Shown: positions 1 through 64,000 of the stretch, in pieces
How the letters are laid out: every line of letters begins with the position of its first letter
Numbering within the stretch: the stretch's first letter is position 1
Assembly (NCBI RefSeq): GCF_004365705.1
Contig: NZ_SOBN01000001.1
Span: forward strand, 5,194,001 to 5,258,000
DNA length: 64,000 bases
Source of the DNA: Streptomyces sp. 846.5
GTDB lineage: Bacteria > Actinomycetota > Actinomycetes > Streptomycetales > Streptomycetaceae
Direction of reading: 5' to 3'
Program-made: the position numbers and the translations under genes
Notes under the pieces: generated by a model
What the model saw: the letters and a program-made list of their open reading frames with translations, nothing else
Database searches by the model: none
Told to the model about the DNA's origin: nothing

Positions 1-277
1 ACGCGGCGAGTCCGGCGGCGGCGCGGATCACCACGGCGCGGTTCATCCGCATCGGTCCCGCGCCCATCTCCCCGCGCAGCCCCGCGGTGCCGAACTGGAG
101 CGTCCCGGCGAAGCGCTCGGCCAGCTCCGACCAGGCGGCGCACTGCTGCTCCTCGGCCGGGCCCTCGGCCGAGGCGAGGAGGTCGGCGAGCTCGGCGCGG
201 GTGTCCGGGTCGGGGTCCTCGGCGAGCCAGGTGCGGGCCCGCGCCAGAAGATCGGCGGTGTCGGGGGTCAGCGTCAT
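1..277 (-). CDS. Phosphoglucomutase/phosphomannomutase, N-terminal part (runs off window)
   Basis: The first ~92 residues of an alpha-D-phosphohexomutase that interconverts hexose 1- and 6-phosphates in the cytoplasm. The protein begins MTLTPDTADLLARARTWL and reaches the family hallmark FGTAGLRGEMGAGPMRMN, which precedes the phosphoserine region. The catalytic serine and the remaining domains lie beyond the window. The ATG start at 277 follows a GAAGGAAAG ribosome site. It lies downstream of the purine nucleoside phosphorylase gene on the same strand; the pair makes sense for converting ribose/deoxyribose 1-phosphate released by phosphorolysis. Substrate preference cannot be decided from this fragment. 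Confidence 0.88.
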   Translation of the reverse strand, partial: MTLTPDTADLLARARTWLAEDPDPDTRAELADLLASAEGPAEEQQCAAWSELAERFAGTLQFGTAGLRGEMGAGPMRMNRAVVIRAAAGLAA

Positions 278-397
278 TGCCGGGTCACTTTCCTTCGGTG
301 CGGCGGGCCTTGCAACGAGCATGGCATCCATCGGGGGATTGACGGATGCCATGCGGATGCCGTGCTGAGCGGATCGAGCGGCGGATCGAGCGGCGGA

Positions 398-1252
398 TCA
401 GAGGCGCTCGAGCAGCTTGGCGAGTAGCGCGCCCATCCGGGTGGCCGAGGCGCGGCCGGCCTCCAGGACCTCGGCGTGGTTCAGCGGCTCGCCGGTGATG
501 CCGGCCGCCAGGTTGGTCACCAGCGACAGGCCGAGGACCTCGGCGCCGGCCTCGCGGGCGGCGATGGCCTCCAGGGTGGTGGACATGCCGACCAGGTCGC
601 CGCCGATGGCGCGGACCATGTTGATCTCGGCGGGGGTTTCGTAGTGCGGGCCGGGGAACTGGACGTAGACGCCCTCCTCCAGGCTCGGGTCGACCTCCTG
701 GCACAGGGCGCGCAGCCGCGCCGAGTACAGGTCGGTGAGGTCGATGAAGTTCGCGCCGACGATCGGGGAGGCCGCGGTCAGGTTGATGTGATCGCTGATG
801 AGGACCGGCTGTCCGGCCGACATGCCCTCGCGCAGCCCGCCGCAGCCGTTGGTGAGGATCACCGTCCGGCAGCCGGCGGCGACGGCGGTGCGCACCCCGT
901 GGGCGACGGCGGCGACGCCGTGGCCCTCGTAGAAGTGGGTGCGGCCGAGGAAGACCAGGGCGCGGATGCCGCCGATGCTGATCGAGCGGACCATCCCGGA
1001 GTGCCCGGCGACGGCGGGCGGCGCGAACCCGGGCAGCGCGGTGATCGGGAACTCGTGGTCGGGCGTGCCGAGCGCGTCGGCGGCGGGGACCCAGCCGGAG
1101 CCCATGACCAGCGCTACGTCGTGGTTCTCCACCCCGGTGAGGTCCCGCAGAACGGCGGCGGCCTCCTTGGCGGCGGCGTAGGGTGCGTACGGGTCGGTGG
1201 GGTGCTGGATGCCGTTGGCAGCAGCGGCGACAGGCTGAGTGGATGCGTTCAC
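398..1252 (-). CDS. Purine nucleoside phosphorylase (class I, trimeric type)
   Basis: Catalyses phosphorolysis of purine (deoxy)nucleosides to free base and (deoxy)ribose 1-phosphate in purine salvage. Visible family features are VALVMGSGW near the N-terminus, the phosphate-binding GHSGMVRS segment, [19 protein letters not shown], the [10 protein letters not shown] block and [12 protein letters not shown]. Length (~284 aa) fits trimeric PNPs. The start is uncertain: GTG at 1252 or 1258 gives the usual short N-terminus, while the frame stays open to 1315. A perfect 12 bp palindrome lies 24-35 bp upstream of the chosen start and could be its operator. The phosphohexomutase gene follows on the same strand. 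Confidence 0.9.
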
Positions 1253-1275
1253 GCTCACGAGGATATCTGTTCGCC

Positions 1276-1287
1276 CTACGCGCGTAG
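1276..1287. promoter_or_regulatory. Palindrome CTACGCGCGTAG upstream of the PNP gene
   Basis: A perfect 12 bp palindrome lies just upstream of the purine nucleoside phosphorylase start. Position and symmetry fit an operator for a dimeric regulator, probably one controlling nucleoside salvage. The regulator is not identifiable from this window. Confidence 0.5.
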
Positions 1288-1393
1288 AAGAACGATCGGA
1301 TGACATTTCCGGCATGTGGCCCGATTCGGTCTGTAGAACCCGACAACAGCCACCCGCAGAGGTCGTGTGGCAGCGCCGGGGTGCCGCCGGCGC

Positions 1394-1852
1394 TCAGGCG
1401 GGTCCGAGGGCGGCCTCGGCGGGCTGGGCCTTGAAGACCCAGCTGCGGTAGGACCAGAAGCGGAAGAGCGTGGCGACGCCGATGCCGACGAACTTGAAGA
1501 AGTTGCTCTGCAGCGGGCTGTCCAGGCCAAGGCCTGAGGTGGCCGCGTAGAGCACCCCGTTCTCGATGGTCAGGCCGATCGCGCTGAAGAACACGAAGAG
1601 GCCCAGCTCGCGCCCGCTCACGGCGTTGCCGTGGGACCGGTAGGTGAACCAGCGCAGGCCGGTGTAGTTGCCGATCACGGCGATGCCCGTGGCAGTGACG
1701 CTCGCCTGGACGGTCGGCATTCCCGCGCCGGCGCGCAGCAGGTTGAAGGCCGCGATGTTGACCACGACGCCGAGCGCGCCGACCACACCGAACTTCGCTA
1801 TCTCGGCGTAGAGCCTGCCAAGCCGTGGCTGCGCGGCATGCCGTCCACCCAT
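1394..1852 (-). CDS. GtrA family membrane protein (first of two)
   Basis: A 152-residue protein with four hydrophobic segments and the GtrA signature: FGVVGALGVVVNIAAFNLL near the N-terminus and RFWSYRSWVFK at the C-terminus. GtrA proteins are small polytopic membrane proteins that help move lipid-linked sugars across the membrane for surface polysaccharide or glycan modification. It is the last gene of the minus-strand polysaccharide operon, 37 bp after the GT39-like gene. Supplying a polyprenyl-phosphate sugar to those transferases would fit, but is inferred. A paralogue lies at 41,823-42,386. Confidence 0.85.
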   Translation of the reverse strand: MGGRHAAQPRLGRLYAEIAKFGVVGALGVVVNIAAFNLLRAGAGMPTVQASVTATGIAVIGNYTGLRWFTYRSHGNAVSGRELGLFVFFSAIGLTIENGVLYAATSGLGLDSPLQSNFFKFVGIGVATLFRFWSYRSWVFKAQPAEAALGPA

Positions 1853-1889
1853 CGTGCTCCTTGGTCTCGGTCTGCCCGGTACCGGCTGG

Positions 1890-3446
1890 TCACTTGCGCT
1901 GGAGTAGCAGGATCTCCACGTGGTTCAGCGCCGTGGTGTGGACGACGGTGAACTCCTTCTGCAGGGCCGTCGCCTCGGCCGGGGTGCTCATGGCGGAGAA
2001 CGGGTTCCCGTTGGCGGCCGTGGAGATGAGCCACAGGCGTTTCGTACCGACCAGGCAGGTGACCGGGACCTCGCACTCGGTCGCGTTGTAGCCGCCGTTC
2101 TGCTGCGGGGTGAACCGCATCAGCACGTCCTTGGGCTGCGTGTGGCCGCGCAGGTCGTACGCCATCACCCGGCGCTCGGCCATCCCGGTGGTGAAGGCGA
2201 TCCCGTCGCCGGGCAGTTCGCCCTGGAGGACGAGACGGGCTGCGCCCAGGTAGTCGGGCTCCTGGGGAAGGTCCTGCTTGGCGGTGTGGATGCTGGGCAG
2301 GACCTGCCATCCGAACACGACCGTGGCCGCGAACACCACGACCGCTCCGAGGACCGCCTTCGCCGGGCTGCCCCCACGGGCCCGCCGGCTCAGTGGGCCG
2401 GTGAGCCGGGTCAGCAGTGCCGCGACCAGGAGCACCCAGGCCGGGAGGGTGAAGAGCAGGTAGCGCGGCAGGAAGAGGTGCAGACGGTTGGCGGTCACAT
2501 AGGTGAGCACCGGGGGCAGGAGGGCCCAGACCGCCAGCATGGCCGCGCTGGAACGCGAGGTCGGCATCAGGGCGAGGACCGCCAGACCGATGACCGCCAG
2601 ACCGATGATCGCGTACCCCTGCGTACTGGTCGCGCCGAACAGGGTCTGCGGGTATCTGAACAGATCCGCGGTCGTGGTGACGTTCCAGCTGATCTGCCCG
2701 CTCTGGGTATTGCCCTGAGCCAGCATCGGCACGACCGCCGAGAGTCCCGCAGTGGTGGCCGCGGCGAACGCGTAGGCCGCGATCCGGTCGCCGCGGCGCT
2801 TCGCGGCGAAGACGAGGACGGCATGCGCGGCGAGCACGGACAGTGAGACAAGGTGCGAGAAGCCGATACCGGAGACGGCTGCCGCGTACAGCGTCCAGTC
2901 GCGCAGGCTCGGACGCTCCAGGGTGCGCAGCAGCAGGAGCGTGGCGATCAGGGCGAACAGTGTCGCGAAGGCGTAGGGCCGGGCCTCCTGGCCGTACCGG
3001 GTCACCGTCGGCAGCAACGCGAACAGCAGACCTGCCAGCATGCCGGTGCGCCAGGAGAACAGCCGGTGCCCGATCAGGCCCACGAGACCGGCCGACACGC
3101 CCATGGCGAGGGCGCTGGGAAGTCGGAGTACGGCCGGGGAGGTGCCGAGGGCGCCGATCCAGAGGTGCATCAGGCCGTAGTAGATGGTGAAGACCACGTC
3201 GATGTGCTGGATCAGTCGGCCCAGGTCGTGGTAGCTGAGTGAGGGCGCCCACCAGGTGGCCGTCTCGTCACGCCACATCTGCCGATGGCCCAGACCGGTG
3301 AGGACAAAGGACAGCGCGGTGACCGTGGGCACCAGGAACACCGGCCAGCCGGGGCGGCCGGCGGGCTGGTCGGGCCCGTCCGGTGTGACCTGGCCGTCCT
3401 CGGACGGCTCCTCGTGCGTGAGCGGTGTGTGCGTGGCTGCGGTCAT
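1890..3446 (-). CDS. GT39/ArnT-like membrane glycosyltransferase
   Basis: About 518 residues. A short cytoplasmic N-terminus is followed by ~10-12 membrane helices and a C-terminal soluble part. The first extracytoplasmic loop has RDETATWWAPS, matching the acidic Asp-Glu loop of GT-C (GT39/ArnT/PMT) enzymes, and RYGQEARPYAFAT is also typical of bacterial GT39-like proteins. Such enzymes transfer a sugar from a polyprenyl-phosphate donor outside the membrane. The ATG start at 3446 overlaps the upstream stop codon (ATGA), indicating translational coupling. Acceptor and donor are unknown; in this operon it may decorate the GT2 product or a cell-envelope acceptor. Confidence 0.8.
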   Translation of the reverse strand: MTAATHTPLTHEEPSEDGQVTPDGPDQPAGRPGWPVFLVPTVTALSFVLTGLGHRQMWRDETATWWAPSLSYHDLGRLIQHIDVVFTIYYGLMHLWIGALGTSPAVLRLPSALAMGVSAGLVGLIGHRLFSWRTGMLAGLLFALLPTVTRYGQEARPYAFATLFALIATLLLLRTLERPSLRDWTLYAAAVSGIGFSHLVSLSVLAAHAVLVFAAKRRGDRIAAYAFAAATTAGLSAVVPMLAQGNTQSGQISWNVTTTADLFRYPQTLFGATSTQGYAIIGLAVIGLAVLALMPTSRSSAAMLAVWALLPPVLTYVTANRLHLFLPRYLLFTLPAWVLLVAALLTRLTGPLSRRARGGSPAKAVLGAVVVFAATVVFGWQVLPSIHTAKQDLPQEPDYLGAARLVLQGELPGDGIAFTTGMAERRVMAYDLRGHTQPKDVLMRFTPQQNGGYNATECEVPVTCLVGTKRLWLISTAANGNPFSAMSTPAEATALQKEFTVVHTTALNHVEILLLQRK

Positions 3447-5188
3447 CGCTTCACCCAGATCCGGTAAGTGGCCTGACGACTGCCTTTGGGCGGAGACAGG
3501 ACGGAAAGCAGGCGGTACTTCTTGTTGCCGAGCAGCGGAGCGGGCACGGTCTCCCCCCGCAGCACGACGACGTCGTACCGACCCGAGGTGACCTGGGCGT
3601 TCAGCGAGCTTCCGGTTCCGGCCTGTGCCCACTGACCGGGGCTGGTGTCGGCGCGCAGGTAGTAGGCACAGACAGCGGGGTCGGCGGCCAGGTAGTGGCC
3701 TTCGGGGGTCACGACCTTCTGCAGTGCGGAGACCACCGCGGCGCTGTCCTGGGTCGGATGCAGGCTCTCGCTCTGCGCCATGCCGGTCACCAGGGCGACG
3801 ACGTAGAGCAGGATTCCGAGCTGCGGATTGCGGAAGTGCGCTCCCATGAGCCGGGAGATGCCCAGTCCCGCCATGGGCGCGGCGAAGAGCAGGCCGTAAC
3901 CGATGTGGACGTCAAGCGAGCGTGCGTTGCCGAGGTAGGCCTGCGCGGCGGGGGCGACGAGCGCCGTGGCGCACATGGTCGCCCCCAGGGCGCTGCGTCG
4001 GACGGCTCCCTGCGCGCTACCCCCGGCCCAGGGCATCTCACCCATGCGCGAGCGATGGACATAGGCGACGGCGCCGAGCACGGCGGCCGCGAACAACAGG
4101 CCGCCCCACTCCGCACTGTCCGTCAGGGTCCGGATCAGGGAGTCGGACCCGTGCGGCGACGACCAGCTGGGCATGCCGGCCGCAGCCGAGACGCCGATCA
4201 GGCAGACGACCGTCGTGCCGGAGAACACCAGCCCGCGCAGGAACGCACCCGCGCCGCGGGAACGGTACGCGGTCAGCACGGCGAGGATGCCGAGCATGGG
4301 CAGGTAGAGACCGGAGACGTGGGACACGAACGGGGCGAGCGCGGCGAACGGCACGGCTGACAGCACCGCCGCGGGGCCGCCGAGCCGGGTCCTGGCCAGG
4401 GCCCAGAGCGAAGCAGCGAGCAGCAGCTCGGACAGGGCGTGCGGGGTGGCGTAGCTGCCGGCGAGGGCGGTCGACTCGAGTACCGAGTACACGGCGGCCG
4501 CGGCGAGACCCGCCCGGGAGTTGAACAGCAGCCGGGTGGTGGACTGGACGAGGACCGTCGTCGCCAGCGCGCAAGCCAGGCTGATGAGCCGGGCGCCTTC
4601 CAGCCCGGCATGGGCGAGCAGGCCGTCCACCCCGCTGGTCGACAGCAACAGCCTGGCCTCGCTCGCGGACGCGCCGCCGCCCAGGCGGGCGGTCATGGCC
4701 GTCTGCACCAATAGGAGCAGCAGCAGCATGCCGCGGGTGACCCAGGCGGCGCGGCCGGTGTCGACCGACCACGCGGAGACCGGGACGTCGGGCAGTACCC
4801 AGCCGGGTTCGTCGGCCGGCTCGTCGGACTCGGGATCCTCGTGGCCGTACGGGTCGACGTACGCGTCGGGCGCCATCCGCTGCTTCACGACCCTGAGAGC
4901 CAGCGTCTCGTCCGGGTCGGGCAGGAACAGGTGCTCCGTCGAGGGCTCCGGCTCCCGGGGAGGGGCTGTCGGCGTCCACGGCTTCTGCCAGCCGACGGGC
5001 TCCGGCGGGAACTGCTGCCAGGGCTCCTGCTGCGGTTCGGGAAGGGTGCCGTTCGGATGAGTGACCGGATACTGCTCCGCCGACGGCTGCTGCCACGGCT
5101 GCGTCACTTGCTCCGGTTCCGGCTGCGCCCGTGTGTGTGCCCGCGACTCGAACCAGGTCGAGCCGCCCTCGGGGCTGTTGTCGGTCAC
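3443..5188 (-). CDS. Polytopic membrane protein with Pro/Gln-rich N-terminus, GT-C-like
   Basis: 581 residues starting with GTG at 5188, which overlaps the GH26 stop codon (GTGA). Residues ~1-130 are hydrophilic and rich in Pro, Gln and Glu, probably a disordered cytoplasmic tail. Then come ~10 hydrophobic segments and a soluble C-terminal domain (~residues 470-581) containing HYLAADPAVCAYYLRA. The layout resembles GT39-type proteins, with many helices and a small extracytoplasmic C-terminal domain, but I see no clear catalytic Asp-Glu loop. The family is therefore uncertain. It lies between the GH26 and GT39 genes and overlaps both, so a role in the same polysaccharide machinery is likely. 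Confidence 0.75.
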   Translation of the reverse strand: MTDNSPEGGSTWFESRAHTRAQPEPEQVTQPWQQPSAEQYPVTHPNGTLPEPQQEPWQQFPPEPVGWQKPWTPTAPPREPEPSTEHLFLPDPDETLALRVVKQRMAPDAYVDPYGHEDPESDEPADEPGWVLPDVPVSAWSVDTGRAAWVTRGMLLLLLLVQTAMTARLGGGASASEARLLLSTSGVDGLLAHAGLEGARLISLACALATTVLVQSTTRLLFNSRAGLAAAAVYSVLESTALAGSYATPHALSELLLAASLWALARTRLGGPAAVLSAVPFAALAPFVSHVSGLYLPMLGILAVLTAYRSRGAGAFLRGLVFSGTTVVCLIGVSAAAGMPSWSSPHGSDSLIRTLTDSAEWGGLLFAAAVLGAVAYVHRSRMGEMPWAGGSAQGAVRRSALGATMCATALVAPAAQAYLGNARSLDVHIGYGLLFAAPMAGLGISRLMGAHFRNPQLGILLYVVALVTGMAQSESLHPTQDSAAVVSALQKVVTPEGHYLAADPAVCAYYLRADTSPGQWAQAGTGSSLNAQVTSGRYDVVVLRGETVPAPLLGNKKYRLLSVLSPPKGSRQATYRIWVKR

Positions 5189-6237
5189 TGGTGCGGCACC
5201 TCGAACCCGAACGCGTCGCTTGCCGCCTCGCGGCGGAACACCGCCAGAGCGACCGGTGTGTTCTCGATGCGCCAGTCGGCGCGCTTGGGGATGTCGAACC
5301 AGATCAGTCCGATGATGTCCGAGTACTTCTTGACGCCCTCGAAAAGCAGCTGGACGTCGGTGGCGCGCCGCGACCCCGGTTCGGCCGAGGTCTCGCTGAT
5401 GATGATCGGCTTTTCGGTGAAAGCCCGGACCTCGTCGCGGGTCGGTCCGTACAGGGTGTCGAAGGTGTGGGCACCGGTCAGGGCCCAGTAGCCGACGACG
5501 CCCACCCAGTCCACGTACGCGTCACCCGGCCAAAAGGGCTTGAGCTGCACGCTGGGCACCGGGTTGACGATGTTGGGGCTCCACACCCAGATGACGTTGT
5601 TCGCGCCGACCGCCTTGAACACGTCGTGGATGTGCTGCCACGCCTTGACGAACGTCGCGGGTGTCGTCGCCTGGGTGCCCCACGGGTACCAGCCGCCGTT
5701 CATCTCGTGGCCGAAGCTGAGGGCGACCGGGACGTTCTCGTTCCGGACCTCGGCGGCGAACCGCTTGATGTAGGCGTCCTGCGAGCCGTCGGCGATCTTG
5801 TCGAGGCCGGGGGACTTGGGCTCCCACGACACGTAGGACAGTCCGCCGGCCGCGTAGACGTTGGCCGCGCCCTGGGCGTTGAAGTCATTGCCCCAGGAGG
5901 AGTACGACTCGACGATGTCGGGGGTCCTGCCGACCTTGGCTGCGTACGTGCTCACGGGCGCCATCGAGGTGGGAGCTCCGTTCAGGGCGACGCCCAGGTA
6001 CTTCTTGGCCGGGTGGAGCAGCGGCGTGATGTCGTAGGGGTGCAGCGCGGCGCTCGCTGATGCGCTCGCCTGTTCCTGTGCCTGCTTCTGGCTCTGTACC
6101 TGACCTGACGTCTTGGTGCCGGAGGGCAGGAGTTGCCAGGGCTTGAGGGCGAGAACCGCCATGGCGGCCAGCGCGATGAGCAACGCGACCGGGATCCAGA
6201 GGCGGCGCTTCGCGGCGGGTTTCGCACGGCGGGTCAT
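5185..6237 (-). CDS. GH26-type glycoside hydrolase, membrane-anchored
   Basis: 350 residues: a basic N-terminus, one membrane segment (about residues 13-32), a Gln/Ser/Ala-rich linker and a GH26-like (beta/alpha)8 domain. GHEMNGGWYPWG contains the expected acid/base Glu, and PIIISETSAEPG contains the expected nucleophile Glu. GH26 enzymes are mostly beta-mannanases or mixed-linkage glucanases. Its ATG (6237) overlaps the stop codon of the GT2 synthase (ATGA), the classic pairing of a polysaccharide synthase with a trimming hydrolase. The anchor would place the catalytic domain outside the cell, next to the nascent polymer. Substrate is not determinable here. Confidence 0.88.
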   Translation of the reverse strand: MTRRAKPAAKRRLWIPVALLIALAAMAVLALKPWQLLPSGTKTSGQVQSQKQAQEQASASASAALHPYDITPLLHPAKKYLGVALNGAPTSMAPVSTYAAKVGRTPDIVESYSSWGNDFNAQGAANVYAAGGLSYVSWEPKSPGLDKIADGSQDAYIKRFAAEVRNENVPVALSFGHEMNGGWYPWGTQATTPATFVKAWQHIHDVFKAVGANNVIWVWSPNIVNPVPSVQLKPFWPGDAYVDWVGVVGYWALTGAHTFDTLYGPTRDEVRAFTEKPIIISETSAEPGSRRATDVQLLFEGVKKYSDIIGLIWFDIPKRADWRIENTPVALAVFRREAASDAFGFEVPHQ

Positions 6238-7871
6238 ACGGCAGCCTCTCGGGGTTGTATGAGACTGCGGGCGACCACGAGCGCGTAGAACAGTCCGGAG
6301 GAGAGGACCAGTGCGTAGTCCGGCGGGTAGCCGGTGAAGAGGCGGTAGACCGCCACTCCGACCCAGACGACGGAGCAGCCGCCGCTGTAGAGGCTCAGGC
6401 CCAGCCAGAAGCGCCGGGTCTTGTTCTTCTTGGCGTCCTTCGAGCCGGTCGGCTGCCAGCCCATGCGCTGCTTGCGCAGGATGTCGTAGATGGCGAACAC
6501 GTGCGCCCAGCCGTACATCAGGCGGGCGGACCAGGCTTCGAGCCGGTACGGACTGCGGTGCCACATGGGGAAGATCAAGGTGGTGTAGACGACGCTCGGA
6601 AGCACCCACAACAGGTTCTTCACCTTCAGCATCTCCGGATCCAGGAGCACCAGCATGATCGGCAGGAGCGGGGAGAAGAGGGTGAACACCGCGGTGTGGA
6701 TGTAGTAGAAGAAGCCGGAGATGTAGCAGAGACGGCTGGAGAACTTGATCGGTGCGTCCCAGAATTTCTTGCTGCCCAGCAGGGACATGGAGCCGGAGCA
6801 CCAGCGGTACTGCTGGTTGAAGAAGGCTCCGGCGCTGTCCGGGCACACACCGGTGGACAGGGCGACCGGCACGTACTTGAGGTCCCAGCCGAGGCCTCGC
6901 AGGTCGAAGCCGGTGTGCACGTCCTCGGAGTGCTCGATCAGCGTCGTCCCGCCGTTGTCCTCCAGGGCGGCACGGCGGTAGATCGCGCAGCTGCCGACGC
7001 AGATCGCGCCGCCGCTGTTCTGCCGGGACACCTGGACCGACCGGTAGAACAGCTCCTGCACCGCGCCGGCGCCCCGCTCGATCCAGTTCTGCGAGTCGAG
7101 GACACGGAAGTACTGGGGGGACTGGATGATGCCGATACGCTCGTCGGCCTCCAGGTAGGGCAACAGCTCTTCGAGGAGGTCGGCGCGCGGAGTGAAGTCG
7201 GCGTCCAGGATGAGGATGTACGTGCCGTCGGAGTTGCCGAAGCCGTAGTGGAGATTGCCGGCTTTCTTGAACCAGCCGCGGTTCGGCCTCGTCCCGTATC
7301 GGAACCCGAAGTCGGCGGCCATGGCCTTGAGTTCGGGGCTCGCCCCGTCGTCGAGGACGTAGGGGACGCAGATTCCCGGGTAGCGGTCGGCGAGCTGTCG
7401 GACGTGCGTCCAGGTGTTGTGCAGGACCTCGATGGGCTCGCCGCAGACCGGGAGGAAGACGTCCACGCTCGGATAGACATCGCACCGCCAGTTGCGCACG
7501 AGGCGTTGGTGCTGCTCGAAATCGAAGCCGCGGGAGAAGCCGTTGACGCGCAGCGAGATCAGGTAGTAAACGAACGTGAACACCAGCGGCGGAGCGAAGA
7601 TCCACATCAGTGGGTTCGACTCCGCCAGGGAGGCCTGACTGATCGTCAGGCATCCGAAGCTGACGATCGACGCCAGAGTGAGGATCCAGAGCCGGCGCTG
7701 CAGGTAGGAGTACTTCTCGCGTTGATTCGGCGGAAGCGGGAGGAGTCCGAGCGGCGCCTGCGCACCTCGCACGCGCCGGCGGGCGCCCTGCGGCCTCCTG
7801 GCGCCGTCGACCTGCGTCTCGCGGGCGGTACGCAAGTGCGGGCACTCCCCTCGTGGTGGCGGGAGTCGCAC
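6234..7871 (-). CDS. Cellulose-synthase-like processive glycosyltransferase (GT2)
   Basis: About 545 residues. Two N-terminal membrane helices (about residues 62-108) precede a cytoplasmic GT2 domain, followed by several C-terminal helices. All processive GT2 motifs are present in order: DDGASPE (first Asp), DADF (DxD), SEDVHTGF (catalytic-base ED) and QQYRW (QxxRW polymer-channel motif). It probably polymerises a nucleotide sugar and extrudes a beta-linked chain. There is no PilZ domain. The start is uncertain: GTG at 7871 lacks a clear ribosome site, whereas TTG at 7835 has GAGGGGAG nine bases upstream. It is the first gene of a five-gene operon with GH26, GT-C-like and GtrA proteins. Confidence 0.9.
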   Translation of the reverse strand: MRLPPPRGECPHLRTARETQVDGARRPQGARRRVRGAQAPLGLLPLPPNQREKYSYLQRRLWILTLASIVSFGCLTISQASLAESNPLMWIFAPPLVFTFVYYLISLRVNGFSRGFDFEQHQRLVRNWRCDVYPSVDVFLPVCGEPIEVLHNTWTHVRQLADRYPGICVPYVLDDGASPELKAMAADFGFRYGTRPNRGWFKKAGNLHYGFGNSDGTYILILDADFTPRADLLEELLPYLEADERIGIIQSPQYFRVLDSQNWIERGAGAVQELFYRSVQVSRQNSGGAICVGSCAIYRRAALEDNGGTTLIEHSEDVHTGFDLRGLGWDLKYVPVALSTGVCPDSAGAFFNQQYRWCSGSMSLLGSKKFWDAPIKFSSRLCYISGFFYYIHTAVFTLFSPLLPIMLVLLDPEMLKVKNLLWVLPSVVYTTLIFPMWHRSPYRLEAWSARLMYGWAHVFAIYDILRKQRMGWQPTGSKDAKKNKTRRFWLGLSLYSGGCSVVWVGVAVYRLFTGYPPDYALVLSSGLFYALVVARSLIQPREAAV

Positions 7872-8562
7872 AGTGCAACGCCCACGGGTGCGGATCTCTT
7901 ACCTTGTTTGACGGTTTCGAGAGTATAGGCGAGTCATTGGTGCCACTGGTGTGACAGAAAAGGGGTACTAACGTGACAGAAGTGAACATGCCAATCAGAA
8001 TGCCCTGGTTACGTTCCGTCGCCGCGTATTCCCTCGCAAGCCGATGATCGTGCGGATGAAGCAGGCCTCGCCCCAGGGAAACGGCTGCACGGGCGTGATC
8101 CGTGCAACCCTGTGACCGTTTCGACTGTCACCCTCAGTGATGCGTTTCCAGAGGTCGGCCAGGTATTCATGGAACGTTGGCATGATTTCTGGTTGTTCGC
8201 CGCGAATCTGAATCACCGTGATCCGCGGCGGAATCGAGGCGGAATCGTGATGATGCGGGGAGGCGGTGTTTCGGGGGTGTTTCGTAGGAGCAGCAAGCAC
8301 CCCACGCTGCGTGCGGAGTGGCACGTTCGCGGGGCGAGGCTCCTCAGATCAGGTTGAGGATGGCGGCTTCCTTGGAGCCTGCTTGTCCGTCGCTGGATCC
8401 GCAGGAACTGGCGGGCGTGGGAACAGCAGCTCCTTGCGGTGACAACCTGGATCAGGCGCCGTTCCCGCGTCCGATCCGGCGGTGCAGGACTGGGATCTCC
8501 TCCTGCGGCAGGGGGCTCCCGGCATCCGTCCGGCCGTAGCCCGTTCGGTGCAGCGCGGTGGG
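7872..8562. other. Gene-poor 690 bp upstream of the polysaccharide operon
   Basis: I see no convincing gene here. GC content is lower than in the flanks (around 7,900-8,250). It contains the probable promoter of the minus-strand polysaccharide operon at its left end and a small hairpin (GCACGG/CCGTGC arms, 8,087-8,105). A minus-strand frame at 7,995-8,183 could encode 62 residues but has no ribosome site and no recognisable family. The rest may be decayed DNA next to the broken toxin gene. Confidence 0.5.
7922..7981 (-). promoter_or_regulatory. Probable promoter and activator-type repeats for the polysaccharide operon
   Basis: Read on the minus strand, a TATACT -10-like hexamer lies at 7,927-7,922. 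Upstream of it are two direct repeats of TTCTGTCAC (7,981-7,973 and 7,959-7,951), 22 bp apart, about two helical turns. No good -35 box is present at the right spacing. The pattern fits an activator bound to two half-sites next to the -35 position, upstream of the GT2 gene. Confidence 0.45.
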
Positions 8563-8899
8563 CTACGGGAACAGGGTGAAGGCGGGAACGTGGCTCGGGC
8601 GCACCACGCTGAAGTGGCGGCGGTCCAGGGTGGCGACGTTGACGGCGCGGAACTTCTCGGCGACTGCGACGACGAAGGCGTCGGCGGTGCCCAGGGGAAG
8701 GTCCGCGTACTGCTCTACGAGGTCGGCAGCCCGGCTTACCTCGGACGGGGTGACGGAGACCAGCTCGTAGACGCCGTCCGCAACATCGCGCAGAAAGTCG
8801 GCTTCGGCCTTGGCCCCGGCACGGCTGAAGAGTATGTAGCCGATCTCAGCGAGGAGGGGTGCGGGCCGCCACCACAGGGCCGGTGTCCATGACGATCAC
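8563..8899 (-). pseudogene. VapC-like PIN-domain toxin, broken by internal deletion/frameshift
   Basis: The frame starts at GTG 8899, overlapping the antitoxin stop (GTGA), and reads VIVMDTGPVVAA with the first PIN acidic residue. It then meets a stop after ~17 codons. In another frame, without its own start, the rest of a PIN domain follows: LLAEIGYILFSR, GTADAFVVAVAEK (conserved Asp) and NVATLDRRHF, ending at a stop at 8,563. About 25-30 residues that PIN toxins normally have between strand 1 and the LLAEI helix are missing, and the join is out of frame. PIN toxins are Mg-dependent RNases; this one should be inactive. Confidence 0.8.
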
Positions 8900-9120
8900 G
8901 CGCTCCGTGGCTCCTCACTGGCCCAGGCGTCGCGGACGATCTCCTTGGAGCGTGTGGCAAGGTCGGGTTCGCCGTCGAAGACGGCCGTCGTGCGGAACCG
9001 GCGGCGTGGGCGCTCGCCGCGCTCCGCCTCGGCCCACTGGCGCAGTAGCTCGACAGCATCGGGGAGCCGGTCCTCCGGCACCGCGTCGAGCAGGCGGTGT
9101 GCTTCCTCGCGTACGGTCAT
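8896..9120 (-). CDS. Antitoxin of a PIN-domain (VapBC-like) toxin-antitoxin pair
   Basis: A 74-residue charged protein: an N-terminal helix (EEAHRLLDAVPEDRLPDAVE) and an Arg-rich centre. This layout is common in actinobacterial antitoxins encoded directly upstream of PIN toxins. It looks intact: ATG at 9120, no internal stop, and its TGA overlaps the toxin GTG. The toxin partner is a pseudogene, so this may be an orphan antitoxin. Assignment to a named antitoxin family is uncertain; the neighbouring PIN remnant is the main evidence. Confidence 0.72.
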   Translation of the reverse strand: MTVREEAHRLLDAVPEDRLPDAVELLRQWAEAERGERPRRRFRTTAVFDGEPDLATRSKEIVRDAWASEEPRSA

Positions 9121-9275
9121 GTGCTCAGTCTAGGGTCCGGGACCGCGGTCGTGGGCCCCATGCCCTGTGAGGTATGACGGTGGGGGCTGTTGATATTCGC
9201 AATCAAATCCCCAATGAAATCAACAATTTTGCTTTGATGATTTCGGGACCTCGGCAGGGGCGCGCACTGCCCGGC

Positions 9276-9713
9276 TCAGCAGGGGCGCTTGCGTAGGTCC
9301 ATGACGTAGTCGTGGGGGGCGCCGGCGGATTCGGCGGCGTCGGCGATGATGCCGAGGTAGCGGGCCGAGGGGAGGCCGCCCTCGTAGTCGTTGAGGACGT
9401 AGGTCCAGGCGGTGAGGTCGCCCTCCAGGGTGTGCACCCGGACCTTGAGCTTGCGGTAGAAGCCCTGGGGCAGGCCCTCCCAGCGGTCCAGGCCGGCCTC
9501 GTCGCCCGGGGCGATGTCGTAGAGGCCGACGAAGACCTGGTCCTTCTCGTCCTCGACCACCGTGGCGATCGAGCCCTCCCAGCCGAACTGCTCGCCGCCG
9601 AAGGTCAGCCGCCAGCCGTCCAGCCAGCCGGTGCAGCGGAGCGGCGAATGCGGGGCCCGACGGCTCATCTGGCGTGCGTCGAGGTTGCTGGCGTACGCGG
9701 CGTAGAGCGACAT
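9276..9713 (-). CDS. Gamma-glutamylcyclotransferase-like (AIG2/GGCT fold) protein
   Basis: 145 residues with the substrate-loop motif YAAYASNLD at the N-terminus (the YGSNL motif of GGCT-fold proteins), GWEGSIATV, and an acidic residue in LDRWEGLP at the position of the catalytic Glu. Family members cyclise gamma-glutamyl amines or peptides to 5-oxoproline, but many bacterial members have unknown substrates. It is divergent from lpdA with under 100 bp between the starts. In Streptomyces chromosomes a homologue commonly sits next to lpdA (recalled, not checked here). Confidence 0.82.
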   Translation of the reverse strand: MSLYAAYASNLDARQMSRRAPHSPLRCTGWLDGWRLTFGGEQFGWEGSIATVVEDEKDQVFVGLYDIAPGDEAGLDRWEGLPQGFYRKLKVRVHTLEGDLTAWTYVLNDYEGGLPSARYLGIIADAAESAGAPHDYVMDLRKRPC

Positions 9714-9807
9714 GGGTCACAGCGTACGGGAGGTGGGGCAGGTGGGAGGGATGGGTACGGCCCGTACGGGCCAGCCCGGTGTCATGGAGTCGCCGAGGTG
9801 CGGGACA

Positions 9808-11265
9808 ATGGCGTATGTGACTCGGATTGTGATCATCGGTGGCGGACCTGGCGGATACGAGGCGGCGCTCGTCGCCGCGGACCTCGGCGCGGAGGTGACC
9901 GTCGTCGACCGCGACGGCCTCGGCGGCGCGGCGGTTTTGACGGACTGTGTACCGTCCAAGACCCTGATCGCCACGGCTGAGGTGATGACCAGCTTCGACA
10001 GCTCCTACGAGGAGCTGGGGATCAAGGTCGCCGACGACACGCCCACCTCGGGGGCCCGCGTGGTCGGCGTCGACCTGGGCAAGGTCAACCGGCGGGTCAA
10101 GCGGCTGGCGGTCGCGCAGTCGCACGACATCACCCAGTCCGTCACCCGCGCGGGTGTCACCCTGCTGCGCGGCTTCGGCCGGCTCGCGGCCGGCGGGCAG
10201 GCCGTGGACGGCTCGCGCGGGGTCGTGGTCGACCTCGCCGAGGGCGGGACGCAGGAGCTGCGGGCCGACGTGGTGCTGATAGCGACCGGCACCCGGCCGC
10301 GGGAGCTGCCGGACGCCGTCCCGGACGGCGAGCGGATCCTGAACTGGACCCAGGTCTACGACCTGGACGAGCTCCCCGAGGAGCTCGTCGTGGTCGGCTC
10401 GGGTGTGACCGGCGCCGAGTTCGCCGGCGCCTACCAGGCCCTGGGCTCGCGGGTGACCCTGGTCTCCAGCCGCGACCGGGTGCTGCCCGGTGAGGACCCG
10501 GACGCCGCCACGGTGCTGGAGGACGTGTTCCGGCGCCGCGGGATGAACGTGATGTCGCGGTCGCGGGCCGAGTCGGTGCAGCGCGTCGGCGACAAGGTGG
10601 AGGTGACCCTGTCCGACGGTCGGGTCATCACCGGGTCCCACTGTCTGATGGCCGTCGGCTCCATCCCCAACACGGGTGCGATGGGTCTGGAGGAGGCCGG
10701 GGTCCGGCTGACCGAGGGCGGGCAGGTCAAGGTGGACCGGGTGTCGCGGACCTCCGCCCCCGGGGTGTACGCGGCGGGCGACGTCACCGGGGTGTTCATG
10801 CTGGCCTCGGTCGCGGCCATGCAGGGCCGGATCGCGATGTACCACGCGCTGGGCGACGCGGTGACGCCGCTGAACCTGAAGACCGTCGCCTCCAATGTCT
10901 TCACCGACCCGGAGATCGCCACGGTCGGCTACAGCGCCGCCGACGTCGAGTGCGGGAAGATGGACGCGGTCTGCGTGAAGCTGCCGTTGCGCGGCAACCC
11001 GAGGGCCAAGATGCAGGGCATCAGGGACGGCTTCGTGAAGCTGTTCTGCCGCCCCGGCACGGGCATCGTGGTGGGCGGCGTGGTCGTGGCGCCCCGGGCG
11101 AGCGAGCTGATCCATCCGATCTCGCTGGCGGTGGACAACAATCTGACGGTGGAGCAGGTGGCGAGCGCCTTCACGGTGTACCCGTCGGTCTCCGGGTCGA
11201 TCGCGGAGGCGGCGCGGCAGCTGCACATCCGCAAGCGGGCCTCGGGGAGTTCGCCGGGGGCGTGA
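9808..11265 (+). CDS. lpdA: NAD(P)H:quinone reductase, LpdA-type flavoprotein disulfide reductase homologue
   Basis: 485 residues with an N-terminal FAD Rossmann motif (IIGGGPGGYEAA), a central NAD(P) motif (VVGSGVTGAEFA), the FAD segment GVYAAGDVTG and a C-terminal dimerisation domain. It looks like lipoamide dehydrogenase but lacks its active site: the redox region reads GGAAVLTDCVPSK, with only one cysteine. The C-terminal HxxxxE catalytic pair is replaced by VYPSVSGSIAEAA. This is the pattern of Mycobacterium tuberculosis LpdA (Rv3303c), which reduces quinones and is not a lipoamide dehydrogenase. The start could be ATG 9808 or GTG 9817. A DeoR regulator follows 115 bp downstream. Confidence 0.88.
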   Translation: MAYVTRIVIIGGGPGGYEAALVAADLGAEVTVVDRDGLGGAAVLTDCVPSKTLIATAEVMTSFDSSYEELGIKVADDTPTSGARVVGVDLGKVNRRVKRLAVAQSHDITQSVTRAGVTLLRGFGRLAAGGQAVDGSRGVVVDLAEGGTQELRADVVLIATGTRPRELPDAVPDGERILNWTQVYDLDELPEELVVVGSGVTGAEFAGAYQALGSRVTLVSSRDRVLPGEDPDAATVLEDVFRRRGMNVMSRSRAESVQRVGDKVEVTLSDGRVITGSHCLMAVGSIPNTGAMGLEEAGVRLTEGGQVKVDRVSRTSAPGVYAAGDVTGVFMLASVAAMQGRIAMYHALGDAVTPLNLKTVASNVFTDPEIATVGYSAADVECGKMDAVCVKLPLRGNPRAKMQGIRDGFVKLFCRPGTGIVVGGVVVAPRASELIHPISLAVDNNLTVEQVASAFTVYPSVSGSIAEAARQLHIRKRASGSSPGA

Positions 11266-11380
11266 AGTTGGTACGGACCGGCGCGCATTGTAGTTGTGTG
11301 CGCCGTTCCGTGGTGGACAACTTCGACTACTAGGTGCAAACGCCTGAAAGCAGATGGTCATGCACGTTACCGTCTGTTTC

Positions 11381-12274
11381 GTGTTCGCAGCAGAACGTCG
11401 CCAATTGATCCTCGAAATGGTGCGCGCCAATGGAGCGGTTTCGCTCCGGGAGCTCGCCCGAGTCGTCCAGACCTCCGAAGTGACCGTCCGTCGGGACGTG
11501 CGCGCTCTGGAGGCCGAAGGCCTTCTCGACCGTCGCCACGGGGGCGCAGTGCTCCCCGGCGGTCTCTCCAGAGAGCCCGGATATCCGCAGAAGACCCATC
11601 TAGCCGCCGCCGAGAAGTCGGCCATCGCCGACTACGCCGCCACGATGGTCGCCGAGGGCGACGCGATCGTGGTGGGCGCCGGGACCACGACGCAGGAGCT
11701 GGCCCGACGGCTGGCCCGGGTGCCGGGGCTGACCGTGGTCACCAACTCGTTGCTGGTGGCCCAGGCGCTGGCCCATGCCAACAGGGTGGAGGTGGTGATG
11801 ACCGGGGGCACCTTGCGGGGGTCGAACTATGCCCTTGTGGGCAGCGGGGCCGAGCAGTCCCTGCAGGGGCTGCGGGTCTCGCGGGCCTTTGTCTCGGGCA
11901 GCGGGCTGACCGCGGAGCGGGGGCTCTCCACGACCAACATGCTGTCGGCGAGCGTGGACCGGGCCCTGGTCGCCGCCGCGGCGGAGGTGGTCGTGCTGGC
12001 GGACCACGGGAAGCTCGGGTCGGACACCATGTTCCAGACCGTGGCGACCGAGAACATCGCCTGCCTGGTGACGGACGAGCAGTCCGGCCTCTCCGAGGAG
12101 GCCTCGCGCGAGTTGGACGCCCTGGCCGACCACGGCGTCCAGGTCTGCATCGCCCAGGCCCCCGTCGCCGCAGCGCCCGCGGTCGCCGGCGTCCCAGGAG
12201 TCCCCTTCCCGGGCCAACGCCGCTCCCCAGGCGCAGGCGTCCCCGTAGCAGGCCGAGGCATCATCCGCCGCTGA
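11381..12274 (+). CDS. DeoR/GlpR family transcriptional regulator
   Basis: About 297 residues from GTG 11381 (the frame is open to 11354). The N-terminal DeoR helix-turn-helix is clear: RRQLILEMVRANGAVSLRELA, then VVQTSEVTVRRDVRALE and LLDRRHGGAV. The C-terminal sugar-phosphate sensor domain has VGAGTTTQELA, TNSLLVAQAL and VMTGGTLRGSNYALVG. Such regulators respond to phosphorylated sugars or nucleoside-derived effectors. The last ~35 residues are Pro/Ala-rich and variable. It follows lpdA and converges with the acyl-CoA carboxylase alpha gene, with a shared hairpin terminator between them. The target regulon is unknown; the nearby nucleoside phosphorylase is one possibility. Confidence 0.87.
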   Translation: MFAAERRQLILEMVRANGAVSLRELARVVQTSEVTVRRDVRALEAEGLLDRRHGGAVLPGGLSREPGYPQKTHLAAAEKSAIADYAATMVAEGDAIVVGAGTTTQELARRLARVPGLTVVTNSLLVAQALAHANRVEVVMTGGTLRGSNYALVGSGAEQSLQGLRVSRAFVSGSGLTAERGLSTTNMLSASVDRALVAAAAEVVVLADHGKLGSDTMFQTVATENIACLVTDEQSGLSEEASRELDALADHGVQVCIAQAPVAAAPAVAGVPGVPFPGQRRSPGAGVPVAGRGIIRR

Positions 12275-12278
12275 GCCC

Positions 12279-12303
12279 CACCCCCTCCGGCCCGGAGGGG
12301 GTG
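12279..12303. terminator. Perfect GC hairpin between convergent genes
   Basis: Two 12 bp arms, CACCCCCTCCGG and CCGGAGGGGGTG, separated by one base, start 4 bp after the DeoR stop codon. The position between convergent transcripts (DeoR on plus, carboxylase alpha on minus) suggests a bidirectional terminator. No T tract follows, as is usual in these genomes. Confidence 0.75.
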
Positions 12304-12433
12304 AACCACGGTGGCGCCGTCTGCTTCGCCTTTAGGGGCGCGGGGCTCTGCTGTCTGAAAAGCGTGCGCGACAAGCCCCGACGGCCCGGTCACTCCCCAC
12401 GCAGCGCGCACCCCCCACCGCGGGGGGCTCCGC

Positions 12434-14176
12434 TCAGTCCTTGATCTCGCAGATCACGGCCCCGCTGGTGACGGTGGCTCCGATCGCCGCCGAGAGCCCG
12501 ACGATCGTCCCGGCCTTGTGGGCGTTCAGGGGCTGTTCCATCTTCATCGCTTCGAGGACGACCACGAGGTCGCCCTCGTTGACGGCCTGCCCCTCCTCCA
12601 CGTTGATCTTGACGATGGTGCCCTGCATCGGTGAGGCCAGGGTGTCCCCCGAGGCCGCCGAGCCGGCCTTGGAGGTGGTGGCGCGCCGCTTGGACTTGGC
12701 GGCCGGCCGGGCCGAGCTGGTGGCCAGGTTGGCCGGCAGGGAGACCTCGATGCGCTTGCCGCCGACCTCGACCACCACGGTCTCGCGGGTGTCCGGCTCG
12801 TCCTCCTCCCCGCTGCCGCCGGCGAAGGCCGCGATGGTGTTGACGAAGTCGGTCTCGATCCAGCGGGTGTAGATGGTGAAGGGCTCGCTGGCAAACGCCG
12901 GGTCGGTGACCACCGCACGGTGGAACGGCAGGGCGGTGGCCATGCCCTCGATATTGAACTCGGCCAGCGCGCGGGCGGCGCGCTGCAGGGCCTGGGTGCG
13001 GGTGGCGCCGGTGACGATCAGCTTGGCCAGCAGCGAGTCCCAGGCCGGCCCGATCACACTGCCGGACTCCACCCCGGAGTCCAGCCGCACCCCGGGGCCC
13101 GAAGGGGGCTGGAACACGGTGACGGTGCCCGGGGCGGGCAGGAAGCCGCGGCCGGGGTCCTCGCCGTTGATGCGGAACTCGAAGGAGTGGCCGCGCACCG
13201 CCGGGTCGCCGTAGCCCAGAGCCTCCCCGTCGGCGATGCGGAACTGCTCGCGGACCAGGTCGATGCCGGTGACCTCCTCGGTGACCGGGTGCTCCACCTG
13301 CAGGCGGGTGTTGACCTCCAGGAAGCTGATGGTCCCATCGGCGGCGACCAGGAACTCACAGGTGCCCGCCCCCACGTAGCCGGCCTCGCGCAGGATGGCC
13401 TTGGAGGCGGCGTACAGCTGGGCGTTCTGGGCGGCGGTGAGGAACGGCGCGGGGGCCTCCTCGACCAGTTTCTGGTGGCGGCGCTGCAGCGAGCAGTCGC
13501 GGGTGGAGACCACCACGACGTTGCCGTGGGTGTCGGCCAGGCACTGGGTCTCCACGTGCCGGGGCCGGTCCAGGTAGCGCTCGACGAAGCACTCGCCCCG
13601 CCCGAACGCGGCCACGGCCTCGCGGACCGCGGAGTCGTACAGCTCGGGGATCTCGTCCAGGGTGCGGGCGACCTTCAGGCCGCGGCCGCCGCCGCCGAAG
13701 GCCGCCTTGATGGCGATCGGCAGCCCGTGCTCGCGCGCGAACGCGACCACCTCGTCGGGTCCGGTGACCGGGTCGGCGGTGCCCGCGACCAGGGGGGCGC
13801 CGGCGCGTTGGGCGATGTGACGGGCCGCCACCTTGTCGCCCAGGTCGCGGATGGCCTGCGGCGGGGGGCCGATCCAGGTCAGTCCGGCGTCGATGACGGC
13901 CTGGGCGAACTCGGCGTTCTCGGACAGGAAGCCGTAGCCGGGGTGGACCGCGTCCGCGCCGGAGTCGTCCGCGGCCTTGAGGACCTTGGCGATGTCCAGG
14001 TAACTGGTCGCCGGGGTGTCCCCGCCGAGGGCGAAGGCCTCGTCGGCCGCGCGGACATGCAGCGCGTCCCGGTCCGGCTCGGCGTAAACAGCGACCGCGG
14101 CGATACCCGCGTCACGACAGGCCCGGGCGACGCGGACTGCGATCTCTCCGCGGTTGGCGATGAGCACCTTGCGCAC
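12434..14176 (-). CDS. accA2: Acyl-CoA carboxylase alpha chain (biotin carboxylase + biotin carboxyl carrier)
   Basis: 580 residues. Biotin carboxylase occupies about 1-450: N-terminal [13 protein letters not shown], Gly-rich ATP loop [29 protein letters not shown] and [14 protein letters not shown]. After an Ala/Lys-rich linker (~480-510) comes the biotinyl domain with EAMKMEQPL, in which Lys carries the biotin. It carboxylates biotin with bicarbonate and ATP for the beta subunit, making malonyl- or methylmalonyl-CoA for fatty acids and polyketides. The start is GTG with GGGAG upstream. The beta and epsilon subunits and the biotin ligase lie within 5 kb. The symbol follows the Streptomyces coelicolor paralogue and is tentative. 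Confidence 0.93.
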
Positions 14177-14362
14177 AATGGCTCCCTTCTTGAACCGTGG
14201 ATGAGTTTATGGAGTACCAGGGCGTGTTGGTGAGCCCGGCCCAGGGGTGAGCTTGCCCACACGGAGGGTGATTGTCTCCGGTACACCGTACGCCCGGGGG
14301 TTGGGAGGGGCCTTTTCGGCGTACCCCTTCCGGACGTGTCTACCCGTCAGTAAGGTGCCGCC

Positions 14363-14806
14363 ATGAGGATCTGGACGGCGGTTGCGACGGTGCTGCTGCT
14401 GGTGCTCGAAGCCCTGTTCTTCGCGGGCGTGGGCCTGCTTCTGGGACTGGCCGTGCGCGACCAGAACATGTCTCTTGGTGGGCTGTCGCCTGATGCGATG
14501 GCCGTCGGCGCGTGGGTCGGAATGGGACTGCTGGCGGCGTTCCTGTTGCTGGTCGCGCTGGTCCTGGCACGCACGGTCCGGAGCGGTGGTGCCATGGGGC
14601 GGCCCACAAGGATTCTGCTGATTGTCTGTGCGGTGCTGCACGGGGTTCTGGCGGCTCTCCTCCTGGCGCTGAACGGCGTGGTGGCTTTTGGGGCGATGCT
14701 GGTGATGGTCGGACTTCTTGTTCTGGTGCTGATGATCCCCACGGATGGGGTCGGCGTCACGGTCCCGCCGACGGACACCCCGCCGCCATCGACGGCAGCG
14801 GGGTGA
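14363..14806 (+). CDS. Small four-helix membrane protein of unknown function
   Basis: 147 residues with four hydrophobic segments (about residues 5-28, 48-70, 80-103 and 105-125) and a short Pro/Thr-rich C-terminal tail. No catalytic motif is visible. The ATG start and dense GC3 codon use support a real gene. It sits in the carboxylase region, divergent from the alpha-chain gene and convergent with maf. Its position matches a membrane-protein gene commonly found here in Streptomyces (recalled). I do not assign a function. Confidence 0.72.
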   Translation: MRIWTAVATVLLLVLEALFFAGVGLLLGLAVRDQNMSLGGLSPDAMAVGAWVGMGLLAAFLLLVALVLARTVRSGGAMGRPTRILLIVCAVLHGVLAALLLALNGVVAFGAMLVMVGLLVLVLMIPTDGVGVTVPPTDTPPPSTAAG

Positions 14807-14871
14807 CCGGATCCAGATATACCCCGCCTACGGGTGGGTGAGCACGTCCGCAGTTGACGGCCCTGGTCAGG

Positions 14872-15465
14872 TCACACCCAGAGATCGGTGATCGAGACTC
14901 CGAGCTTCCCCAACAGCTCGCGCAGCAGCGGCAGCGAGAGGCCGATGACATTGCCGTGGTTGCCGTCGATGCTGTCGACGAACGGGGCCGACCGGCCGTC
15001 AAGAGTGAAGGCGCCGGCCACGTGGAGGGGTTCGCCGGTGGCGATGTAGGCGGCGATCTCGGCGTCGGTGGGGTTGCCGAAGCGGACCGTGGTGGAGGCG
15101 GTGGCGGAGGCACGGCCGTTGGTGGCGGTGTCGATGACGCAGTGTCCGGTCTGCAGGACTCCGCTGCGGCCGCGCATGGACTGCCAGCGGGCCAGCGCCT
15201 CGGCCGTGTCGGCGGGCTTGCCGAGGGCCTGCCCGTCCAGCTCCAGGACCGAGTCGCAGCCGATGACCAGGGCGGGAGCGGACAGTTCCGCGGCGACGGC
15301 GGTCGCCTTGGCCTCGGCCAGGAGCAGCGCCAGTTCCGCGGGGGTGGGGGCGGATAGGGCGTCCTCGTCGACGCCGCTGACGATCACCTGCGGGTCGAGC
15401 CCGGCCTGGCGGAGCAGGCCGAGGCGGGCGGGGGAGGCGGAGGCGAGCACGAGTGGCACGGTCAT
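14872..15465 (-). CDS. maf: Maf-like nucleotide pyrophosphatase
   Basis: 197 residues starting with the Maf signature [18 protein letters not shown] (Ser-x-Ser-x-x-Arg loop). It continues with VSGVDEDAL, the [12 protein letters not shown] motif with a metal-binding Asp, GKPADTAEA, and ends [14 protein letters not shown]. Maf proteins hydrolyse non-canonical or modified nucleoside triphosphates to monophosphates and have been linked to septum formation. It is encoded directly downstream of the carboxylase beta/epsilon genes and the 41-codon membrane peptide, all on the minus strand, so probably co-transcribed. Confidence 0.9.
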
Positions 15466-15512
15466 GGCACCAGCCTAGACACCCGTCCGACTAGACATCT
15501 GTCCGACGCCGT

Positions 15513-15638
15513 TCAGACCATCACGACGACCAGTAACAGGATCGCGAAGGCGGCGATGAGCAGGCCGACGCGGCGAAGCAGGGCGTTGACCCGGCGCTTC
15601 TCCTCGGCGGTCTCGTCTACGGGGTCGGACCAGAGCAT
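15513..15638 (-). CDS. mmpB: 41-residue single-helix membrane peptide (MmpB-like)
   Basis: The sequence reads MLWSDPVDETAEEKRRVNALLRRVGLLIAAFAILLLVVVMV, given here in two parts: N-terminal MLWSDPVDETAEEKRR and a C-terminal hydrophobic helix (residues ~24-41). This is a short cytoplasmic head followed by one membrane segment ending at the C-terminus. The MLWSDP start is one I associate with the small morphogenic membrane protein MmpB of Streptomyces, which lies at this spot between maf and the carboxylase epsilon gene; this is from memory. Located 48 bp before maf on the same strand. Confidence 0.68.
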   Translation of the reverse strand: MLWSDPVDETAEEKRRVNALLRRVGLLIAAFAILLLVVVMV

Positions 15639-15687
15639 GCCTTCCAGGGTGCTGCGGTAACCGCACTCCGCGCCTGAGTACGGGTAC

Positions 15688-15927
15688 TCAACTTTGCGCC
15701 CAGGCGGAGGTGCGCCAGGCGTCCGGGCCCGGGTGGGCCGGGGCGCGCAGGTTGCGGGCGCGGTCGGACCACTGCGAGGCCGGGGCGCGGTCGGGGGTCC
15801 GGGCGGCGTTGGCCGCCGCCCGGACCGAGACCACCGCCAGGACGGCGGCGAGCTCCTCGGGGCTGGGCTGCCCGTGCAGGACCTTGATGGGGGTCCTGTC
15901 GTCCGGCGTCGTGTCGTCAGCAGTCAT
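15688..15927 (-). CDS. accE: Acyl-CoA carboxylase epsilon subunit
   Basis: 79 residues. It has the small-subunit pattern of actinobacterial acyl-CoA carboxylases: IKVLHGQPSPEELAAVLAVV near the N-terminus, an Ala/Pro linker, and W(S)xxAR...W at the C-terminus (SQWSDRARNLRAP, DAWRTSAW). The epsilon subunit stabilises and activates the alpha-beta complex. The ATG at 15927 has GGAGGC upstream and starts 10 bp after the beta-subunit stop, so translation is closely linked. The frame is open further upstream, but that part overlaps the beta gene. Confidence 0.88.
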   Translation of the reverse strand: MTADDTTPDDRTPIKVLHGQPSPEELAAVLAVVSVRAAANAARTPDRAPASQWSDRARNLRAPAHPGPDAWRTSAWAQS

Positions 15928-15937
15928 GGCCGCCTCC

Positions 15938-17533
15938 TTACAGGGGGATGTTGCCGTGCTTCTTGGGGGGCAGCGTCTCGCGCTTGTTGCGCAGTGCCCG
16001 CAGCCCCTTGACGATGTGCTGCCGGGTCTCGGAGGGCAGGACCACCGCGTCGACGTAGCCGCGTTCGGCCGCGACATAGGGGTTGAGCAGGGTGTCCTCG
16101 TACGCCTCGATGAGTTCGACCCGGCGCGCGTCCGGGTCCTCGGCCGAGGCGAGGTCGGCCCGGTGCAGGATGTTGACGGCGCCCTGGGCGCCCATCACGG
16201 CGATCTGGGCGGTCGGCCAGGCGAGGTTGAGGTCGGCCCCCAGGTGCTTGGAGCCCATGACGTCGTAGGCGCCGCCGAAGGCCTTCCGGGTGATGACCGT
16301 GATCAGCGGGACGGTGGCCTCGGCGTAGGCGTAGATCAGCTTGGCGCCGCGGCGGATGATGCCGTTCCACTCCTGGCCGGTGCCGGGCAGGAAGCCGGGG
16401 ACGTCCACGAAGGTGAGCACCGGGATGTTGAAGGCGTCGCAGGTGCGGACGAAGCGGGCGGCCTTCTCGGAGGCGTCGATGTCCAGGCAGCCGGCGAACT
16501 GCATCGGCTGGTTGCCGACGATGCCCACGGCGTGGCCCTCGACCCGGCCGAAGCCGGTGATCATGTTGGGCGCGAACAGCTCCTGGGTCTCCAGGAACTC
16601 GCCGTCGTCGAGGATGTGGTTGATGACCTTGTGCATGTCGTAGGGCTGGTTGGCCGAGTCCGGGACGATGGCGTCCAGTTCCAGGTCCAGTGCGCTGACC
16701 GACAGGTCCGCCTCCTCGGGGAAGGCCGGGGCCTCCTCCAGGTTGTTGGAGGGGAGGTAGGAGAGCAGCGCCTTGACGTAGTCGACTGCCTCCTTCTCGT
16801 CCGCGGCCAGGTGGTGGGCGTTGCCGGACTTGGAGTTGTGGGTGCGGGCGCCGCCCAGCTCCTCCATGCCGACGTCCTCGCCGGTGACGGTCTTGATGAC
16901 GTCGGGCCCGGTGATGAACATGTGCGAGGTCTGGTCGGCCATCACCACGAAGTCGGTGATGGCGGGGGAGTAGACCGCGCCGCCGGCGCAGGGGCCCATG
17001 ATCAGCGAGATCTGCGGGATCACGCCGGAGGCGAGGACGTTGCGGCGGAAGATCTCGCCGTATAGGCCGAGGGAGGCCACGCCCTCCTGGATCCGGGCGC
17101 CGCCGGAGTCGTTGATGCCGATCATCGGGCAGCCGGTCTTCAGGGCGAAGTCCATCACCTTGACGATCTTCTCGCCGAAGACCTCGCCGAGGGAGCCGCC
17201 GAAGACGGTGAAGTCCTGGGCGAAGACCGCGACCTGACGTCCCTCCACGGTGCCGTAGCCGGTGACCACGCCGTCGCCGTACGGGCGGGTGTTCTCCTGG
17301 CCGAAGTTGGTGGAGCGGTGCCGGGCGAACTCGTCGAACTCCACGAAGGAGCCCTCGTCGAGCAGCATGGCCACCCGCTCACGGGCCGTCAGCTTGCCCT
17401 TGGCGTGCTGCTTCTCGATGGCACGGGCGGAGCCGGAGTGCGTGGCCTGGTCCAGCCGGCGCTTCAGATCTGCGATCTTGCCGGCGGTGGTGTGATGGGC
17501 CGCGCCCTCATTGGCGATCTCGGCTTGGGACAT
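15938..17533 (-). CDS. pccB: Propionyl/acetyl-CoA carboxylase beta chain (carboxyltransferase)
   Basis: 531 residues with both crotonase-like halves. N-terminal half: [36 protein letters not shown]-terminal half: [39 protein letters not shown]. It transfers carboxylate from biotin to the acyl-CoA. At about residue 424 (GGAYDVMG) the side chain is Asp; in S. coelicolor PccB the equivalent Asp422 sets preference for propionyl-CoA, with Ile in the acetyl-preferring AccB. So propionyl-CoA carboxylase (methylmalonyl-CoA supply) is the better call. It is first in a run with accE, the membrane peptide and maf, and divergent from birA. Confidence 0.93.
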
Positions 17534-17684
17534 CCGGCGCGACTCCCGTCAGGAGGGGGTAGTGCGGTCCAGGTCCGGTGTGGGGATCCCGGCGGCACCA
17601 ACGGGTGAGGTTTCCGTGTCGTAGCGTAGCCATGCCGGGCGCGTGGCGGATATGCAGAGTGACCGGCGTCATAAGGTGCGGAGC

Positions 17685-18563
17685 ATGAGTTCTTCGAAGC
17701 GTTCTTCGCAGAGTTCCTCGCGGCGCGCCTCGCCGTGGAGTGACCTGGACCGCCCGCCCTTGCGCGGCGCCGCGCTGGAGCGGGCCGTGCTGCGGCCCGG
17801 CGGGCTGTGGACCTCGCTGCGGGTGGTGGCGGAGACCGGTTCGACCAACAGTGATCTGGCGGCCGAGGCGGCGCGCGGCGCGGCGGCGGGCGCGGTGCTG
17901 GTCGCCGAGGAGCAGACGGCGGGGCGGGGGCGGCTGGAGCGCCGGTGGAGCGCACCGGCGCGTTCGGGCGTCTTCCTGTCGATGCTGCTGCGTCCGGACG
18001 GCGTGTCCAAGCAGCGCTGGGGCTGGCTTCCGCTGCTGGTGGGGGTGGCGGCGGCGTCCGCGGTCAGCCAGGTGGCCGGTGTCGAGGTGCGGCTGAAGTG
18101 GCCCAACGACCTGCTGGTCGACGTCGGCGGCGAGGAGCGCAAGCTCGGCGGGATCCTGGCCGAGCTGGCGGGGGACGCCGTGGTGGTCGGCATCGGCCTC
18201 AATGTCAGCCTGCGCGAGGACGAGCTGCCGGTGCCGGGCGCCGGGTCGCTGGTGCTCGCTGGTGCCACGGTGACGGACCGGGAGACCCTGCTGCGCGCGC
18301 TGCTGCGGACCTTCGACGAGCTGTACGCGGACTGGGCCGGCGCGGCCGGCGACCCGGAGGCGAGCGGGCTGCGGGCGGCGTACGCGGCTCAGTGCGCCAC
18401 ATTGGGCCGTTCGGTGCGGGTGGAGCTGCCCGGCGGCCGGGAACTGCTCGGTGAGGCGGTGGCGGTGGACGGCGACGGCCGCCTGGTGGTGCGCGACGGC
18501 GCGGGCGAGGAGCACGCGGTGGGCGCCGGAGATGTCCTTCACGTCCGTCCTCAGCAGGTGTGA
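17685..18563 (+). CDS. birA: Biotin-[acetyl-CoA carboxylase] ligase
   Basis: About 292 residues. It attaches biotin to the EAMKM lysine of the carboxylase alpha chain via biotinyl-AMP. Seen: ETGSTNSDLA, the adenylate loop AGRGRLERRW, LKWPNDLL, KLGGILAE and VVVGIGLNV, then the C-terminal SH3-like domain (GRSVRVELPGGRELLGEA). There is no N-terminal DNA-binding domain, so it is a monofunctional ligase; the N-terminus is a Ser-rich stretch. ATG 17685 is chosen because it is nearest the conserved part and has AAGGTGCGGAG upstream; the frame is open to 17643. It is divergent from pccB, whose complex uses biotin. Confidence 0.9.
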   Translation: MSSSKRSSQSSSRRASPWSDLDRPPLRGAALERAVLRPGGLWTSLRVVAETGSTNSDLAAEAARGAAAGAVLVAEEQTAGRGRLERRWSAPARSGVFLSMLLRPDGVSKQRWGWLPLLVGVAAASAVSQVAGVEVRLKWPNDLLVDVGGEERKLGGILAELAGDAVVVGIGLNVSLREDELPVPGAGSLVLAGATVTDRETLLRALLRTFDELYADWAGAAGDPEASGLRAAYAAQCATLGRSVRVELPGGRELLGEAVAVDGDGRLVVRDGAGEEHAVGAGDVLHVRPQQV

Positions 18564-18610
18564 TGGCCCGAAACGGCTGAATCCGTGCGAGGATTCGTGC
18601 GGGCGGTGGT

Positions 18611-19858
18611 GTGAGCAAGGCCACAGGGCAGGACGCGGCGAGGGTGGAGAAGGTGGGCGACGAGGACCGGATGGCGGGCTCGGCCGAGGACGGCGCGGGC
18701 TCCGCGCCGACCGGCTCCGAGGAGTCCGTGCCGTTGCAGTTGGAGCGGCTGATCCTGGATTCCGAGCGCCAGTACACGCCGTTCCAGGCGGCCCGCGCCG
18801 CGGGTGTCCCGATGGAGCTCGCCTCGCGGTTCTGGCGGGCGATGGGCTTCGCCGACATCGGCCAGTCGCGGGCGCTGACCGACGCCGACGTGATCGCGCT
18901 GCGGCGGCTCGCCGGCCTGGTCGAGGCCGGGCTGCTGAGCGAGCCGATGGCGATCCAGGTGGCCCGGTCCACCGGCCAGACCACGGCCAGGCTGGCCGAG
19001 TGGCAGATCGACACCTTCCTGGAGCATCTGACCTCCGGGGTGGAGCCCGGTCTGACCCGCGCCGAGGTCGCGTATCCGCTGGTGGAGCTGTTGCTGCCGG
19101 AGCTGGAGCAGTTCCTGGTCTACGTCTGGCGGCGGCAGCTCGCGGCCGTCACCGGGCGGGTTGTGCAGGCCGCCGAGGACGAGGACATGCAGAGCGGTCG
19201 GCTCGCGGTGGGCTTCGCCGACCTGGTCGGCTTCACCCGGCTCTCGCGCCGGCTGGAGGAGGAGGAGCTCGGCGAGCTGGTCGAGAACTTCGAGATCAGC
19301 TGCGCGGACATCGTCGCCGGACGCGGCGGCCGGCTGGTGAAGACCCTGGGGGACGAGATCCTCTATGTCTCCGAGGACGCCGGGACGGCCGCCGAGATCG
19401 GGCTCGCCCTGGTGGAGACGCTGGGCAAGGACGACTCGATGCCGGCCCTGCGGGTCGGCATGGCCTTCGGCACGGTCACCACCCGGATGGGCGATGTCTT
19501 CGGCACCACGGTGAACCTGGCGAGCCGGCTCACCTCCATCGCCCCCAAGGACGCGGTGCTGGTGGACGGCGAGATGGCGGCGGCGCTGGAGCGGGAGGGC
19601 GCGGTGCCGCCGGCGGCCGTGGGGAGCTATCCGGGGGTGCCGCCGGGGGCGGCTGACGCCCTGTCGGCGGTCGCCTCGGTGGGGATCTCGGCGGGGGACC
19701 GGGCGCCGGCGGAACGCGTCCCGGCGGACGACGGGCCGACCGCGGCCGAGCACGAGCCGTCCTACCGCTTCGCCCTGCAGCCGATGTGGCGGCGGCCGGT
19801 GCGCGGGCTGGGTCTGGTGGAGCCCTGGCTGCTGACCCGGCGGCCGGGACCGGTCTGA
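18611..19858 (+). CDS. cya: Class III adenylate cyclase
   Basis: 415 residues making cAMP from ATP. The N-terminal half (~45-190) is helical and regulatory. The cyclase domain begins at ~residue 197 with VGFADLVGFTRLSRRLEEEE (first metal Asp), then GGRLVKTLGDEILY (second metal Asp) and the TTVNLASRLT transition-state Asn/Arg. The C-terminal part contains a Pro/Ala-rich low-complexity insertion (~335-385) before the closing FALQPMWRRPVRGLG. No membrane segment is obvious. Start GTG 18611. Its place after birA matches cya of S. coelicolor (recalled as SCO4928), where cAMP affects germination and development. Confidence 0.9.
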   Translation: MSKATGQDAARVEKVGDEDRMAGSAEDGAGSAPTGSEESVPLQLERLILDSERQYTPFQAARAAGVPMELASRFWRAMGFADIGQSRALTDADVIALRRLAGLVEAGLLSEPMAIQVARSTGQTTARLAEWQIDTFLEHLTSGVEPGLTRAEVAYPLVELLLPELEQFLVYVWRRQLAAVTGRVVQAAEDEDMQSGRLAVGFADLVGFTRLSRRLEEEELGELVENFEISCADIVAGRGGRLVKTLGDEILYVSEDAGTAAEIGLALVETLGKDDSMPALRVGMAFGTVTTRMGDVFGTTVNLASRLTSIAPKDAVLVDGEMAAALEREGAVPPAAVGSYPGVPPGAADALSAVASVGISAGDRAPAERVPADDGPTAAEHEPSYRFALQPMWRRPVRGLGLVEPWLLTRRPGPV

Positions 19859-19860
19859 CC

Positions 19861-19906
19861 GTACGTCATCTCGGTCGTACGTCATTTAGGGCGATATGTC
19901 CGCCCT
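19861..19906. promoter_or_regulatory. Direct repeats and inverted repeat upstream of the GGDEF gene
   Basis: GTACGTCAT occurs twice (19,861-19,869 and 19,877-19,885), 16 bp apart. It is followed by an inverted repeat with arms AGGGCG and CGCCCT (19,888-19,906). All sit in the 108 bp between cya and the GGDEF gene. They may be regulatory elements for the GGDEF gene, or the last may be a weak terminator for cya. This is inference from symmetry only. Confidence 0.35.
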
Positions 19907-19966
19907 GTACCTAAAGTGGTCGTCATGGCCATGGACCTGGCCCTGTCCTGAGCCGGGAGGATCAGC

Positions 19967-21673
19967 GTGCACGGCGCGGATGTGCGGTTGCGGGCGGTGG
20001 TGGGCCTGGCTCAGGCGATGTCCGGCGCGCAGTCGCGGATCGAGGCGGTGCAGGCCGCGGCGGTGCGCTCGCGGGAGGCCCTGGGCGCCGACTTCGCCGC
20101 GATCTCGGTGTGGGAACGGGAGACCGGACGGCTCCGGGTGCTGGTCAACAACGGACTGCTGGCCCCCGGTGAGAAGGAACTGCCGGAGGACGAGTCCTAC
20201 GCCGTCGCCGACTACCCCGAGATCGCGCTGTTCCTGGAGCGCCGCGGCCTCGGCGCCCCGTGGACCGTGGACGGCCTGCCGCGGGCCTGGGTGCAGACCG
20301 CGGACGGCGGCGGCGCCGACGCCAACGGCCCCGCCTGCCGGGAGCGGGCCGCCTCGCTGCGGCGGCGCGGCCGCGGCTGCTGCCTGGTCGCGCCGATCCT
20401 GCTGCGCGGCCGCGCCTGGGGTGAGCTCTACCTGGCCCGCGGCGTCGGCGACCCGGTCTTCTCCCAGGACGACGCCGAGTTCGCCACCGCCCTGGCCGCG
20501 CAGATCTCGGCCGGCCTGGCCCAGAGCGAGGAGCTGGAGGAGGTGCGCAGGCTCGCCTTCACCGATCCGCTGACCGGACTGGCCAACCGCCGCGCGGTCG
20601 ACGCCCGGCTGGACGCGGCGCTGACCGCGCACCGGGAGCACGGGACCGTCGTCTCGCTGGTGGTCTGCGACGTCAACGGCCTCAAGCGGGTCAACGACGA
20701 GCTGGGCCACGAGGTCGGCGACCAGTTGCTCGAGCGGTTCGCCAACCAGCTGTCGCTGTGCGGGGCGATGCTGCCGGGCAGCGTCGCCGGGAGGCTCGGC
20801 GGCGACGAGTTCTGTCTGGTCACCGAGGGCGCGTCGGCCGACGAGGTGGTCCGGGTCGCCGAGGAGCTGTGCGCGCAGGCGCTGACGCTCGATCAGGGCG
20901 ACGGCGTCGCCTGCGGAGTCGCCTCGACCGGCGACCCGATCGGCCCGGTCACCACCGCGGACCGGCTGTTCCGGCTGGCCGACGCGGCCCAGTACCGGGC
21001 CAAGGCGGGACAGGCCTCACGCCCGGTGGTCGCCGGGCGCGGCGAGCTGCCCGACCCGACGGTGCAGCTCGCCGAGACCGGCGAGGTGCCGCGGCCCGGA
21101 CGGCGCGGCGAGCGGCGGCGGTTCCGCGGGGCTCGCCACAGCGCGGACCCCGGGGTGCTGATCGCGGCGGTGACCTCGGCGATCGACGAGGCCCGGCGCA
21201 GGGACACGCTTGGCCGGCTGGAGGTCGTCGCGGAGACCACGGCGAGGATGCTGGACGCGGTGTCCTGGTGGATCTCCTACGTCGGGCCCGGGTCGCTGCA
21301 GATGCGCACCTCCCACTACGGCGTCCGCAGGATGACCCGGGGGCCGGGCAGCATCCGGGCCCAGGTGCAGCGGGCCGTCAACGAGGCTCCCGACGCGGTC
21401 TTCGACCTCCGCTCCTACCCGCTCACCGCGGAGGCGGTCCGCGGTCACGCCTTCACCATGCGGGCGGGGGTGCCGGGCAACGACCCGGCGGAGGAGGCGG
21501 TCCTCATGGTCGGCGGGTACCGCGCGGTCCTCGCCGCGGGGGGCAGCAACGCCGCCGGCGGCTGGCTGATCGAACTCTTCGCCGACGAGTCCACCCTCTC
21601 CTACGCAGCCCTGGGCCCCGCCCTCCGAGCCCTCGTCGCCGTCGCCCTGTCCGGGCCCGCGTCGCCGCCGTGA
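19967..21673 (+). CDS. cdgE: GAF-GGDEF diguanylate cyclase (CdgE-like)
   Basis: 568 residues. The N-terminal GAF sensor domain is about 10-180. The GGDEF domain is about 190-350: FTDPLTGLANRRAVDARL, then GRLGGDEFCLV with an intact active-site GGDEF. A C-terminal domain (~395-560) resembles a second GAF. No RxxD inhibitory site is seen upstream of GGDEF. It should make cyclic di-GMP from GTP, which in Streptomyces controls development through BldD and other receptors. The start is GTG with GGGAGGATC upstream. It lies next to cya, so two cyclic-nucleotide synthesis genes are neighbours. The symbol is by position and domain order, recalled from S. coelicolor. Confidence 0.85.
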   Translation: MHGADVRLRAVVGLAQAMSGAQSRIEAVQAAAVRSREALGADFAAISVWERETGRLRVLVNNGLLAPGEKELPEDESYAVADYPEIALFLERRGLGAPWTVDGLPRAWVQTADGGGADANGPACRERAASLRRRGRGCCLVAPILLRGRAWGELYLARGVGDPVFSQDDAEFATALAAQISAGLAQSEELEEVRRLAFTDPLTGLANRRAVDARLDAALTAHREHGTVVSLVVCDVNGLKRVNDELGHEVGDQLLERFANQLSLCGAMLPGSVAGRLGGDEFCLVTEGASADEVVRVAEELCAQALTLDQGDGVACGVASTGDPIGPVTTADRLFRLADAAQYRAKAGQASRPVVAGRGELPDPTVQLAETGEVPRPGRRGERRRFRGARHSADPGVLIAAVTSAIDEARRRDTLGRLEVVAETTARMLDAVSWWISYVGPGSLQMRTSHYGVRRMTRGPGSIRAQVQRAVNEAPDAVFDLRSYPLTAEAVRGHAFTMRAGVPGNDPAEEAVLMVGGYRAVLAAGGSNAAGGWLIELFADESTLSYAALGPALRALVAVALSGPASPP

Positions 21674-21703
21674 GCTCACAGGTGCAGCTTGGTGCATGGC
21701 TTG

Positions 21704-21855
21704 TCGCGCAGTTCCCCGCGCCCCTAGGGGTCTGCAACTGGCCCAGTTGCACACGTCCAGGGGCGCGGGGAACTGCGCGAGAACCCCGCACCTACGCGCC
21801 ACTCAACGTCAAAGCCGAGCCATGCAGTTGCTCAGGGGCGCGGGGAACTGCGCGA
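21704..21855. repeat. Intergenic inverted repeat, type A, plus an extra half copy
   Basis: Arms TCGCGCAGTTCCCCGCGCCC (21,704 on) and its complement (ending 21,780) enclose an inner hairpin GCAACTG-GCC-CAGTTGC. A further single arm lies at 21,833-21,855. The element fills the gap between the convergent cdgE and fdhD genes, so a bidirectional terminator role is plausible. Related copies occur at five other places in the window. Confidence 0.85.
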
Positions 21856-21881
21856 ACAACCATGCACGACCCGCGCCGGGC

Positions 21882-22706
21882 TCAGGCCAGTGCCACCCTC
21901 TCGGTCCCCGCATAGACGTTCGCGCTGTGGCCCCGGAGGAAGCCGACCAGGGTGAGCCCCAGCTCGGAGGCGAGGTCGACCGCCAGGGAGGACGGCGCCG
22001 AGACGGCCGCGAGCAGCGGTATCCCGGCCATCGCCGCCTTCTGGGTGAGCTCGAAGGAGGCCCGTCCGCTGACCATGAGCAGATGGCCGGTCAGCGGCAG
22101 CATCCCCTCCCGGAGGGCCCAGCCGACCACCTTGTCGACGGCGTTGTGCCGTCCCACGTCCTCCCGCAGGCACAGCAGCTCGCCGTCCGCGGTGAAGAGC
22201 CCGGCCGCGTGCAGGCCGCCGGTGGAGTCGAAGACCTTCTGTGCCGCGCGCAGCGCGTCCGGCAGGCCGTAGAGGGTGTCCGGCGCCACCCGGAGCCCGT
22301 CCGCCGCCACGTCGTACGGCACGCGCATGCGAATCGCGTCGACGGTCTCCCGCCCGCACAGCCCGCACGCACTGGAGGTGAGCAGATTGCGGTGGGCCGA
22401 GACCGGCGCGGCCGCCCCCCGTGGGAGCGAGGCGTCGATGACGTTGTAGGTCTGCAGCCCGTCCGGGTCCGTCCCGGCGCAGTATCGCAGCGCCGCCAGG
22501 TCCTCCGTCGAGGCCGCCAGGCCTTCCCCCACCAGGAATCCGGCCACCAGGTCGAAGTCATGGCCGGGGGTGCGCATGGTGACCGTGAGCGCCTCGCCGT
22601 TGATCCTGATCTCCAGCGGTTCCTCGGCTGCCAGCGCGTCGGGGCGGTAGCTGCCCTGCTGTTCCCGCAGCCGCAGCACCCGGCGCCGTTCGGTGGTCCG
22701 TCCCAT
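21882..22706 (-). CDS. fdhD: Formate dehydrogenase accessory sulfurtransferase FdhD
   Basis: About 274 residues. FdhD transfers sulfur from cysteine desulfurase to the molybdenum cofactor of formate dehydrogenase. Seen: AEEPLEIRINGEALTVTMRTPGHDFDLVAGFL near the N-terminus, the catalytic CGLCG (CxxC) loop, REDVGRHNAVDKVVG, VSGRASFELTQKAAMAGIP and a C-terminal RGHSANVY. ATG 22706 (MGRTTERRR) is preferred over GTG 22715 by similarity to Streptomyces homologues (recalled). No formate dehydrogenase gene lies in the window. It is divergent from hutH, only 64 bp between the starts. Confidence 0.92.
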   Translation of the reverse strand: MGRTTERRRVLRLREQQGSYRPDALAAEEPLEIRINGEALTVTMRTPGHDFDLVAGFLVGEGLAASTEDLAALRYCAGTDPDGLQTYNVIDASLPRGAAAPVSAHRNLLTSSACGLCGRETVDAIRMRVPYDVAADGLRVAPDTLYGLPDALRAAQKVFDSTGGLHAAGLFTADGELLCLREDVGRHNAVDKVVGWALREGMLPLTGHLLMVSGRASFELTQKAAMAGIPLLAAVSAPSSLAVDLASELGLTLVGFLRGHSANVYAGTERVALA

Positions 22707-22770
22707 ACCGGACACGGTATCTGGCCTGGCCTAGTTGTCATATCGCCATTCACCTGATGTGATTCCGTAT

Positions 22771-24339
22771 ATGGATATGCACAACGTGGTGGACGACGTG
22801 GTCGTCGTCGGCAAGTCTGATGTCGCCCCGGCGGATGTCATCGCCGTCGCTCGTGGCAACGCCCGGATCGAACTCTCGGCCGACGCGCTCGCGGAGATGG
22901 CGGGCTCACGTGCCCGGATCGACGCACTGGCGGCCGAGCCCCGCCCGGTCTACGGGGTCTCCACCGGTTTCGGCGCGCTGGCCGTGCGCCACATCGAGCG
23001 GCCGCTGCGCGCGCAGCTGCAGCGCTCGCTGGTGCGCTCGCACGCCGCCGGGATGGGCCCGCAGGTCGAGCGCGAGGTCACCCGCGCGCTGATGTTCCTG
23101 CGGCTGAAGACGCTGGCGTCGGGCCGCACCGGGGTCCGCCCGGTGGTCGCCGAGACCATGGCGGCCATCCTCAACGCCGACATCACCCCGGTGGTCCGCG
23201 AGTACGGCTCGCTCGGCTGCTCCGGCGACCTCGCACCGCTCTCGCACTGCGCGCTGACGCTGATGGGCGAGGGGCTGGCCTACGGTTCCGACGGCGAGGT
23301 CCGCCCGGCCGGCGAGCTGTTGACCGAGGCCGGGATCACCCCGATCGAGCTGGCCGAGAAGGAGGGCCTGGCCCTCATCAACGGCACCGACGGCATGCTC
23401 GGCATGCTGGTGATGGCCATCGCCGACCTGGCCCGGCTGTTCACCACCGCCGACGTCACCGCCGCGATGTCGCTGGAGGCCCTGCTCGGCACCGAGAAGG
23501 TGCTCCAGCCGGAGCTGCACGCCATCCGCCCGCATCCGGGCCAGGCCGCCAGCGCCGCCAACATGCTCAAGGTGCTGGAGGGCTCCGGCCTCACCGGGCA
23601 CCACCAGGACGACGCGCCCCGGGTCCAGGACGCCTACTCCATCCGCTGCGCCCCCCAGGTTACCGGCGCGGGCCGGGACACCCTGTCGCACGCCATGCTG
23701 GTCGCCGACCGGGAGCTGGCCGCCGCGGTCGACAATCCGGTGGTGCTGCCCGACGGCCGGGTCGAGTCCAACGGCAACTTCCACGGCGCGCCGGTGGCCT
23801 ACGTCCTGGACTTCCTCGCCATCGCCGCCGCGGACCTGGGCTCGATCGCCGAGCGCCGCACCGACCGGCTGCTCGACAAGAGCCGCTCGCACGGCCTGCC
23901 GGCCTTCCTGGCCGACGACCCGGGCCTGGACTCCGGCCTGATGATCGCTCAGTACACCCAGGCCGCCCTGGTCAGCGAGAACAAGCGGCTCGCCGTCCCG
24001 GCCTCGGTCGACTCCATCCCCTCCTCGGCGATGCAGGAGGACCATGTCTCGATGGGCTGGTCCGCGGCGCGCAAGCTGCGCCAGGCCGTGGACAACCTGG
24101 CCCGCATCCTCGCCGTCGAGCTGACTGCCTCGGCCCGCGCGCTGGAGATCCGTCTCAACGCCGGCAACGGCCCGATCGCCCCGGCGACGGCCGCGGCGCT
24201 GGCCGGCGCCCGCGCGGCGGGCGTGGTCGGTCCGGGCACGGACCGCTTCCTCGCCCCGGACCTGGAGGCGGCCGAGGCGTATGTCGCCAGTGGCGGCCTG
24301 GTCGCCGCCGTGGAGTCGGTCACCGGAACGCTGGCCTGA
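22771..24339 (+). CDS. hutH: Histidine ammonia-lyase
   Basis: About 522 residues; converts histidine to urocanate and ammonia, the first hut step. Seen: YGVSTGFGAL with the catalytic Tyr, the MIO-forming loop YGSLGCSGDLAPLSH, SIRCAPQVTGA, VESNGNFHG and QEDHVSMGW. The MIO triad reads Cys-Ser-Gly rather than the textbook Ala-Ser-Gly; I recall the same in Streptomyces histidases. The start MDMH at 22771 is favoured over the upstream ATG. It is divergent from fdhD and 4 kb upstream of hutU, so hut genes are in two transcription units here. Confidence 0.94.
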   Translation: MDMHNVVDDVVVVGKSDVAPADVIAVARGNARIELSADALAEMAGSRARIDALAAEPRPVYGVSTGFGALAVRHIERPLRAQLQRSLVRSHAAGMGPQVEREVTRALMFLRLKTLASGRTGVRPVVAETMAAILNADITPVVREYGSLGCSGDLAPLSHCALTLMGEGLAYGSDGEVRPAGELLTEAGITPIELAEKEGLALINGTDGMLGMLVMAIADLARLFTTADVTAAMSLEALLGTEKVLQPELHAIRPHPGQAASAANMLKVLEGSGLTGHHQDDAPRVQDAYSIRCAPQVTGAGRDTLSHAMLVADRELAAAVDNPVVLPDGRVESNGNFHGAPVAYVLDFLAIAAADLGSIAERRTDRLLDKSRSHGLPAFLADDPGLDSGLMIAQYTQAALVSENKRLAVPASVDSIPSSAMQEDHVSMGWSAARKLRQAVDNLARILAVELTASARALEIRLNAGNGPIAPATAAALAGARAAGVVGPGTDRFLAPDLEAAEAYVASGGLVAAVESVTGTLA

Positions 24340-24368
24340 CCGGCAGCGTGATCAGTCGTGACGGGTGG

Positions 24369-24770
24369 TCAGTTCCACTCGTCGCGATTGGTCCGGGGGC
24401 GGCGCTCGTCCTGGTCGGCGTAGCGCTGGCCGCGCAACTGGACGAAGTTGAGGCCGACGATGCCGGCCCAGACGATGAACAGGCCCCCGACATGTCCGAA
24501 GTTGGCACCCACCGCCGACAGCGGCACCGCCGCCACCAGCGACACGTACTGGAAGGCGCCGCTGAAACCCCTGCGTCTCGGCGGGCGCTGCTCGGTCGCC
24601 GCCGACCCGAGCTCGCGGCGGACCCGGACCGCGATCTGGGCCTCAAGCCGCTCGTCCAGGCGGCGCAGAAAACCGTCCATGACCTCGGTCTCGTACTCGG
24701 GACCGAGCTCCCGCGCCGTGTGGGCCGCGGCCCGCAGGTCCTTCTTGGTCTCGCTCTCGACTGGGTTCAT
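24369..24770 (-). CDS. Small membrane protein of unknown function
   Basis: 133 residues. The N-terminal half is charged and helical (KKDLRAAAHTARELGPEYETEVMDGFLRRLDERLEAQI), and two hydrophobic segments follow (about residues 70-90 and 92-112), then a hydrophilic tail. The layout resembles small actinobacterial proteins in which a cytoplasmic helix precedes a helical hairpin. I do not recognise a catalytic function. It is convergent with hutH (30 bp apart) and divergent from the RpiR regulator, so it probably has its own promoter. Confidence 0.72.
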   Translation of the reverse strand: MNPVESETKKDLRAAAHTARELGPEYETEVMDGFLRRLDERLEAQIAVRVRRELGSAATEQRPPRRRGFSGAFQYVSLVAAVPLSAVGANFGHVGGLFIVWAGIVGLNFVQLRGQRYADQDERRPRTNRDEWN

Positions 24771-24890
24771 ACCTGTGAGCGTAGGGACCAGCAGGGGTTC
24801 GGCACCGCCGGAGACACCGATCTCGGGGTTGTCTCAGGGACATATCAGGGGCGTGCCGACCGTGTCCGGCGGGCAAGACGGCACTTGCCG

Positions 24891-24914
24891 ACTCTGCATG
24901 GAGTCATGCAGAGT
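24891..24914. promoter_or_regulatory. Perfect 9 bp inverted repeat upstream of the RpiR regulator gene
   Basis: Arms ACTCTGCAT and ATGCAGAGT are separated by GGAGTC. The centre is about 77 bp upstream of the regulator start and in the divergent intergenic region shared with the 24,369-24,770 gene. It is a candidate autoregulatory operator. Confidence 0.55.
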
Positions 24915-24979
24915 CAACGGACAGTGAATGTTCCCCGCTGCCCGCCCCCCACCAGGCGGCCAGGGGGAGAGGAGAAGCG

Positions 24980-25909
24980 ATGAGCACCACTGCCACCAAC
25001 AAGGACGCTCCGATCAAGACGCCACCCGCTGGCCCAGGGGGGGAGGCCGTCGCGACCGGTCCGTCCGGCAGGCTGCTGCGTCTGTTCGACGGTCACCGGT
25101 TGACGCCGACTCAGCGCAGGATCGCCCACTGCCTGGTCCGCAACGCCGCCGAGGCGCCGTTCCTGTCCAGCGTCGAGGTGGCCGAGCTGGCCGGGGTGAG
25201 CCAGCCCTCGGTGACCCGCTTCGCGGTGGCCCTCGGCTTCGACGGCTACCCCGCGCTGCGCAAGCAGCTCCGCGAGCTCGGCCTGGGCGAGCCCGGCGAG
25301 TCCGGCGCGGGCCGGGAGACCGAGCGGGACGTGGTCCGCAACGAACAGCAGCAGGCGGTGCTCTCGGAGATCGCCAACCTGCAGCACCTGGCGGCGGTGC
25401 TGGCCGATCCCGAGCCGGTGCTGCAGGCGGCCAAGCTGCTGGCGGCCTCCCGTCCGCTGCTGGTCCTCGGCCTGCGGGCCGGCTCCGCGCAGGCGCACGG
25501 CTTCGCGTACTTCGCCGCCAAGGTGCACCCGGACGTGCGGCTGCTGGACGAGGGCGGCAGCATGCTGCTCGACCGGATCGAGCAGGCGGCCAGGGCCGGG
25601 GCGACCACGCTGATCTGCTTCGCGCTGCCGCGCCATCCGCGCGAACTGCTGGAGGCGCTGACGGCGGCCAAGCAGGCCGGGCTGACCGTGATCACGGTCG
25701 CGGACAGCGCGTTCGCCCCGGTGTCCGGGCTGACGGATCTGATGCTCCCGGCCGCGGTGGGCTCCAGTCTGATCTTCGACACGGCCTGTGCGCCGATGAT
25801 GCTGGGACGGGTGCTGCTCCAGGCGATGTGCGACGAACTGCCCGGAGCGGTCAGCCGGCTGGAGGAGTTCGAGCACGCGGCGGCGGCCCGGGGGCTGTTC
25901 GTCGGCTGA
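24980..25909 (+). CDS. MurR/RpiR family transcriptional regulator
   Basis: 309 residues. After a ~35-residue low-complexity N-terminus comes an RpiR-type helix-turn-helix (LTPTQRRIAHCLVRNAAEA ... ELAGVSQPSVTRFAVALGFDGYPALRKQLR). A C-terminal SIS domain (about 140-290; LLVLGLRAGSAQAHGFAYFAAKV) binds phosphosugars in this family. ATG 24980 has GGGGAGAGGAG upstream. It is not adjacent to a sugar operon. It lies between hutH and hutU, and a link to histidine use is possible but unproven. A perfect inverted repeat upstream suggests autoregulation. Confidence 0.88.
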   Translation: MSTTATNKDAPIKTPPAGPGGEAVATGPSGRLLRLFDGHRLTPTQRRIAHCLVRNAAEAPFLSSVEVAELAGVSQPSVTRFAVALGFDGYPALRKQLRELGLGEPGESGAGRETERDVVRNEQQQAVLSEIANLQHLAAVLADPEPVLQAAKLLAASRPLLVLGLRAGSAQAHGFAYFAAKVHPDVRLLDEGGSMLLDRIEQAARAGATTLICFALPRHPRELLEALTAAKQAGLTVITVADSAFAPVSGLTDLMLPAAVGSSLIFDTACAPMMLGRVLLQAMCDELPGAVSRLEEFEHAAAARGLFVG

Positions 25910-26076
25910 CACTGCCGGATCGCCGATGTGGTTCCTGAGTGACTGGAATCGAGCAGAACCGGTCCATTTCACGCGGATCCCTCCTGGTGGCCGCGGTCGG
26001 GCGTAGGTTCCAGCTGAAGCTCGTCCCGGTTCCCACTGCTCCCACGGTTGCCCCGTGCGCTCTGGAGGTACAGGCA

Positions 26077-27153
26077 ATGGCCGCGAACACCTGGCAGGAT
26101 CTGTACCCCGCTCCGCCGCCGGAGCGATCACCCGCCGCGCCGCCCGCTCAGCCGACCGTCCCAGCGCCCGTGCGGATGAGCGGGCCGGTGGTGACGCAGA
26201 CGCAGCTCTACCGGGACGCCCCGATGGAGCAGACCTACACGGACCTGAGCTACGCGGAACCGATCTACGCGGAGCCTGTCTACGCGGAGCCGACCTACCC
26301 GGCCGCGCCCTTCGTCGAGGAGGAGCTCACCGCGGTCCTGGAGACGGCCGTACCGGAGGCAGCGCTGCCGGAGACAGAGCTGCCGGAGACGCCGTACCGG
26401 CCCTCCGTCGATCCCGGCCCCCGCGTGGGCCGGGCCGCCAGGGCCCTGCTGGGCGCCCGGCACCGGCCGCTGGTGCACCGTGACGTCTCCGGTGGCTGGT
26501 TGCGGCCGGCGGTGTTCGGTGCGATGGACGGTCTGGTGACCAACGCCTCGCTGATCGCGGGTGTCGGCGGCGGCGGGGCCCCGAACCACACCATCGTGCT
26601 GACCGGGCTGGCGGGGCTGATCGCCGGCGCGTTCTCGATGGCCACCGGCGAGTACATCTCGGTCTGCTCGCAGAACGAGCTGACCGAGGCCGAGGTGGCG
26701 GTCGAGCAGCTGCAGCACTGGCGCAACCCCCAGGGCGAGGAGCGCGAGCTCGCCGCCGCCTACGTCAAGCGCGGCGTCGCCCCGGAGCTGGCCGAGGCGG
26801 TGGCCCAGCAGATCTCGGTGGACCCCAAGGAGGCCGTCAAGGTCCACATCCGCGAGGAGCTGGGCATCGACCCCGACGACCTGCCCTCGCCGTGGACCGC
26901 CGCCGGGGCCTCCTTCGCCTCCTTCACCGTCGGCGCCCTGCTGCCGCTGCTGCCCTACCTGTTCGGCGCTCCGGCCGCCCTGCTGATGGCGCTGGTGCTG
27001 GCCGCGGTGGCCCTGTTCGCGGGTGGCGCCTCGGTGGCCCAGCTCACCGGCCGCCCGCCGCTCCAGGGCGGCCTGCGCCAGTTCAGCCTCGGCGCGCTGG
27101 CGACCGGCATGACCTTCCTGGTCGGCCTCCTCGTCGGAGCGCATGTGTCCTGA
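26077..27153 (+). CDS. VIT1/CCC1-type membrane transporter with extended N-terminus
   Basis: 358 residues. Residues ~1-125 are hydrophilic, Pro/Glu/Tyr-rich and repetitive (tandem YAEP units and LPET-like repeats). From ~130 the VIT1/CCC1 domain starts: RPAVFGAMDGLVTNASLIAGV, GAFSMATGEYISV, an Arg/Glu-rich cytoplasmic segment (ERELAAAYVKRG...), then three C-terminal helices. VIT1/CCC1 proteins export or store Fe2+/Mn2+. The start at 26077 has an ideal GGAGGT site 8 bases upstream. The N-terminal extension is not part of the usual ~230-residue family and may be disordered. It is followed by another membrane-protein gene 91 bp on. Confidence 0.87.
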   Translation: MAANTWQDLYPAPPPERSPAAPPAQPTVPAPVRMSGPVVTQTQLYRDAPMEQTYTDLSYAEPIYAEPVYAEPTYPAAPFVEEELTAVLETAVPEAALPETELPETPYRPSVDPGPRVGRAARALLGARHRPLVHRDVSGGWLRPAVFGAMDGLVTNASLIAGVGGGGAPNHTIVLTGLAGLIAGAFSMATGEYISVCSQNELTEAEVAVEQLQHWRNPQGEERELAAAYVKRGVAPELAEAVAQQISVDPKEAVKVHIREELGIDPDDLPSPWTAAGASFASFTVGALLPLLPYLFGAPAALLMALVLAAVALFAGGASVAQLTGRPPLQGGLRQFSLGALATGMTFLVGLLVGAHVS

Positions 27154-27244
27154 GAATCCGGCGGCGAGCTGCGCCGTTTCTCATACGCGTCTCACATGTC
27201 CGCGCTACCGTCCCGCCAGAAACGGTTCGGTTGGGAGGACAGGA

Positions 27245-27814
27245 ATGCGCGGAACCTATGCACTGGCTCGCGTGGTGGTCATCCGCGCGACGGTCGCCCG
27301 CACGCTGCTGTGGATCGGCGTCGTCGGCGTCCTGGCCGGCCTGCTCATCCCGAGCGTCACCGGGCGCCGGATCGGCCTCATGATCGGGGCGGCGGCAGCC
27401 GTGCTGGCGGCCCTCGCCGGGCTGCTGCTGCGCAGCCGCTGGTACCGCGCCCGGATCGCCACCGCCGAGAAGGCCGCGTTCGCGGTGACGCTGGAGCCCG
27501 CACAGGCGACCCGGCGACGGCTGGCCCGCGACAATGCGCTGTGGCTGCTCGTCGGCATGGTCGCGGTCTGTGCCGCGGGCCTCGCCGCGGGTCCCGCCGC
27601 CGGGATGGCCGTCTTCGGCTACGGCTTCGGCCTGTTCCTGGCGACCCGCCTCACCGCCCGCTGGGAGCGCGCCAACGAGACCCTGGTCTGGGCCCGCACC
27701 GAGGACGCCCGCCTGCTCGGCCGCCGCAGCCGGATCGGCCCCTTCGCCACCACCGGCCCGGCCGCGGGCAAGGTCCGCCCCGTCGTCAAGGGCGCGGCCC
27801 GGGCCCGGGGGTAG
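27245..27814 (+). CDS. Membrane protein of unknown function
   Basis: 189 residues. Hydrophobic segments occur at about residues 19-37, 44-62 and 98-133 (the last long enough for two helices); the ends are basic. No enzyme motif seen. ATG 27245 follows a strong GGGAGGACAGG site; the frame is open to 27143, overlapping the VIT gene, but that longer start lacks a ribosome site. Composition and codon use match real neighbours. I do not recognise the family. Confidence 0.72.
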   Translation: MRGTYALARVVVIRATVARTLLWIGVVGVLAGLLIPSVTGRRIGLMIGAAAAVLAALAGLLLRSRWYRARIATAEKAAFAVTLEPAQATRRRLARDNALWLLVGMVAVCAAGLAAGPAAGMAVFGYGFGLFLATRLTARWERANETLVWARTEDARLLGRRSRIGPFATTGPAAGKVRPVVKGAARARG

Positions 27815-27831
27815 GCGGCGGTTCGGGCTTG

Positions 27832-27909
27832 TCGCGCAGTTCCCCGCGCCCCTGAACCAATTGCAACTCGGCCAGTTGCAGCCCCTTAGGGGCGCGGGGA
27901 ACTGCGCGG
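27832..27909. repeat. Intergenic inverted repeat, type A
   Basis: Arms TCGCGCAGTTCCCCGCGCCC and the complement enclose an inner TTGCAACTCGGCCAGTTGCA hairpin. It lies 17 bp after the stop of the membrane-protein gene and between convergent genes. Same family as the copies at 21.7, 33.0, 45.6, 49.8 and 53.7 kb. Confidence 0.85.
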
Positions 27910-28020
27910 CCAACCACGCAGGGCCCGCACCCGAAATCAGAGCCGCCCTGCGCGGCCAGCGCACCGCGCAGCAGCGGCGCTCCCACGGGTCGCATCGGTC
28001 GGATCATGACGCCGGATTCC

Positions 28021-28437
28021 CTACTGTGCGGTGGCGAGCGCCCGGTACGCCTCGGCGACGAACTCGGGCGGGATGCGCACGGACGCGGCGACATGCCCGC
28101 CCGCCTTGCGGAAGGCCTCGGCGGCCGCGGTCGCCCAGAGGTGCTCGACCAGGATCAGCAGTGCGCTCGATCCGGGTTCCAGCAGCTCGGCCGCCTCCGC
28201 CGCGTCCTCCTCGCCCATCAGGGTGACCGCCTCCCCGGCCGCGTCCACCGCGCCCCGCAGGTGTTCGAAGTCGCCCAGCTCGGCCGAGGTGACGCTGCCG
28301 TCCGTGGCCTTGCTGACGACCATGGTGTCGATCACGCGTACCCCGCCGGAGGCGCGCAGGGCGGTCAGCGGAGCGATGACGTCGGCGGCGACCGTCTCAC
28401 CGGGGAAGGCGAGCACCAGGAACTCCACGGGACCCAT
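28021..28437 (-). CDS. DUF6325-like small soluble protein
   Basis: 138 residues, acidic, with an alpha/beta pattern: GPVEFLVLAFPGETVAADVIAPLTAL ... GGVRVIDTMVVSKATDGSV ... SALLILVEHLWATAAAEAFRKAGG. This resembles the DUF1269/DUF6325 group of small proteins of unknown function seen in actinobacteria, often linked to stress proteins. The ATG at 28437 is divergent from hutU, with three evenly spaced CATATG palindromes between them. Function is not known. Confidence 0.75.
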   Translation of the reverse strand: MGPVEFLVLAFPGETVAADVIAPLTALRASGGVRVIDTMVVSKATDGSVTSAELGDFEHLRGAVDAAGEAVTLMGEEDAAEAAELLEPGSSALLILVEHLWATAAAEAFRKAGGHVAASVRIPPEFVAEAYRALATAQ

Positions 28438-28485
28438 GTGAATCCCCTCTCGGTCGTCCGCCGGTGCGGAGGTAGTCGGGGTCAG

Positions 28486-28519
28486 CATATGGTCCAAAAC
28501 ATATGCAAGAGGACATATG
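28486..28519. promoter_or_regulatory. Three CATATG palindromes at exact 14 bp spacing
   Basis: CATATG occurs at 28,486, 28,500 and 28,514, in the 180 bp between the divergent DUF6325 and hutU genes. Regular spacing suggests an array of operator half-sites for a regulator of hutU or of the divergent gene. Confidence 0.5.
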
Positions 28520-28559
28520 GGGCCGAGTGGGTCTGGTGCCCCTTCGTATGATTGGCTAT

Positions 28560-28573
28560 CTTCAGAGCTGAAG
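28560..28573. promoter_or_regulatory. Inverted repeat CTTCAG-AG-CTGAAG upstream of hutU
   Basis: Two perfect 6 bp arms around a 2 bp centre, ending 44 bp before the hutU start. This could be a second operator or lie in the 5' leader. Inferred from symmetry only. Confidence 0.35.
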
Positions 28574-28617
28574 AATCTGAATGGATGTATCCACCGCTTC
28601 TCGAGAGGCCGGAAGTC

Positions 28618-30288
<1,671 letters not shown>

Positions 30289-30292
30289 TCAC

Positions 30293-31588
30293 GTGACTTC
30301 CGTTGAGGAGCAGCTCGGTTCCGCTGCCGACAGCCATCGCCGGATGTGGTCCGAGCTGCTCCCGGTCGGCCGCTACGACGCCTCCGGCGGCTACCGGCGG
30401 CACGCCTGGACCCCGGCCGACGCCGAGTGCCGCGCCTGGTTCGCCGAGCAGGCCGCCGCCCGCGGACTGGCCTACGAGGTCGACCGCAACGGCAACCAGT
30501 GGGCCTGGTACGGCGACCCACAGGGCGACGGCGCCATCGTCACCGGCTCGCACCTGGACTCCGTCCCGGACGGCGGCGCCTTCGACGGGCCGCTGGGCGT
30601 GGTGTCCTCGTTCGCGGCGCTCGACGCGCTCCGGGAGCGCGGCTTCCAGCCGGTGCGCCCGCTGGCCATCACCAACTTCGTGGACGAGGAGGGCGCCCGC
30701 TTCGGCGTCGCCTGCGTCGGCTCACGGCTGACCGCAGGGGTGCTGACGCAGGATCAGGCCTACGGCCTGCGGGACGCGGCCGGGGTCCGGCTGCCCGACG
30801 CCATGGAGGCGGTCGGCCAGGACCCGGCGCTGATGGGCAAGGACGAGGAGCGGCTGTCCCGGGTCGCCGCCTATGTCGAACTCCATGTCGAGCAGGGCCG
30901 CTTCCTGGCCGGGACGCCGCACCCGGTCGGCGTCGCCTCGGCGATCTGGCCGCACGGCCGCTGGCGCTTCGACTTCCACGGCGAGGCCAACCACGCGGGC
31001 ACCACCCGCCTGGAGGACCGCCGCGACCCGATGCTGACCTACGCCAACACCGTGCTCTCGGCCCGGAAGAAGGCCAGGCTGCACGGGGCGCTGGCCACCT
31101 TCGGCAAGGTCAGCGTGGAGCCCAACGGCACCAACGCCATCGCCTCGCTGGTGCGCGGCTGGCTGGACTCCCGGGCGGCCGACGAGGCCACCCTGACCGC
31201 GCTGGTCCAGGAGATCGAGACGGCGGCGCGCGAACGGGCCGAACGGGACGGCGTCCGGGCGGATGTCGTACGCGAGTCCTACACTCCGGTTGTCGACTTC
31301 GACGCGCCGCTGCGGGACCGGCTCGCCGCGCGCCTCGGCGCCGGCACGCCCTCCCGCCACCCGACCACCACCCCTGCCGGAGCCCCTTCGGGGCGCTGCC
31401 CGATTCTGCCGACCGGCGCGGGCCACGACGCGGGCATCCTGTCCGCCGTCATCCCCACCGCGATGCTGTTCGTCCGCAACCCCACCGGGGTTTCCCACTC
31501 CCCGAGCGAGTACGCGGGCGAGGCCGACTGCCTGGCGGGCACGGCGGCCCTCGCCGACGTCCTGGAGGAGCTCGTATGCCGTCCGTGA
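30293..31588 (+). CDS. M20-family amidohydrolase (allantoate/N-carbamoyl amidase type) in the hut operon
   Basis: 431 residues from GTG 30293, 4 bp after hutU. M20 dinuclear-metal ligands are visible: GSHLDSVPDGGAFDGPLGV (His, Asp), VDEEGARFGVACVGSR (Glu-Glu), ELHVEQG (His) and PTGAGHDAG (His). Family enzymes hydrolyse allantoate or N-carbamoyl amino acids. Here it sits between hutU and hutF, where the pathway that runs through N-formylglutamate needs a formylglutamate amidohydrolase (HutG). I infer that this is its role. A Pro/Gly-rich stretch before PTGAGHDAG (encoded ~31,360-31,410, including a GCCCC-TTC-GGGGC hairpin) looks like an insertion. Its end overlaps hutF by 13 bp. Confidence 0.9.
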   Translation: MTSVEEQLGSAADSHRRMWSELLPVGRYDASGGYRRHAWTPADAECRAWFAEQAAARGLAYEVDRNGNQWAWYGDPQGDGAIVTGSHLDSVPDGGAFDGPLGVVSSFAALDALRERGFQPVRPLAITNFVDEEGARFGVACVGSRLTAGVLTQDQAYGLRDAAGVRLPDAMEAVGQDPALMGKDEERLSRVAAYVELHVEQGRFLAGTPHPVGVASAIWPHGRWRFDFHGEANHAGTTRLEDRRDPMLTYANTVLSARKKARLHGALATFGKVSVEPNGTNAIASLVRGWLDSRAADEATLTALVQEIETAARERAERDGVRADVVRESYTPVVDFDAPLRDRLAARLGAGTPSRHPTTTPAGAPSGRCPILPTGAGHDAGILSAVIPTAMLFVRNPTGVSHSPSEYAGEADCLAGTAALADVLEELVCRP

Positions 31589-32916
31589 CCCAGTTCTGGG
31601 CCCCCCACGCCTGGATCGACCCGGTCGTGGAGTCCGACGTCCTGCTCACCGTGTCGGAGGGCCGGATTACCGCGGTCACCCCCGACAGCGGCCCGGCCCC
31701 CGCCGGGGCGACCGTGCTGACCGGGCTCACCCTGCCCGGCATGGCCAACGCCCACTCGCACGCCTTCCACCGCGCCCTGCGCGGCACCGTCCAGGTCGGC
31801 AGCGGGACCTTCTGGACCTGGCGCGACACCATGTACCGGACCGCCGACGCGCTCACCCCGGACAGCTACCTGGAGCTGGCGACGGCCGTCTACGCGGAGA
31901 TGGCGCTCGCGGGCATCACCGCCGTCGGCGAGTTCCACTATCTGCACCATGCCCCCGGGGGCACCCGCTACGCCGACCCCAACGCCATGGGCGAGGCGCT
32001 GATCGAGGCCGCCTCCCGGGCCGGCATCCGGATCACCCTGCTCGACACCTGCTACCTCTCGGCCGGCTTCGGCGAGCCCCCCAACCGGCACCAGCAGCGC
32101 TTCAGCGACGGCGACGCCGACGCCTGGGCGGCGCGCGCGAGCAGCATCGCGCCCCGCGCACACGCACGGATCGGCGCCGCCGTGCACTCCGTGCGCGCGG
32201 TGCCGGCCGAACAGCTGTCGACGGTGGCGCAGTGGGCGGGGGAACGGAAGGCCCCGCTGCACGTCCATCTCTCCGAGCAGACCGCCGAGAACGAGGCCTG
32301 CCTGGCGGCCCACCGGGTGACCCCCACTCAGCTGCTGGCCCAGCACGGGGTGCTGGGCCCGCGCACCTCGGCCGTGCACGCCACCCACCTCACCGACGCC
32401 GACGTCAAGCTGCTCAGCTCCTCCTCCACGGTCATCTGCATGTGCCCCACCACGGAACGGGACCTCGCCGACGGCATCGGCCCGGCCCGCAGGCTCGCCC
32501 ACGGCGGCAGCCCGATCTCGCTGGGCAGCGACAGCCACGCGGTGATCGACCCGTTCGAGGAGGCGCGTGCGCTGGAGCTGAACGAGCGTCTCGCGACCCA
32601 GCAGCGCGGCCACTGGACGGCGGCGGCGCTGCTCCGCGCCGCGACGGAGGACGGCCATGCGTCCCTGGGGTGGCCCGAGGCGGGCCGTCTGGAGCGGGGG
32701 GCGCTCGCGGACTTCTGTTCCGTAGCGCTGGACACCCCCCGTACAGCGGGACCATCGGCGAGGTTGGGGGCGGAGACGGCGGTGTTCGCCGCGAGCGCGG
32801 CCGACGTCCGCGAGGTGGTGGTCGGCGGGCGGGTCGTCGTACGCGATGGCCGGCACCAGTCGGTACCCGATGTCGGAGCGGCACTCGCAATGGCGATCAA
32901 GCACGTCACCACCTAG
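31576..32916 (+). CDS. hutF: Formimidoylglutamate deiminase
   Basis: 446 residues; deiminates N-formimidoylglutamate to N-formylglutamate and ammonia. Amidohydrolase metal site: ANAHSHAFHRALRG (HxH), the HVHLSEQTAENEAC block that distinguishes HutF, HATHLTDAD and GSDSHAVIDPFEEAR (Asp). The start overlaps the M20 gene (13 bp). The last ~14 codons and the stop lie in the first unit of a 44 bp tandem repeat, so the C-terminal tail ([11 protein letters not shown]) is repeat-encoded. HutF marks the two-step route (deiminase, then formylglutamate amidohydrolase) rather than direct release of formamide. Confidence 0.93.
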   Translation: MPSVTQFWAPHAWIDPVVESDVLLTVSEGRITAVTPDSGPAPAGATVLTGLTLPGMANAHSHAFHRALRGTVQVGSGTFWTWRDTMYRTADALTPDSYLELATAVYAEMALAGITAVGEFHYLHHAPGGTRYADPNAMGEALIEAASRAGIRITLLDTCYLSAGFGEPPNRHQQRFSDGDADAWAARASSIAPRAHARIGAAVHSVRAVPAEQLSTVAQWAGERKAPLHVHLSEQTAENEACLAAHRVTPTQLLAQHGVLGPRTSAVHATHLTDADVKLLSSSSTVICMCPTTERDLADGIGPARRLAHGGSPISLGSDSHAVIDPFEEARALELNERLATQQRGHWTAAALLRAATEDGHASLGWPEAGRLERGALADFCSVALDTPRTAGPSARLGAETAVFAASAADVREVVVGGRVVVRDGRHQSVPDVGAALAMAIKHVTT

Positions 32917-33048
32917 TCGGAGCGGCACTCGCAATGGCGATCAAGCACGTCACCACCTAGTCGGAGCGGCACTCGCAATGGCGATCAAGCACGTCACCAC
33001 CTAGTCGGAGCGGCACTCGCGATGGCGATCAAGCACGTTACTACCTGG
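32873..33048. repeat. 44 bp tandem repeat, three perfect units and one decayed
   Basis: Units at 32,873-32,916, 32,917-32,960 and 32,961-33,004 are identical; the fourth (33,005-33,048) has several substitutions, including loss of the TAG. Each unit starts TCGGAGCGGC and the first three end ACCTAG. Unit 1 encodes the hutF C-terminus and stop; the rest are untranslated. The array runs directly into the inverted repeat at 33,044. Confidence 0.95.
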
Positions 33049-33121
33049 GGGCGCGGGGAACTGCGCTGCCAACCATGCACCTCCGTAGAGGGCTGGTCGC
33101 GCAGTTCCCCGCGCCCCCAGG
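33044..33121. repeat. Inverted repeat, type B, between hutF and hutI
   Basis: Arms CCTGGGGGCGCGGGGAACTG and the complement flank a loop (33,068-33,096). The loop is nearly the exact reverse complement of the loop in the 53.7 kb copy. It lies between genes of the same strand and ends ~14 bp before the hutI ribosome site, so it could reduce or uncouple hutI expression. Confidence 0.85.
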
Positions 33122-33146
33122 GGTCTGCAACTTTGGGAAGGTGCAT

Positions 33147-34322
33147 ATGGGCAGCACAGTGATCACCGGTATCGGCAGCTTGGTCACCAACGATCCGTCC
33201 ATGGGCGATGGCCCGTTGGGCCTCTTGAGCGACGCCGCCGTCGTGATCGATGACGGCAGGATCGCCTGGGTCGGACCCGCCGCCTCGGCCCCCGCCGCCG
33301 ACGACGCGTTCGACGCCGCCGGACGCGCGGTCATTCCCGGGTTCGTGGACTCGCATTCGCACCTTGTGTTCGCGGGCGACCGCACCGCCGAGTTCAACGC
33401 CCGGATGTCCGGTGCCGCCTACACCGCCGGCGGCATCCGTACGACCGTCGCCGCCACCCGCGCGGCCAGCGACGCCGAGTTGGACGCCAATGTCGCCCGC
33501 TACGTCGCAGAAGCCCTGCGTCAGGGCACCACCGTGCTGGAGTGCAAGTCCGGCTACGGCCTCACCGTGGAGGACGAGGCCCGCGCCCTCCGCATCGCGG
33601 GTCGCCACACCGACGAGACCACCTACCTCGGCGCGCATGTCGTCTCCCCCGACTACGCCGACGACCCTGCGGCCTACGTCGAGCTGGTCACCGGCCCCAT
33701 GCTGGACGCCTGCGCCCCGCACGCCCGCTGGGTGGACGTCTTCTGCGAGCGCGGCGCCTTCGACGGGGACCAGGCCAGGGCCGTCCTGACGGCCGGCGCG
33801 AAGCGCGGTCTGACGCCCCGGATCCACGCCAACCAGCTGACCGAGGGCCCGGGCGTCCAGCTCGCCGTGGAGCTGGGGGCGGCCTCGGCCGACCACTGCA
33901 CGCACCTGTCCGACGCCGACGTCGCCGCCCTCGCCGCCGCCTCGGGGACCACCGTGGCGACCCTGCTGCCCGGCGCCGAGTTCTCCACCCGCGCTCCCTA
34001 CCCGGACGCGCGCCGCCTGCTTGACGCCGGCGCGACGGTCGCCCTCTCGACGGACTGCAACCCGGGTTCCAGCTTCACCACCTCCGTCCCCTTCTGCATC
34101 GCCGTCGCGGTCCGGGAGATGGGCATGACCCCGGACGAGGCCCTCTGGTCCGCCACGGCCGGCGGCGCAGCCGCCCTCCGCCGCACCGACGTCGGCCGAG
34201 TAACGGTCGGCGCCCGCGCCGACCTCGCCCTGCTCGACGCCCCCTCGCACGTCCACCTTGCCTACCGTCCCGGTGTGCCGCTCGTTGCCGCGGTGTGGCG
34301 CGGGGGCGAACGGGTTTACTGA
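33147..34322 (+). CDS. hutI: Imidazolonepropionase
   Basis: 391 residues; hydrolyses 4-imidazolone-5-propanoate to N-formimidoylglutamate. Seen: [16 protein letters not shown] (HxH metal site), ECKSGYGLT, a His in [22 protein letters not shown] and STDCNPGSS with the metal Asp. The ATG at 33147 has GGGAAGG five bases upstream, immediately after the inverted repeat. In the hut order it follows hutF, but 230 bp of tandem and inverted repeats separate them. Confidence 0.94.
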
Positions 34323-34402
34323 TCCTCCCACCGCTCACTGAGAACTTCCGTGCATGGCGGTTCCGCCCGCACGCCGATCGGCGTACCGTCAGCAGCTGGA
34401 AT

Positions 34403-34417
34403 CTGACGCACCGTCAG
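34403..34417. promoter_or_regulatory. Inverted repeat CTGACG-CAC-CGTCAG
   Basis: Perfect 6 bp arms, 32 bp before the GTG start of the first surface-protein gene. The same pattern occurs before the WxL operon and, with one mismatch, before the LtrA gene. Candidate shared operator. Confidence 0.55.
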
Positions 34418-34448
34418 TACGGGAGTTGCGGAGGCGAAGGGCGGGGTC

Positions 34449-35165
34449 GTGGTCGGGAGAAGTGGCGGGAGGCTGGCGGCGGGGGTGTCCGTGCTCGCTG
34501 TCGCGGGAGTGGGGGTTCTGGCCGGGTCCGTCGGCGGGGCGCATGCGGCGGGGGCGGCGCTGGTGGCGGTGCCGTACCACTGCACGACGCCGATCGGGGA
34601 GAAGGACGCGGTGTCCAAGGTCGCGGTGACGGCCGTGCCCAGCGGCAGCGGCGGCGCCTATGCCGTGACCATGGACTTCACCAACGGCGTCTCCTCCAGC
34701 CCGGTCGACCTCGGCCCGGGGGCGATGCAGCCGAGCGCGGTGCTGGACCTCGGGGGCGCCGACGCTGGGACGGTGAAGGTGTCGGGGCCCGCCAACGCCA
34801 CCAGGGTCCCGGCCAACACGCCGATCGCCATCGGGAGCATGACCGGCAGCTACCGCCCGAGTAGCAAGGCCACGACCGGGACGGTGACCTTCACCCCTGG
34901 GGTGCTCACCGTGATCTCCTACACGCTCACGACGACCTGCACGCCGACCGGCGCCACGCCCGTCGGTCTCAGCCTGCCGATCACCGTCGCCGCCGCAGGC
35001 TCATCCGCCGCTACCTCCGCTCCCGCGGTCTCGAACCTCGCGCAGACCGGCGCCGACAGCTACCCCGTCGCCGTCGGCCTGTTCGGCGGGACGGTTCTGC
35101 TGGGCGGTCTGGGTGGGGTGCTGATTCTGACCCGGCGGCCCCGGTCGGCCGGGCGGATGCCTTGA
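34449..35165 (+). CDS. Secreted LAQTG sortase-type surface protein
   Basis: 238 residues from GTG. A signal peptide (about 1-34, ending AHAAGA) is followed by a ~130-residue domain with two cysteines (YHCTTPIG ... TTTCTPTG). A Thr/Ser/Ala linker leads to NLAQTG, a hydrophobic segment and a basic RRPRSAGR tail, i.e. an LPXTG-like anchor of the LAxTG type used by Streptomyces sortase E. The central domain is the same as in the proteins starting at 35,423 and 39,027. It is 257 bp upstream of the WxL operon with its own inverted-repeat site. Function unknown; cell-wall surface location is inferred. No sortase gene is in the window. Confidence 0.8.
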   Translation: MVGRSGGRLAAGVSVLAVAGVGVLAGSVGGAHAAGAALVAVPYHCTTPIGEKDAVSKVAVTAVPSGSGGAYAVTMDFTNGVSSSPVDLGPGAMQPSAVLDLGGADAGTVKVSGPANATRVPANTPIAIGSMTGSYRPSSKATTGTVTFTPGVLTVISYTLTTTCTPTGATPVGLSLPITVAAAGSSAATSAPAVSNLAQTGADSYPVAVGLFGGTVLLGGLGGVLILTRRPRSAGRMP

Positions 35166-35175
35166 CTTCTAAATC

Positions 35176-35188
35176 TGACGGGTCGTCA
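35176..35188. promoter_or_regulatory. Inverted repeat TGACG-GGT-CGTCA
   Basis: Second copy of the TGACG-N3-CGTCA motif, in the leader of the WxL operon and preceded, as at 34.4 kb, by AATCTGACG-like sequence. Candidate operator shared with the gene at 34,449. Confidence 0.55.
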
Positions 35189-35196
35189 ATGATGGG

Positions 35197-35283
35197 CACC
35201 GCCAAGGCGGTGAGCACAGAAACGACACACATGCAGGAGGCCGGCCGCCCCCGTCGACGGCAAGGGAGACAGGGGGCGGTCGG
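35197..35283 (+). other. Structured 5' leader of the WxL operon (two hairpins)
   Basis: CACCGCC-AA-GGCGGTG (35,197-35,212) and a larger stem with arms CCGGCCGCCCCC and GGGGGCGGTCGG (35,241-35,283, 11 of 12 pairs) lie in the 257 bp before the operon. They could be a terminator for the upstream gene or a structured untranslated leader. I do not recognise a known riboswitch. Confidence 0.4.
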
Positions 35284-35422
35284 CCCGCACGGCACCGTGG
35301 CGCCGATCGAAGAATAGTCCTGGTGCACCTCACCCGGGCAGATCGGCTCCGGTGGCCGTGACGGCTGTCACGCAGCGGGCGTGGCGATAGCCGCCGCCTT
35401 CACCGAAAGGGGCACCACGATC

Positions 35423-36766
35423 GTGTTCCACAGTTCGCACAGACATACGCCGCGGCGCAGACGCCGCGGGCTCCAGGCAGGATTCATCGCGCTGGCCCTG
35501 GCGGCGCCGCTGGCGTTCGCCGGCCAGGCGCAGGCGGACACCGCCGGCACGCCGGTGTCGTACGCGACCACCTGCACACCCCCGGCGAGCCTCGGTCTGT
35601 CGCCGATCCACGGCACCACCACCTCGGAGATCACCGTCTCCAACGCCACTCCCAAGGTCGGCGACACCGTCACCGTCACCTATGACGTGACGACGCCCGC
35701 CGCGGGCAACCCGACGGCGACAGCGCTCCCCGCCAACGTGGTCCTGCCCACCGGCACGGTCACCCTCGGCGGCGCGCAGAGCGGGACGGTCGCCGTCACC
35801 GGAACCCGTAGCAACCCTCCGGTGGCCGGCAACGCGGCCTTCCCCGGCTTCACCATGACCGGGACCTTCGTGGTCTCCGCGGCCGGGGCGATCACGCTGA
35901 CACCGAGCAACTACAACATCAACTCCAACTACATCATCACCATCGACATCCCCTGCACCATCGACACCCCGCCGGCCGGCGTCTCCAACACCATCACCGC
36001 CAGCCCGGCGACCTCGGCCAACAACCGGGTCGTGACCGACAACCCCAGCTCCGGCGCGCCCGGCGCGAAGACCACGGTCAGCGGCACCGGCTTCACCGCA
36101 GGCGCCTCCGTCACCGTGGCGGGCTTCGCCGGGACCACGGCGACGGGTGACGCCACCACCGCCATGGCGGACAGCACCGGCGCGTTCAGCGTCCAGCTGA
36201 CCGTCAACGCGGCGGCGACCACGGGCATCATCGCCTTCGAGGGGACGGCCTACAGCGCTGCCACGGCGGCGCCGCCGGTCGCGTACACGGTCATTCCGGT
36301 CACCCCGCCCGGCGGTGCGTCGCAGACGCTGAACAGCTCGGTCAAGAGCGGAACGCTGAGCATGACCCAGGCCGGTGACACCGTCACGATGACCCCGGTC
36401 GACTTCGGCACCGGAGGCAGCTCCACCGGATCGCTCAACGCCGTCACGGTCAAGGACTACCGCGGCGGTGCCAGCGGCTGGTCGCTGACCGCCAGCAACA
36501 CCAACTTCGTCGGCCCCTCCGGAAGCACCCTGCCGGCGGCCAACCTCAGCTGGACGCCTGCCTGCAGCACCACCTCCGGCAGCCCCAGCACCTGCGCCGC
36601 CGGTTCGGCGGGCACCGTCGGCACGGCCGGGGCGACCCTGGCGAGCACCCCCGCGGCGACACTGACCGGTGGTCAGTTCAGCGCCACGGCGGACCTCTCG
36701 CTGAACGTCCCGGCGTTCACCGCGCCCGGCACCTACAGCTCGACGCTCACGCTGACCCTGGCCTGA
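35423..36766 (+). CDS. WxL-like secreted surface protein
   Basis: About 447 residues. A long basic signal region (RRRRR, then a hydrophobic core ending AQADTAG) is followed by the locus-specific two-cysteine domain (SYATTCTPP ... IDIPCT, about 37-170). Next come an Ig/TIG-like part (~175-290) and a C-terminal WxL-type domain with GWSLTA (Trp at ~353) and a terminal YSSTLTLTLA, where Firmicutes WxL proteins have YxGTLTWTL. The second Trp is therefore replaced by Leu. WxL domains bind peptidoglycan without covalent linkage. The GTG start at 35423 (AAAGGGG upstream) is chosen; GTG 35381 is the alternative. The DUF916 partner gene follows 36 bp later. Confidence 0.8.
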   Translation: MFHSSHRHTPRRRRRGLQAGFIALALAAPLAFAGQAQADTAGTPVSYATTCTPPASLGLSPIHGTTTSEITVSNATPKVGDTVTVTYDVTTPAAGNPTATALPANVVLPTGTVTLGGAQSGTVAVTGTRSNPPVAGNAAFPGFTMTGTFVVSAAGAITLTPSNYNINSNYIITIDIPCTIDTPPAGVSNTITASPATSANNRVVTDNPSSGAPGAKTTVSGTGFTAGASVTVAGFAGTTATGDATTAMADSTGAFSVQLTVNAAATTGIIAFEGTAYSAATAAPPVAYTVIPVTPPGGASQTLNSSVKSGTLSMTQAGDTVTMTPVDFGTGGSSTGSLNAVTVKDYRGGASGWSLTASNTNFVGPSGSTLPAANLSWTPACSTTSGSPSTCAAGSAGTVGTAGATLASTPAATLTGGQFSATADLSLNVPAFTAPGTYSSTLTLTLA

Positions 36767-36802
36767 GCCCCACCCCGACCCCGCACCATTGGAGGACCGC
36801 CG

Positions 36803-37897
36803 ATGTACCACCGTCGACCGCTGACACCCCGTCTGCTCAGGGTGCTGCTGGCCGCGCTGCTGGCCGTCGGCGGCCTCCTCCTCGGTGCGGGGCCGGCCCC
36901 GGCCGCGGCCCCCGCCGCAGCCCCCGCCGCAGCCCCCGCGATCGCCCCCGCCGCCGACAACGGGAGCTGGGCGGTCTACCCGGTCCCGGCCTCCAAGGCC
37001 AGGAACGCGCTTCCGGACCGGGAGTACTTCTATCTGGAGGCGGCGCCCGGGGCGACCGTCAGCGACACCGTCTCCGTCTTCAACACCTCCAGCCGGCCGA
37101 TCACCTTCCAGCTCTACGGCGCCGACGCCTACAACACCCCGCGCGACGGCGGGTTCGCGCTGCGCGCGGCCGACCAGCCGCAGCTCGGCGTGGGCGCCTG
37201 GACGCAGCTCAAGGCCAACAAACTGACCGTCCCCGCGCACCACCGTGCCGACATCCCGTTCACCATCGCGGTGCCCAAGGGCGCCGAGCCCGGGGACCAT
37301 CCCGGCGCGATCGTCGCCCTCGACACCGCCACCGTGGGGACCAGCAGCAACGGCAAGGTCGCCGTCGGCATCCAGCGCGCCGTCGGCGCCCGGGTCTATC
37401 TGCGGGTGTCCGGCCCGGCCGTGCCGGCGGTGACGCTGCAGAACGTCTCGGTGAGCCGCAGGGCTCCGCTGATCCCCGGGCTCGGATCGTCCTCGGCCAC
37501 CGTCCGCTACACCCTGGTGAACCGGGGCAACACCACCGTGCACCCCACGCTGGCGCTCAGGGCCAGCGGCTGGTTCGGCGGCACCGTCCTCAACGCGGCC
37601 CCCAAGGACCTCGGCATCGACCTGCTGCCGGGCCAGTCCGTCACCCTCAGCGTCCCCTGGCCGCATCCGCCGCAGTTCGACCACGTCAGCCTGAAGCTGT
37701 CGATCGCCGGTACGGACATCTCGGCGACCGCAGGGACGAGCTTCTTCGCCGTCCCCTGGTTCCTCGTCGGACTGGTCCTGGTGCTGATCGGCCTGCTGAT
37801 CGGCGCCCGCCGGCTTCGCTCGCGGCGACGCCGGGCGCAGCGCGGCGGCGGCTGGTCCTGGCGGCGCGGGCGGGTACGGGTGGAGGCCGCCGCATGA
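36803..37897 (+). CDS. DUF916-type (WxL-interacting) membrane-anchored protein
   Basis: 364 residues. Signal peptide ~1-35, an Ala/Pro repeat linker (to ~50), then a DUF916-like beta domain (WAVYPVPASK ... YFYLEAAPGATVSDTVSVFNTSSRPITFQLYGAD; AHHRADIPFTIAVPKGAEPGDHPGAIVAL). A second beta domain (~180-300) precedes a C-terminal membrane helix (~312-332) and a very basic tail. In Firmicutes, proteins of this type bind peptidoglycan and WxL proteins. ATG 36803 has TTGGAGGAC upstream. The stop overlaps the next start (ATGA). Encoded right after the WxL-like gene, which supports the pairing. Confidence 0.85.
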   Translation: MYHRRPLTPRLLRVLLAALLAVGGLLLGAGPAPAAAPAAAPAAAPAIAPAADNGSWAVYPVPASKARNALPDREYFYLEAAPGATVSDTVSVFNTSSRPITFQLYGADAYNTPRDGGFALRAADQPQLGVGAWTQLKANKLTVPAHHRADIPFTIAVPKGAEPGDHPGAIVALDTATVGTSSNGKVAVGIQRAVGARVYLRVSGPAVPAVTLQNVSVSRRAPLIPGLGSSSATVRYTLVNRGNTTVHPTLALRASGWFGGTVLNAAPKDLGIDLLPGQSVTLSVPWPHPPQFDHVSLKLSIAGTDISATAGTSFFAVPWFLVGLVLVLIGLLIGARRLRSRRRRAQRGGGWSWRRGRVRVEAAA

Positions 37898-39030
37898 CGG
37901 TGATGTCGCTGCCGCGCCGGGTGGCCCTGCTCGCCGGGGTGCTGCTACTGGCGCTGGCGCTGCCGGTCGCGCTGCCGGCGGCCCCGGCGCGCGCCGCCGG
38001 GCCGAGCGCCGCGGTGACGGCGTCCCCGGGCACCGCGGCACCCGGCTCGACCACCACCGTCACCGGGACCGGCTGGCCCGCGCGCACCCTGCTCACCGTG
38101 CTGCTCTGCGGCCAGAACGAGGTCGACGGCACGGACGACTGCGCCAACGGCAGCGGACGCGCCCTCACCACCACGGCCGGCGGCAGCTTCACCGTGGAGC
38201 TGCCGGTGGTCAAGCCTCCGCAGCCCTGCCCGTGCGTCATCCACGCCACCACGGTGACCGGCGCGAACGTCACGGTGAACACCGCCTTCCCGGTGATCGG
38301 CGTCGCCGATGTCCCGGTCAAGCAGTCTCCGGGCACGCTGCTCCCGCTCACCGCGACCGTCAGCGGCGGCGGCTCCCTGATGACCTGGTTCGGAGCGCCG
38401 CCGCACCGCACGTTCAAGGCGGTGATCGCCAATGTGGGCAACTCGGCGATCACCGATCCGGTGTTCCGGACGGGCATCTGGCGCTCCGTCTTCGCCCCGG
38501 ACTGGCAGGAGTTCCAGTGGAGCGGGGTGATCGCGCCGGGGGCCAGGCAGGAGATCGACATACCGCTGGACTTCGCCGCCGGGGCGCATGGCGGCTACGC
38601 CGTCCAACTCCAGTACAACGGGACCGAGTTGACGACACAGCAGGTGACCCTGCCGCATCCCTGGGGAGTCACCCTGTTCTGGCTGCTGCTGTGCGTGGTG
38701 GTCCCGGTGGGTCTGTTCAGGATCGGGCTCGCCGCGGTCGACCGGCTACGGCCCGTCCTGGCCCTGAGCCAGCCCCATCGGCCCGGCCCTCCGCCGCCCT
38801 ACGCCGCCCCGGGCCAGGAGTACGACACCCTCGTGTTGCCGCCGATGCCCGTGCACCCGCCCCGCACGGCGCCGCTCCCGCCCACCCTGCCCTGGTTCGC
38901 CCCCGGCTACGGCCCCGCGCTGCCCAGGACGGGCGACGACGACCCCCCTTCCCGTACCGCCCAGGCCCGCACCCCTGGATCTTCCACCCTCGGATCTTCC
39001 ACCCTCCTCGACAAAGGAATCGACGCGTGA
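37894..39030 (+). CDS. Secreted/anchored protein with Ig-like domain, WxL operon
   Basis: 378 residues. Signal peptide (~1-36), then an Ig/TIG-like domain (AAVTASPGTAAPGSTTTVTGTGWP) with four Cys in pairs (LLCGQNEVDGTDDCA, PCPCV). A second beta-rich domain follows (~150-260), then a membrane helix (~262-285) and a ~90-residue Pro-rich C-terminal cytoplasmic tail. No sortase motif. It overlaps the DUF916 gene (ATGA) and the next gene (GTGA), so production is coupled to both. No known family beyond the Ig-like fold; probably part of one surface complex. Confidence 0.78.
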   Translation: MTVMSLPRRVALLAGVLLLALALPVALPAAPARAAGPSAAVTASPGTAAPGSTTTVTGTGWPARTLLTVLLCGQNEVDGTDDCANGSGRALTTTAGGSFTVELPVVKPPQPCPCVIHATTVTGANVTVNTAFPVIGVADVPVKQSPGTLLPLTATVSGGGSLMTWFGAPPHRTFKAVIANVGNSAITDPVFRTGIWRSVFAPDWQEFQWSGVIAPGARQEIDIPLDFAAGAHGGYAVQLQYNGTELTTQQVTLPHPWGVTLFWLLLCVVVPVGLFRIGLAAVDRLRPVLALSQPHRPGPPPPYAAPGQEYDTLVLPPMPVHPPRTAPLPPTLPWFAPGYGPALPRTGDDDPPSRTAQARTPGSSTLGSSTLLDKGIDA

Positions 39031-39812
39031 ACAGAAACAGGCTCGCCTGGGGCGCACTGCTGGCCACGGCCGGTGCATCGCTGCTCATGGGAGTTCAGCC
39101 GGCCGCTGCCGCGGACCTCAGCTTCGCGACCACCTGCATACCGCCCGCGGGGGTGGGCCTCGGCACGGTCCACGGCACCTCGATCGCCAATGTGACCAGC
39201 TCCAGCTCCTCGCCGAAGGTCGGCGACACCATCACCGTCACCTGGACGACGGTGAAGGCCGCATCGAACAACCCCGGCATCATCGACCTGCAGGCCAACA
39301 CGGTGAAGCCCAGCGGCAAGATCAAGCTGGGCGGCGTCCAGTCCGGCACGGTCGCGGTGAGCGGGCCGATGGTCAACCCGAAGATTCCCAAGAACTCGCC
39401 GATGGTCATCTCCCCGATGACCGGCACGATCAAGCTGACCGCGGCCGGCACGGTGACCTTCAGCCCGGAGGGGTACACCATCACGGTCCTGGGCACCGAC
39501 ACCGTCTGCACCGCGGACTCGCCCGCCGTCGGCCTCACCCTCACCGTTGGGCAGGGCTCCAGCAGCACCAGCGGCGGGACGACGGCGTCCAGCTCGCCCA
39601 GCAGCTCCTCCTCCAGCTCGTCCTCCTCCAGCAGTTCCTCCGGCTCCACCACTGGTTCCACCACCAGCTCCTCCTCCAGCGGCAACCTGGCCAGCACCGG
39701 TGGCGACAGCTCCAGCTTCCGCGCACTCGGCCTGCTCGGCGGCAGCGTGCTGCTGGTCGGCGCGGCGGTGTTCGTGCTCACCCCCTGGCGCCGGCTCCGC
39801 CGACCGCGCTGA
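39027..39812 (+). CDS. Secreted LASTG sortase-type surface protein
   Basis: 261 residues from GTG 39027 with AAAGGA upstream. Signal peptide ~1-30, then the two-cysteine domain shared with the proteins at 34,449 and 35,423 (LSFATTCIPPAGVGLG ... GGVQSGTVAVSGP ... DTVCTADSP). A long Ser/Thr/Gly stalk (~175-222) leads to NLASTG, a hydrophobic segment and a basic RRLRRPR tail. This is the typical layout of a sortase-anchored protein with a spacer to cross the wall. Last gene of the coupled WxL operon. The Ser tract is nearly pure and may vary in length. Confidence 0.82.
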   Translation: MNRNRLAWGALLATAGASLLMGVQPAAAADLSFATTCIPPAGVGLGTVHGTSIANVTSSSSSPKVGDTITVTWTTVKAASNNPGIIDLQANTVKPSGKIKLGGVQSGTVAVSGPMVNPKIPKNSPMVISPMTGTIKLTAAGTVTFSPEGYTITVLGTDTVCTADSPAVGLTLTVGQGSSSTSGGTTASSSPSSSSSSSSSSSSSSGSTTGSTTSSSSSGNLASTGGDSSSFRALGLLGGSVLLVGAAVFVLTPWRRLRRPR

Positions 39813-39865
39813 GCGGCTGCGGGCGGAAGGGCCGTTCGCGCAGCGCCGGGCACTACGATCAGGGC

Positions 39866-40540
39866 ATGACCCGTGTACTGCTCGCCGAGGACGACGTCGC
39901 CATCTCGGAACCGCTCGCCCGCGCGCTGCGCCGCGAGGGTTACGAGGTCGTGGTCCGCGAGGACGGCCCCTCGGCCCTGGAGGCCGGTCTCGAGGGCGGC
40001 AACATCGACCTGCTGGTGCTCGACCTCGGACTGCCCGGGATGGACGGCCTGGAGGTGTGCCGACGGCTGCGCGCCGACGGTCACGGCTTCCCGGTGCTGG
40101 TGCTCACCGCCCGCGCCGACGAGGTCGACACGGTGGTCGGCCTGGACGCGGGCGCCGACGACTACGTCACCAAGCCGTTCCGGCTCGCCGAGCTGCTGGC
40201 CCGGGTCCGGGCGCTGCTGCGTCGCGGCACGGTGGACCTCACCACCGGCGCCCACGGTGTGAAGATCGACGTGGAGTCGCACCGCGCCTGGATCGGCGAG
40301 GAGGAACTCCAGCTCTCCGCAAAGGAGTTCGAACTGCTCCGGGTGCTGGTGCGGGACGCCGGCCGGGTGGTCACCCGCGAGCAGATCATGCGCCAGGTCT
40401 GGGACACCACCTGGTGGACCTCCACCAAGACCCTCGACATGCACATCTCCTGGCTCCGCAAGAAGCTCGGCGACGACGCCGCCAGCCCCCGCTACATCAC
40501 CACCGTGCGCGGCGTCGGCTTCCGGTTCGAGAAGGGCTGA
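39866..40540 (+). CDS. OmpR-family response regulator
   Basis: 224 residues. Receiver domain (~1-115): acidic pair in LLAEDDVAI, phospho-acceptor Asp in LLVLDLGLPGMDGLEV, Thr in VLVLTARADE and Lys in TKPFRLAEL. A C-terminal winged helix follows (~125-222; LSAKEFELLRVLVRDAGRVVTREQIM ... RGVGFRFEKG). It controls transcription after phosphorylation by the kinase encoded 9 bp downstream. It follows the surface operon by 53 bp on the same strand, so it may sense or regulate envelope state; the link is by position only. Confidence 0.93.
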   Translation: MTRVLLAEDDVAISEPLARALRREGYEVVVREDGPSALEAGLEGGNIDLLVLDLGLPGMDGLEVCRRLRADGHGFPVLVLTARADEVDTVVGLDAGADDYVTKPFRLAELLARVRALLRRGTVDLTTGAHGVKIDVESHRAWIGEEELQLSAKEFELLRVLVRDAGRVVTREQIMRQVWDTTWWTSTKTLDMHISWLRKKLGDDAASPRYITTVRGVGFRFEKG

Positions 40541-40549
40541 CCCTCACAC

Positions 40550-41818
40550 GTGCAGCGCCGGCTGATCAACTCCACCCTCGCCGTCGTCCTGGTGGTGGTC
40601 GCGCTGTTCTGCGCCCCGCTCGCCCTGGTCGAGAAGCGCAGCATCGAGAACAACGCCCAGGAGCAGGTCTCCTCGGAGGCGCTGCACCTGATCGGGGTCG
40701 TGGAGAACCGCCTGGTCGCGGGCGAGCCCATCGACGCCGAGGCACTGTCCGGGCTGACCGGCCAGAACGCCCAGCGCTATGCCGTGGTCGAGCTGCCGGG
40801 ACAGCCGGCCATAACGCTCGGCGCCAAGCCGTCGGGCGGCAACCCGGTGAGCGCGACCGAGACCGGGCCGCACGGCGAGAAGGTCACCGTCCAGGAGTCG
40901 CGCGGGCCGCTGAACCGCAACATCCGCAACATGCTGCTGCTCCTGGTCCTGGTCGCGGTGCTCACCCTGGTGGCGGCGGCGCTGCTCGCGGTATGGCAGG
41001 CCAAGCGGCTGGCCCGTCCGCTCACCGACCTCGCCGAGACCGCCGAACGCCTGGGCTCCGGCGACCCGCGCCCCCGGCAGCGCCGCTACGGCGTGGTCGA
41101 GCTGGACCGGGTCGCCGAGGTGCTGGACGCCAGCGCCGAGCGCATCGCCCGGATGCTCACCGCCGAGCGCCGTCTCGCCGCCGACGCCTCGCACCAGCTG
41201 CGCACCCCGCTCACCGCACTGTCGATGCGGCTGGAGGAGATCGCCGAGACCGACAACCTGACCACGGTCAGGGAGGAGGCCGCGATCGCCCTGGGCCAGG
41301 TGGAACGGCTCACCGACGTGGTGCAGCGGCTGCTCACCAACAGCCGGGACCAGCGCAAGAGCTCGGCGAAGCCGTTCGAGCTGGACGAGGTGATCAAGCA
41401 GCAGGCCGAGGAGTGGAGCCCCGCGCTGCGCCGCGCCGGACGCACCCTCTACCTGGAGGGCCCGCCCGGACTGCTGGCACTGGGCAACTCGGGTGCGGTC
41501 GCCCAGGTGCTGGCGGCACTGATCGAGAACTCACTGATGCACGGCGACGGTGCGGTCACCATCCGCACCCGGGTCCGAGGCTCCTCGGTGGTGCTGGAGG
41601 TCCAGGACGAGGGCGCCGGCGTCCCGAGCGAGCTGGGCGCGCGGGTCTTCGAGCGCGCCGTCAGCGGCCACAACTCCACCGGCATCGGCCTGGCCGTCGC
41701 CCGCGACCTGGCGGAAGCAGACGGAGGCCGACTGGAACTGTTGTCCCAGCGGCCTCCGGTGTTCGCACTCTTCCTGGGACGCCCTGAGGGCCCCGACAGT
41801 GCGAAGGTAAGAACGTAA
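40550..41818 (+). CDS. Membrane sensor histidine kinase
   Basis: 422 residues from GTG. Two membrane helices (about 8-27 and 125-147) enclose a ~95-residue extracytoplasmic sensor. HAMP region (QAKRLARPLTDLAETAERLGSGD), then HisKA H-box ASHQLRTPLTAL with the phospho-His, N-box LIENSLMHGDG and Gly-rich ATP-lid DEGAGVPSE ... NSTGIGLAVARDLAEADGG. Partner of the response regulator just upstream. Closely convergent (4 bp) with the GtrA gene; no terminator hairpin is seen between them. Confidence 0.92.
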   Translation: MQRRLINSTLAVVLVVVALFCAPLALVEKRSIENNAQEQVSSEALHLIGVVENRLVAGEPIDAEALSGLTGQNAQRYAVVELPGQPAITLGAKPSGGNPVSATETGPHGEKVTVQESRGPLNRNIRNMLLLLVLVAVLTLVAAALLAVWQAKRLARPLTDLAETAERLGSGDPRPRQRRYGVVELDRVAEVLDASAERIARMLTAERRLAADASHQLRTPLTALSMRLEEIAETDNLTTVREEAAIALGQVERLTDVVQRLLTNSRDQRKSSAKPFELDEVIKQQAEEWSPALRRAGRTLYLEGPPGLLALGNSGAVAQVLAALIENSLMHGDGAVTIRTRVRGSSVVLEVQDEGAGVPSELGARVFERAVSGHNSTGIGLAVARDLAEADGGRLELLSQRPPVFALFLGRPEGPDSAKVRT

Positions 41819-41822
41819 GGGT

Positions 41823-42386
41823 TTAGAGCTCCTTGGCCTTCGCCTGGAACTCGGCGTGCCCGGTGCTCAGCTTGACCTGCTCGGCGGCCAGGATCCGCTC
41901 GGCCTGGCCGACCGCGTCGGCCGCCTCGATCACGGCCGCGGCCGCGTCGGGAACGGCCTTGAAGACCCAGGTCCGGTAGGACCAGAAGCGGAAGACCGTG
42001 GCGACGCCGATACCCACGACGGTGCACACCAGCTTCTCGATCTTGGTGTCCAGGCCGAGGCCGTAGGTCAGCGCGTAGAGCACGGCGTTCTGGATCAGCA
42101 GGCCGATGCCGCTGAAGATCAGGAACAGGGTGATCTCGCGGGACCGGGTCTTCTTGTCGGCGTGCCGGTACACCCAGTACCGGTAGCCGATGTAGTTGGT
42201 GCCGATCGCGATCAGCGTTGCCACGACGTTGGCGCGCACGGTCTGCATCGAGTCGAGCAGGATGCTGAAGGCGACCAGCTGGACGACGACGCCGACTATG
42301 CCGACGATCCCGAACTTGGCCAGCTCATGGACGAGCCGACGCAGAACGTTGGGCGCTGCGGGCGCAGGACCGGGGGTCGAGGTCAT
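41823..42386 (-). CDS. GtrA family membrane protein (second)
   Basis: 187 residues with four hydrophobic segments and GtrA hallmarks: ELAKFGIVGIVGVVVQLVAFSIL, ATLIAIGTNYIGYRYWVYRH and RFWSYRTWVFKAVP. A C-terminal extension of ~45 residues (Ala-rich, then charged) exceeds the usual ~130-150 length and is probably cytoplasmic. It clearly resembles the 1,394-1,852 protein. GtrA proteins help translocate polyprenyl-linked sugars. It stands alone here, divergent from purK, without adjacent glycosyltransferases. Confidence 0.86.
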   Translation of the reverse strand: MTSTPGPAPAAPNVLRRLVHELAKFGIVGIVGVVVQLVAFSILLDSMQTVRANVVATLIAIGTNYIGYRYWVYRHADKKTRSREITLFLIFSGIGLLIQNAVLYALTYGLGLDTKIEKLVCTVVGIGVATVFRFWSYRTWVFKAVPDAAAAVIEAADAVGQAERILAAEQVKLSTGHAEFQAKAKEL

Positions 42387-42476
42387 CGATGTCCGTCTCT
42401 TTCAGGGCTGTGGGGGAGCGCTGCTCATGCTAATTCGCGTACCCGCTTCATCGTGGGCCAGCGCAGGCATCTCATG

Positions 42477-42494
42477 GGACTCACACGCGAGTCC
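42477..42494. promoter_or_regulatory. Inverted repeat GGACTC-N6-GAGTCC in the GtrA/purK divergent region
   Basis: Perfect 6 bp arms with ACACGC between, in the 267 bp region shared by the divergent GtrA and purK starts. It may be an operator for either gene. No other element is recognised in this gap. Confidence 0.35.
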
Positions 42495-42653
42495 TGGCTG
42501 CAGAGCCTCAAAGCTCCAGGACCGTAAACATCAACGATAGACGATCCCTGTGCCGGCGCGATCGGCGGACGGGGGGCGGAGCCGGTGCCGGAACTGCCCT
42601 GGTGGCCTGGCCTGCGGTGATGCCGAACTGCGGGCACCTATATCCTCAGGGGT

Positions 42654-43793
42654 GTGACTTTTCCAGTAGTCGGCATGATCGGCGGCGGGCAGCTCGCCCG
42701 AATGGCTCACCAGGCGGCGATCCCGCTGGGCGTGAGGTTCAGGCTTCTCGCGGACACTCCGCAGGACTCCGCGGCTCTGGTGGTGAACGACGTCGTCCTC
42801 GGTGACTACCGGGACCTCGACACCCTGCGGCGCTTCGCCGCCAGCTGCGACGTCATCACCTTCGACCACGAGCACGTCCCCACCGAGCACCTGCGGGCGC
42901 TCCAGGCCGAGGGCGTCGCGGTCAGGCCGGGGCCGGACGCGCTGGTGTTCGCGCAGGACAAGGGGCTGATGCGGGCCAGGCTGGACGAGCTGGGCGTGCC
43001 CTGCCCCCGGCACCGGCTGGTCGCCGACCCGCAGGACGTCGCCGCCTTCGCCGCCGAGGGTTCCGGCTTCCCGGTGGTGCTGAAGACCACCCGCGGGGGC
43101 TACGACGGCAAGGGCGTCTGGGTCGTCGGCGACCAGTCCGAGGCTGCGGAGCCGTTCCGGGCCGGCGTCCCGGTCCTCGCCGAGGAGAAGGTCGACTTCG
43201 TCCGGGAGCTGGCGGCCGATGTGGTGCGCTCCCCGCACGGCCAGGCCGTCGCCTACCCGGTGGTCGAGTCCCTGCAGAAGGACGGCATCTGCCACGAGGT
43301 CACCGCCCCGGCCCCCGGCCTCTCCGCCGATCTGGCGGCCGAGGCCCAGGCGCTGGCGCTGCGCATCGCCGGGGAACTGGACATCACCGGGCACCTCGCG
43401 GTCGAGCTGTTCCAGACCCGCGACGGCCGCATCCTGGTCAACGAGCTGGCCATGCGGCCGCACAACTCCGGCCACTGGTCCATCGACGGCGCGGTCACCT
43501 CGCAGTTCGAGAACCACATCCGCGCCGTCCTCGACCTGCCGCTGGGCGACCCCCGACCGCGGGCGCCCTGGACCGTGATGGTCAACGTCCTCGGCGGCGA
43601 CTACCCGGACATGTACCACGCGTTCCTGCACTGCATGGCCCGCGACCCCGGGCTGCGCATCCACATGTACGGCAAGGACGTGAAGCCCGGTCGTAAGGTG
43701 GGCCACGTCACAGTCTTCGGGGACGACCTGGACGACGTCCGGGAGCGCGCCCGCCATGCCGCCGCGTACCTGCGCGGCGACATCACTGAATAA
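42654..43793 (+). CDS. purK: N5-carboxyaminoimidazole ribonucleotide synthase
   Basis: 379 residues; ATP-grasp enzyme converting AIR, bicarbonate and ATP to N5-CAIR in purine synthesis. Seen: [18 protein letters not shown] at the N-terminus, [26 protein letters not shown] (ATP-grasp loop), [36 protein letters not shown] and MVNVLGG. The start is GTG 42654. It is directly followed by purE (28 bp), whose product uses N5-CAIR. Confidence 0.95.
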
Positions 43794-43821
43794 AAGCTGT
43801 AGTGAAGCGAGGGGACAACGC

Positions 43822-44349
43822 ATGCCTGAGCAGCCGTTGGTCGGGATCGTCATGGGATCGGACTCCGACTGGCCGGTGATGGAGGCCGCCGCCAAGGCCC
43901 TCGACGAGTTCGAGGTCGCCTACGAGGTCGATGTCCTGTCCGCGCACCGGATGCCCCGCGAGATGGTCGCGTACGGGGAGCAGGCCGCCGGGCGCGGCCT
44001 CAAGGCGATCATCGCGGGCGCGGGCGGCGCCGCCCACCTGCCCGGGATGCTCGCCTCGGTCACCACGCTGCCGGTGATCGGCGTGCCGGTGCCGCTGAAG
44101 TACCTGGACGGCATGGACTCGCTGCTGTCGATCGTGCAGATGCCGGCCGGGGTCCCGGTGGCGACGGTGTCGATCGGCGGGGCGCGCAACGCCGGGCTGC
44201 TGGCGGTCCGTCAGCTGGCCGCGTTCGACCCCGAACTCGCCGAGCGGATGCGGGACTTCCAGCAGGAGCTGAACAGCCAGGCCACCGACAAGGGCAAGAA
44301 GCTGCGGGCCAAGGTCAGTGGCGGCAACAGCTTCGGCTTCGGGGGCTGA
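43822..44349 (+). CDS. purE: N5-carboxyaminoimidazole ribonucleotide mutase
   Basis: 175 residues; rearranges N5-CAIR to CAIR. Class I PurE motifs are visible: [29 protein letters not shown] with the catalytic His, [14 protein letters not shown] and [31 protein letters not shown]. The C-terminal ~20 residues are a variable Lys/Gly-rich tail. ATG 43822 has a GAGGGGA site. In operon with purK; the dipeptidase gene follows by 8 bp. Confidence 0.95.
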
Positions 44350-44357
44350 GCGGCCGG

Positions 44358-45572
44358 ATGAGCGAGCTGACGGACTGGACCGCCCCCGCGCCCGAACTGC
44401 TGGACCGGGCAAGGGCGTTGCTCGCCGAGCACCCCGTCGTGGACGGGCACAACGACCTGCCCTGGGCGCTGCGCCAGCAGGTCGGCTACGACCTCGACGC
44501 CCTCGACATCGCCACCGACCAGAGCGCCCATCTGCACACCGACCTGGCCCGGTTGACGGCCGGCGGGGTCGGCGCACAGTTCTGGTCGGTGTACGTGCGC
44601 TCGGACTTCGCCGGGGACCGGGCCGTCAGCGCCACGCTGGAGCAGATGGACTGCGTGCGGGCGCTCGCCGCCCGCTACCCGGACCGGCTCCGGCTCGCCT
44701 TCAGTGCCGACGACATCGAGGCGGTCCGCGCCGAGGGCCGGATCGCCTCGCTGATGGGCGCCGAGGGCGGGCACTCCATCGACTGCTCGCTGGCCACGCT
44801 GCGGGCCCTGTACGCCCTGGGCGTCCGCTATATGACGCTCACTCACAACGACAACCTGCCGTGGGCGGACTCCGCCACCGACAAGCCGGTGGCCGGCGGC
44901 CTGACCCGCTTCGGCGAGGAGGTCGTCCTGGAGATGAACCGGCTCGGCATGCTGGTCGACCTCTCGCATGTCTCCGCGGACACCATGCGGGACGCGATCC
45001 GGGTCACCCGCGCGCCGGTGGTCTTCTCGCACTCCTCCTCCCGGGCCGTCTGCGACCACCCGCGCAACGTCCCCGACGACGTGCTGGAGCAGCTGGCCGT
45101 CAACGGCGGGGTGGCGATGGTCACCTTCGTACCCAAGTTCATCCTCCCCGAGGCGATCGCCTGGACGAAGGCCGCCGACGCCAACCTGGAGGCGCACGGG
45201 TTCCACGCGCTGGAGACCACGCCGGAGGCGATGGTGGTGCAGCGGGCGTTCGAGGCGGCGAATCCGCCGCCGCGGGCCTCGGCGGCGACGGTGGCGGACC
45301 ACCTGGACCACATGCGCGGGGTGGCCGGCGTCGACCACATCGGCATCGGCGGCGACTTCGACGGCACGGCTTTCACCCCTGACGGCCTCAGCGACGTCTC
45401 CGGCTACCCGAACCTGATCGCCGAACTCCTCAGCCGAGGCTGGTCGGAGACCGACCTCGCCAAGCTGACCTGGAGCAACGCGGTCCGGGTCCTGCGCGAG
45501 GCCGAGGGCGTGGCTGCTTCGCTGAGGGATGAGGTGCCGTCCATCGCCACGATCGAGCAACTGGACCGGTAG
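44358..45572 (+). CDS. M19-family membrane-dipeptidase-like peptidase
   Basis: 404 residues. Binuclear-zinc dipeptidase (renal dipeptidase family) motifs: [14 protein letters not shown] (His/Asp ligands), GAEGGHSI (Glu ligand), [39 protein letters not shown] and [15 protein letters not shown] (Asp). These enzymes hydrolyse dipeptides, including those with a C-terminal D-amino acid. No signal peptide is present, so it is probably cytoplasmic. It follows purE by 8 bp and is likely co-transcribed with purKE. Confidence 0.92.
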
Positions 45573-45590
45573 GTTCGCGGCTGCGGCGTG

Positions 45591-45688
45591 TGCCTGGTTG
45601 GCAGCGCAGTTCCCCGCGCCCCTAAGGGTCTGCAACTGGCTCAATTGCAAACGTCAGGGGCGCGGGGAACTGCGCGATCAACCAGGCA
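45591..45688. repeat. Intergenic inverted repeat, type A, with extended arms
   Basis: The outer arms include TGCCTGGTTG and CAACCAGGCA in addition to the common GCGCAGTTCCCCGCGCCC arm. The inner part has TGCAACTGGCTCAATTGCA. It lies between the convergent dipeptidase and TetR genes and is a likely bidirectional terminator. Confidence 0.87.
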
Positions 45689-45709
45689 GACGCCGCACCC
45701 GAAAAACCC

Positions 45710-46432
45710 TCAGCAACCCCCCGCTTCCCGAAGCCGCAACTCCGCCGCCTCCAAGAACTGCTCCAGCGTCTGCGCATAAGCGCTGCGCCCCATCTCCGCC
45801 CGGAGCAACTGCGCGACCGCCGCGATATTGGGATGCGTCGCAGCCGGCAGCTCGCTGTAGGTGTGGTTCCAGACGTCCCGCTCCGCGGCCCGCGCCTCCG
45901 GCGGCAGCGCCAGCCCCGCAGCGTCCAGCGCGGCGAAGGCCAGCCCCAGGTCGACGAACCCGTGGTAGAGCCGCACCGCCTCGGGGTCCGGGAACCCCGC
46001 CCCGCGAAGCACCCCGAGGATGATCTCGATCGCCCGCGCCTCGTGGGCGCGCCCGGTGACCCGGTAGGTCGCCAGCATCGCCGCCTGCGGATGCTGCTGG
46101 TACGCGGCGTGCATCCGCAGCCCCAGCTCGCGCAGGTCGCTGCGCCAGCCGCCGGTGGACTGCCAGCCCGTCCAGGCCTGGCCGATCAGCTCGTCGGCGA
46201 CGGCCAGCAGCAGGTCGTCGGTGTTGCGGAAGTACCGGTACAGCGCGCTGGGGTCGGCGCCCAGCGCGGCGCCGAGCCGCCGTACGGTCAGCGCCGCCGC
46301 GCCGTGCTGCCGGATCAGCCGCAGCGCGGTCTCCACGATCAGCGCCTCGGAGAGCACGGTGCCCTGCTTGGTCGGACGGCGCCGCCGGCGGGCGTCCTCG
46401 GCCACCACGGACCGATCGGGGTTGGTCGTCAT
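45710..46432 (-). CDS. TetR family transcriptional regulator
   Basis: 240 residues. The N-terminal TetR helix-turn-helix is visible: SEALIVETALRLIRQHGAAALTVRRLGAALGADPSALYRYFRNTDDLLLAVADEL. The C-terminal ligand-binding part is helical (TetR_C type). It is divergent from the APC permease gene, and a perfect GTCAA-N5-TTGAC inverted repeat lies 14 bp before its start. It probably represses the permease/amidohydrolase pair and itself; the effector is unknown. Confidence 0.9.
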   Translation of the reverse strand: MTTNPDRSVVAEDARRRRRPTKQGTVLSEALIVETALRLIRQHGAAALTVRRLGAALGADPSALYRYFRNTDDLLLAVADELIGQAWTGWQSTGGWRSDLRELGLRMHAAYQQHPQAAMLATYRVTGRAHEARAIEIILGVLRGAGFPDPEAVRLYHGFVDLGLAFAALDAAGLALPPEARAAERDVWNHTYSELPAATHPNIAAVAQLLRAEMGRSAYAQTLEQFLEAAELRLREAGGC

Positions 46433-46445
46433 CCGTCCACCTTAT

Positions 46446-46460
46446 GTCAACAGCATTGAC
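46446..46460. promoter_or_regulatory. Inverted repeat GTCAA-N5-TTGAC, candidate TetR operator
   Basis: A perfect 15 bp symmetric site between the divergent TetR (start 46,432) and permease (start ~46,518) genes. Position and size fit a TetR operator. Confidence 0.6.
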
Positions 46461-46517
46461 CTTGTGCTGGAACGCAGGGTTCCATAGCGCTCCAACAGCA
46501 GCCGGTGCGGCAGATGG

Positions 46518-48005
46518 GTGGCTTTGATGAGCGACGAGATGCGCAGATCCCTCGGCGTGGTGGACGGTGTGGTGATCGCCGCGTCCAGTACCGCCGCCAC
46601 CTCCAGCATCGGCATCGGGATGGGGCTGCTGGCAGGAGTGGTCGGGCTGCACCTGCCGATCATCATGCTGCTGGCGTTCCTGCCGATCCTCGGCATCGCC
46701 GGGGCGTACGGGCGGCTCAACCGGGTCGAGCCCAACTGCGGCAACAGCTACGTCTGGGTCGGCCGCTCGCTCAGCCCCTGGCTGGGCTTCCTCTCCGGCT
46801 GGGTCAACCTGGTCGGCACGGTGGTGTTCATGGCCTACACCACCACGGTCACCGGCTCGGCGATCCTGCAGTTCCTCGGCGAGGCCCACCTCACCGGCGT
46901 CGCCGGCGTCAGGCTGAACCCCGGGTCCACCCTCCAGTCCACCCTGATCGGCCTGTTCGTCCTGGTCGCGGTGGTGATCGCGGCCACCAGCGGGGTCGCC
47001 GTGGCCGCCCGGCTCCAGCGCTACCTGCTGGTCTTCGAGTACCTGGTGCTGCTGGGCTTCTGCGGCTACGGCCTGTTCGTCGGCAGCCAGCCGTTCAGCC
47101 TGGACTGGTTCAACCCCTTCGGCATCCCCTCGCTCAGCGCCCTCGCCCAGGGCATGGTGCTCGCGGTGTTCTGCTACTGGGGCTTCGACGCGGCCTTCAG
47201 CGTCAGCGAGGAGACCCGCGACCCGCGCGACGCCTCGCGCGGCGGCACCATCGCCCTGTTCACCATGCTCGGACTGTTCCTGCTCGGCGCCGTTGCGTTC
47301 CAGCGGGTGCTCACCGTCGGCCAGTTGGCCGACCATGGCGCCGAGGGCCTCACCTACTTCGGCAACCGGCTCGCCCACCAGCCGCTGGCGGCGCTGCCGC
47401 TGGTCGCGCTGATGTTCTCGGCCGTCGCCTCGCTGCAGGCAGGCGTCATCCCCAGCGCGCGCGGCATGTTCGCGATGGGCCGGGACCGCACCCTCGGCCC
47501 GGTCTGGGTCCGGATCAGCCCCCGCTACGGCACCCCGGCCGCCGGGACCCTGCTGCTGGGCGCGATCGCGGCCGCGATCGCCGTGCTGTCCCTGGTCATC
47601 CCCAAGGTGAGCGACCTGATCAGCGCCGCCGTCAACGCGATCGGTATCGTCGTGGCGCTGTACTACGGACTGACGGCGCTGGCCGCGGCGAGCCGGTTCC
47701 GCGGGCTGCTGCGCACGGCGCCCTGGGAGGGGGTGCGGGCGGTGCTGGTCCCGGTGCTGAGCGCGCTGGTGCTGTTCGCCCTCGGCGGCTACCTGTGCTG
47801 GAGCTTCTACCACTCGACGGACCACTTCGCGGTGGACGCGGCCAACGGCTGGTTCCAGCTGACCATTCCGGCGCTGATGATCGTCTCGGGCCTGATGGTC
47901 GCGGCGTGGGCCAAGTGGGTCCGCAGGTCCGACTACTTCACCACCGGCCGCGGCACCGACGCCGACGCCACGGACCTCCTGGCGGAGGCCGGCCTGTCCG
48001 CCTGA
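46518..48005 (+). CDS. APC-superfamily amino acid/amine permease
   Basis: 495 residues with about 12 membrane helices. APC-type features: N-terminal GVVDGVVIAASSTAATSSIGIGMG, GRLNRVEPNCGNSYVWVGRSLSPWLGFLSGW (helix 2-3 region), FCYWGFDAAFSVSEETRDPRDASRGG (helix 6 and loop) and ARGMFAMGRDRTLGPVWVRISPRYGTP. Substrate not determinable; amino acid or amine is usual. The start is GTG 46518 or ATG 46527. Divergent from TetR and 55 bp upstream of the amidohydrolase, suggesting import and then hydrolysis of a nitrogen compound. Confidence 0.9.
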   Translation: MALMSDEMRRSLGVVDGVVIAASSTAATSSIGIGMGLLAGVVGLHLPIIMLLAFLPILGIAGAYGRLNRVEPNCGNSYVWVGRSLSPWLGFLSGWVNLVGTVVFMAYTTTVTGSAILQFLGEAHLTGVAGVRLNPGSTLQSTLIGLFVLVAVVIAATSGVAVAARLQRYLLVFEYLVLLGFCGYGLFVGSQPFSLDWFNPFGIPSLSALAQGMVLAVFCYWGFDAAFSVSEETRDPRDASRGGTIALFTMLGLFLLGAVAFQRVLTVGQLADHGAEGLTYFGNRLAHQPLAALPLVALMFSAVASLQAGVIPSARGMFAMGRDRTLGPVWVRISPRYGTPAAGTLLLGAIAAAIAVLSLVIPKVSDLISAAVNAIGIVVALYYGLTALAAASRFRGLLRTAPWEGVRAVLVPVLSALVLFALGGYLCWSFYHSTDHFAVDAANGWFQLTIPALMIVSGLMVAAWAKWVRRSDYFTTGRGTDADATDLLAEAGLSA

Positions 48006-48060
48006 CCGCACATCATTTGACTGTTCGTCCACCCGCACCGCCGCACCACCTGGAGCCCGC

Positions 48061-49794
48061 ATGACTACTCACCCACAACCGGCAACGTCTGACCCGGCGA
48101 GCTCGGCCACCTCGGGTTCACGTGGGGGTACGGGGGGTCGCTCCCCGGAGGGTTGGAGTACCACCCACGCCGACCTGGTCCTCACCGGCGGCCCCGTCCT
48201 CACCGTCGACGGTGCGCGCAGCCGGGCCGGCTCCGTCGCCGTCACCGCGGGGCGGATCACCGCCGTCGGCCAGGACGAGGTCCGCGCGCTGATCGGCCCC
48301 GGGACGGAGGTGGTGGACCTGGCCGGGCGGCTGCTGCTGCCCGGCTTCCAGGACGCGCACATCCACGCCGTCTACGGCGGCGTGGAACTGGGCGAGTGCG
48401 ATCTCACCGGCACCACCGACCTGGACGAGTACCGCCGCCGCATCCGCGCCTATGCCGAGGCGCACCCCGAGCGGGAGTGGATCACCGGTGGCGGCTGGTC
48501 CATGGAGAGCTTCCCCGGCGGCACCCCCACCCGGCAGTTCCTGGACGCCCTGGTCCCCGACCGCCCGGTCTACCTGCTGAACCGGGACCACCACGGGGCC
48601 TGGGCCAACACCCGGGCCCTGGAACTGGCCGGGCTCACCGCCGCCACGGCGGACCCGTCCGACGGCCGGATCGAACGCGAGGCCGACGGAACCCCCGGCG
48701 GGACCCTGCAGGAGGGCGCGACCGGCCTGGTCGCCCGCATCGTTCCGCCGACCACCCTCGCCGACCGGGTCGCCGGGCTGCTGCGGGCGCAGCAGTTGCT
48801 GCACTCCCTCGGCATCACCGCCTGGCAGGACGCGCTCCTGGGCGTCTTCAACGGCCAGCCCGACCCCTCCGACGCCTACCTCGCCATCGCCTCCGACGGC
48901 CGTCTCACCGCGCGGGTCAACGGCGCCCTGTGGTGGGACCGGTCGCGCGGCGCGGAGCAGATCCCCGAGCTGGTCGAGCGGCGCGAGCGGCTCCGGGTCG
49001 GACGGCTGCGGGCCGACTCCGTCAAGATCATGCAGGACGGCATCACCGAGAACTTCACCGCCGCGATGACCGTGCCGTACCTGGACGGCTGCGGCTGCTC
49101 GACCGCCAACAGCGGCCTCAGCTTCGTCGATCCGGACGCCCTGCGGGACTACGTCACCGAGCTGGACGCCCTCGACTTCCAGGTCCACTTCCACGCCCTG
49201 GGCGACCGCGCGGTCCGCGAGGCGCTGGACGCGGTGGAGGCGGCCCGCGCCGCCAACGGATTCCGCGACACCCGGCACCACCTGGCCCACCTCCAGGTCG
49301 TCCACCCGGACGACGTCCCCCGCTTCCGCGCGCTGGGCGCGGTCGCCAACCTCCAGCCGCTGTGGGCGGCGCACGAGCCGCAGATGGACGAGCTGACCAT
49401 TCCGTTCCTCGGCGGGGACTCGGCGCAGTGGCAGTACCCCTTCGCCGACCTGCTGCGCGCCGGCGCGACGCTTGCCTCCGGCAGCGACTGGCCGGTCAGC
49501 AGCCCGGACCCGATCCAGGGGATCCACACGGCGGTCAACCGCAGGGGCTACGGCGACGGCGCGCACCCCGTCTTCCTGCCGGACCAGCGGCTGGACCTCG
49601 GCACAGCGGTCGCCGCGTACACGGCCGGGTCCGCCTACGTGAACCACCTCGACGACGCGGGGAGCATCCGCGTGGGGGCGGTTGCAGACTTCGTCGTTTT
49701 GGATAGTGACCCATTTGTGGGGCCCGCTGAGGAGATCGGGGCGGCGAAGGTGGAGCAGACGTTCGTTGGGGGTGAGCGGGTCTGGTGCAGGTAG
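48061..49794 (+). CDS. Amidohydrolase of the YtcJ-like (Amidohydro_3) family
   Basis: 577 residues. Seen: LPGFQDAHIHAVYGG (HxH metal site), NRDHHGAWANTRALELAG, GTLQEGATGLV, VKIMQDGITENFTAAM, FQVHFHALGDRAVREALDAVE, HHLAHLQVVHPDD and ASGSDWPVSSPDPIQGIH. Family members hydrolyse amides or imides on diverse substrates. The N-terminal ~35 residues are Gly/Ser-rich and partly encoded by a GC-rich hairpin repeat (48,111-48,157), so the effective start may be later than ATG 48061. In an operon with the APC permease. Confidence 0.88.
   Translation: MTTHPQPATSDPASSATSGSRGGTGGRSPEGWSTTHADLVLTGGPVLTVDGARSRAGSVAVTAGRITAVGQDEVRALIGPGTEVVDLAGRLLLPGFQDAHIHAVYGGVELGECDLTGTTDLDEYRRRIRAYAEAHPEREWITGGGWSMESFPGGTPTRQFLDALVPDRPVYLLNRDHHGAWANTRALELAGLTAATADPSDGRIEREADGTPGGTLQEGATGLVARIVPPTTLADRVAGLLRAQQLLHSLGITAWQDALLGVFNGQPDPSDAYLAIASDGRLTARVNGALWWDRSRGAEQIPELVERRERLRVGRLRADSVKIMQDGITENFTAAMTVPYLDGCGCSTANSGLSFVDPDALRDYVTELDALDFQVHFHALGDRAVREALDAVEAARAANGFRDTRHHLAHLQVVHPDDVPRFRALGAVANLQPLWAAHEPQMDELTIPFLGGDSAQWQYPFADLLRAGATLASGSDWPVSSPDPIQGIHTAVNRRGYGDGAHPVFLPDQRLDLGTAVAAYTAGSAYVNHLDDAGSIRVGAVADFVVLDSDPFVGPAEEIGAAKVEQTFVGGERVWCR
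48111..48157. repeat. GC-rich hairpin repeat inside the amidohydrolase N-terminus
   Basis: Starts CTCGGGTTCACGTGGGGGT and contains CGGGGGGTCGCTCCCCGG. A close copy in the same orientation lies at 56,206-56,254, overlapping the LtrA stop. Here it is translated as a Gly/Arg/Ser-rich segment. Confidence 0.8.
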
Positions 49795-49799
49795 TGCAT

Positions 49800-49888
49800 G
49801 GTTTGTCGCGCAGTTCCCCGTGCCCCTGGACGTGTGCAACTGAGCCAGTTGCAGACCCTCAGGGGCGCGGGGAACTGCGCGACAAGCC
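49800..49888. repeat. Intergenic inverted repeat, type A
   Basis: Arms GGTTTGTCGCGCAGTTCCCC and the near-complement, with inner TGCAACTGAGCCAGTTGCA. It lies 6 bp after the amidohydrolase stop, between genes on the same strand. Probable terminator. Confidence 0.85.
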
Positions 49889-49954
49889 AAACGCCTACGC
49901 AGAGCGCGCCGCTGCCCGCACCGCGACATACGCCCGCCCGGCTATCGTGGAGGC

Positions 49955-50518
49955 ATGACGGAGCAGTCGATTTATCAGCACTTGCGTGAGTTTGCTGAGC
50001 ACTTCGAGCCGCCGGCGCCGTTCGGTCCGCACATCGAGATCAGCGACGGCAAGATCGTCATGATGATAAGTCCGTCAGGGGCTCATGACCTGGACGCGAT
50101 GCGTGTTACCAACCAGCTCGCCCGGCAGCTTCCGGCAGGCCTCTTCGCGGGGGGATTCGACATCGAGCATCCGCTCGCGGCGAAGATGCGACGCCCCGAT
50201 GTCGCCGTTGTGGACGAGGACGCCGCAATCACGTCCGAGGCCGTCGACGCCACTGCGGTCCACCTCGCGGTGGAGATCGTCTCTCCCTCCAACCCGGAGA
50301 ACGACTACATCGACAAGGTCCGGGACTACCCGCTGATGGGCGTCCCCCGCTACCTCATCGTCGATCCCCGCAACGGCGCCTGTCTCTACTACTGGGACAG
50401 CGACGGGAAGACCTACCGCCAGTCGCTGCCGTACACCTTCGGCGATGTGATTTCCGTGGGCGACTGGACGATCGACACCTCCGAGCTGGTGCTGTACCCG
50501 CCCAAGAGGCATCGCTGA
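49955..50518 (+). CDS. Uma2-family (DUF820) PD-(D/E)XK nuclease-like protein
   Basis: 187 residues. Family core: MRRPDVAVVDEDA (catalytic Asp), LAVEIVSPSNPENDYIDKVRDYPLMGVPRYLIVDPRNG (Glu-x-x ... Lys plus the usual GVPxYWIVDP block). Uma2 proteins have a restriction-endonuclease fold and occur in many copies in Streptomyces and cyanobacteria; cellular targets are unknown. The ATG has TGGAGGC upstream. It stands alone between a type A repeat and the convergent CoA-binding gene. Confidence 0.88.
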   Translation: MTEQSIYQHLREFAEHFEPPAPFGPHIEISDGKIVMMISPSGAHDLDAMRVTNQLARQLPAGLFAGGFDIEHPLAAKMRRPDVAVVDEDAAITSEAVDATAVHLAVEIVSPSNPENDYIDKVRDYPLMGVPRYLIVDPRNGACLYYWDSDGKTYRQSLPYTFGDVISVGDWTIDTSELVLYPPKRHR

Positions 50519-50526
50519 CCCATGCC

Positions 50527-50943
50527 TCAGCGCGGCAGGCGGGGGATCTCGATCGCCGGGCAGCGGTCCATCACCATTGCGACCCCGGCGTCGCGCGTGC
50601 GCCGGTACGCGCCTTCGTCGATGACGTTCAGTTGGAACCAGACCGCCTTGGCGCCGACGGCGACCGCCTCGTCGGCGACTGCTCCGGCGAGGCTGCTGTT
50701 GACGAAGACGTCGACCACGTCCACCGGGAAGGGGATGGCGGCCAGCGAGGGGTAGCCCTCTTCGCCGTGCACCGTCTCGGCCGAGGGGTGCACCGGCACC
50801 ACCCGCTTGCCGTACCGCTGCAGCACCTTGGCCACGCCGTACGCGGCGCGTGCGGTGTTGTTGGAGAGGCCGACCACCGCCCAGGTGTCCCCGGTGCCCT
50901 CCAGGATCTCGCGGACGGTGGCGTCGTCGCCGTAGCTGCTCAT
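50527..50943 (-). CDS. CoA-binding domain protein (YccU-like)
   Basis: 138 residues, a single CoA-binding Rossmann domain: WAVVGLSNNTARAAYGVAKVLQRYGKRVVPVHPSAETVHGEEGYPSLAAIPFPVDVVDVFVNSS and GAKAVWFQLNVIDEGAYRRTRDAGVAMVMDRCPAIEIPR. The conserved Cys in DRCPAIE is typical of this small family (YccU/YneT). Function is not well known; CoA binding or CoA-linked redox roles are proposed for the family. Monocistronic, 84 bp after the UDP-glucose dehydrogenase gene on the same strand. Confidence 0.88.
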   Translation of the reverse strand: MSSYGDDATVREILEGTGDTWAVVGLSNNTARAAYGVAKVLQRYGKRVVPVHPSAETVHGEEGYPSLAAIPFPVDVVDVFVNSSLAGAVADEAVAVGAKAVWFQLNVIDEGAYRRTRDAGVAMVMDRCPAIEIPRLPR

Positions 50944-51027
50944 CGGTCTGCTCCCTCGGCCCCGCCGGTTCTTCCGGTCACTCCGGAGAACCGGCGGGCG
51001 GCCGCCCGCATTCCGGCTCGTGCCGGT

Positions 51028-52359
51028 TCAGCTGGGGCGCCCCAGCGCACGGTAGGTCCAGCCGGCCTCGCGCCACTGCTGCGGGTCCAGGACGTTGCGG
51101 CCGTCCAGGATCCGGCGCTCGGCGACGACCGTGCCGAGCTCGTCCGGGTCCATGGCGCGGAACTCCTGCCACTCGGTCAGGTGCAGCACGACATGGGCGC
51201 CGGTGACGGCCTCCAGCACGGACTCGGCGTAGTTCAGCGCGGGGAACATCTTCCGCGCGTTGTCCATGGCCTTGGGGTCGTAGACGGTGACCTGCGCGCC
51301 CTGGAGCTGGAGCTGTCCGGCCACGTTCAGCGCGGGGGAGTCGCGTACGTCGTCGGAGTCCGGCTTGAAGGCCGCGCCGAGCACCGCGATCCGGCGGCCG
51401 AGCAGGCCGCCGCCGCACTGCTCGCGGGCCAGCTCCACCATCCGCGAGCGGCGCCGCATGTTGATGGAGTCGACCTCGCGGAGGAAGGTCAGCGCCTGGT
51501 CGGCGCCCAGCTCCCCGGCCCTGGCCATGAAGGCGCGGATGTCCTTGGGCAGGCAGCCGCCGCCGAAGCCCAGGCCGGCGTTGAGGAACCGGCCGCCGAT
51601 CCGGGTGTCGTAGGCGAGGGCGCCGGAGAGCTGCACCACGTCGGCGCCGGACGCCTCGCAGACCTCGGCCATGGCGTTGATGAAGGAGATCTTGGTGGCC
51701 AGGAAGGAGTTGGCCGCGGTCTTCACCAGCTCGGCGGTGGGGAAGTCGGTGACGACCAGCGGGGTGCCCTTGTCGATCAGCGGCGCGTACAGCTCGCGCA
51801 GGGTGGCCTCGGCCTCGGCGCTGCGGACGCCGATGACCAGCCGGTCCGGGTGCAGAGTGTCGTCGACGGCGAAGCCCTCGCGCAGGAACTCGGGGTTCCA
51901 GGCGACCTCGGCGGCGGCGCCGGCCGGAGCCGTCTCCGCCAGCCGGCGGGCCAGCCGGTCCGCGCTGCCGACCGGCACCGTGGACTTCCCGACCACCAGC
52001 GTCGGCCTGATCAGATGCGGCGCCAGCAGATCGAAGGCCGACTCCACATAGGACATGTCGCAGGCGAACTCGCCGCGCCGCTGCGGGGTGTTGGTGCAGA
52101 TGAAGTGGACGTCGCCAAAGGCGCCCACCTCCTCCCAGGAGGTGGTGAAGCTCAGACGTCCGGTGGAGCCCTCGAACCCGCGCAGGTGCTTGCGCAGCAG
52201 CTCCTCCAGGCCGGGCTCGTACATCGGGACGTTCCCGGAGGCGAGTGCGGCCACCCGTTCGGGAAGGATGTCGAGCCCCAGGACCTCGAAGCCGAGCTCT
52301 GCCATGCAGGCCGCGTGGGTGGTCCCCAGGTAGCCGGTCCCGATAACGGTGATCTTCAC
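51028..52359 (-). CDS. ugd: UDP-glucose 6-dehydrogenase
   Basis: 443 residues; oxidises UDP-glucose to UDP-glucuronate with two NAD+. Seen: ITVIGTGYLGTTHAACMAELGFEVLGLDI (NAD motif), TNTP, VVGKSTVPVGSAD, NPEFLREGFAVDD, TKISFINAMAEVCEASGADV and the catalytic Cys loop GLGFGGGCLPKDIRA (usually GGxCFPKD). The C-terminal domain has VLGAAFKPDSDDVRDSPAL. The start is GTG 52359. It can supply glucuronate for a surface polysaccharide, but is far from the GT2 operon. Divergent from the acyl-CoA dehydrogenase. Confidence 0.93.
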   Translation of the reverse strand: MKITVIGTGYLGTTHAACMAELGFEVLGLDILPERVAALASGNVPMYEPGLEELLRKHLRGFEGSTGRLSFTTSWEEVGAFGDVHFICTNTPQRRGEFACDMSYVESAFDLLAPHLIRPTLVVGKSTVPVGSADRLARRLAETAPAGAAAEVAWNPEFLREGFAVDDTLHPDRLVIGVRSAEAEATLRELYAPLIDKGTPLVVTDFPTAELVKTAANSFLATKISFINAMAEVCEASGADVVQLSGALAYDTRIGGRFLNAGLGFGGGCLPKDIRAFMARAGELGADQALTFLREVDSINMRRRSRMVELAREQCGGGLLGRRIAVLGAAFKPDSDDVRDSPALNVAGQLQLQGAQVTVYDPKAMDNARKMFPALNYAESVLEAVTGAHVVLHLTEWQEFRAMDPDELGTVVAERRILDGRNVLDPQQWREAGWTYRALGRPS

Positions 52360-52538
52360 GGCGCTGAACGTCCTTCCGCCGGATGGATTGGTCGAGCAAG
52401 TAAGTAAGAGGGCCTGCGGATCCTACCCGCGAAGTCTGAACGCTGTTGCGGAGGTCACGCAACGGACAGCGGGCCGGAAGCTCTAGAATCGGGGAGGAGC
52501 ACATGTTACTTAACGGTAGATAACTTGGGGTGAGGCGC

Positions 52539-53714
52539 ATGGCGTCCAATGGTTCGTCCAACGGGTCCGCGGACTTCGACCTGTTCCGGGTCTCCGAGGA
52601 GCACGAGATGCTCCGGGACGCGGTGCGTTCGCTCGCCGAGTCCAAGATCGCCCCGTTCGCGGCCGAGGTGGACGAGCAGGCCCGCTTCCCGCAGGAGGCC
52701 CTCGACGCGCTGACCGCCAACGACCTGCACGCGGTGCACGTACCCGAGGAGTACGGCGGCGCGGGCGCCGACGCGCTGGCGACGGTCATCGTGATCGAGG
52801 AGGTGGCCCGGGTCTGTGCTTCGTCCTCGCTGATCCCGGCCGTCAACAAGCTCGGGTCGCTGCCGGTGATCCTCTCCGGCGACGAGGGGATCAAGCAGAA
52901 GTACCTGGCCCCGCTGGCGCGCGGGGAGGGCATGTTCTCCTACTGCCTGTCCGAGCCGGACGCCGGCTCGGACGCGGCCGGGATGAAGACCCGCGCGGTG
53001 CGCGACGGCGACTTCTGGGTGCTCAACGGCGTCAAGCGCTGGATCACCAACGCCGGGGTCTCCGAGTTCTACACGGTCATGGCGGTCACCGACCCCGACA
53101 AGCGCTCCAAGGGCATCTCCGCGTTCGTGGTGGAGAAGGGCGACGAGGGCGTGTCCTTCGGGGCGCCGGAGAAGAAGCTGGGCATCAAGGGCTCGCCGAC
53201 CCGCGAGGTCTACCTCGACAACGTCCGCATCCCGGCCGACCGGATCATCGGCGCCGAGGGGACCGGCTTCGCCACCGCGATGAAGACCCTGGACCACACC
53301 CGGATCACCATCGCCGCCCAGGCACTGGGCATCGCCCAGGGCGCGCTGGACTACGCGGCCGGGTACGTCAAGGAGCGCAAGCAGTTCGGCAAGGCCATCG
53401 CGGAGTTCCAGGGCATCCAGTTCATGCTCGCCGACATGGCCATGAAGCTGGAGGCGGCCCGCCAGCTCACCTACGCCGCCGCGGCGCGCTCCCAGCGGGG
53501 TGACGGTGACCTGACCTTCTTCGGCGCAGCCGCGAAGTGCTTCGCCTCGGACGCCGCCATGGAGATCACCACCGACGCGGTCCAACTGCTGGGCGGCTAC
53601 GGCTACACCCGCGACTATCCGCTGGAGCGGATGATGCGGGACGCGAAGATCACCCAGATCTACGAGGGCACCAACCAGGTCCAGCGCATCGTCATGGCCC
53701 GCAACCTGCCGTAG
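52539..53714 (+). CDS. Acyl-CoA dehydrogenase
   Basis: 391 residues. FAD-dependent alpha,beta-desaturation of acyl-CoA. Seen: HVPEEYGGAGADALATVIVIEE, YCLSEPDAGSDAAGMKTRAVRDG (FAD/substrate region), WITNAGVSEFYTVMAV, AQALGIAQGALDYAAGYVKERKQFGKAI and LLGGYGYTRDYPLERMMRDAKITQIYEGTNQVQR with the catalytic Glu in YEGT. ATG 52539 with GGGGTGAGG upstream. Chain-length preference is not determinable. Convergent with the DUF5519-like gene, separated by an inverted repeat. Confidence 0.94.
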   Translation: MASNGSSNGSADFDLFRVSEEHEMLRDAVRSLAESKIAPFAAEVDEQARFPQEALDALTANDLHAVHVPEEYGGAGADALATVIVIEEVARVCASSSLIPAVNKLGSLPVILSGDEGIKQKYLAPLARGEGMFSYCLSEPDAGSDAAGMKTRAVRDGDFWVLNGVKRWITNAGVSEFYTVMAVTDPDKRSKGISAFVVEKGDEGVSFGAPEKKLGIKGSPTREVYLDNVRIPADRIIGAEGTGFATAMKTLDHTRITIAAQALGIAQGALDYAAGYVKERKQFGKAIAEFQGIQFMLADMAMKLEAARQLTYAAAARSQRGDGDLTFFGAAAKCFASDAAMEITTDAVQLLGGYGYTRDYPLERMMRDAKITQIYEGTNQVQRIVMARNLP

Positions 53715-53727
53715 CCGTGTTGCTTTG

Positions 53728-53799
53728 AGGGGCGCGGGGAACTGCGCGACCAGCCCTCTACGGAGGTGCATGGCTGGCAGCGCAGTTCCCCGCGCCCCT
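53728..53799. repeat. Intergenic inverted repeat, type B (mirror of the 33.0 kb copy)
   Basis: Arms AGGGGCGCGGGGAACTGCGC and the complement. The loop (CCAGCCCTCTACGGAGGTGC ...) is the reverse complement of the 33.0 kb loop with one difference. Sits between convergent genes. Confidence 0.87.
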
Positions 53800-53820
53800 A
53801 TTGAGGCGGCGCCGTAGCCG

Positions 53821-54180
53821 TCAGGCGGCGTGGATGATGTCGATGCGGCCCATGTTGCAGGGCTCGAACGGGCCGCAGTCGGCCTTGAGGCAGAGGCTGA
53901 CCAGGGAGACCAGCAGGTCCCCGTCGGCGTCGCAGTCCAGGTGCACGGTGGCCCAGGCGGAGTCCGGGTGCAGCCGGAACGCGGTGGAGCGTTCCAGCTC
54001 GTCGTGGATGCGCGCGATCACCGGGCGGGTGAGCAGCACGTCGGCATCGCGCTCGGTGTGCAGATGTACGATCTCGCGCCCGTCCGCGAAGATCGCTGAT
54101 CCGGTGCCGCAGCTGGCCGGTGCGGTGGTGAGGTCGGGCCAGGTCGCTAGCTGCTCGACGGCACGACGCGTGGCGGTCAT
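53821..54180 (-). CDS. DUF5519-like small protein (luciferase-domain family)
   Basis: 119 residues: IFADGREIVHLHTERDADVLLTRPVIARIHDELERSTAFRLHPDSAWATVHLDCDADGDLLVSLVSLCLKA. The H-x-H, acidic-hydrophobic strand and R-x-H-P-x-S-x-W pattern resembles DUF5519 (named a luciferase-like domain) proteins of unknown function. ATG 54180. Short, soluble, no signal. Convergent with the acyl-CoA dehydrogenase. Function not assigned. Confidence 0.7.
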   Translation of the reverse strand: MTATRRAVEQLATWPDLTTAPASCGTGSAIFADGREIVHLHTERDADVLLTRPVIARIHDELERSTAFRLHPDSAWATVHLDCDADGDLLVSLVSLCLKADCGPFEPCNMGRIDIIHAA

Positions 54181-54267
54181 GCAACCATCATCCCCTGGAC
54201 GCCCGAGAATTCACCACCCCTCAGTCAATTGTTCAGTCCTGTGCGACCGGGACCGACGACGGAGGCG

Positions 54268-54465
54268 TCAGTGGGTGTCCCGGGGTGGAGGCAAGGGGTC
54301 GGACTGCACGGGGCCCTGAGCAGCGGTGGACGGTTCCTCGTCGTCCGGGCGGGGCCGGGGGCGGAGGTGGCCGTAGCGGAGCATTCGGCCCACCAGCAGC
54401 CCCAGGAACAGGGAGCCGACGAGCCAGGCGCCGAGCACCAGCAGAATCGTCCCAGTCGTCCCCAT
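54268..54465 (-). CDS. Small single-pass membrane protein
   Basis: 65 residues. One N-terminal hydrophobic helix (about 5-28: ILLVLGAWLVGSLFLGLLVGRML) followed by a charged, Pro-rich cytoplasmic tail. ATG 54465 is preceded by a strong GGGGAGGTG ribosome site, which supports a real gene. No homology recognised. Confidence 0.62.
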   Translation of the reverse strand: MGTTGTILLVLGAWLVGSLFLGLLVGRMLRYGHLRPRPRPDDEEPSTAAQGPVQSDPLPPPRDTH

Positions 54466-54585
54466 GGCACCTCCCCACTCTCCTCTGTGATGGATTGCAT
54501 ACGCTCAGTGATGATCTCCCTCCATCATCGCCCATGCGGGGTCCTTTGAGTCAACTCCCCATTTCTGTGGGCTTCCTGTGGGCTG

Positions 54586-56043
54586 TCACAGCGAGGGTCG
54601 GGCCAGCAGCTCCGCCGCCGCCTCGACGTCCGGGGTGAGGTCGCGGTCGGCGGTACCCGGGTCGAGGACGGCGCCGGCGTCGCGCTGGAAGCGGCCCAAC
54701 TCCGTTGCCGGGTCCAGGATCACCCCGTTCATCCGCAGCGCCCGTACGGCCGTGACGAGTTCGCAGGCGAACACCAGGCGGAGCAGGGCGACGCTGTCCA
54801 GCAGGTGCCGGGCGCCGCCGGCCGCGAAGCTCGCGTGCTCCTCGACGCCGCGGGACAGTACGGCGTGGCCGAGGGTCACCGGCTGGGCCAGGGTGCGCAG
54901 TTCGGCCAGCGCGGACTGGGCGGCGTACTCGGTGACCATGACTCCGCTGCTGCCGTCCTCGTCCTGGGCCAGGAAGGCCGGCAGGCCGGTGAAGAGGGGG
55001 GAGACCAGCACCCCGACCCTGGCTGTGGACAGTTGTGCCGTCCCCAGTGCGGCCAGCCGGAGCTGGTCCGTGGCCAGCGCCAGCGAGGCCTGGTGGAAGC
55101 CGCCGTGGTGGTGGTAGTCCGCGGGCTCCAGCGAGAGCAGCGGGTTCTCGGCGGCGGCGTTGATCTCGATGGCGAGGACGGACTCCAGCGCGTCGGCGGC
55201 GTCCAGGGTCGCGCCGTGCACCTGCGGCAGGCAGCGGAAGCCGTACGGGTCCTGCACCAGCGGGGGTTCCCAGGGGAGCGGGTCGAGCAGCTCCCGCATC
55301 CGGGCGGCGAGCCGGGTCGCCCCGGCGTGCGGGCGCAGCGCGTGCACCACCGAGGCATAGGGCTCGGTGGAGCCGCGGACCACGGTGAGGGAGAGCGCTG
55401 CGATCAGCGGGACGGCGTCCAGAAGGAGCGTCAGATCGCGGTGCGCCAGGGCTGCCTGACCGATCGTCAGGGCGCTGCTGGACATCAGCGGCAGCGCGTC
55501 CCAGCGGTCCAGGGCCAGCGGTTCGGGCGCCGGGCCAGTGCCCTCGCCCGCGCGCCAGGGGTGCTCCCCGGCCAGTGCCAGGCCGAGTTCGGCCAGCGCG
55601 GTCAGATCCCCGGTGCCGATCGAGCCGTAGGTGTGCACCTCCGGGACGTGTCCGCTGTCGAGGGCCTGGGCGATCCGGTCCGCGACGGTGGCGCTGATCG
55701 CCGATCCGGCCCGCAGCAGTTGGTTCAGCCGGACCGCGAGCATGGCCCGGGTCTGCTCGACCGGGACCAGCGGGCCGATGGCGCCGCTGTGGCTGCGCAG
55801 CAGGCGCATGCCGTGGTCGCCGGCGGCGGCCTCGCTGAGGTCGGTGGTGCGGTTGGCGCCGACGCCGGTGGTGTGCCCGTAGACGCGGCGGCGGGTGACC
55901 ACGTCCTCGGCCGTCCTGCGGGCCTGCAGCATGCGCTTGCGGGAGGCGGGGTCGATCCGGGCCCGCGCGGTGCGCCGGGCGAGGGCCGCGATCTCGGCGG
56001 CGCTGAGCGAGGCGCCATCCAGGGTCAGTATCGGGACCTTCAC
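54586..56043 (-). CDS. Histidase-like aromatic amino acid lyase lacking the MIO Ser
   Basis: 485 residues with the HAL/PAL fold pattern: VYGHTTGVGANRT (Tyr loop of YGxxTGFG), Gln/Asn contacts, NAAAENPLLSLE, SGVMVTEYAAQSAL and GVEEHASFAAGGARHLL (matching QEDHVS). But the MIO loop reads YGSIGTGDLTALAE, one residue shorter than YGSLGCSGDLAPLS and without the central Ser that cyclises. So the 4-methylideneimidazole-5-one cofactor cannot form in the usual way, and ammonia-lyase activity is doubtful. GTG start without a clear ribosome site. Encoded on the minus strand after LtrA; it may bind an amino acid or use another chemistry. Confidence 0.8.
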   Translation of the reverse strand: MKVPILTLDGASLSAAEIAALARRTARARIDPASRKRMLQARRTAEDVVTRRRVYGHTTGVGANRTTDLSEAAAGDHGMRLLRSHSGAIGPLVPVEQTRAMLAVRLNQLLRAGSAISATVADRIAQALDSGHVPEVHTYGSIGTGDLTALAELGLALAGEHPWRAGEGTGPAPEPLALDRWDALPLMSSSALTIGQAALAHRDLTLLLDAVPLIAALSLTVVRGSTEPYASVVHALRPHAGATRLAARMRELLDPLPWEPPLVQDPYGFRCLPQVHGATLDAADALESVLAIEINAAAENPLLSLEPADYHHHGGFHQASLALATDQLRLAALGTAQLSTARVGVLVSPLFTGLPAFLAQDEDGSSGVMVTEYAAQSALAELRTLAQPVTLGHAVLSRGVEEHASFAAGGARHLLDSVALLRLVFACELVTAVRALRMNGVILDPATELGRFQRDAGAVLDPGTADRDLTPDVEAAAELLARPSL

Positions 56044-56205
56044 GGGTGGTGGATGCCCTTCTGGGTGGACGGCTGCCTGGTCTCGGGGGCCCGCACCACG
56101 GACCGGCCCACGCCGAGTGCGCTGAGGATCACCGGCAGCACGAAGGTACCGACCGCCGCCTTCGGGAGGTACAGCGGGTCCGGCGGCGATCAGAACGCCC
56201 GCCGA

Positions 56206-56254
56206 CTCGGGTTCACGTGGGGGTGCGGGGGGTCGCCCCCCGGGAGGATCGGAG
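56206..56254. repeat. GC-rich hairpin repeat overlapping the LtrA stop codon
   Basis: Copy of the 48,111-48,157 repeat (CTCGGGTTCACGTGGGGGT, then CGGGGGGTCGCCCCCCGG). It encodes the last ~11 residues of LtrA (GATPRTPT) and its stop. Confidence 0.8.
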
Positions 56255-57418
56255 CATGCCGCGCCGGTTGATCCGGATCTGCTCCCAGACGTTGAGACCG
56301 ACGACCAGCGCGGCGAGCAGGCAGAGCGTCGCCAGCGCGGGCAGCCGTGGCACGGCGGGGAGCAGCAGCAGAGCCACCGCGGCGACGATCAGACGGGTGG
56401 TGGAGAGCAGCCGGAACATCCGCCAGCGGGTGTAGCCGAAGGTGGCGAGGTAGAGGGCGCAGCCGCCGACCAGCAGCGAGCCGCCGCCGGTGGTGAGCCG
56501 CAGGCCGGGGTGGGCCACCGACTCGGTGAGGCCCACGGCGACCGCGATGATCGCGGCTATCAGGCTGAGATGGGCGTAGGACAGCACTTGCCGGACCATG
56601 TCGACCCGGACCGCGGCGGTGGTCACGGCATGGCGCATGGCGTCGGCGGCATAGGCGAAGTAGACCCACCAGAGCCCGCCGATGAGGACGAACGAGACGG
56701 CCACGGCGACCAGTTCGGCGGCGGAGAGGCTGGTGGCGGCGGCGAGCGGGGTGCCGACGGAGATGATGGTCTCGCCGAGCGCGAGCAACACGAACAGGGT
56801 GAAGCGCTCCGGCAGATGGGCAGGGTGCACCGGCACCCGCAGCAGCCGGCTCCGGGCCAGCACGGGGGTGGCCAGGTCGAGGCCGGCCGCCACCGTCCAC
56901 AGCGCGATCCTGGCGTCCCCGTGCAGGACTCCGCCGATCACCAGCATCGGCCCGGTGATCAGCGCCCCCATGCCGAACGGGCTGACCAGCTGCCCGCCGA
57001 TGGCGGCGACCCGGCCGGCCAGCACCAGCCGCGCAGCGAGGTAGGAGCAGCCGAACAGCAGCCCGCGTGAGTCGTAGGCATGGGTCACCGAGAGCGCCAT
57101 GAACAGGCCGCAGAGGCCGACGGCGAAGATGGTGAGCCGGTCCACCGGGTTGTCGATGTCATGGGTGCTGGCCTGGATGCTGGTGCCGACCCAGGCCCAG
57201 TAGACCGGGACGAAGACGATCAGGGCCCGGCCGATGCCGGCCCAGCCGTGGTCCGCGTGCAGCAGCGCCGAGACCTGGGTGACGCACAGCGCGAACACCA
57301 GGTCGAAGAAGAGTTCGGCGTTGGTGACGCGCTTCTCGGTGAGGTGCCCCGCCGTGTCGGTGCCGGCGTTGCCGTCACTGCCGTCGGCGCCCTCGATCTC
57401 GGCCGTCTGCTCGGTCAC
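56213..57418 (-). CDS. LtrA family (low temperature requirement A) membrane protein
   Basis: 401 residues with ~10-12 membrane helices. Family motifs: RVTNAELFFDLVFALCVTQVSALL near the N-terminus, WVGTSIQASTHDIDNPVDRL, and ERFTLFVLLALGETIISVGTPLA (usual ERxxLfxilvlGEsiv). Originally linked to growth at low temperature in Listeria; biochemical role unclear. GTG start. Its C-terminal tail (SSRGATPRTPT) is encoded by a GC-rich repeat and is not part of the family. A CTGATG-GAA-CGTCAG site lies 29 bp before the start. Confidence 0.88.
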   Translation of the reverse strand: MTEQTAEIEGADGSDGNAGTDTAGHLTEKRVTNAELFFDLVFALCVTQVSALLHADHGWAGIGRALIVFVPVYWAWVGTSIQASTHDIDNPVDRLTIFAVGLCGLFMALSVTHAYDSRGLLFGCSYLAARLVLAGRVAAIGGQLVSPFGMGALITGPMLVIGGVLHGDARIALWTVAAGLDLATPVLARSRLLRVPVHPAHLPERFTLFVLLALGETIISVGTPLAAATSLSAAELVAVAVSFVLIGGLWWVYFAYAADAMRHAVTTAAVRVDMVRQVLSYAHLSLIAAIIAVAVGLTESVAHPGLRLTTGGGSLLVGGCALYLATFGYTRWRMFRLLSTTRLIVAAVALLLLPAVPRLPALATLCLLAALVVGLNVWEQIRINRRGMLRSSRGATPRTPT

Positions 57419-57446
57419 GCGTCGATACTGCCATGCCGAACGGATG

Positions 57447-57461
57447 CTGATGGAACGTCAG
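57447..57461. promoter_or_regulatory. CTGATG-GAA-CGTCAG site upstream of ltrA
   Basis: One mismatch to the CTGACG-N3-CGTCAG motif found before the two surface-protein units at 34.4 and 35.2 kb. It overlaps the SMR gene stop and ends 29 bp before the LtrA start. Confidence 0.4.
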
Positions 57462-57781
57462 TGCGATGCTCCGCCCAGGTTCAGTGCCACCACCCCGGCG
57501 ATGATCAGGGCGATCCCGGCGAGCTTCAGCGCGTTGACGCCCTCGCCGAGGAAGGCGAAGCCGATGGCCGCGACCAGGGCCGTGCCGGCCCCCGACCAGA
57601 TCGCGTAGGCGGTGCTCACCGGGATGTGCTTCAACGCCTGGGCCAGGAACACGAACGAGAGTCCGTAGCCGACGACCACGACCAGGCTGGGGAGCAGGCG
57701 GCTGAAGCCCTCCGAGTACTTCAGCGAGACCGTCGCGCAGATCTCACTGCAGATGGCGAGGGAGAGGAGCAGGTAGGGCAT
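57458..57781 (-). CDS. SMR-family small multidrug/cation transporter
   Basis: 107 residues with four membrane helices, typical of small multidrug resistance proteins. Seen: the catalytic Glu in the first helix (LLLSLAICSEICATVSLKYSEGF), VVGYGLSFVFLAQALKHIPVSTAYAIWSGAGTALVAAIGF and a C-terminal helix LKLAGIALIIAGVVALNLGG. Exports cationic or guanidinium-like compounds as a dimer. ATG 57781 is chosen; GTG 57799 is possible. It follows the HAD gene closely (about 20 bp) and is probably co-transcribed. Confidence 0.9.
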   Translation of the reverse strand: MPYLLLSLAICSEICATVSLKYSEGFSRLLPSLVVVVGYGLSFVFLAQALKHIPVSTAYAIWSGAGTALVAAIGFAFLGEGVNALKLAGIALIIAGVVALNLGGASH

Positions 57782-57801
57782 GGGTGGGGGCGTCCTCACG
57801 G

Positions 57802-58509
57802 TCAGGTGCTGGATCGGTCTTCCCCGGCCCGGACCAGGGCACGCAGCAGGGCGAGATCCACGTCGAGCAGGCTACCCACCACCAGCCGCCCGGGCGCCTC
57901 CTCGACCCTGGCGGCGGAGGGGACGGCGAGCACCGCGCAGCCGGCCGCCTCGGCCGAGGCGATGCCGGTGGGGGTGTCCTCGACGGCCACGCAGTGGGCG
58001 GTCGCCACGCCGAGTGCGGCCGCGGCGGCGAGGTAGGGGTCGGGGGCGGGCTTGGTCCGCGGGGTCTCGCCCGCGGCGAAGGACACCGCGAAGCGGTGCC
58101 GGCCCAGCGCGTCCAGGACCACGTCGACGACATGCCGGGGCGAGGCGGAGACCAGGGCGGTGGTGACCCCGGCGGCGACCAGGGCGTCCAGCAGCGCCAG
58201 GGCGCCCGGCATGGGGACCACCTGGTCCGCGACCAGCAGCGCGAACCGTTCGTCCAGTGCGTCGGCGAGCCGGTCCAGCGGGAGCGGCCGGGCGGCGTGC
58301 TCGGAGAGCAGACGGCGGTGCAGATGCTCGGCGGTGTCCGCGACGGCTCGGCCGAGGATGTGCGGTTGGTCCTGCTCGTCCAGGTCCAGGCCGAGTTGCT
58401 CGGCCTCGATCCGCACCGCCTCCAGCCAGAGTCTCTCGGTGTCGACCAGGGTGCCGTCCATGTCGAAGAGGACGGCCTGGAGCTGGTCGGTGGCTTGGAT
58501 CGGCGGCAC
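57802..58509 (-). CDS. HAD-superfamily hydrolase (beta-phosphoglucomutase-like phosphatase)
   Basis: 235 residues. All HAD motifs: LFDMDGTLVDTE (DxDGT nucleophile), helical cap (~20-90), TALVSASPRH (motif II Ser), TKPAPDPYLAAA (motif III Lys) and AVEDTPTGIASAEAAG (motif IV acidic). Small-molecule phosphatase or phosphomutase. It follows the ABC importer genes on the minus strand (88 bp after the ATPase), so it may process the imported phosphorylated compound. GTG start at 58509. Confidence 0.88.
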   Translation of the reverse strand: MPPIQATDQLQAVLFDMDGTLVDTERLWLEAVRIEAEQLGLDLDEQDQPHILGRAVADTAEHLHRRLLSEHAARPLPLDRLADALDERFALLVADQVVPMPGALALLDALVAAGVTTALVSASPRHVVDVVLDALGRHRFAVSFAAGETPRTKPAPDPYLAAAAALGVATAHCVAVEDTPTGIASAEAAGCAVLAVPSAARVEEAPGRLVVGSLLDVDLALLRALVRAGEDRSST

Positions 58510-58597
58510 GTGAGCTGCTCTCTGACGGGATGGTTGTGGGCAGGCTGATGCTGCGGGGCCCCGGGGGGACTCCGCAGTGGGCCGGTGTGGGCTTCGC

Positions 58598-59803
58598 TCA
58601 GTCGGTGGGTCTGGCGTCCACCAGGACCGGGCGCTCGGGCAGCGAGACGGTGACCCCGCTGCCGGCCGGCAGCTCGGCCGCGTCGTGGGTGGACAGGTCG
58701 ACCTTGATGCTCCTGCCGTCGGGGAGCTGGACGCCGAGCCGGGTGACCGCACCGAGGAAGGTGCTCCCGGTGATGATGGCACCACTGCCGCCCACCCTCC
58801 CCCAGCCTTCGGCCGGGGGGACCCCCTGCCCGCCACCACCCTTGTCCGACGTGCTGCGCACGGCACCTCCCTCTGGACTGAGCAGCACGTTCTCCGGGCG
58901 CACCAGGACCTCGACGTCCTGCTGCGCGGCGGTCCGCTCGCCGTCCACCGGCAGCCGCTGGCCCAGCACCTCGACCGTGCCGGGGTCCTCGCCGACGCGT
59001 CCGGGGATGCGGTTCATGGTGCCGACGAACTCGGCGACGAACGCGGTGGTGGGGCGGGCGTAGAGCTCGGCCGGTGTGGCGCACTGCTCCAGCCGTCCGG
59101 CGTGCATCACCGCGACCCGGTCGGCCATCGACAGCGCCTCCTCCTGATCGTGCGTCACAAAGAGGGTGGTGATGCCGAGTTCCTGCTGGAGCCGGCGGAT
59201 CTCCTCGCGCAGCGTCAGCCGGACCTTGGCGTCCAGCGCCGACAGCGGTTCGTCGAGCAGCAGCACCCGCGGGCGCAGGGCCAGGGCGCGCGCCAGCGCG
59301 ATGCGCTGCTGCTGGCCGCCGGAGAGCTGGTGCGGGTAGCGGTCGCCGTACTGGGGGAGGCCGACCAGCTCCAGCAGCTCGTCCGCGCGCTTGCGGCGCT
59401 CGGCGCTGCCGACCCGCCGCATCTTCAGGCCGAAGGCGACGTTGTCGCGGGCGTTGAGGTGCGGGAACAGGCTGTACGACTGGAACACCATGCCGGCGTC
59501 GCGGCGGTGCGCGGGGATGCCGGTGATGTCGCTGCCGTCGACCAGGACCGCGCCCGAGTCGGGGCTCTCGAAGCCGGCCACCATCCGCAGCGCGGTGGTC
59601 TTGCCGCAGCCGGACGGGCCCAGCAGGGCCAGCAGCTCGCCGGGACGGACGGTGAGGTCCAGGCCGTCCAGGGCGGTGGTGGCGCCGAAGCTGCGACGCA
59701 GGCCGCGGAACTCGACGGTGGCTCCGGCGCCGTTGTCAGTGGTGGCTGCTAGAACGGGATCAGTGAGGGACGGGGTGTCGGCGGTGGGGGCCGTCTCGGT
59801 CAT
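58598..59803 (-). CDS. ABC importer ATPase (PotA/FbpC-like)
   Basis: About 401 residues. Nucleotide-binding domain: Walker A LLGPSGCGKTTALRMVAG, LSGGQQQRIALARALALRPRVLLLDEPLSALD (signature and Walker B), VTHDQEEALSMADRVAVM (switch His). A C-terminal TOBE-like region follows (~255 on), with an insertion (KGGGGQGVPPAEGWGRVGG, about residues 320-340) encoded by a GC hairpin repeat. The start at ATG 59803 has GGGAG six bases upstream; the frame extends to GTG 59857, which overlaps the permease stop. Energises uptake with the two permeases. Confidence 0.92.
   Translation of the reverse strand: MTETAPTADTPSLTDPVLAATTDNGAGATVEFRGLRRSFGATTALDGLDLTVRPGELLALLGPSGCGKTTALRMVAGFESPDSGAVLVDGSDITGIPAHRRDAGMVFQSYSLFPHLNARDNVAFGLKMRRVGSAERRKRADELLELVGLPQYGDRYPHQLSGGQQQRIALARALALRPRVLLLDEPLSALDAKVRLTLREEIRRLQQELGITTLFVTHDQEEALSMADRVAVMHAGRLEQCATPAELYARPTTAFVAEFVGTMNRIPGRVGEDPGTVEVLGQRLPVDGERTAAQQDVEVLVRPENVLLSPEGGAVRSTSDKGGGGQGVPPAEGWGRVGGSGAIITGSTFLGAVTRLGVQLPDGRSIKVDLSTHDAAELPAGSGVTVSLPERPVLVDARPTD
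58796..58826. repeat. GC-rich hairpin inserted in the ABC ATPase coding sequence
   Basis: CCCCCAGCC-TTC-GGCCGGGGGG hairpin (one mismatch) of a type common in Streptomyces intergenic DNA (recalled). It keeps the reading frame and adds a Gly-rich loop in the C-terminal domain. Confidence 0.7.
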
Positions 59804-59853
59804 CTGGGGCTCCCTGGAGCGTTTTGTGGTCATGGGGTCACTGGTTGGCGGGG

Positions 59854-60750
59854 TCACTGGTTCGCGGGGGTGGCGGCGCCGCGGCGTCCGCCGCCGGCCG
59901 ACAGGACGAGCAGCAGCAGCCAGGTGAGCACCAGGCTGACGATCGAGACGGCGACGGTCACCGGCCCCTGGCCGGCGGCGTTGCCGTTGACGATCCAGAC
60001 GGCGAAGGGGACGTACCCGAGGATCGAGGAGACGGTGAACTCCCCGAGCACCAGGGCCAGGGTGAGGAACGCGGTGTTCAGCAGGGCGCCGCGGAGGTTG
60101 GGCAGGATCACGGTGACGATGGCGCGGGTGCGCCCGGCCCCGTTGTTCTGGGCCGCCTCCAGCAGGGTGCGCACGTCCAGCGCCCGCATCCCGGCGTCCA
60201 GGGTGCGGTACGCCAGCGGCAGGGCCATCACCACGTAGGCGAGCAGCAGGATCACCGGGAAGGTGGGGTTCTGGATGTCGATCAGCAGTTGCTGGATGAA
60301 GGTGGTCTGGCCGGGGACCATGTTGTCGCTGCCCCAGCGGAGCACGCTGGTGATCCCGGCGGTGAGCGCGATCGAGGGGACGACCAGCGGCAGGGTGCAG
60401 GTCAGCTCGACGAAGGTGCGCAACCGGGGCCCGCCGAGCCGTACCGCGACGACCGCGGGGATCAGCAGCAGGTACACCACGGCGATGGTCGCCGCGGCGA
60501 GCTCCAGCGAGAGCTGCAGGGCCGGCCAGAGGCCCGCGACGCTGAAGATCTGGCTGTAGGCGCTGAGGTTGAAGCCCTTCACCGGGTCGTCGACGGTGAA
60601 CAGGAAGGAGGCCAGGATCGGGACGGCGAAGTACAACCCGAAGATCACCAGCACGGCGGCGCGGCCGAAGCGCGGCCGGCCGCTGCGGCGTGCGGACTTC
60701 TGCCCGCCGGAGGGCGGGTCGACGGCCTCGGTCAGCGTTGATGCGGTCAT
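59854..60750 (-). CDS. ABC importer permease (PotC/PhnV-like)
   Basis: 298 residues, six membrane helices. The binding-protein-dependent permease motif EAAQNNGAGRTRAIVTVILPNLRGALLN (EAA loop) docks to the ATPase. Start ATG 60750 overlaps the other permease stop (ATGA). Near its 3' end (59,835-59,870) the segment GGGGTCACTGGTT is tandemly repeated. With the second permease it forms the membrane channel of a Fe3+/polyamine/phosphonate-type importer. Confidence 0.9.
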   Translation of the reverse strand: MTASTLTEAVDPPSGGQKSARRSGRPRFGRAAVLVIFGLYFAVPILASFLFTVDDPVKGFNLSAYSQIFSVAGLWPALQLSLELAAATIAVVYLLLIPAVVAVRLGGPRLRTFVELTCTLPLVVPSIALTAGITSVLRWGSDNMVPGQTTFIQQLLIDIQNPTFPVILLLAYVVMALPLAYRTLDAGMRALDVRTLLEAAQNNGAGRTRAIVTVILPNLRGALLNTAFLTLALVLGEFTVSSILGYVPFAVWIVNGNAAGQGPVTVAVSIVSLVLTWLLLLVLSAGGGRRGAATPANQ

Positions 60751-61664
60751 ACCAGCCATCGGGCGCTCCGGCGTTGCAGGGGCAGGTACACGGCCATCAC
60801 CAGCACCGCGATGACCACCATGTCCAGGCTCATGGCCAGGGCGACATTGCCGGCGTCGGCGGCCACATTGCCGTTGAGGGCGTTGGCGATCTGAAGGGTG
60901 ATCAGCGGCACCGAGGCGCCGACCATCGCGGCCGCGGTGGCGTACGCGGCGAAGGCGGTGCCGAAGAGCAGCACGAATCCGCCCAGCAGCGAGGGGGCGA
61001 GCACCGGCAGTGCGACATGGCGCCAGTACTGCCAGGTCGTCGCGCCGTTGTTCTGGGCCGCCTCGCGCCACTGCCGGCGCAGGCCGTCCAGCGAGGGCAG
61101 CACGCTGAGGACCATCAGCGGGACCAGGAAGTAGAGGTAGACCAGGTTGAGGCCCCAGAAGGTGTAGAGGCTCCAGCCCGCGTCCTTGAGGTGCAGGTGT
61201 GTGGTCAGCACCCCGGCGTTGCCCAGGGTGGCGATGAACGCGAAGGCCAGCGGGACCCCGCCGAAGTTGGCCAGCACCCCGGAGGCGCTGAGCACCGCGT
61301 GCCGCAGCGCCTGGAACCGGGAGGTGACCACGGCCTGGGCCAGCAGCAGCCCGCCGACGGTGCCGATCAGCGCCGACGTGGCGGACAGCTTGACGCTGCC
61401 GATCAGCGCGGTCAGGTAGCCCCCCTGGAGCGAGGCGCTGAGGTTGCCCGAGGTGAAGGCGGAGGGCGTGCCGGGGGTGCTGGAGGTGTTGGTGGTGAAC
61501 GCACCGTAGGCCATGGCGACGGCGGGGATGCCGAACGCCACGGCGACGAAGAGCAGCAGCGGGACGACGGCGAGGCGCCCCGCCGCCGCCCGGCGCAGCA
61601 AGCTGCCCGGGCGGCGGCGGAGGCCTGCGGCCCCGTCGTTCAGAGCGGGGTCGGCGGTGCTCAC
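60747..61664 (-). CDS. ABC importer permease (PotB/PhnU-like)
   Basis: 305 residues, six membrane helices plus a basic N-terminus. EAA motif: REAAQNNGATTWQYWRHVALPVLAPSLLGG. Large extracytoplasmic loop after helix 1, as in PotB-type permeases. GTG 61664 overlaps the binding-protein stop (GTGA). Part of the same transporter as the flanking genes. Confidence 0.9.
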   Translation of the reverse strand: MSTADPALNDGAAGLRRRPGSLLRRAAAGRLAVVPLLLFVAVAFGIPAVAMAYGAFTTNTSSTPGTPSAFTSGNLSASLQGGYLTALIGSVKLSATSALIGTVGGLLLAQAVVTSRFQALRHAVLSASGVLANFGGVPLAFAFIATLGNAGVLTTHLHLKDAGWSLYTFWGLNLVYLYFLVPLMVLSVLPSLDGLRRQWREAAQNNGATTWQYWRHVALPVLAPSLLGGFVLLFGTAFAAYATAAAMVGASVPLITLQIANALNGNVAADAGNVALAMSLDMVVIAVLVMAVYLPLQRRSARWLV

Positions 61665-62824
61665 CCGGCGATGGCCTTCGCCCAGCCGGCGGCCAGGGTG
61701 GCCTTGGCCTTGGTGATCTGGGCCTGGGTCGGGAAGGTCGGGGTGCCGGTGACGGCGGGCAGCTTGGCGGCGGCGGCCGTGTCCAGGGTGCCCGCGGTCT
61801 TCATGGCGTCCATCTCGACCGGGCGGGCGAAGCCGCCGAGGAAGAGGTTCTGGCCCTCGGCGCTGTAGAGGTACTCCTCCCACAGCCGGGCGGCGGCCGG
61901 GTGCGGCGCCCACTTGTTGACGGCCTGGTTGTAGTAGTTGGCGTACAGGCCGTCGGTCGGGACGTTGACCTGCCAGTTGATGCCCTTGGACTTGAACTCG
62001 GCGGCGTAGCCGGCGTTGAGGTAGTCCCAGTCGATGGTGATCGGGGTCTCGCCGGACTCGACGGTGCTCTGCTTGGCCTGCACCGGGTTGAAGTTGCCCG
62101 CTTTCTTCAGCTTGGTGAAGAAGTCCAGGCCGGGCTGGATGTTGTCGAGGCTGCCGCCGTTGGCCAGGGCCGCCGCGTAGACGCCGGCGAAGGCCGCGCC
62201 GGCCTGGGTCGGGTCGCCGTTCAGCGCGACCATGCCCTTGTACTCGGGCTTGAGCAGGTCGGCGAAGGTCTTGGGGCAGTTCGGGACCTTGGTCTGGTTG
62301 CAGCCGATGGAGACGTAGCCGCCGTAGTCGTAGGTCCAGGAGCCGTCGGTGGCGGCCTGGCCGGTGGGGACGGAGGAGAAGCTGGCGACCTTGTACGGGG
62401 CGAACAGGCCCTGCTGGGCACCGCTGAGGGCGAAGGCGCCGCCGAGGTCCAGCACGTCGGGCGCGCGGCCCTGGCCCTTGCGGGTGGTGACGGCGTTGAT
62501 CTCGTCCTGGCTGGAACCCTCGGGGTTCTCGTCGTTGATCTTGATGCCGTACTTCTTGGTGAAGCCGTCCATGATCGCGCCGTAGTTGGCCCAGTCGCGG
62601 GGGAGGGTGATCGCGTTCAGCGTGCCCTCCTTCTTGGCGGCCGCGACCAGGGCGTCCATGCCCCCGAGGTCGGCCGCGGAGGTCGCGGTGGCAGCGCTCT
62701 TGGTGCCGGACGTGGAGCCGGCTGCAGTGGTCTTAGACGTCGAGGAACCACAGGCGCTGACAGCGAGCGCTGCGGCCACCAGGACGCCGGTGAGGGCGGC
62801 GGCCCGGGTACGGGAGGGGGTCAC
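61661..62824 (-). CDS. ABC importer substrate-binding lipoprotein
   Basis: 387 residues from GTG 62824 (AGGAGA upstream). Signal peptide with lipobox LAVSAC (Cys ~23) and a Ser/Thr linker. Extracellular solute-binding domain of the PotD/AfuA/2-aminoethylphosphonate type follows: EGTLNAITLPRDWANYGAIMDGFTKKYGIKI, APDVLDLGGAFA, TFADLLKPEYKGMVALNGDPTQAGAA and WDYLNAGYAAEFKSKGINW. Ligand may be a polyamine, phosphonate or Fe3+ complex; sequence alone does not decide. First gene of the importer operon and divergent from a GntR regulator. Confidence 0.9.
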   Translation of the reverse strand: MTPSRTRAAALTGVLVAAALAVSACGSSTSKTTAAGSTSGTKSAATATSAADLGGMDALVAAAKKEGTLNAITLPRDWANYGAIMDGFTKKYGIKINDENPEGSSQDEINAVTTRKGQGRAPDVLDLGGAFALSGAQQGLFAPYKVASFSSVPTGQAATDGSWTYDYGGYVSIGCNQTKVPNCPKTFADLLKPEYKGMVALNGDPTQAGAAFAGVYAAALANGGSLDNIQPGLDFFTKLKKAGNFNPVQAKQSTVESGETPITIDWDYLNAGYAAEFKSKGINWQVNVPTDGLYANYYNQAVNKWAPHPAAARLWEEYLYSAEGQNLFLGGFARPVEMDAMKTAGTLDTAAAAKLPAVTGTPTFPTQAQITKAKATLAAGWAKAIAG

Positions 62825-62857
62825 GAGGTCTCCTGACGAGGCGTCTGAAAGGCGAGA

Positions 62858-62871
62858 CTTGTTTGGACAAG
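62858..62871. promoter_or_regulatory. Inverted repeat CTTGT-TTGG-ACAAG, candidate GntR operator
   Basis: Located 34-47 bp upstream of the binding-protein start, in the divergent region with the GntR gene. Resembles HutC-subfamily operators (CTTGT...ACAAG). Likely controls the importer. Confidence 0.5.
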
Positions 62872-63049
62872 CTGGTGACAGTACGCCCGAGGATGATGAC
62901 AGCACGGTTAACGCGGCGTAGACACTTGCGCTCCTCTGGCTGTCGTTATCCTGCGTTCTGCACCGGTGTTTCACGCCTCACCCAGGTAACGGTACGATCA
63001 CGCAGTCGGCCGCACGGGGGTCGTGCCGGCGTCGGGTCGCCAAGAGTAC

Positions 63050-63057
63050 TGTGCACA
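63050..63057. promoter_or_regulatory. Palindrome TGTGCACA before the GntR gene
   Basis: An 8 bp palindrome ending 31 bp before the GntR start. A second possible operator for autoregulation. Confidence 0.3.
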
Positions 63058-63088
63058 ATCCAACCGCACTCATATGGAGGTTCACACG

Positions 63089-63826
63089 GTGGCAGCACGC
63101 CACGAGGAGATCGCCGAGGAGCTCCGCCGCGCCATCGACCGCGGCGAGTACCCCGTCGGCGGCACCCTTCCCACCGAGAGCGACCTCGCCGCCCGCTACG
63201 AGGTGTCCCGGGGCACGGTCCGCCAGGCCGTCGCCGCCCTCACCTCCGAGGGCCGGATCGGCTCCCGGCAGGGCGCCCGACGGGTGGTCCTCGGCAACCG
63301 CCGCAGCCAGAGCTTCGCCGAGCTGCGCAGCTTCGCCCAGTGGGCCAGGGCCATGGGCCGCACCGCCAGCGGGCGGGTGATCGAGCAGTACCGCCGCCCG
63401 GCCACCGCCGAGGACGCCGAGCGGCTGCAGCTCCCGCCGGGCTCCGACGTGCTGCAGGTGCTCCGGGTGCGTGGTCTGGACGGCGAGGCGGTGCTGGTCG
63501 AGCGCAACGCCTACCCGATCTGGGTGGCCGAGGCCGTGGAGCGGCTCCCGGCGGACTGCGAGTCCGTGGTCCAGGCCCTCTACGACGACATCGGCATCAT
63601 CTTCGCCTACGGCGAGCACACCATCGACGCCGTCGCCGCGGGCACCCAGGACGCCGAACTGCTGGGCATCCGACGCGGCGGACCGCTGCTGCGGATCCGG
63701 CGGACCACCACCACCCACGCCGGACGGCCCATCGAGTGGTCCGACGACCGCTACCGGCAGGGCTCGGTCAGCTTCGCCGTGTCCAACTCCATCGGCTCCA
63801 ACCCGCTTGCCCGGCACGTCGGGTGA
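63089..63826 (+). CDS. GntR family transcriptional regulator (HutC/UTRA type)
   Basis: 245 residues. The N-terminal GntR winged helix is visible: ARHEEIAEELRRAIDRGEYPVGGTLPTESDLAARYEVSRGTVRQAVAALTSEGRIGSRQGARRVV. The C-terminal UTRA ligand domain spans ~80-235 (FAELRSFAQWARAMG ... LQLPPGSDVLQVLRVRGLDGEAVLVERNAYPI). GTG 63089 is chosen because GGAGG lies nine bases upstream. Divergent from the ABC importer, so probably its regulator. The ligand is likely the imported compound. Confidence 0.9.
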   Translation: MAARHEEIAEELRRAIDRGEYPVGGTLPTESDLAARYEVSRGTVRQAVAALTSEGRIGSRQGARRVVLGNRRSQSFAELRSFAQWARAMGRTASGRVIEQYRRPATAEDAERLQLPPGSDVLQVLRVRGLDGEAVLVERNAYPIWVAEAVERLPADCESVVQALYDDIGIIFAYGEHTIDAVAAGTQDAELLGIRRGGPLLRIRRTTTTHAGRPIEWSDDRYRQGSVSFAVSNSIGSNPLARHVG

Positions 63827-63833
63827 GGAATCG

Positions 63834-64000
63834 TCAACTGCCGGTGGTGCCCGATGGGTTGGCCTTGGCGGTGACCGGCCTGTCGTTCTGGATCTCGTCG
63901 AAAAGCGTCGCCGAGCCGCTGGGCGACCACAGCACCGCCGAGGCCCCGCTGGGCGTGGTGTAGTTCTGCGTGGACAGCGGCACCGTCACGGTCTTCCCGC
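63834..64000 (-). CDS. Probable LytR-CpsA-Psr (LCP) family protein, C-terminal end (partial)
   Basis: Only the last ~54 residues are in the window: KTVTVPLSTQNYTTPSGASAVLWSPSGSATLFDEIQNDRPVTAKANPS, then a stop at 63,834. The pattern (TVPL ... Y ... G.SAVLW ... LF..I.ND.P) matches the C-terminus of LCP proteins, which attach anionic polymers to the cell wall. Convergent with the GntR gene (8 bp apart). The call is moderate because the catalytic domain is outside the window. Confidence 0.6.
   Translation of the reverse strand, partial: GKTVTVPLSTQNYTTPSGASAVLWSPSGSATLFDEIQNDRPVTAKANPSGTTGS

Follow-up and report, generated by a model that had tools for sequence, protein, structure and literature searches.

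A WxL/DUF916 surface-protein cassette beside draRK in Streptomyces sp. 846.5

Firmicutes hold more than 91% of 938 counted WxL sequences, and PMC9772566 describes the WxL system as one chiefly of gut commensals. What, then, does a WxL gene with its DUF916 partner do in an actinomycete whose nearest named relatives are Streptacidiphilus, and does the two-component system next to it belong to the same system? The locus lies in a 64,000-nucleotide stretch of the genome, here called the window, to which all coordinates below refer. We consider it fairly probable (about 0.6) that the cassette encodes the actinomycete form of a wall-display complex of the WxL and WxL-interacting protein (WxLIP) type, that it is controlled through a palindrome, and that DraR/DraK, served by a separate promoter, is a conserved neighbour on the chromosome.

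Gene order and transcription units

The locus contains the following features.

34403..34417, no strand: box 1, an operator-like palindrome (CTGACGCACCGTCAG) in front of the LAQTG gene
34449..35165, plus strand: LAQTG sortase-substrate protein, 238 aa, from open reading frame and motif
35175..35189, no strand: palindrome CTGACGGGTCGTCAA (box 2), upstream of the WxL gene
35231..35384, plus strand: conserved structured leader, found by nhmmer in Streptacidiphilus only, among the loci compared
35423..36766, plus strand: WxL protein, 447 aa; GTG start at 35423 probable, open frame from 35381
36803..37897, plus strand: DUF916/WxLIP protein, 364 aa, PF06030
37894..39030, plus strand: Ig-like membrane protein, 378 aa, with a hydrophobic stretch at 251-285 and a Pro-rich tail
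39027..39812, plus strand: LASTG sortase-substrate protein, 261 aa; GTG start at 39027 probable
39854..39859, plus strand: -10-like TACGAT, six bases 5' of the draR ATG
39866..40540, plus strand: DraR response regulator, a neighbour not counted with the cassette, from PF00072/PF00486 and synteny
40550..41818, plus strand: DraK histidine kinase, a neighbour, from PF00512/PF02518 and PF18092

All genes named in a sequence-only reading of the window were confirmed in place, including the two sortase substrates and, just downstream, the OmpR-type regulator and kinase, whose Pfam domains listed above exceed the curated cut-offs. On the plus strand, the LAQTG gene is followed by the WxL gene, which stands directly before the DUF916/WxLIP gene, and then by the genes for the Ig-like and LASTG proteins, in the order proposed. 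The profile search put forward in that reading as a test left both central assignments standing: the WxL protein scores 29.4 bits against PF13731 (cut-off 25) and the DUF916 protein 34.1 bits against PF06030 (cut-off 27.3), so the genes for a putative WxL/DUF916 surface complex are indeed present in an actinomycete. No Pfam model scored above its cut-off for the LAQTG, LASTG or Ig-like proteins.

The genes had also been described as coupled. The DUF916 and Ig-like genes overlap at 37894-37897 and the Ig-like and LASTG genes at 39027-39030, which couples them, and the gap between the WxL and DUF916 genes is 36 nt. The LAQTG and WxL genes are instead separated by 257 nt that hold the palindrome and the conserved leader, suggesting two transcription units. 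The layout thus probably comprises a single, tightly packed unit from WxL to LASTG, for which the claim of coupling stands, with LAQTG as a separate unit upstream.

The WxL gene precedes the DUF916 gene on the same strand in every one of the 80 named loci (best 80 of 224), which argues against a chance arrangement and answers the suggestion to search for this order in actinobacteria. The order recurs in 16 of 16 paralogous loci, and WxL genes adjoin DUF916 genes in several loci of other actinomycete families. The WxL-DUF916 pair is a widespread module of the Streptomycetaceae, of which the literature search found no earlier description.

The cassette proteins and their proposed anchoring

The WxL protein contains a signal peptide, an N-terminal two-Cys domain, a weakly neocarzinostatin-like domain (neocarzinostatin chains match at E 0.01-0.045) and a C-terminal WxL domain at about 36401-36760 that carries one WxL motif; it has no NCBIfam match. 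The family is described as having two Trp-x-Leu motifs, the distal one of the form YXXX(L/I/V)TWXLXXXP (PMC5817068). In the window protein, the first Trp is kept (GWSL) and the distal position is a Leu (YSSTLTLTLA), which bears out the earlier observation that the second Trp is lost. Since the distal Trp is absent, peptidoglycan binding cannot be transferred from the Firmicutes proteins. The single-Trp domain could do without such binding and dock on the WxLIP at the membrane, leaving wall attachment to sortase alone. Consistent with this, the distal Trp is absent from all 32 distinct WxL sequences, the window protein included, and replaced in all 11 aligned WxL proteins of a second type, while the WxLIP partner is kept in 80 of the 80 named loci (best 80 of 224). 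However, of 17 loci examined outside the family, the 14 with a readable WxL end all lack the distal Trp too; the whole lineage may therefore have lost it long ago and kept the function. The WxL alignment moreover has an invariant Trp at another position, W377 (L.W.P). We therefore regard docking without peptidoglycan binding as rather unlikely. In the wall-display complex that we prefer, the WxL protein would be secreted and its single-Trp WxL domain would bind it non-covalently to peptidoglycan, while the WxLIP, anchored in the membrane, would hold it with its first beta-domain.

The DUF916 protein has a signal peptide, two beta-rich domains and a C-terminal transmembrane helix, as PMC10599100 describes for WxLIP. 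The helix is predicted at 319-347 in the AlphaFold2 model (mean pLDDT 75.8, pTM 0.59) and as a hydrophobic stretch at 308-340. At E of 0.1 or below, the DUF916 profile retrieves EfmWxLIP1 of Enterococcus faecium (9i25, 9i1y) and nothing else from the PDB; the best E-value, 1.7e-4, is modest, and the match spans the first domain only (positions 41-163). A further difference from EfmWxLIP1 is that the motif NQIDKxxxYFDLK (PMC10599100) reads DREYFYLE in the window protein. The second beta-rich domain, predicted by AlphaFold2 at 193-315, has no match to DUF3324 or any other Pfam model up to an E-value of 1.

The LASTG protein and the WxL protein of this window have homologous N-terminal domains, which are 39% identical over residues 30-210 (E 1.9e-28). 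The LAQTG protein, which has no NCBIfam match, had been called a paralogue; what holds is that its gene lies upstream and that its domain is distantly related to the LASTG N-terminal domain, with E-values of about 1e-10 to the LASTG proteins of two other loci (L034, L035). The Ig-like protein contains a weakly chromoprotein-like Ig domain, scoring 35.4 bits against the NCBIfam model chromo_anti, under the cut-off of 86. The LAQTG and LASTG motifs each precede a hydrophobic stretch and a basic tail. PMC5148588 gives LAXTG as the recognition motif of class E sortases, and the search for such an enzyme elsewhere in the genome, also suggested beforehand, revealed a tandem pair at 4.04 Mb on contig C1 that scores 242 and 247 bits against NF033747 (cut-off 160). 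The pair resembles SrtE1/SrtE2 in its tandem arrangement and in that one member matches SrtE1 (5cuw) at 1.1e-65, but it is encoded in trans, outside the cassette. We infer that this pair sorts the two LAxTG proteins and links them covalently to the wall. Given the kinship of the WxL and LASTG N-terminal domains, and if both modes of anchoring apply, the same kind of display domain would reach the wall by covalent and non-covalent routes.

The palindrome and the neighbouring draRK genes

Both units of the cassette have the palindrome CTGAYGNNNCRTCAG in front of them, as do most WxL genes at other loci. In the window, TGACGNNNCGTCA occurs twice where 0.19 occurrences are expected, and at least two were obtained in 1 of 100 shuffles. 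All nine zero-mismatch CTGAYGNNNCRTCAG sites in a hand-picked sample of 20 genomes lie upstream of the LAQTG genes of its nine cassette loci, and a site with at most two mismatches from CTGACGNNNCGTCAG is present within 400 nt upstream in 76 of the 78 scorable named WxL loci (best 80 of 224). The core carries 1.72 bits at 79 WxL sites (flanks 0.29/0.55) and 1.89 bits at 16 LAQTG sites (flanks 0.70/0.45); the sites were picked for having the palindrome with at most one and with no mismatch, respectively, so that the core information is partly built in, and the flank values and the control of the upstream 400-nt count are the safer evidence. A putative dimeric regulator binding before both units would probably set their expression. 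We rejected an operator confined to the cassette, since the genome contains CTGACGNNNCGTCA 77+80 times (control 3/2; a perfect palindrome counts on both strands) and ATCTGAYGNNNCRTCAR 11+10 times (control 0/0). Several of the sites inspected precede catabolic genes, which Pfam assigns as amidohydrolase, isochorismatase, thiolase-type and short-chain dehydrogenase (10 proteins), and others lie inside reading frames or before unrelated genes (mycothiol transferase, glycosyltransferase, HD domain). None of four spellings of the motif occurs in the literature searched.

The region around the leader (35165-35425) folds with a z-score of -4.29. Two-sided changes occur in 4 of 55 consensus pairs among nine sequences, with a small covariation term of -1.79, and the leader has no Rfam match at the gathering score.

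The kinase contains the DraK sensor domain (PF18092, 80 bits; it also matches the sensor domain 2mj6) and adjoins an OmpR-type partner, as in DraR/DraK of S. coelicolor (SCO3063/SCO3062). The sequence-only reading had assigned the pair to the cassette as its own two-component system, a claim that we reject: DraK is matched (E of 1e-60 or below) in 249 of 249 family genomes, whereas the DUF916 protein is matched in 131 of the 249; in three genomes of the same genus (L210-L212) hutI runs into draR without a cassette; and draR has its own promoter box. Among 51 distinct sequences upstream of draR, 49 carry TA[CA][CG]AT at the -10 place and all 51 carry TANNNT, compared with 0.015% and 0.18% of 20000 random stretches. 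In one genome (G205) all DraK matches are weaker (best 1.7e-78, at two places) and may not represent the orthologue.

The cassette could nevertheless be an effector of DraR/DraK, through which the envelope would respond to acid or nitrogen status; transcription under DraR control would then explain why it stays beside draRK. Whole or partial cassettes do adjoin draRK in several genera, on the purE side in one locus (L039); nine of the 80 named loci (best 80 of 224) and most of the further loci examined have the cassette between hutI and draR. The host genus is moreover acidophilic (PMC7601586), and in S. coelicolor the recovery of pH after an acid shock depends on DraK (PMC4159317). Set against this are the wider occurrence of DraK, the separate draR promoter and the 70 of 80 named loci (best 80 of 224) that contain no draR in flanks of up to 10 kb around the WxL-DUF916 pair. 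OmpR-type regulators usually use direct repeats, whereas the cassette has a palindrome, and none with at most one mismatch precedes draR in the window or in 20 sampled loci. The three pH-relevant Glu residues at positions 83, 105 and 107, described for S. coelicolor DraK (PMC4159317) and not necessarily defining for the family, read Gln, His and Glu in the window protein, so that two of the three are replaced. Control by DraR thus appears improbable. An acid-sensing adaptation of DraK was considered and dropped, as the first two of these positions vary among the aligned sequences. A DraR binding motif, sought in one form in the literature, was not found there. All nine cassette loci sampled have a POT-type transporter gene on the opposite strand between cassette and draR; it is absent there in the window.

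Comparison with Csc/WxL clusters and a possible wider regulon

The Csc/WxL clusters of Lactobacillales and Bacillales comprise a small and a large WxL protein, a DUF916-DUF3324 WxLIP and often an LPxTG protein. The cassette shares with them the WxL domain, a DUF916 protein with a C-terminal transmembrane helix, the adjacency of the two genes and the sortase substrate, which is frequent but not constant in the clusters and doubly represented here by LAQTG and LASTG. It differs in having a single WxL protein, where the published definition asks for at least two per WxLIP (PMC10599100) and where one relative (L223-L224) has several beside draRK, and in the lost Trp of the distal TWxL motif, the WxLIP without DUF3324 sequence signature, the LAxTG signals, the common palindrome and the domain common to the WxL and sortase-anchored proteins. 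A sortase partner in a WxL cluster is ordinary, LPxTG partners being already usual in Firmicutes (CscD, PMC1534035; PMC9772566). New are the palindrome before both units, the N-terminal domain common to the WxL and LASTG proteins, and a second, PF13731-negative WxL-DUF916-sortase operon.

An adhesin set for plant or fungal polymers, suggested by display domains on differently anchored proteins and by the host binding proposed for the DUF3324 domain of Firmicutes WxLIP (PMC10599100), is unlikely, as no lectin or ligand-binding domain scored above its Pfam cut-off and the second WxLIP domain has no DUF3324 signature.

We tentatively propose an undescribed Streptomycetaceae WxL surface regulon, in which a single-Trp WxL protein and its WxLIP would occur in at least three genomic forms (a draRK-linked display cassette, a stand-alone pair and a WxL-WxLIP-sortase operon), the first two with a common palindromic operator, and would serve as a wall scaffold for hyphal display and not for host adhesion. 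With its changed WxL domain, conserved palindrome and sortase partners, this widespread actinomycete branch opens three questions to tests in laboratory Streptomyces: the need for the second Trp in wall binding, the role of WxL and WxLIP where there is no animal host, and the identity of the regulator that controls the cassette.

The second WxL-DUF916-sortase operon of this genome lies among phosphate-transporter-like genes. Its WxL protein has no PF13731 match, an example of the true members that this model misses. At this second WxL locus (L051), two 1-mismatch sites lie at and directly behind the WxL stop (8726, 8741). A palindrome is not claimed for this operon, since a site in the same gap was present in one of 15 relatives (L265, one mismatch) and in none of the other 14. 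Loci of this second type contain a sortase gene in 10 of 16 cases.

Composition of the cassette and its protein assignments

The host genome measures 9.03 Mb, and the closest named WxL loci are those of Streptacidiphilus carbonis (88%) and S. jeojiense (92%). The features discussed here are as follows, with the hut, amidohydrolase and pur gene names assigned by inspection:

Gene order: hutU, an allantoate-amidohydrolase-like gene, hutF, hutI, LAQTG protein, WxL protein, DUF916 protein
Gene order, continuing: Ig-like membrane protein, LASTG protein, OmpR-type regulator, kinase, gtrA (reverse), purK, purE
Window 35231-35384: structured leader before the WxL gene, conserved in Streptacidiphilus; fold z-score of the region -4.29
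L051 (G000:C3:535000-553000), 6033-11581, C3 about 541-546 kb: second WxL-DUF916-sortase operon, among phosphate-transporter-like genes

The leader matched no Rfam family. The sequence-only reading had proposed WxL/DUF916 surface-complex genes in an actinomycete; the genes, their homology and their order were confirmed, and their products would form the surface complex itself. Both assignments passed the Pfam profile search, with 29.4 bits for WxL (cut-off 25) and 34.1 bits for DUF916 (cut-off 27.3); the adjacent two-component proteins were also Pfam-supported, and NCBIfam provided no name for the WxL or the DUF916 protein. A profile of 19 DUF916 sequences, searched against the PDB sequence set (E <= 0.1), had the Enterococcus faecium protein EfmWxLIP1 as its sole match (9i25, 9i1y; best E 1.7e-4, first domain). 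In the predicted DUF916 model (mean pLDDT 75.8, pTM 0.59), a pair of beta-rich domains is followed by a helix spanning 319-347, which matches the WxLIP layout outlined in PMC10599100, and the second domain in the window's protein, predicted to be beta-rich, gave no Pfam match to DUF3324.

In an alignment of 14 WxL sequences, W353 (GW[ST]L) and W377 (L.W.P) are kept. The second, distal Trp of the WxL domain, previously read as lost, is indeed absent from all 32 distinct sequences (48 minus duplicates), including that of the window. It is also absent from all 14 readable WxL ends outside the family, some of which are neighbours in one genome (17 loci fetched; L073, L074 and L076 left out of this reading). 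The cassette lacks two features of the described Csc/WxL cluster of Firmicutes, the dual Trp motif and the two WxL proteins, and it is filed here as a variant of that cluster rather than a member.

Most probably, the cassette works like a WxL/WxLIP wall complex, in which the WxL protein and the WxLIP would associate and the cassette proteins would bind the wall. The best explanation, to which we give a probability of about 0.6, is a wall-display complex of the WxL/WxLIP type in an actinomycete form with a probable palindrome-bound regulator. Copies of the palindrome elsewhere in the genome are not clearly of a single kind, and several sortases are candidates for serving the cassette; both points slightly reduce our confidence. 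Ig domains in the cassette surface proteins (window 37894-39030 and 35423-36766) are weakly neocarzinostatin/chromoprotein-like.

Distribution of the cassette relative to draRK

The DUF916 protein was matched in 131 of the 249 family genomes (E <= 1e-5). The WxL model PF13731 was matched in 40 of them, 29 above the cut-off, and phylum-wide in 15 of 396 genomes, nine above the cut-off; the model is insensitive in these actinomycetes. The gene order noticed in the window, WxL followed by DUF916, holds with both genes on one strand in 80 of 80 named loci (the best 80 of 224 named relatives, selected via their WxL gene). The cassette sits between hutI and draR in nine of these best 80, the contig end is reached first in one (L106), and 70 have no Ig, hutI or draR homologues in the flanks covered, which extend to 10 kb at most and less in some loci; the neighbourhood of one of the latter, L044, includes an MFS gene, an MLTR_LBD regulator and an ammonium transporter.

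Firmicutes account for over 91% of 938 counted WxL sequences, a distribution termed very limited in section 3.2 of PMC9772566, and DUF916 is listed among the frequent gene neighbours of Ang-2 domains in a 2025 paper (PMC12537917). Among the papers listed for WxL, DUF916 and WxLIP, no title or abstract opening dealt with an actinomycete WxL system. A large draRK-linked cluster at L223-L224 (G031:C49:72001-108000) encodes several WxL-domain proteins, among them one small and one large beside DUF916, and is close to the Firmicutes WxL clusters in composition.

The kinase next to the cassette contains a DraK sensor domain (80 bits, Pfam), and DraK/R has been described as a regulator of antibiotics, nitrogen response, medium pH and itself (PMC4159317, PMC9739842, PMC3881020, PMC10345050). 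The suggestion that this is the cassette's own two-component system was not supported: DraK was matched (E <= 1e-60) in all 249 family genomes, weakly in G205, versus 131 for DUF916, hutI runs straight into draR in three same-genus genomes (L210-L212), and draR has a separate box. The cassette and draRK are independent in distribution. Among 20 draRK loci hand-picked across genera, nine have a whole or partial cassette and 11 have none; DUF916 is present in seven of the nine, and WxL in none except for stray fragments. A POT-type transporter (PTR2, identified by Pfam for two relatives and by similarity for the draRK sample) lies on the opposite strand between the cassette and draR in all nine. 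In one further relative, L039, the cassette is found on the purE side. Located 5-8 bases before the draR ATG is a box, TA[CA][CG]AT in 49 and TANNNT in 51 of 51 distinct, related upstream sequences, versus 0.015% and 0.18% of 20000 random windows; this conservation makes a separate promoter probable for draR, one that leaves the transcript nearly leaderless. Several related genomes (e.g. L180, L183, L184, L189, L190) carry a TGTGAACTANTTCACA-like palindrome upstream of draR.

Shared palindrome and candidate sortases

The window contains two copies of TGACGNNNCGTCA, one ahead of the LAQTG gene (34404) and one ahead of the WxL gene (35176), where 0.19 copies are expected and at least two were obtained in 1 of 100 shuffles. 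Sites with at most two mismatches to CTGACGNNNCGTCAG were found within 400 nt upstream of WxL in 76 of 78 named loci (two of the 80 unscored), with no mismatch in 3, one in 44 and two in 29, against 6.5% of 1560 random windows from the same loci, some containing the site itself. The palindrome core is far more conserved than its flanks, although the core value in part reflects how the sites were selected. In the draRK sample, zero-mismatch CTGAYGNNNCRTCAG yielded nine sites, all upstream of the LAQTG gene, in the nine cassettes, including those without WxL. Two sites, 87 bp apart, are kept in S. jeojiense (L084), where a LAQTG homologue was not found.

Palindromes of the CTGACGNNNCGTCA type are over-represented in the genome (77+80 vs 3/2 in the control; e.g. 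G000:C1:3456099, 3466016, 3488372, 4920444); several precede catabolic genes, and others lie within frames. Since the same palindrome is found elsewhere in the genome, its regulator would not be cassette-specific, and the symmetry of the palindrome suggests a dimeric regulator; the identity and sign of the cassette's regulator are putative.

The LASTG protein shares its N-terminal domain with the WxL protein of the window (39% identity, E 1.9e-28), and the LAQTG protein is more distantly related to the relatives' LASTG proteins (E about 1e-10). LAXTG proteins are reported to be sorted by class E sortases (PMC5148588), and SrtE would sort those of the cassette. There are 12 sortase matches in the host genome. 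A class E sortase was anticipated elsewhere in the genome, and two candidates lie in tandem at C1 4.04 Mb (scores of 242 and 247 bits against a cut-off of 160), one of which matches SrtE1 (5cuw, 1.1e-65). Of the five sortases classified, a third also belongs to class E, with 211 bits, and one to class F, so that any of several enzymes may serve the cassette.

A second WxL-DUF916-sortase operon

In L051, the WxL domain forms the end of an 898-codon frame, which PF13731 did not match. It is followed by the genes for a second DUF916 protein, 600 aa long, and for a sortase (46.1 bits with PF04203; just 51 of 160 bits with the class E model). The operon is preceded by a frame encoding PBP_like_2 and BPD_transp_1 domains; a PstB-like gene lies downstream, at 343.1 bits against a cut-off of 343.2. 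Across L051 and 15 loci hand-picked from the DUF916 matches in family genomes, WxL precedes DUF916 in 16 of 16 and a sortase comes next in ten, none being found in the other six within the 1.5-2.5 kb covered downstream. The distal Trp is missing from all 11 aligned WxL sequences of this second type.
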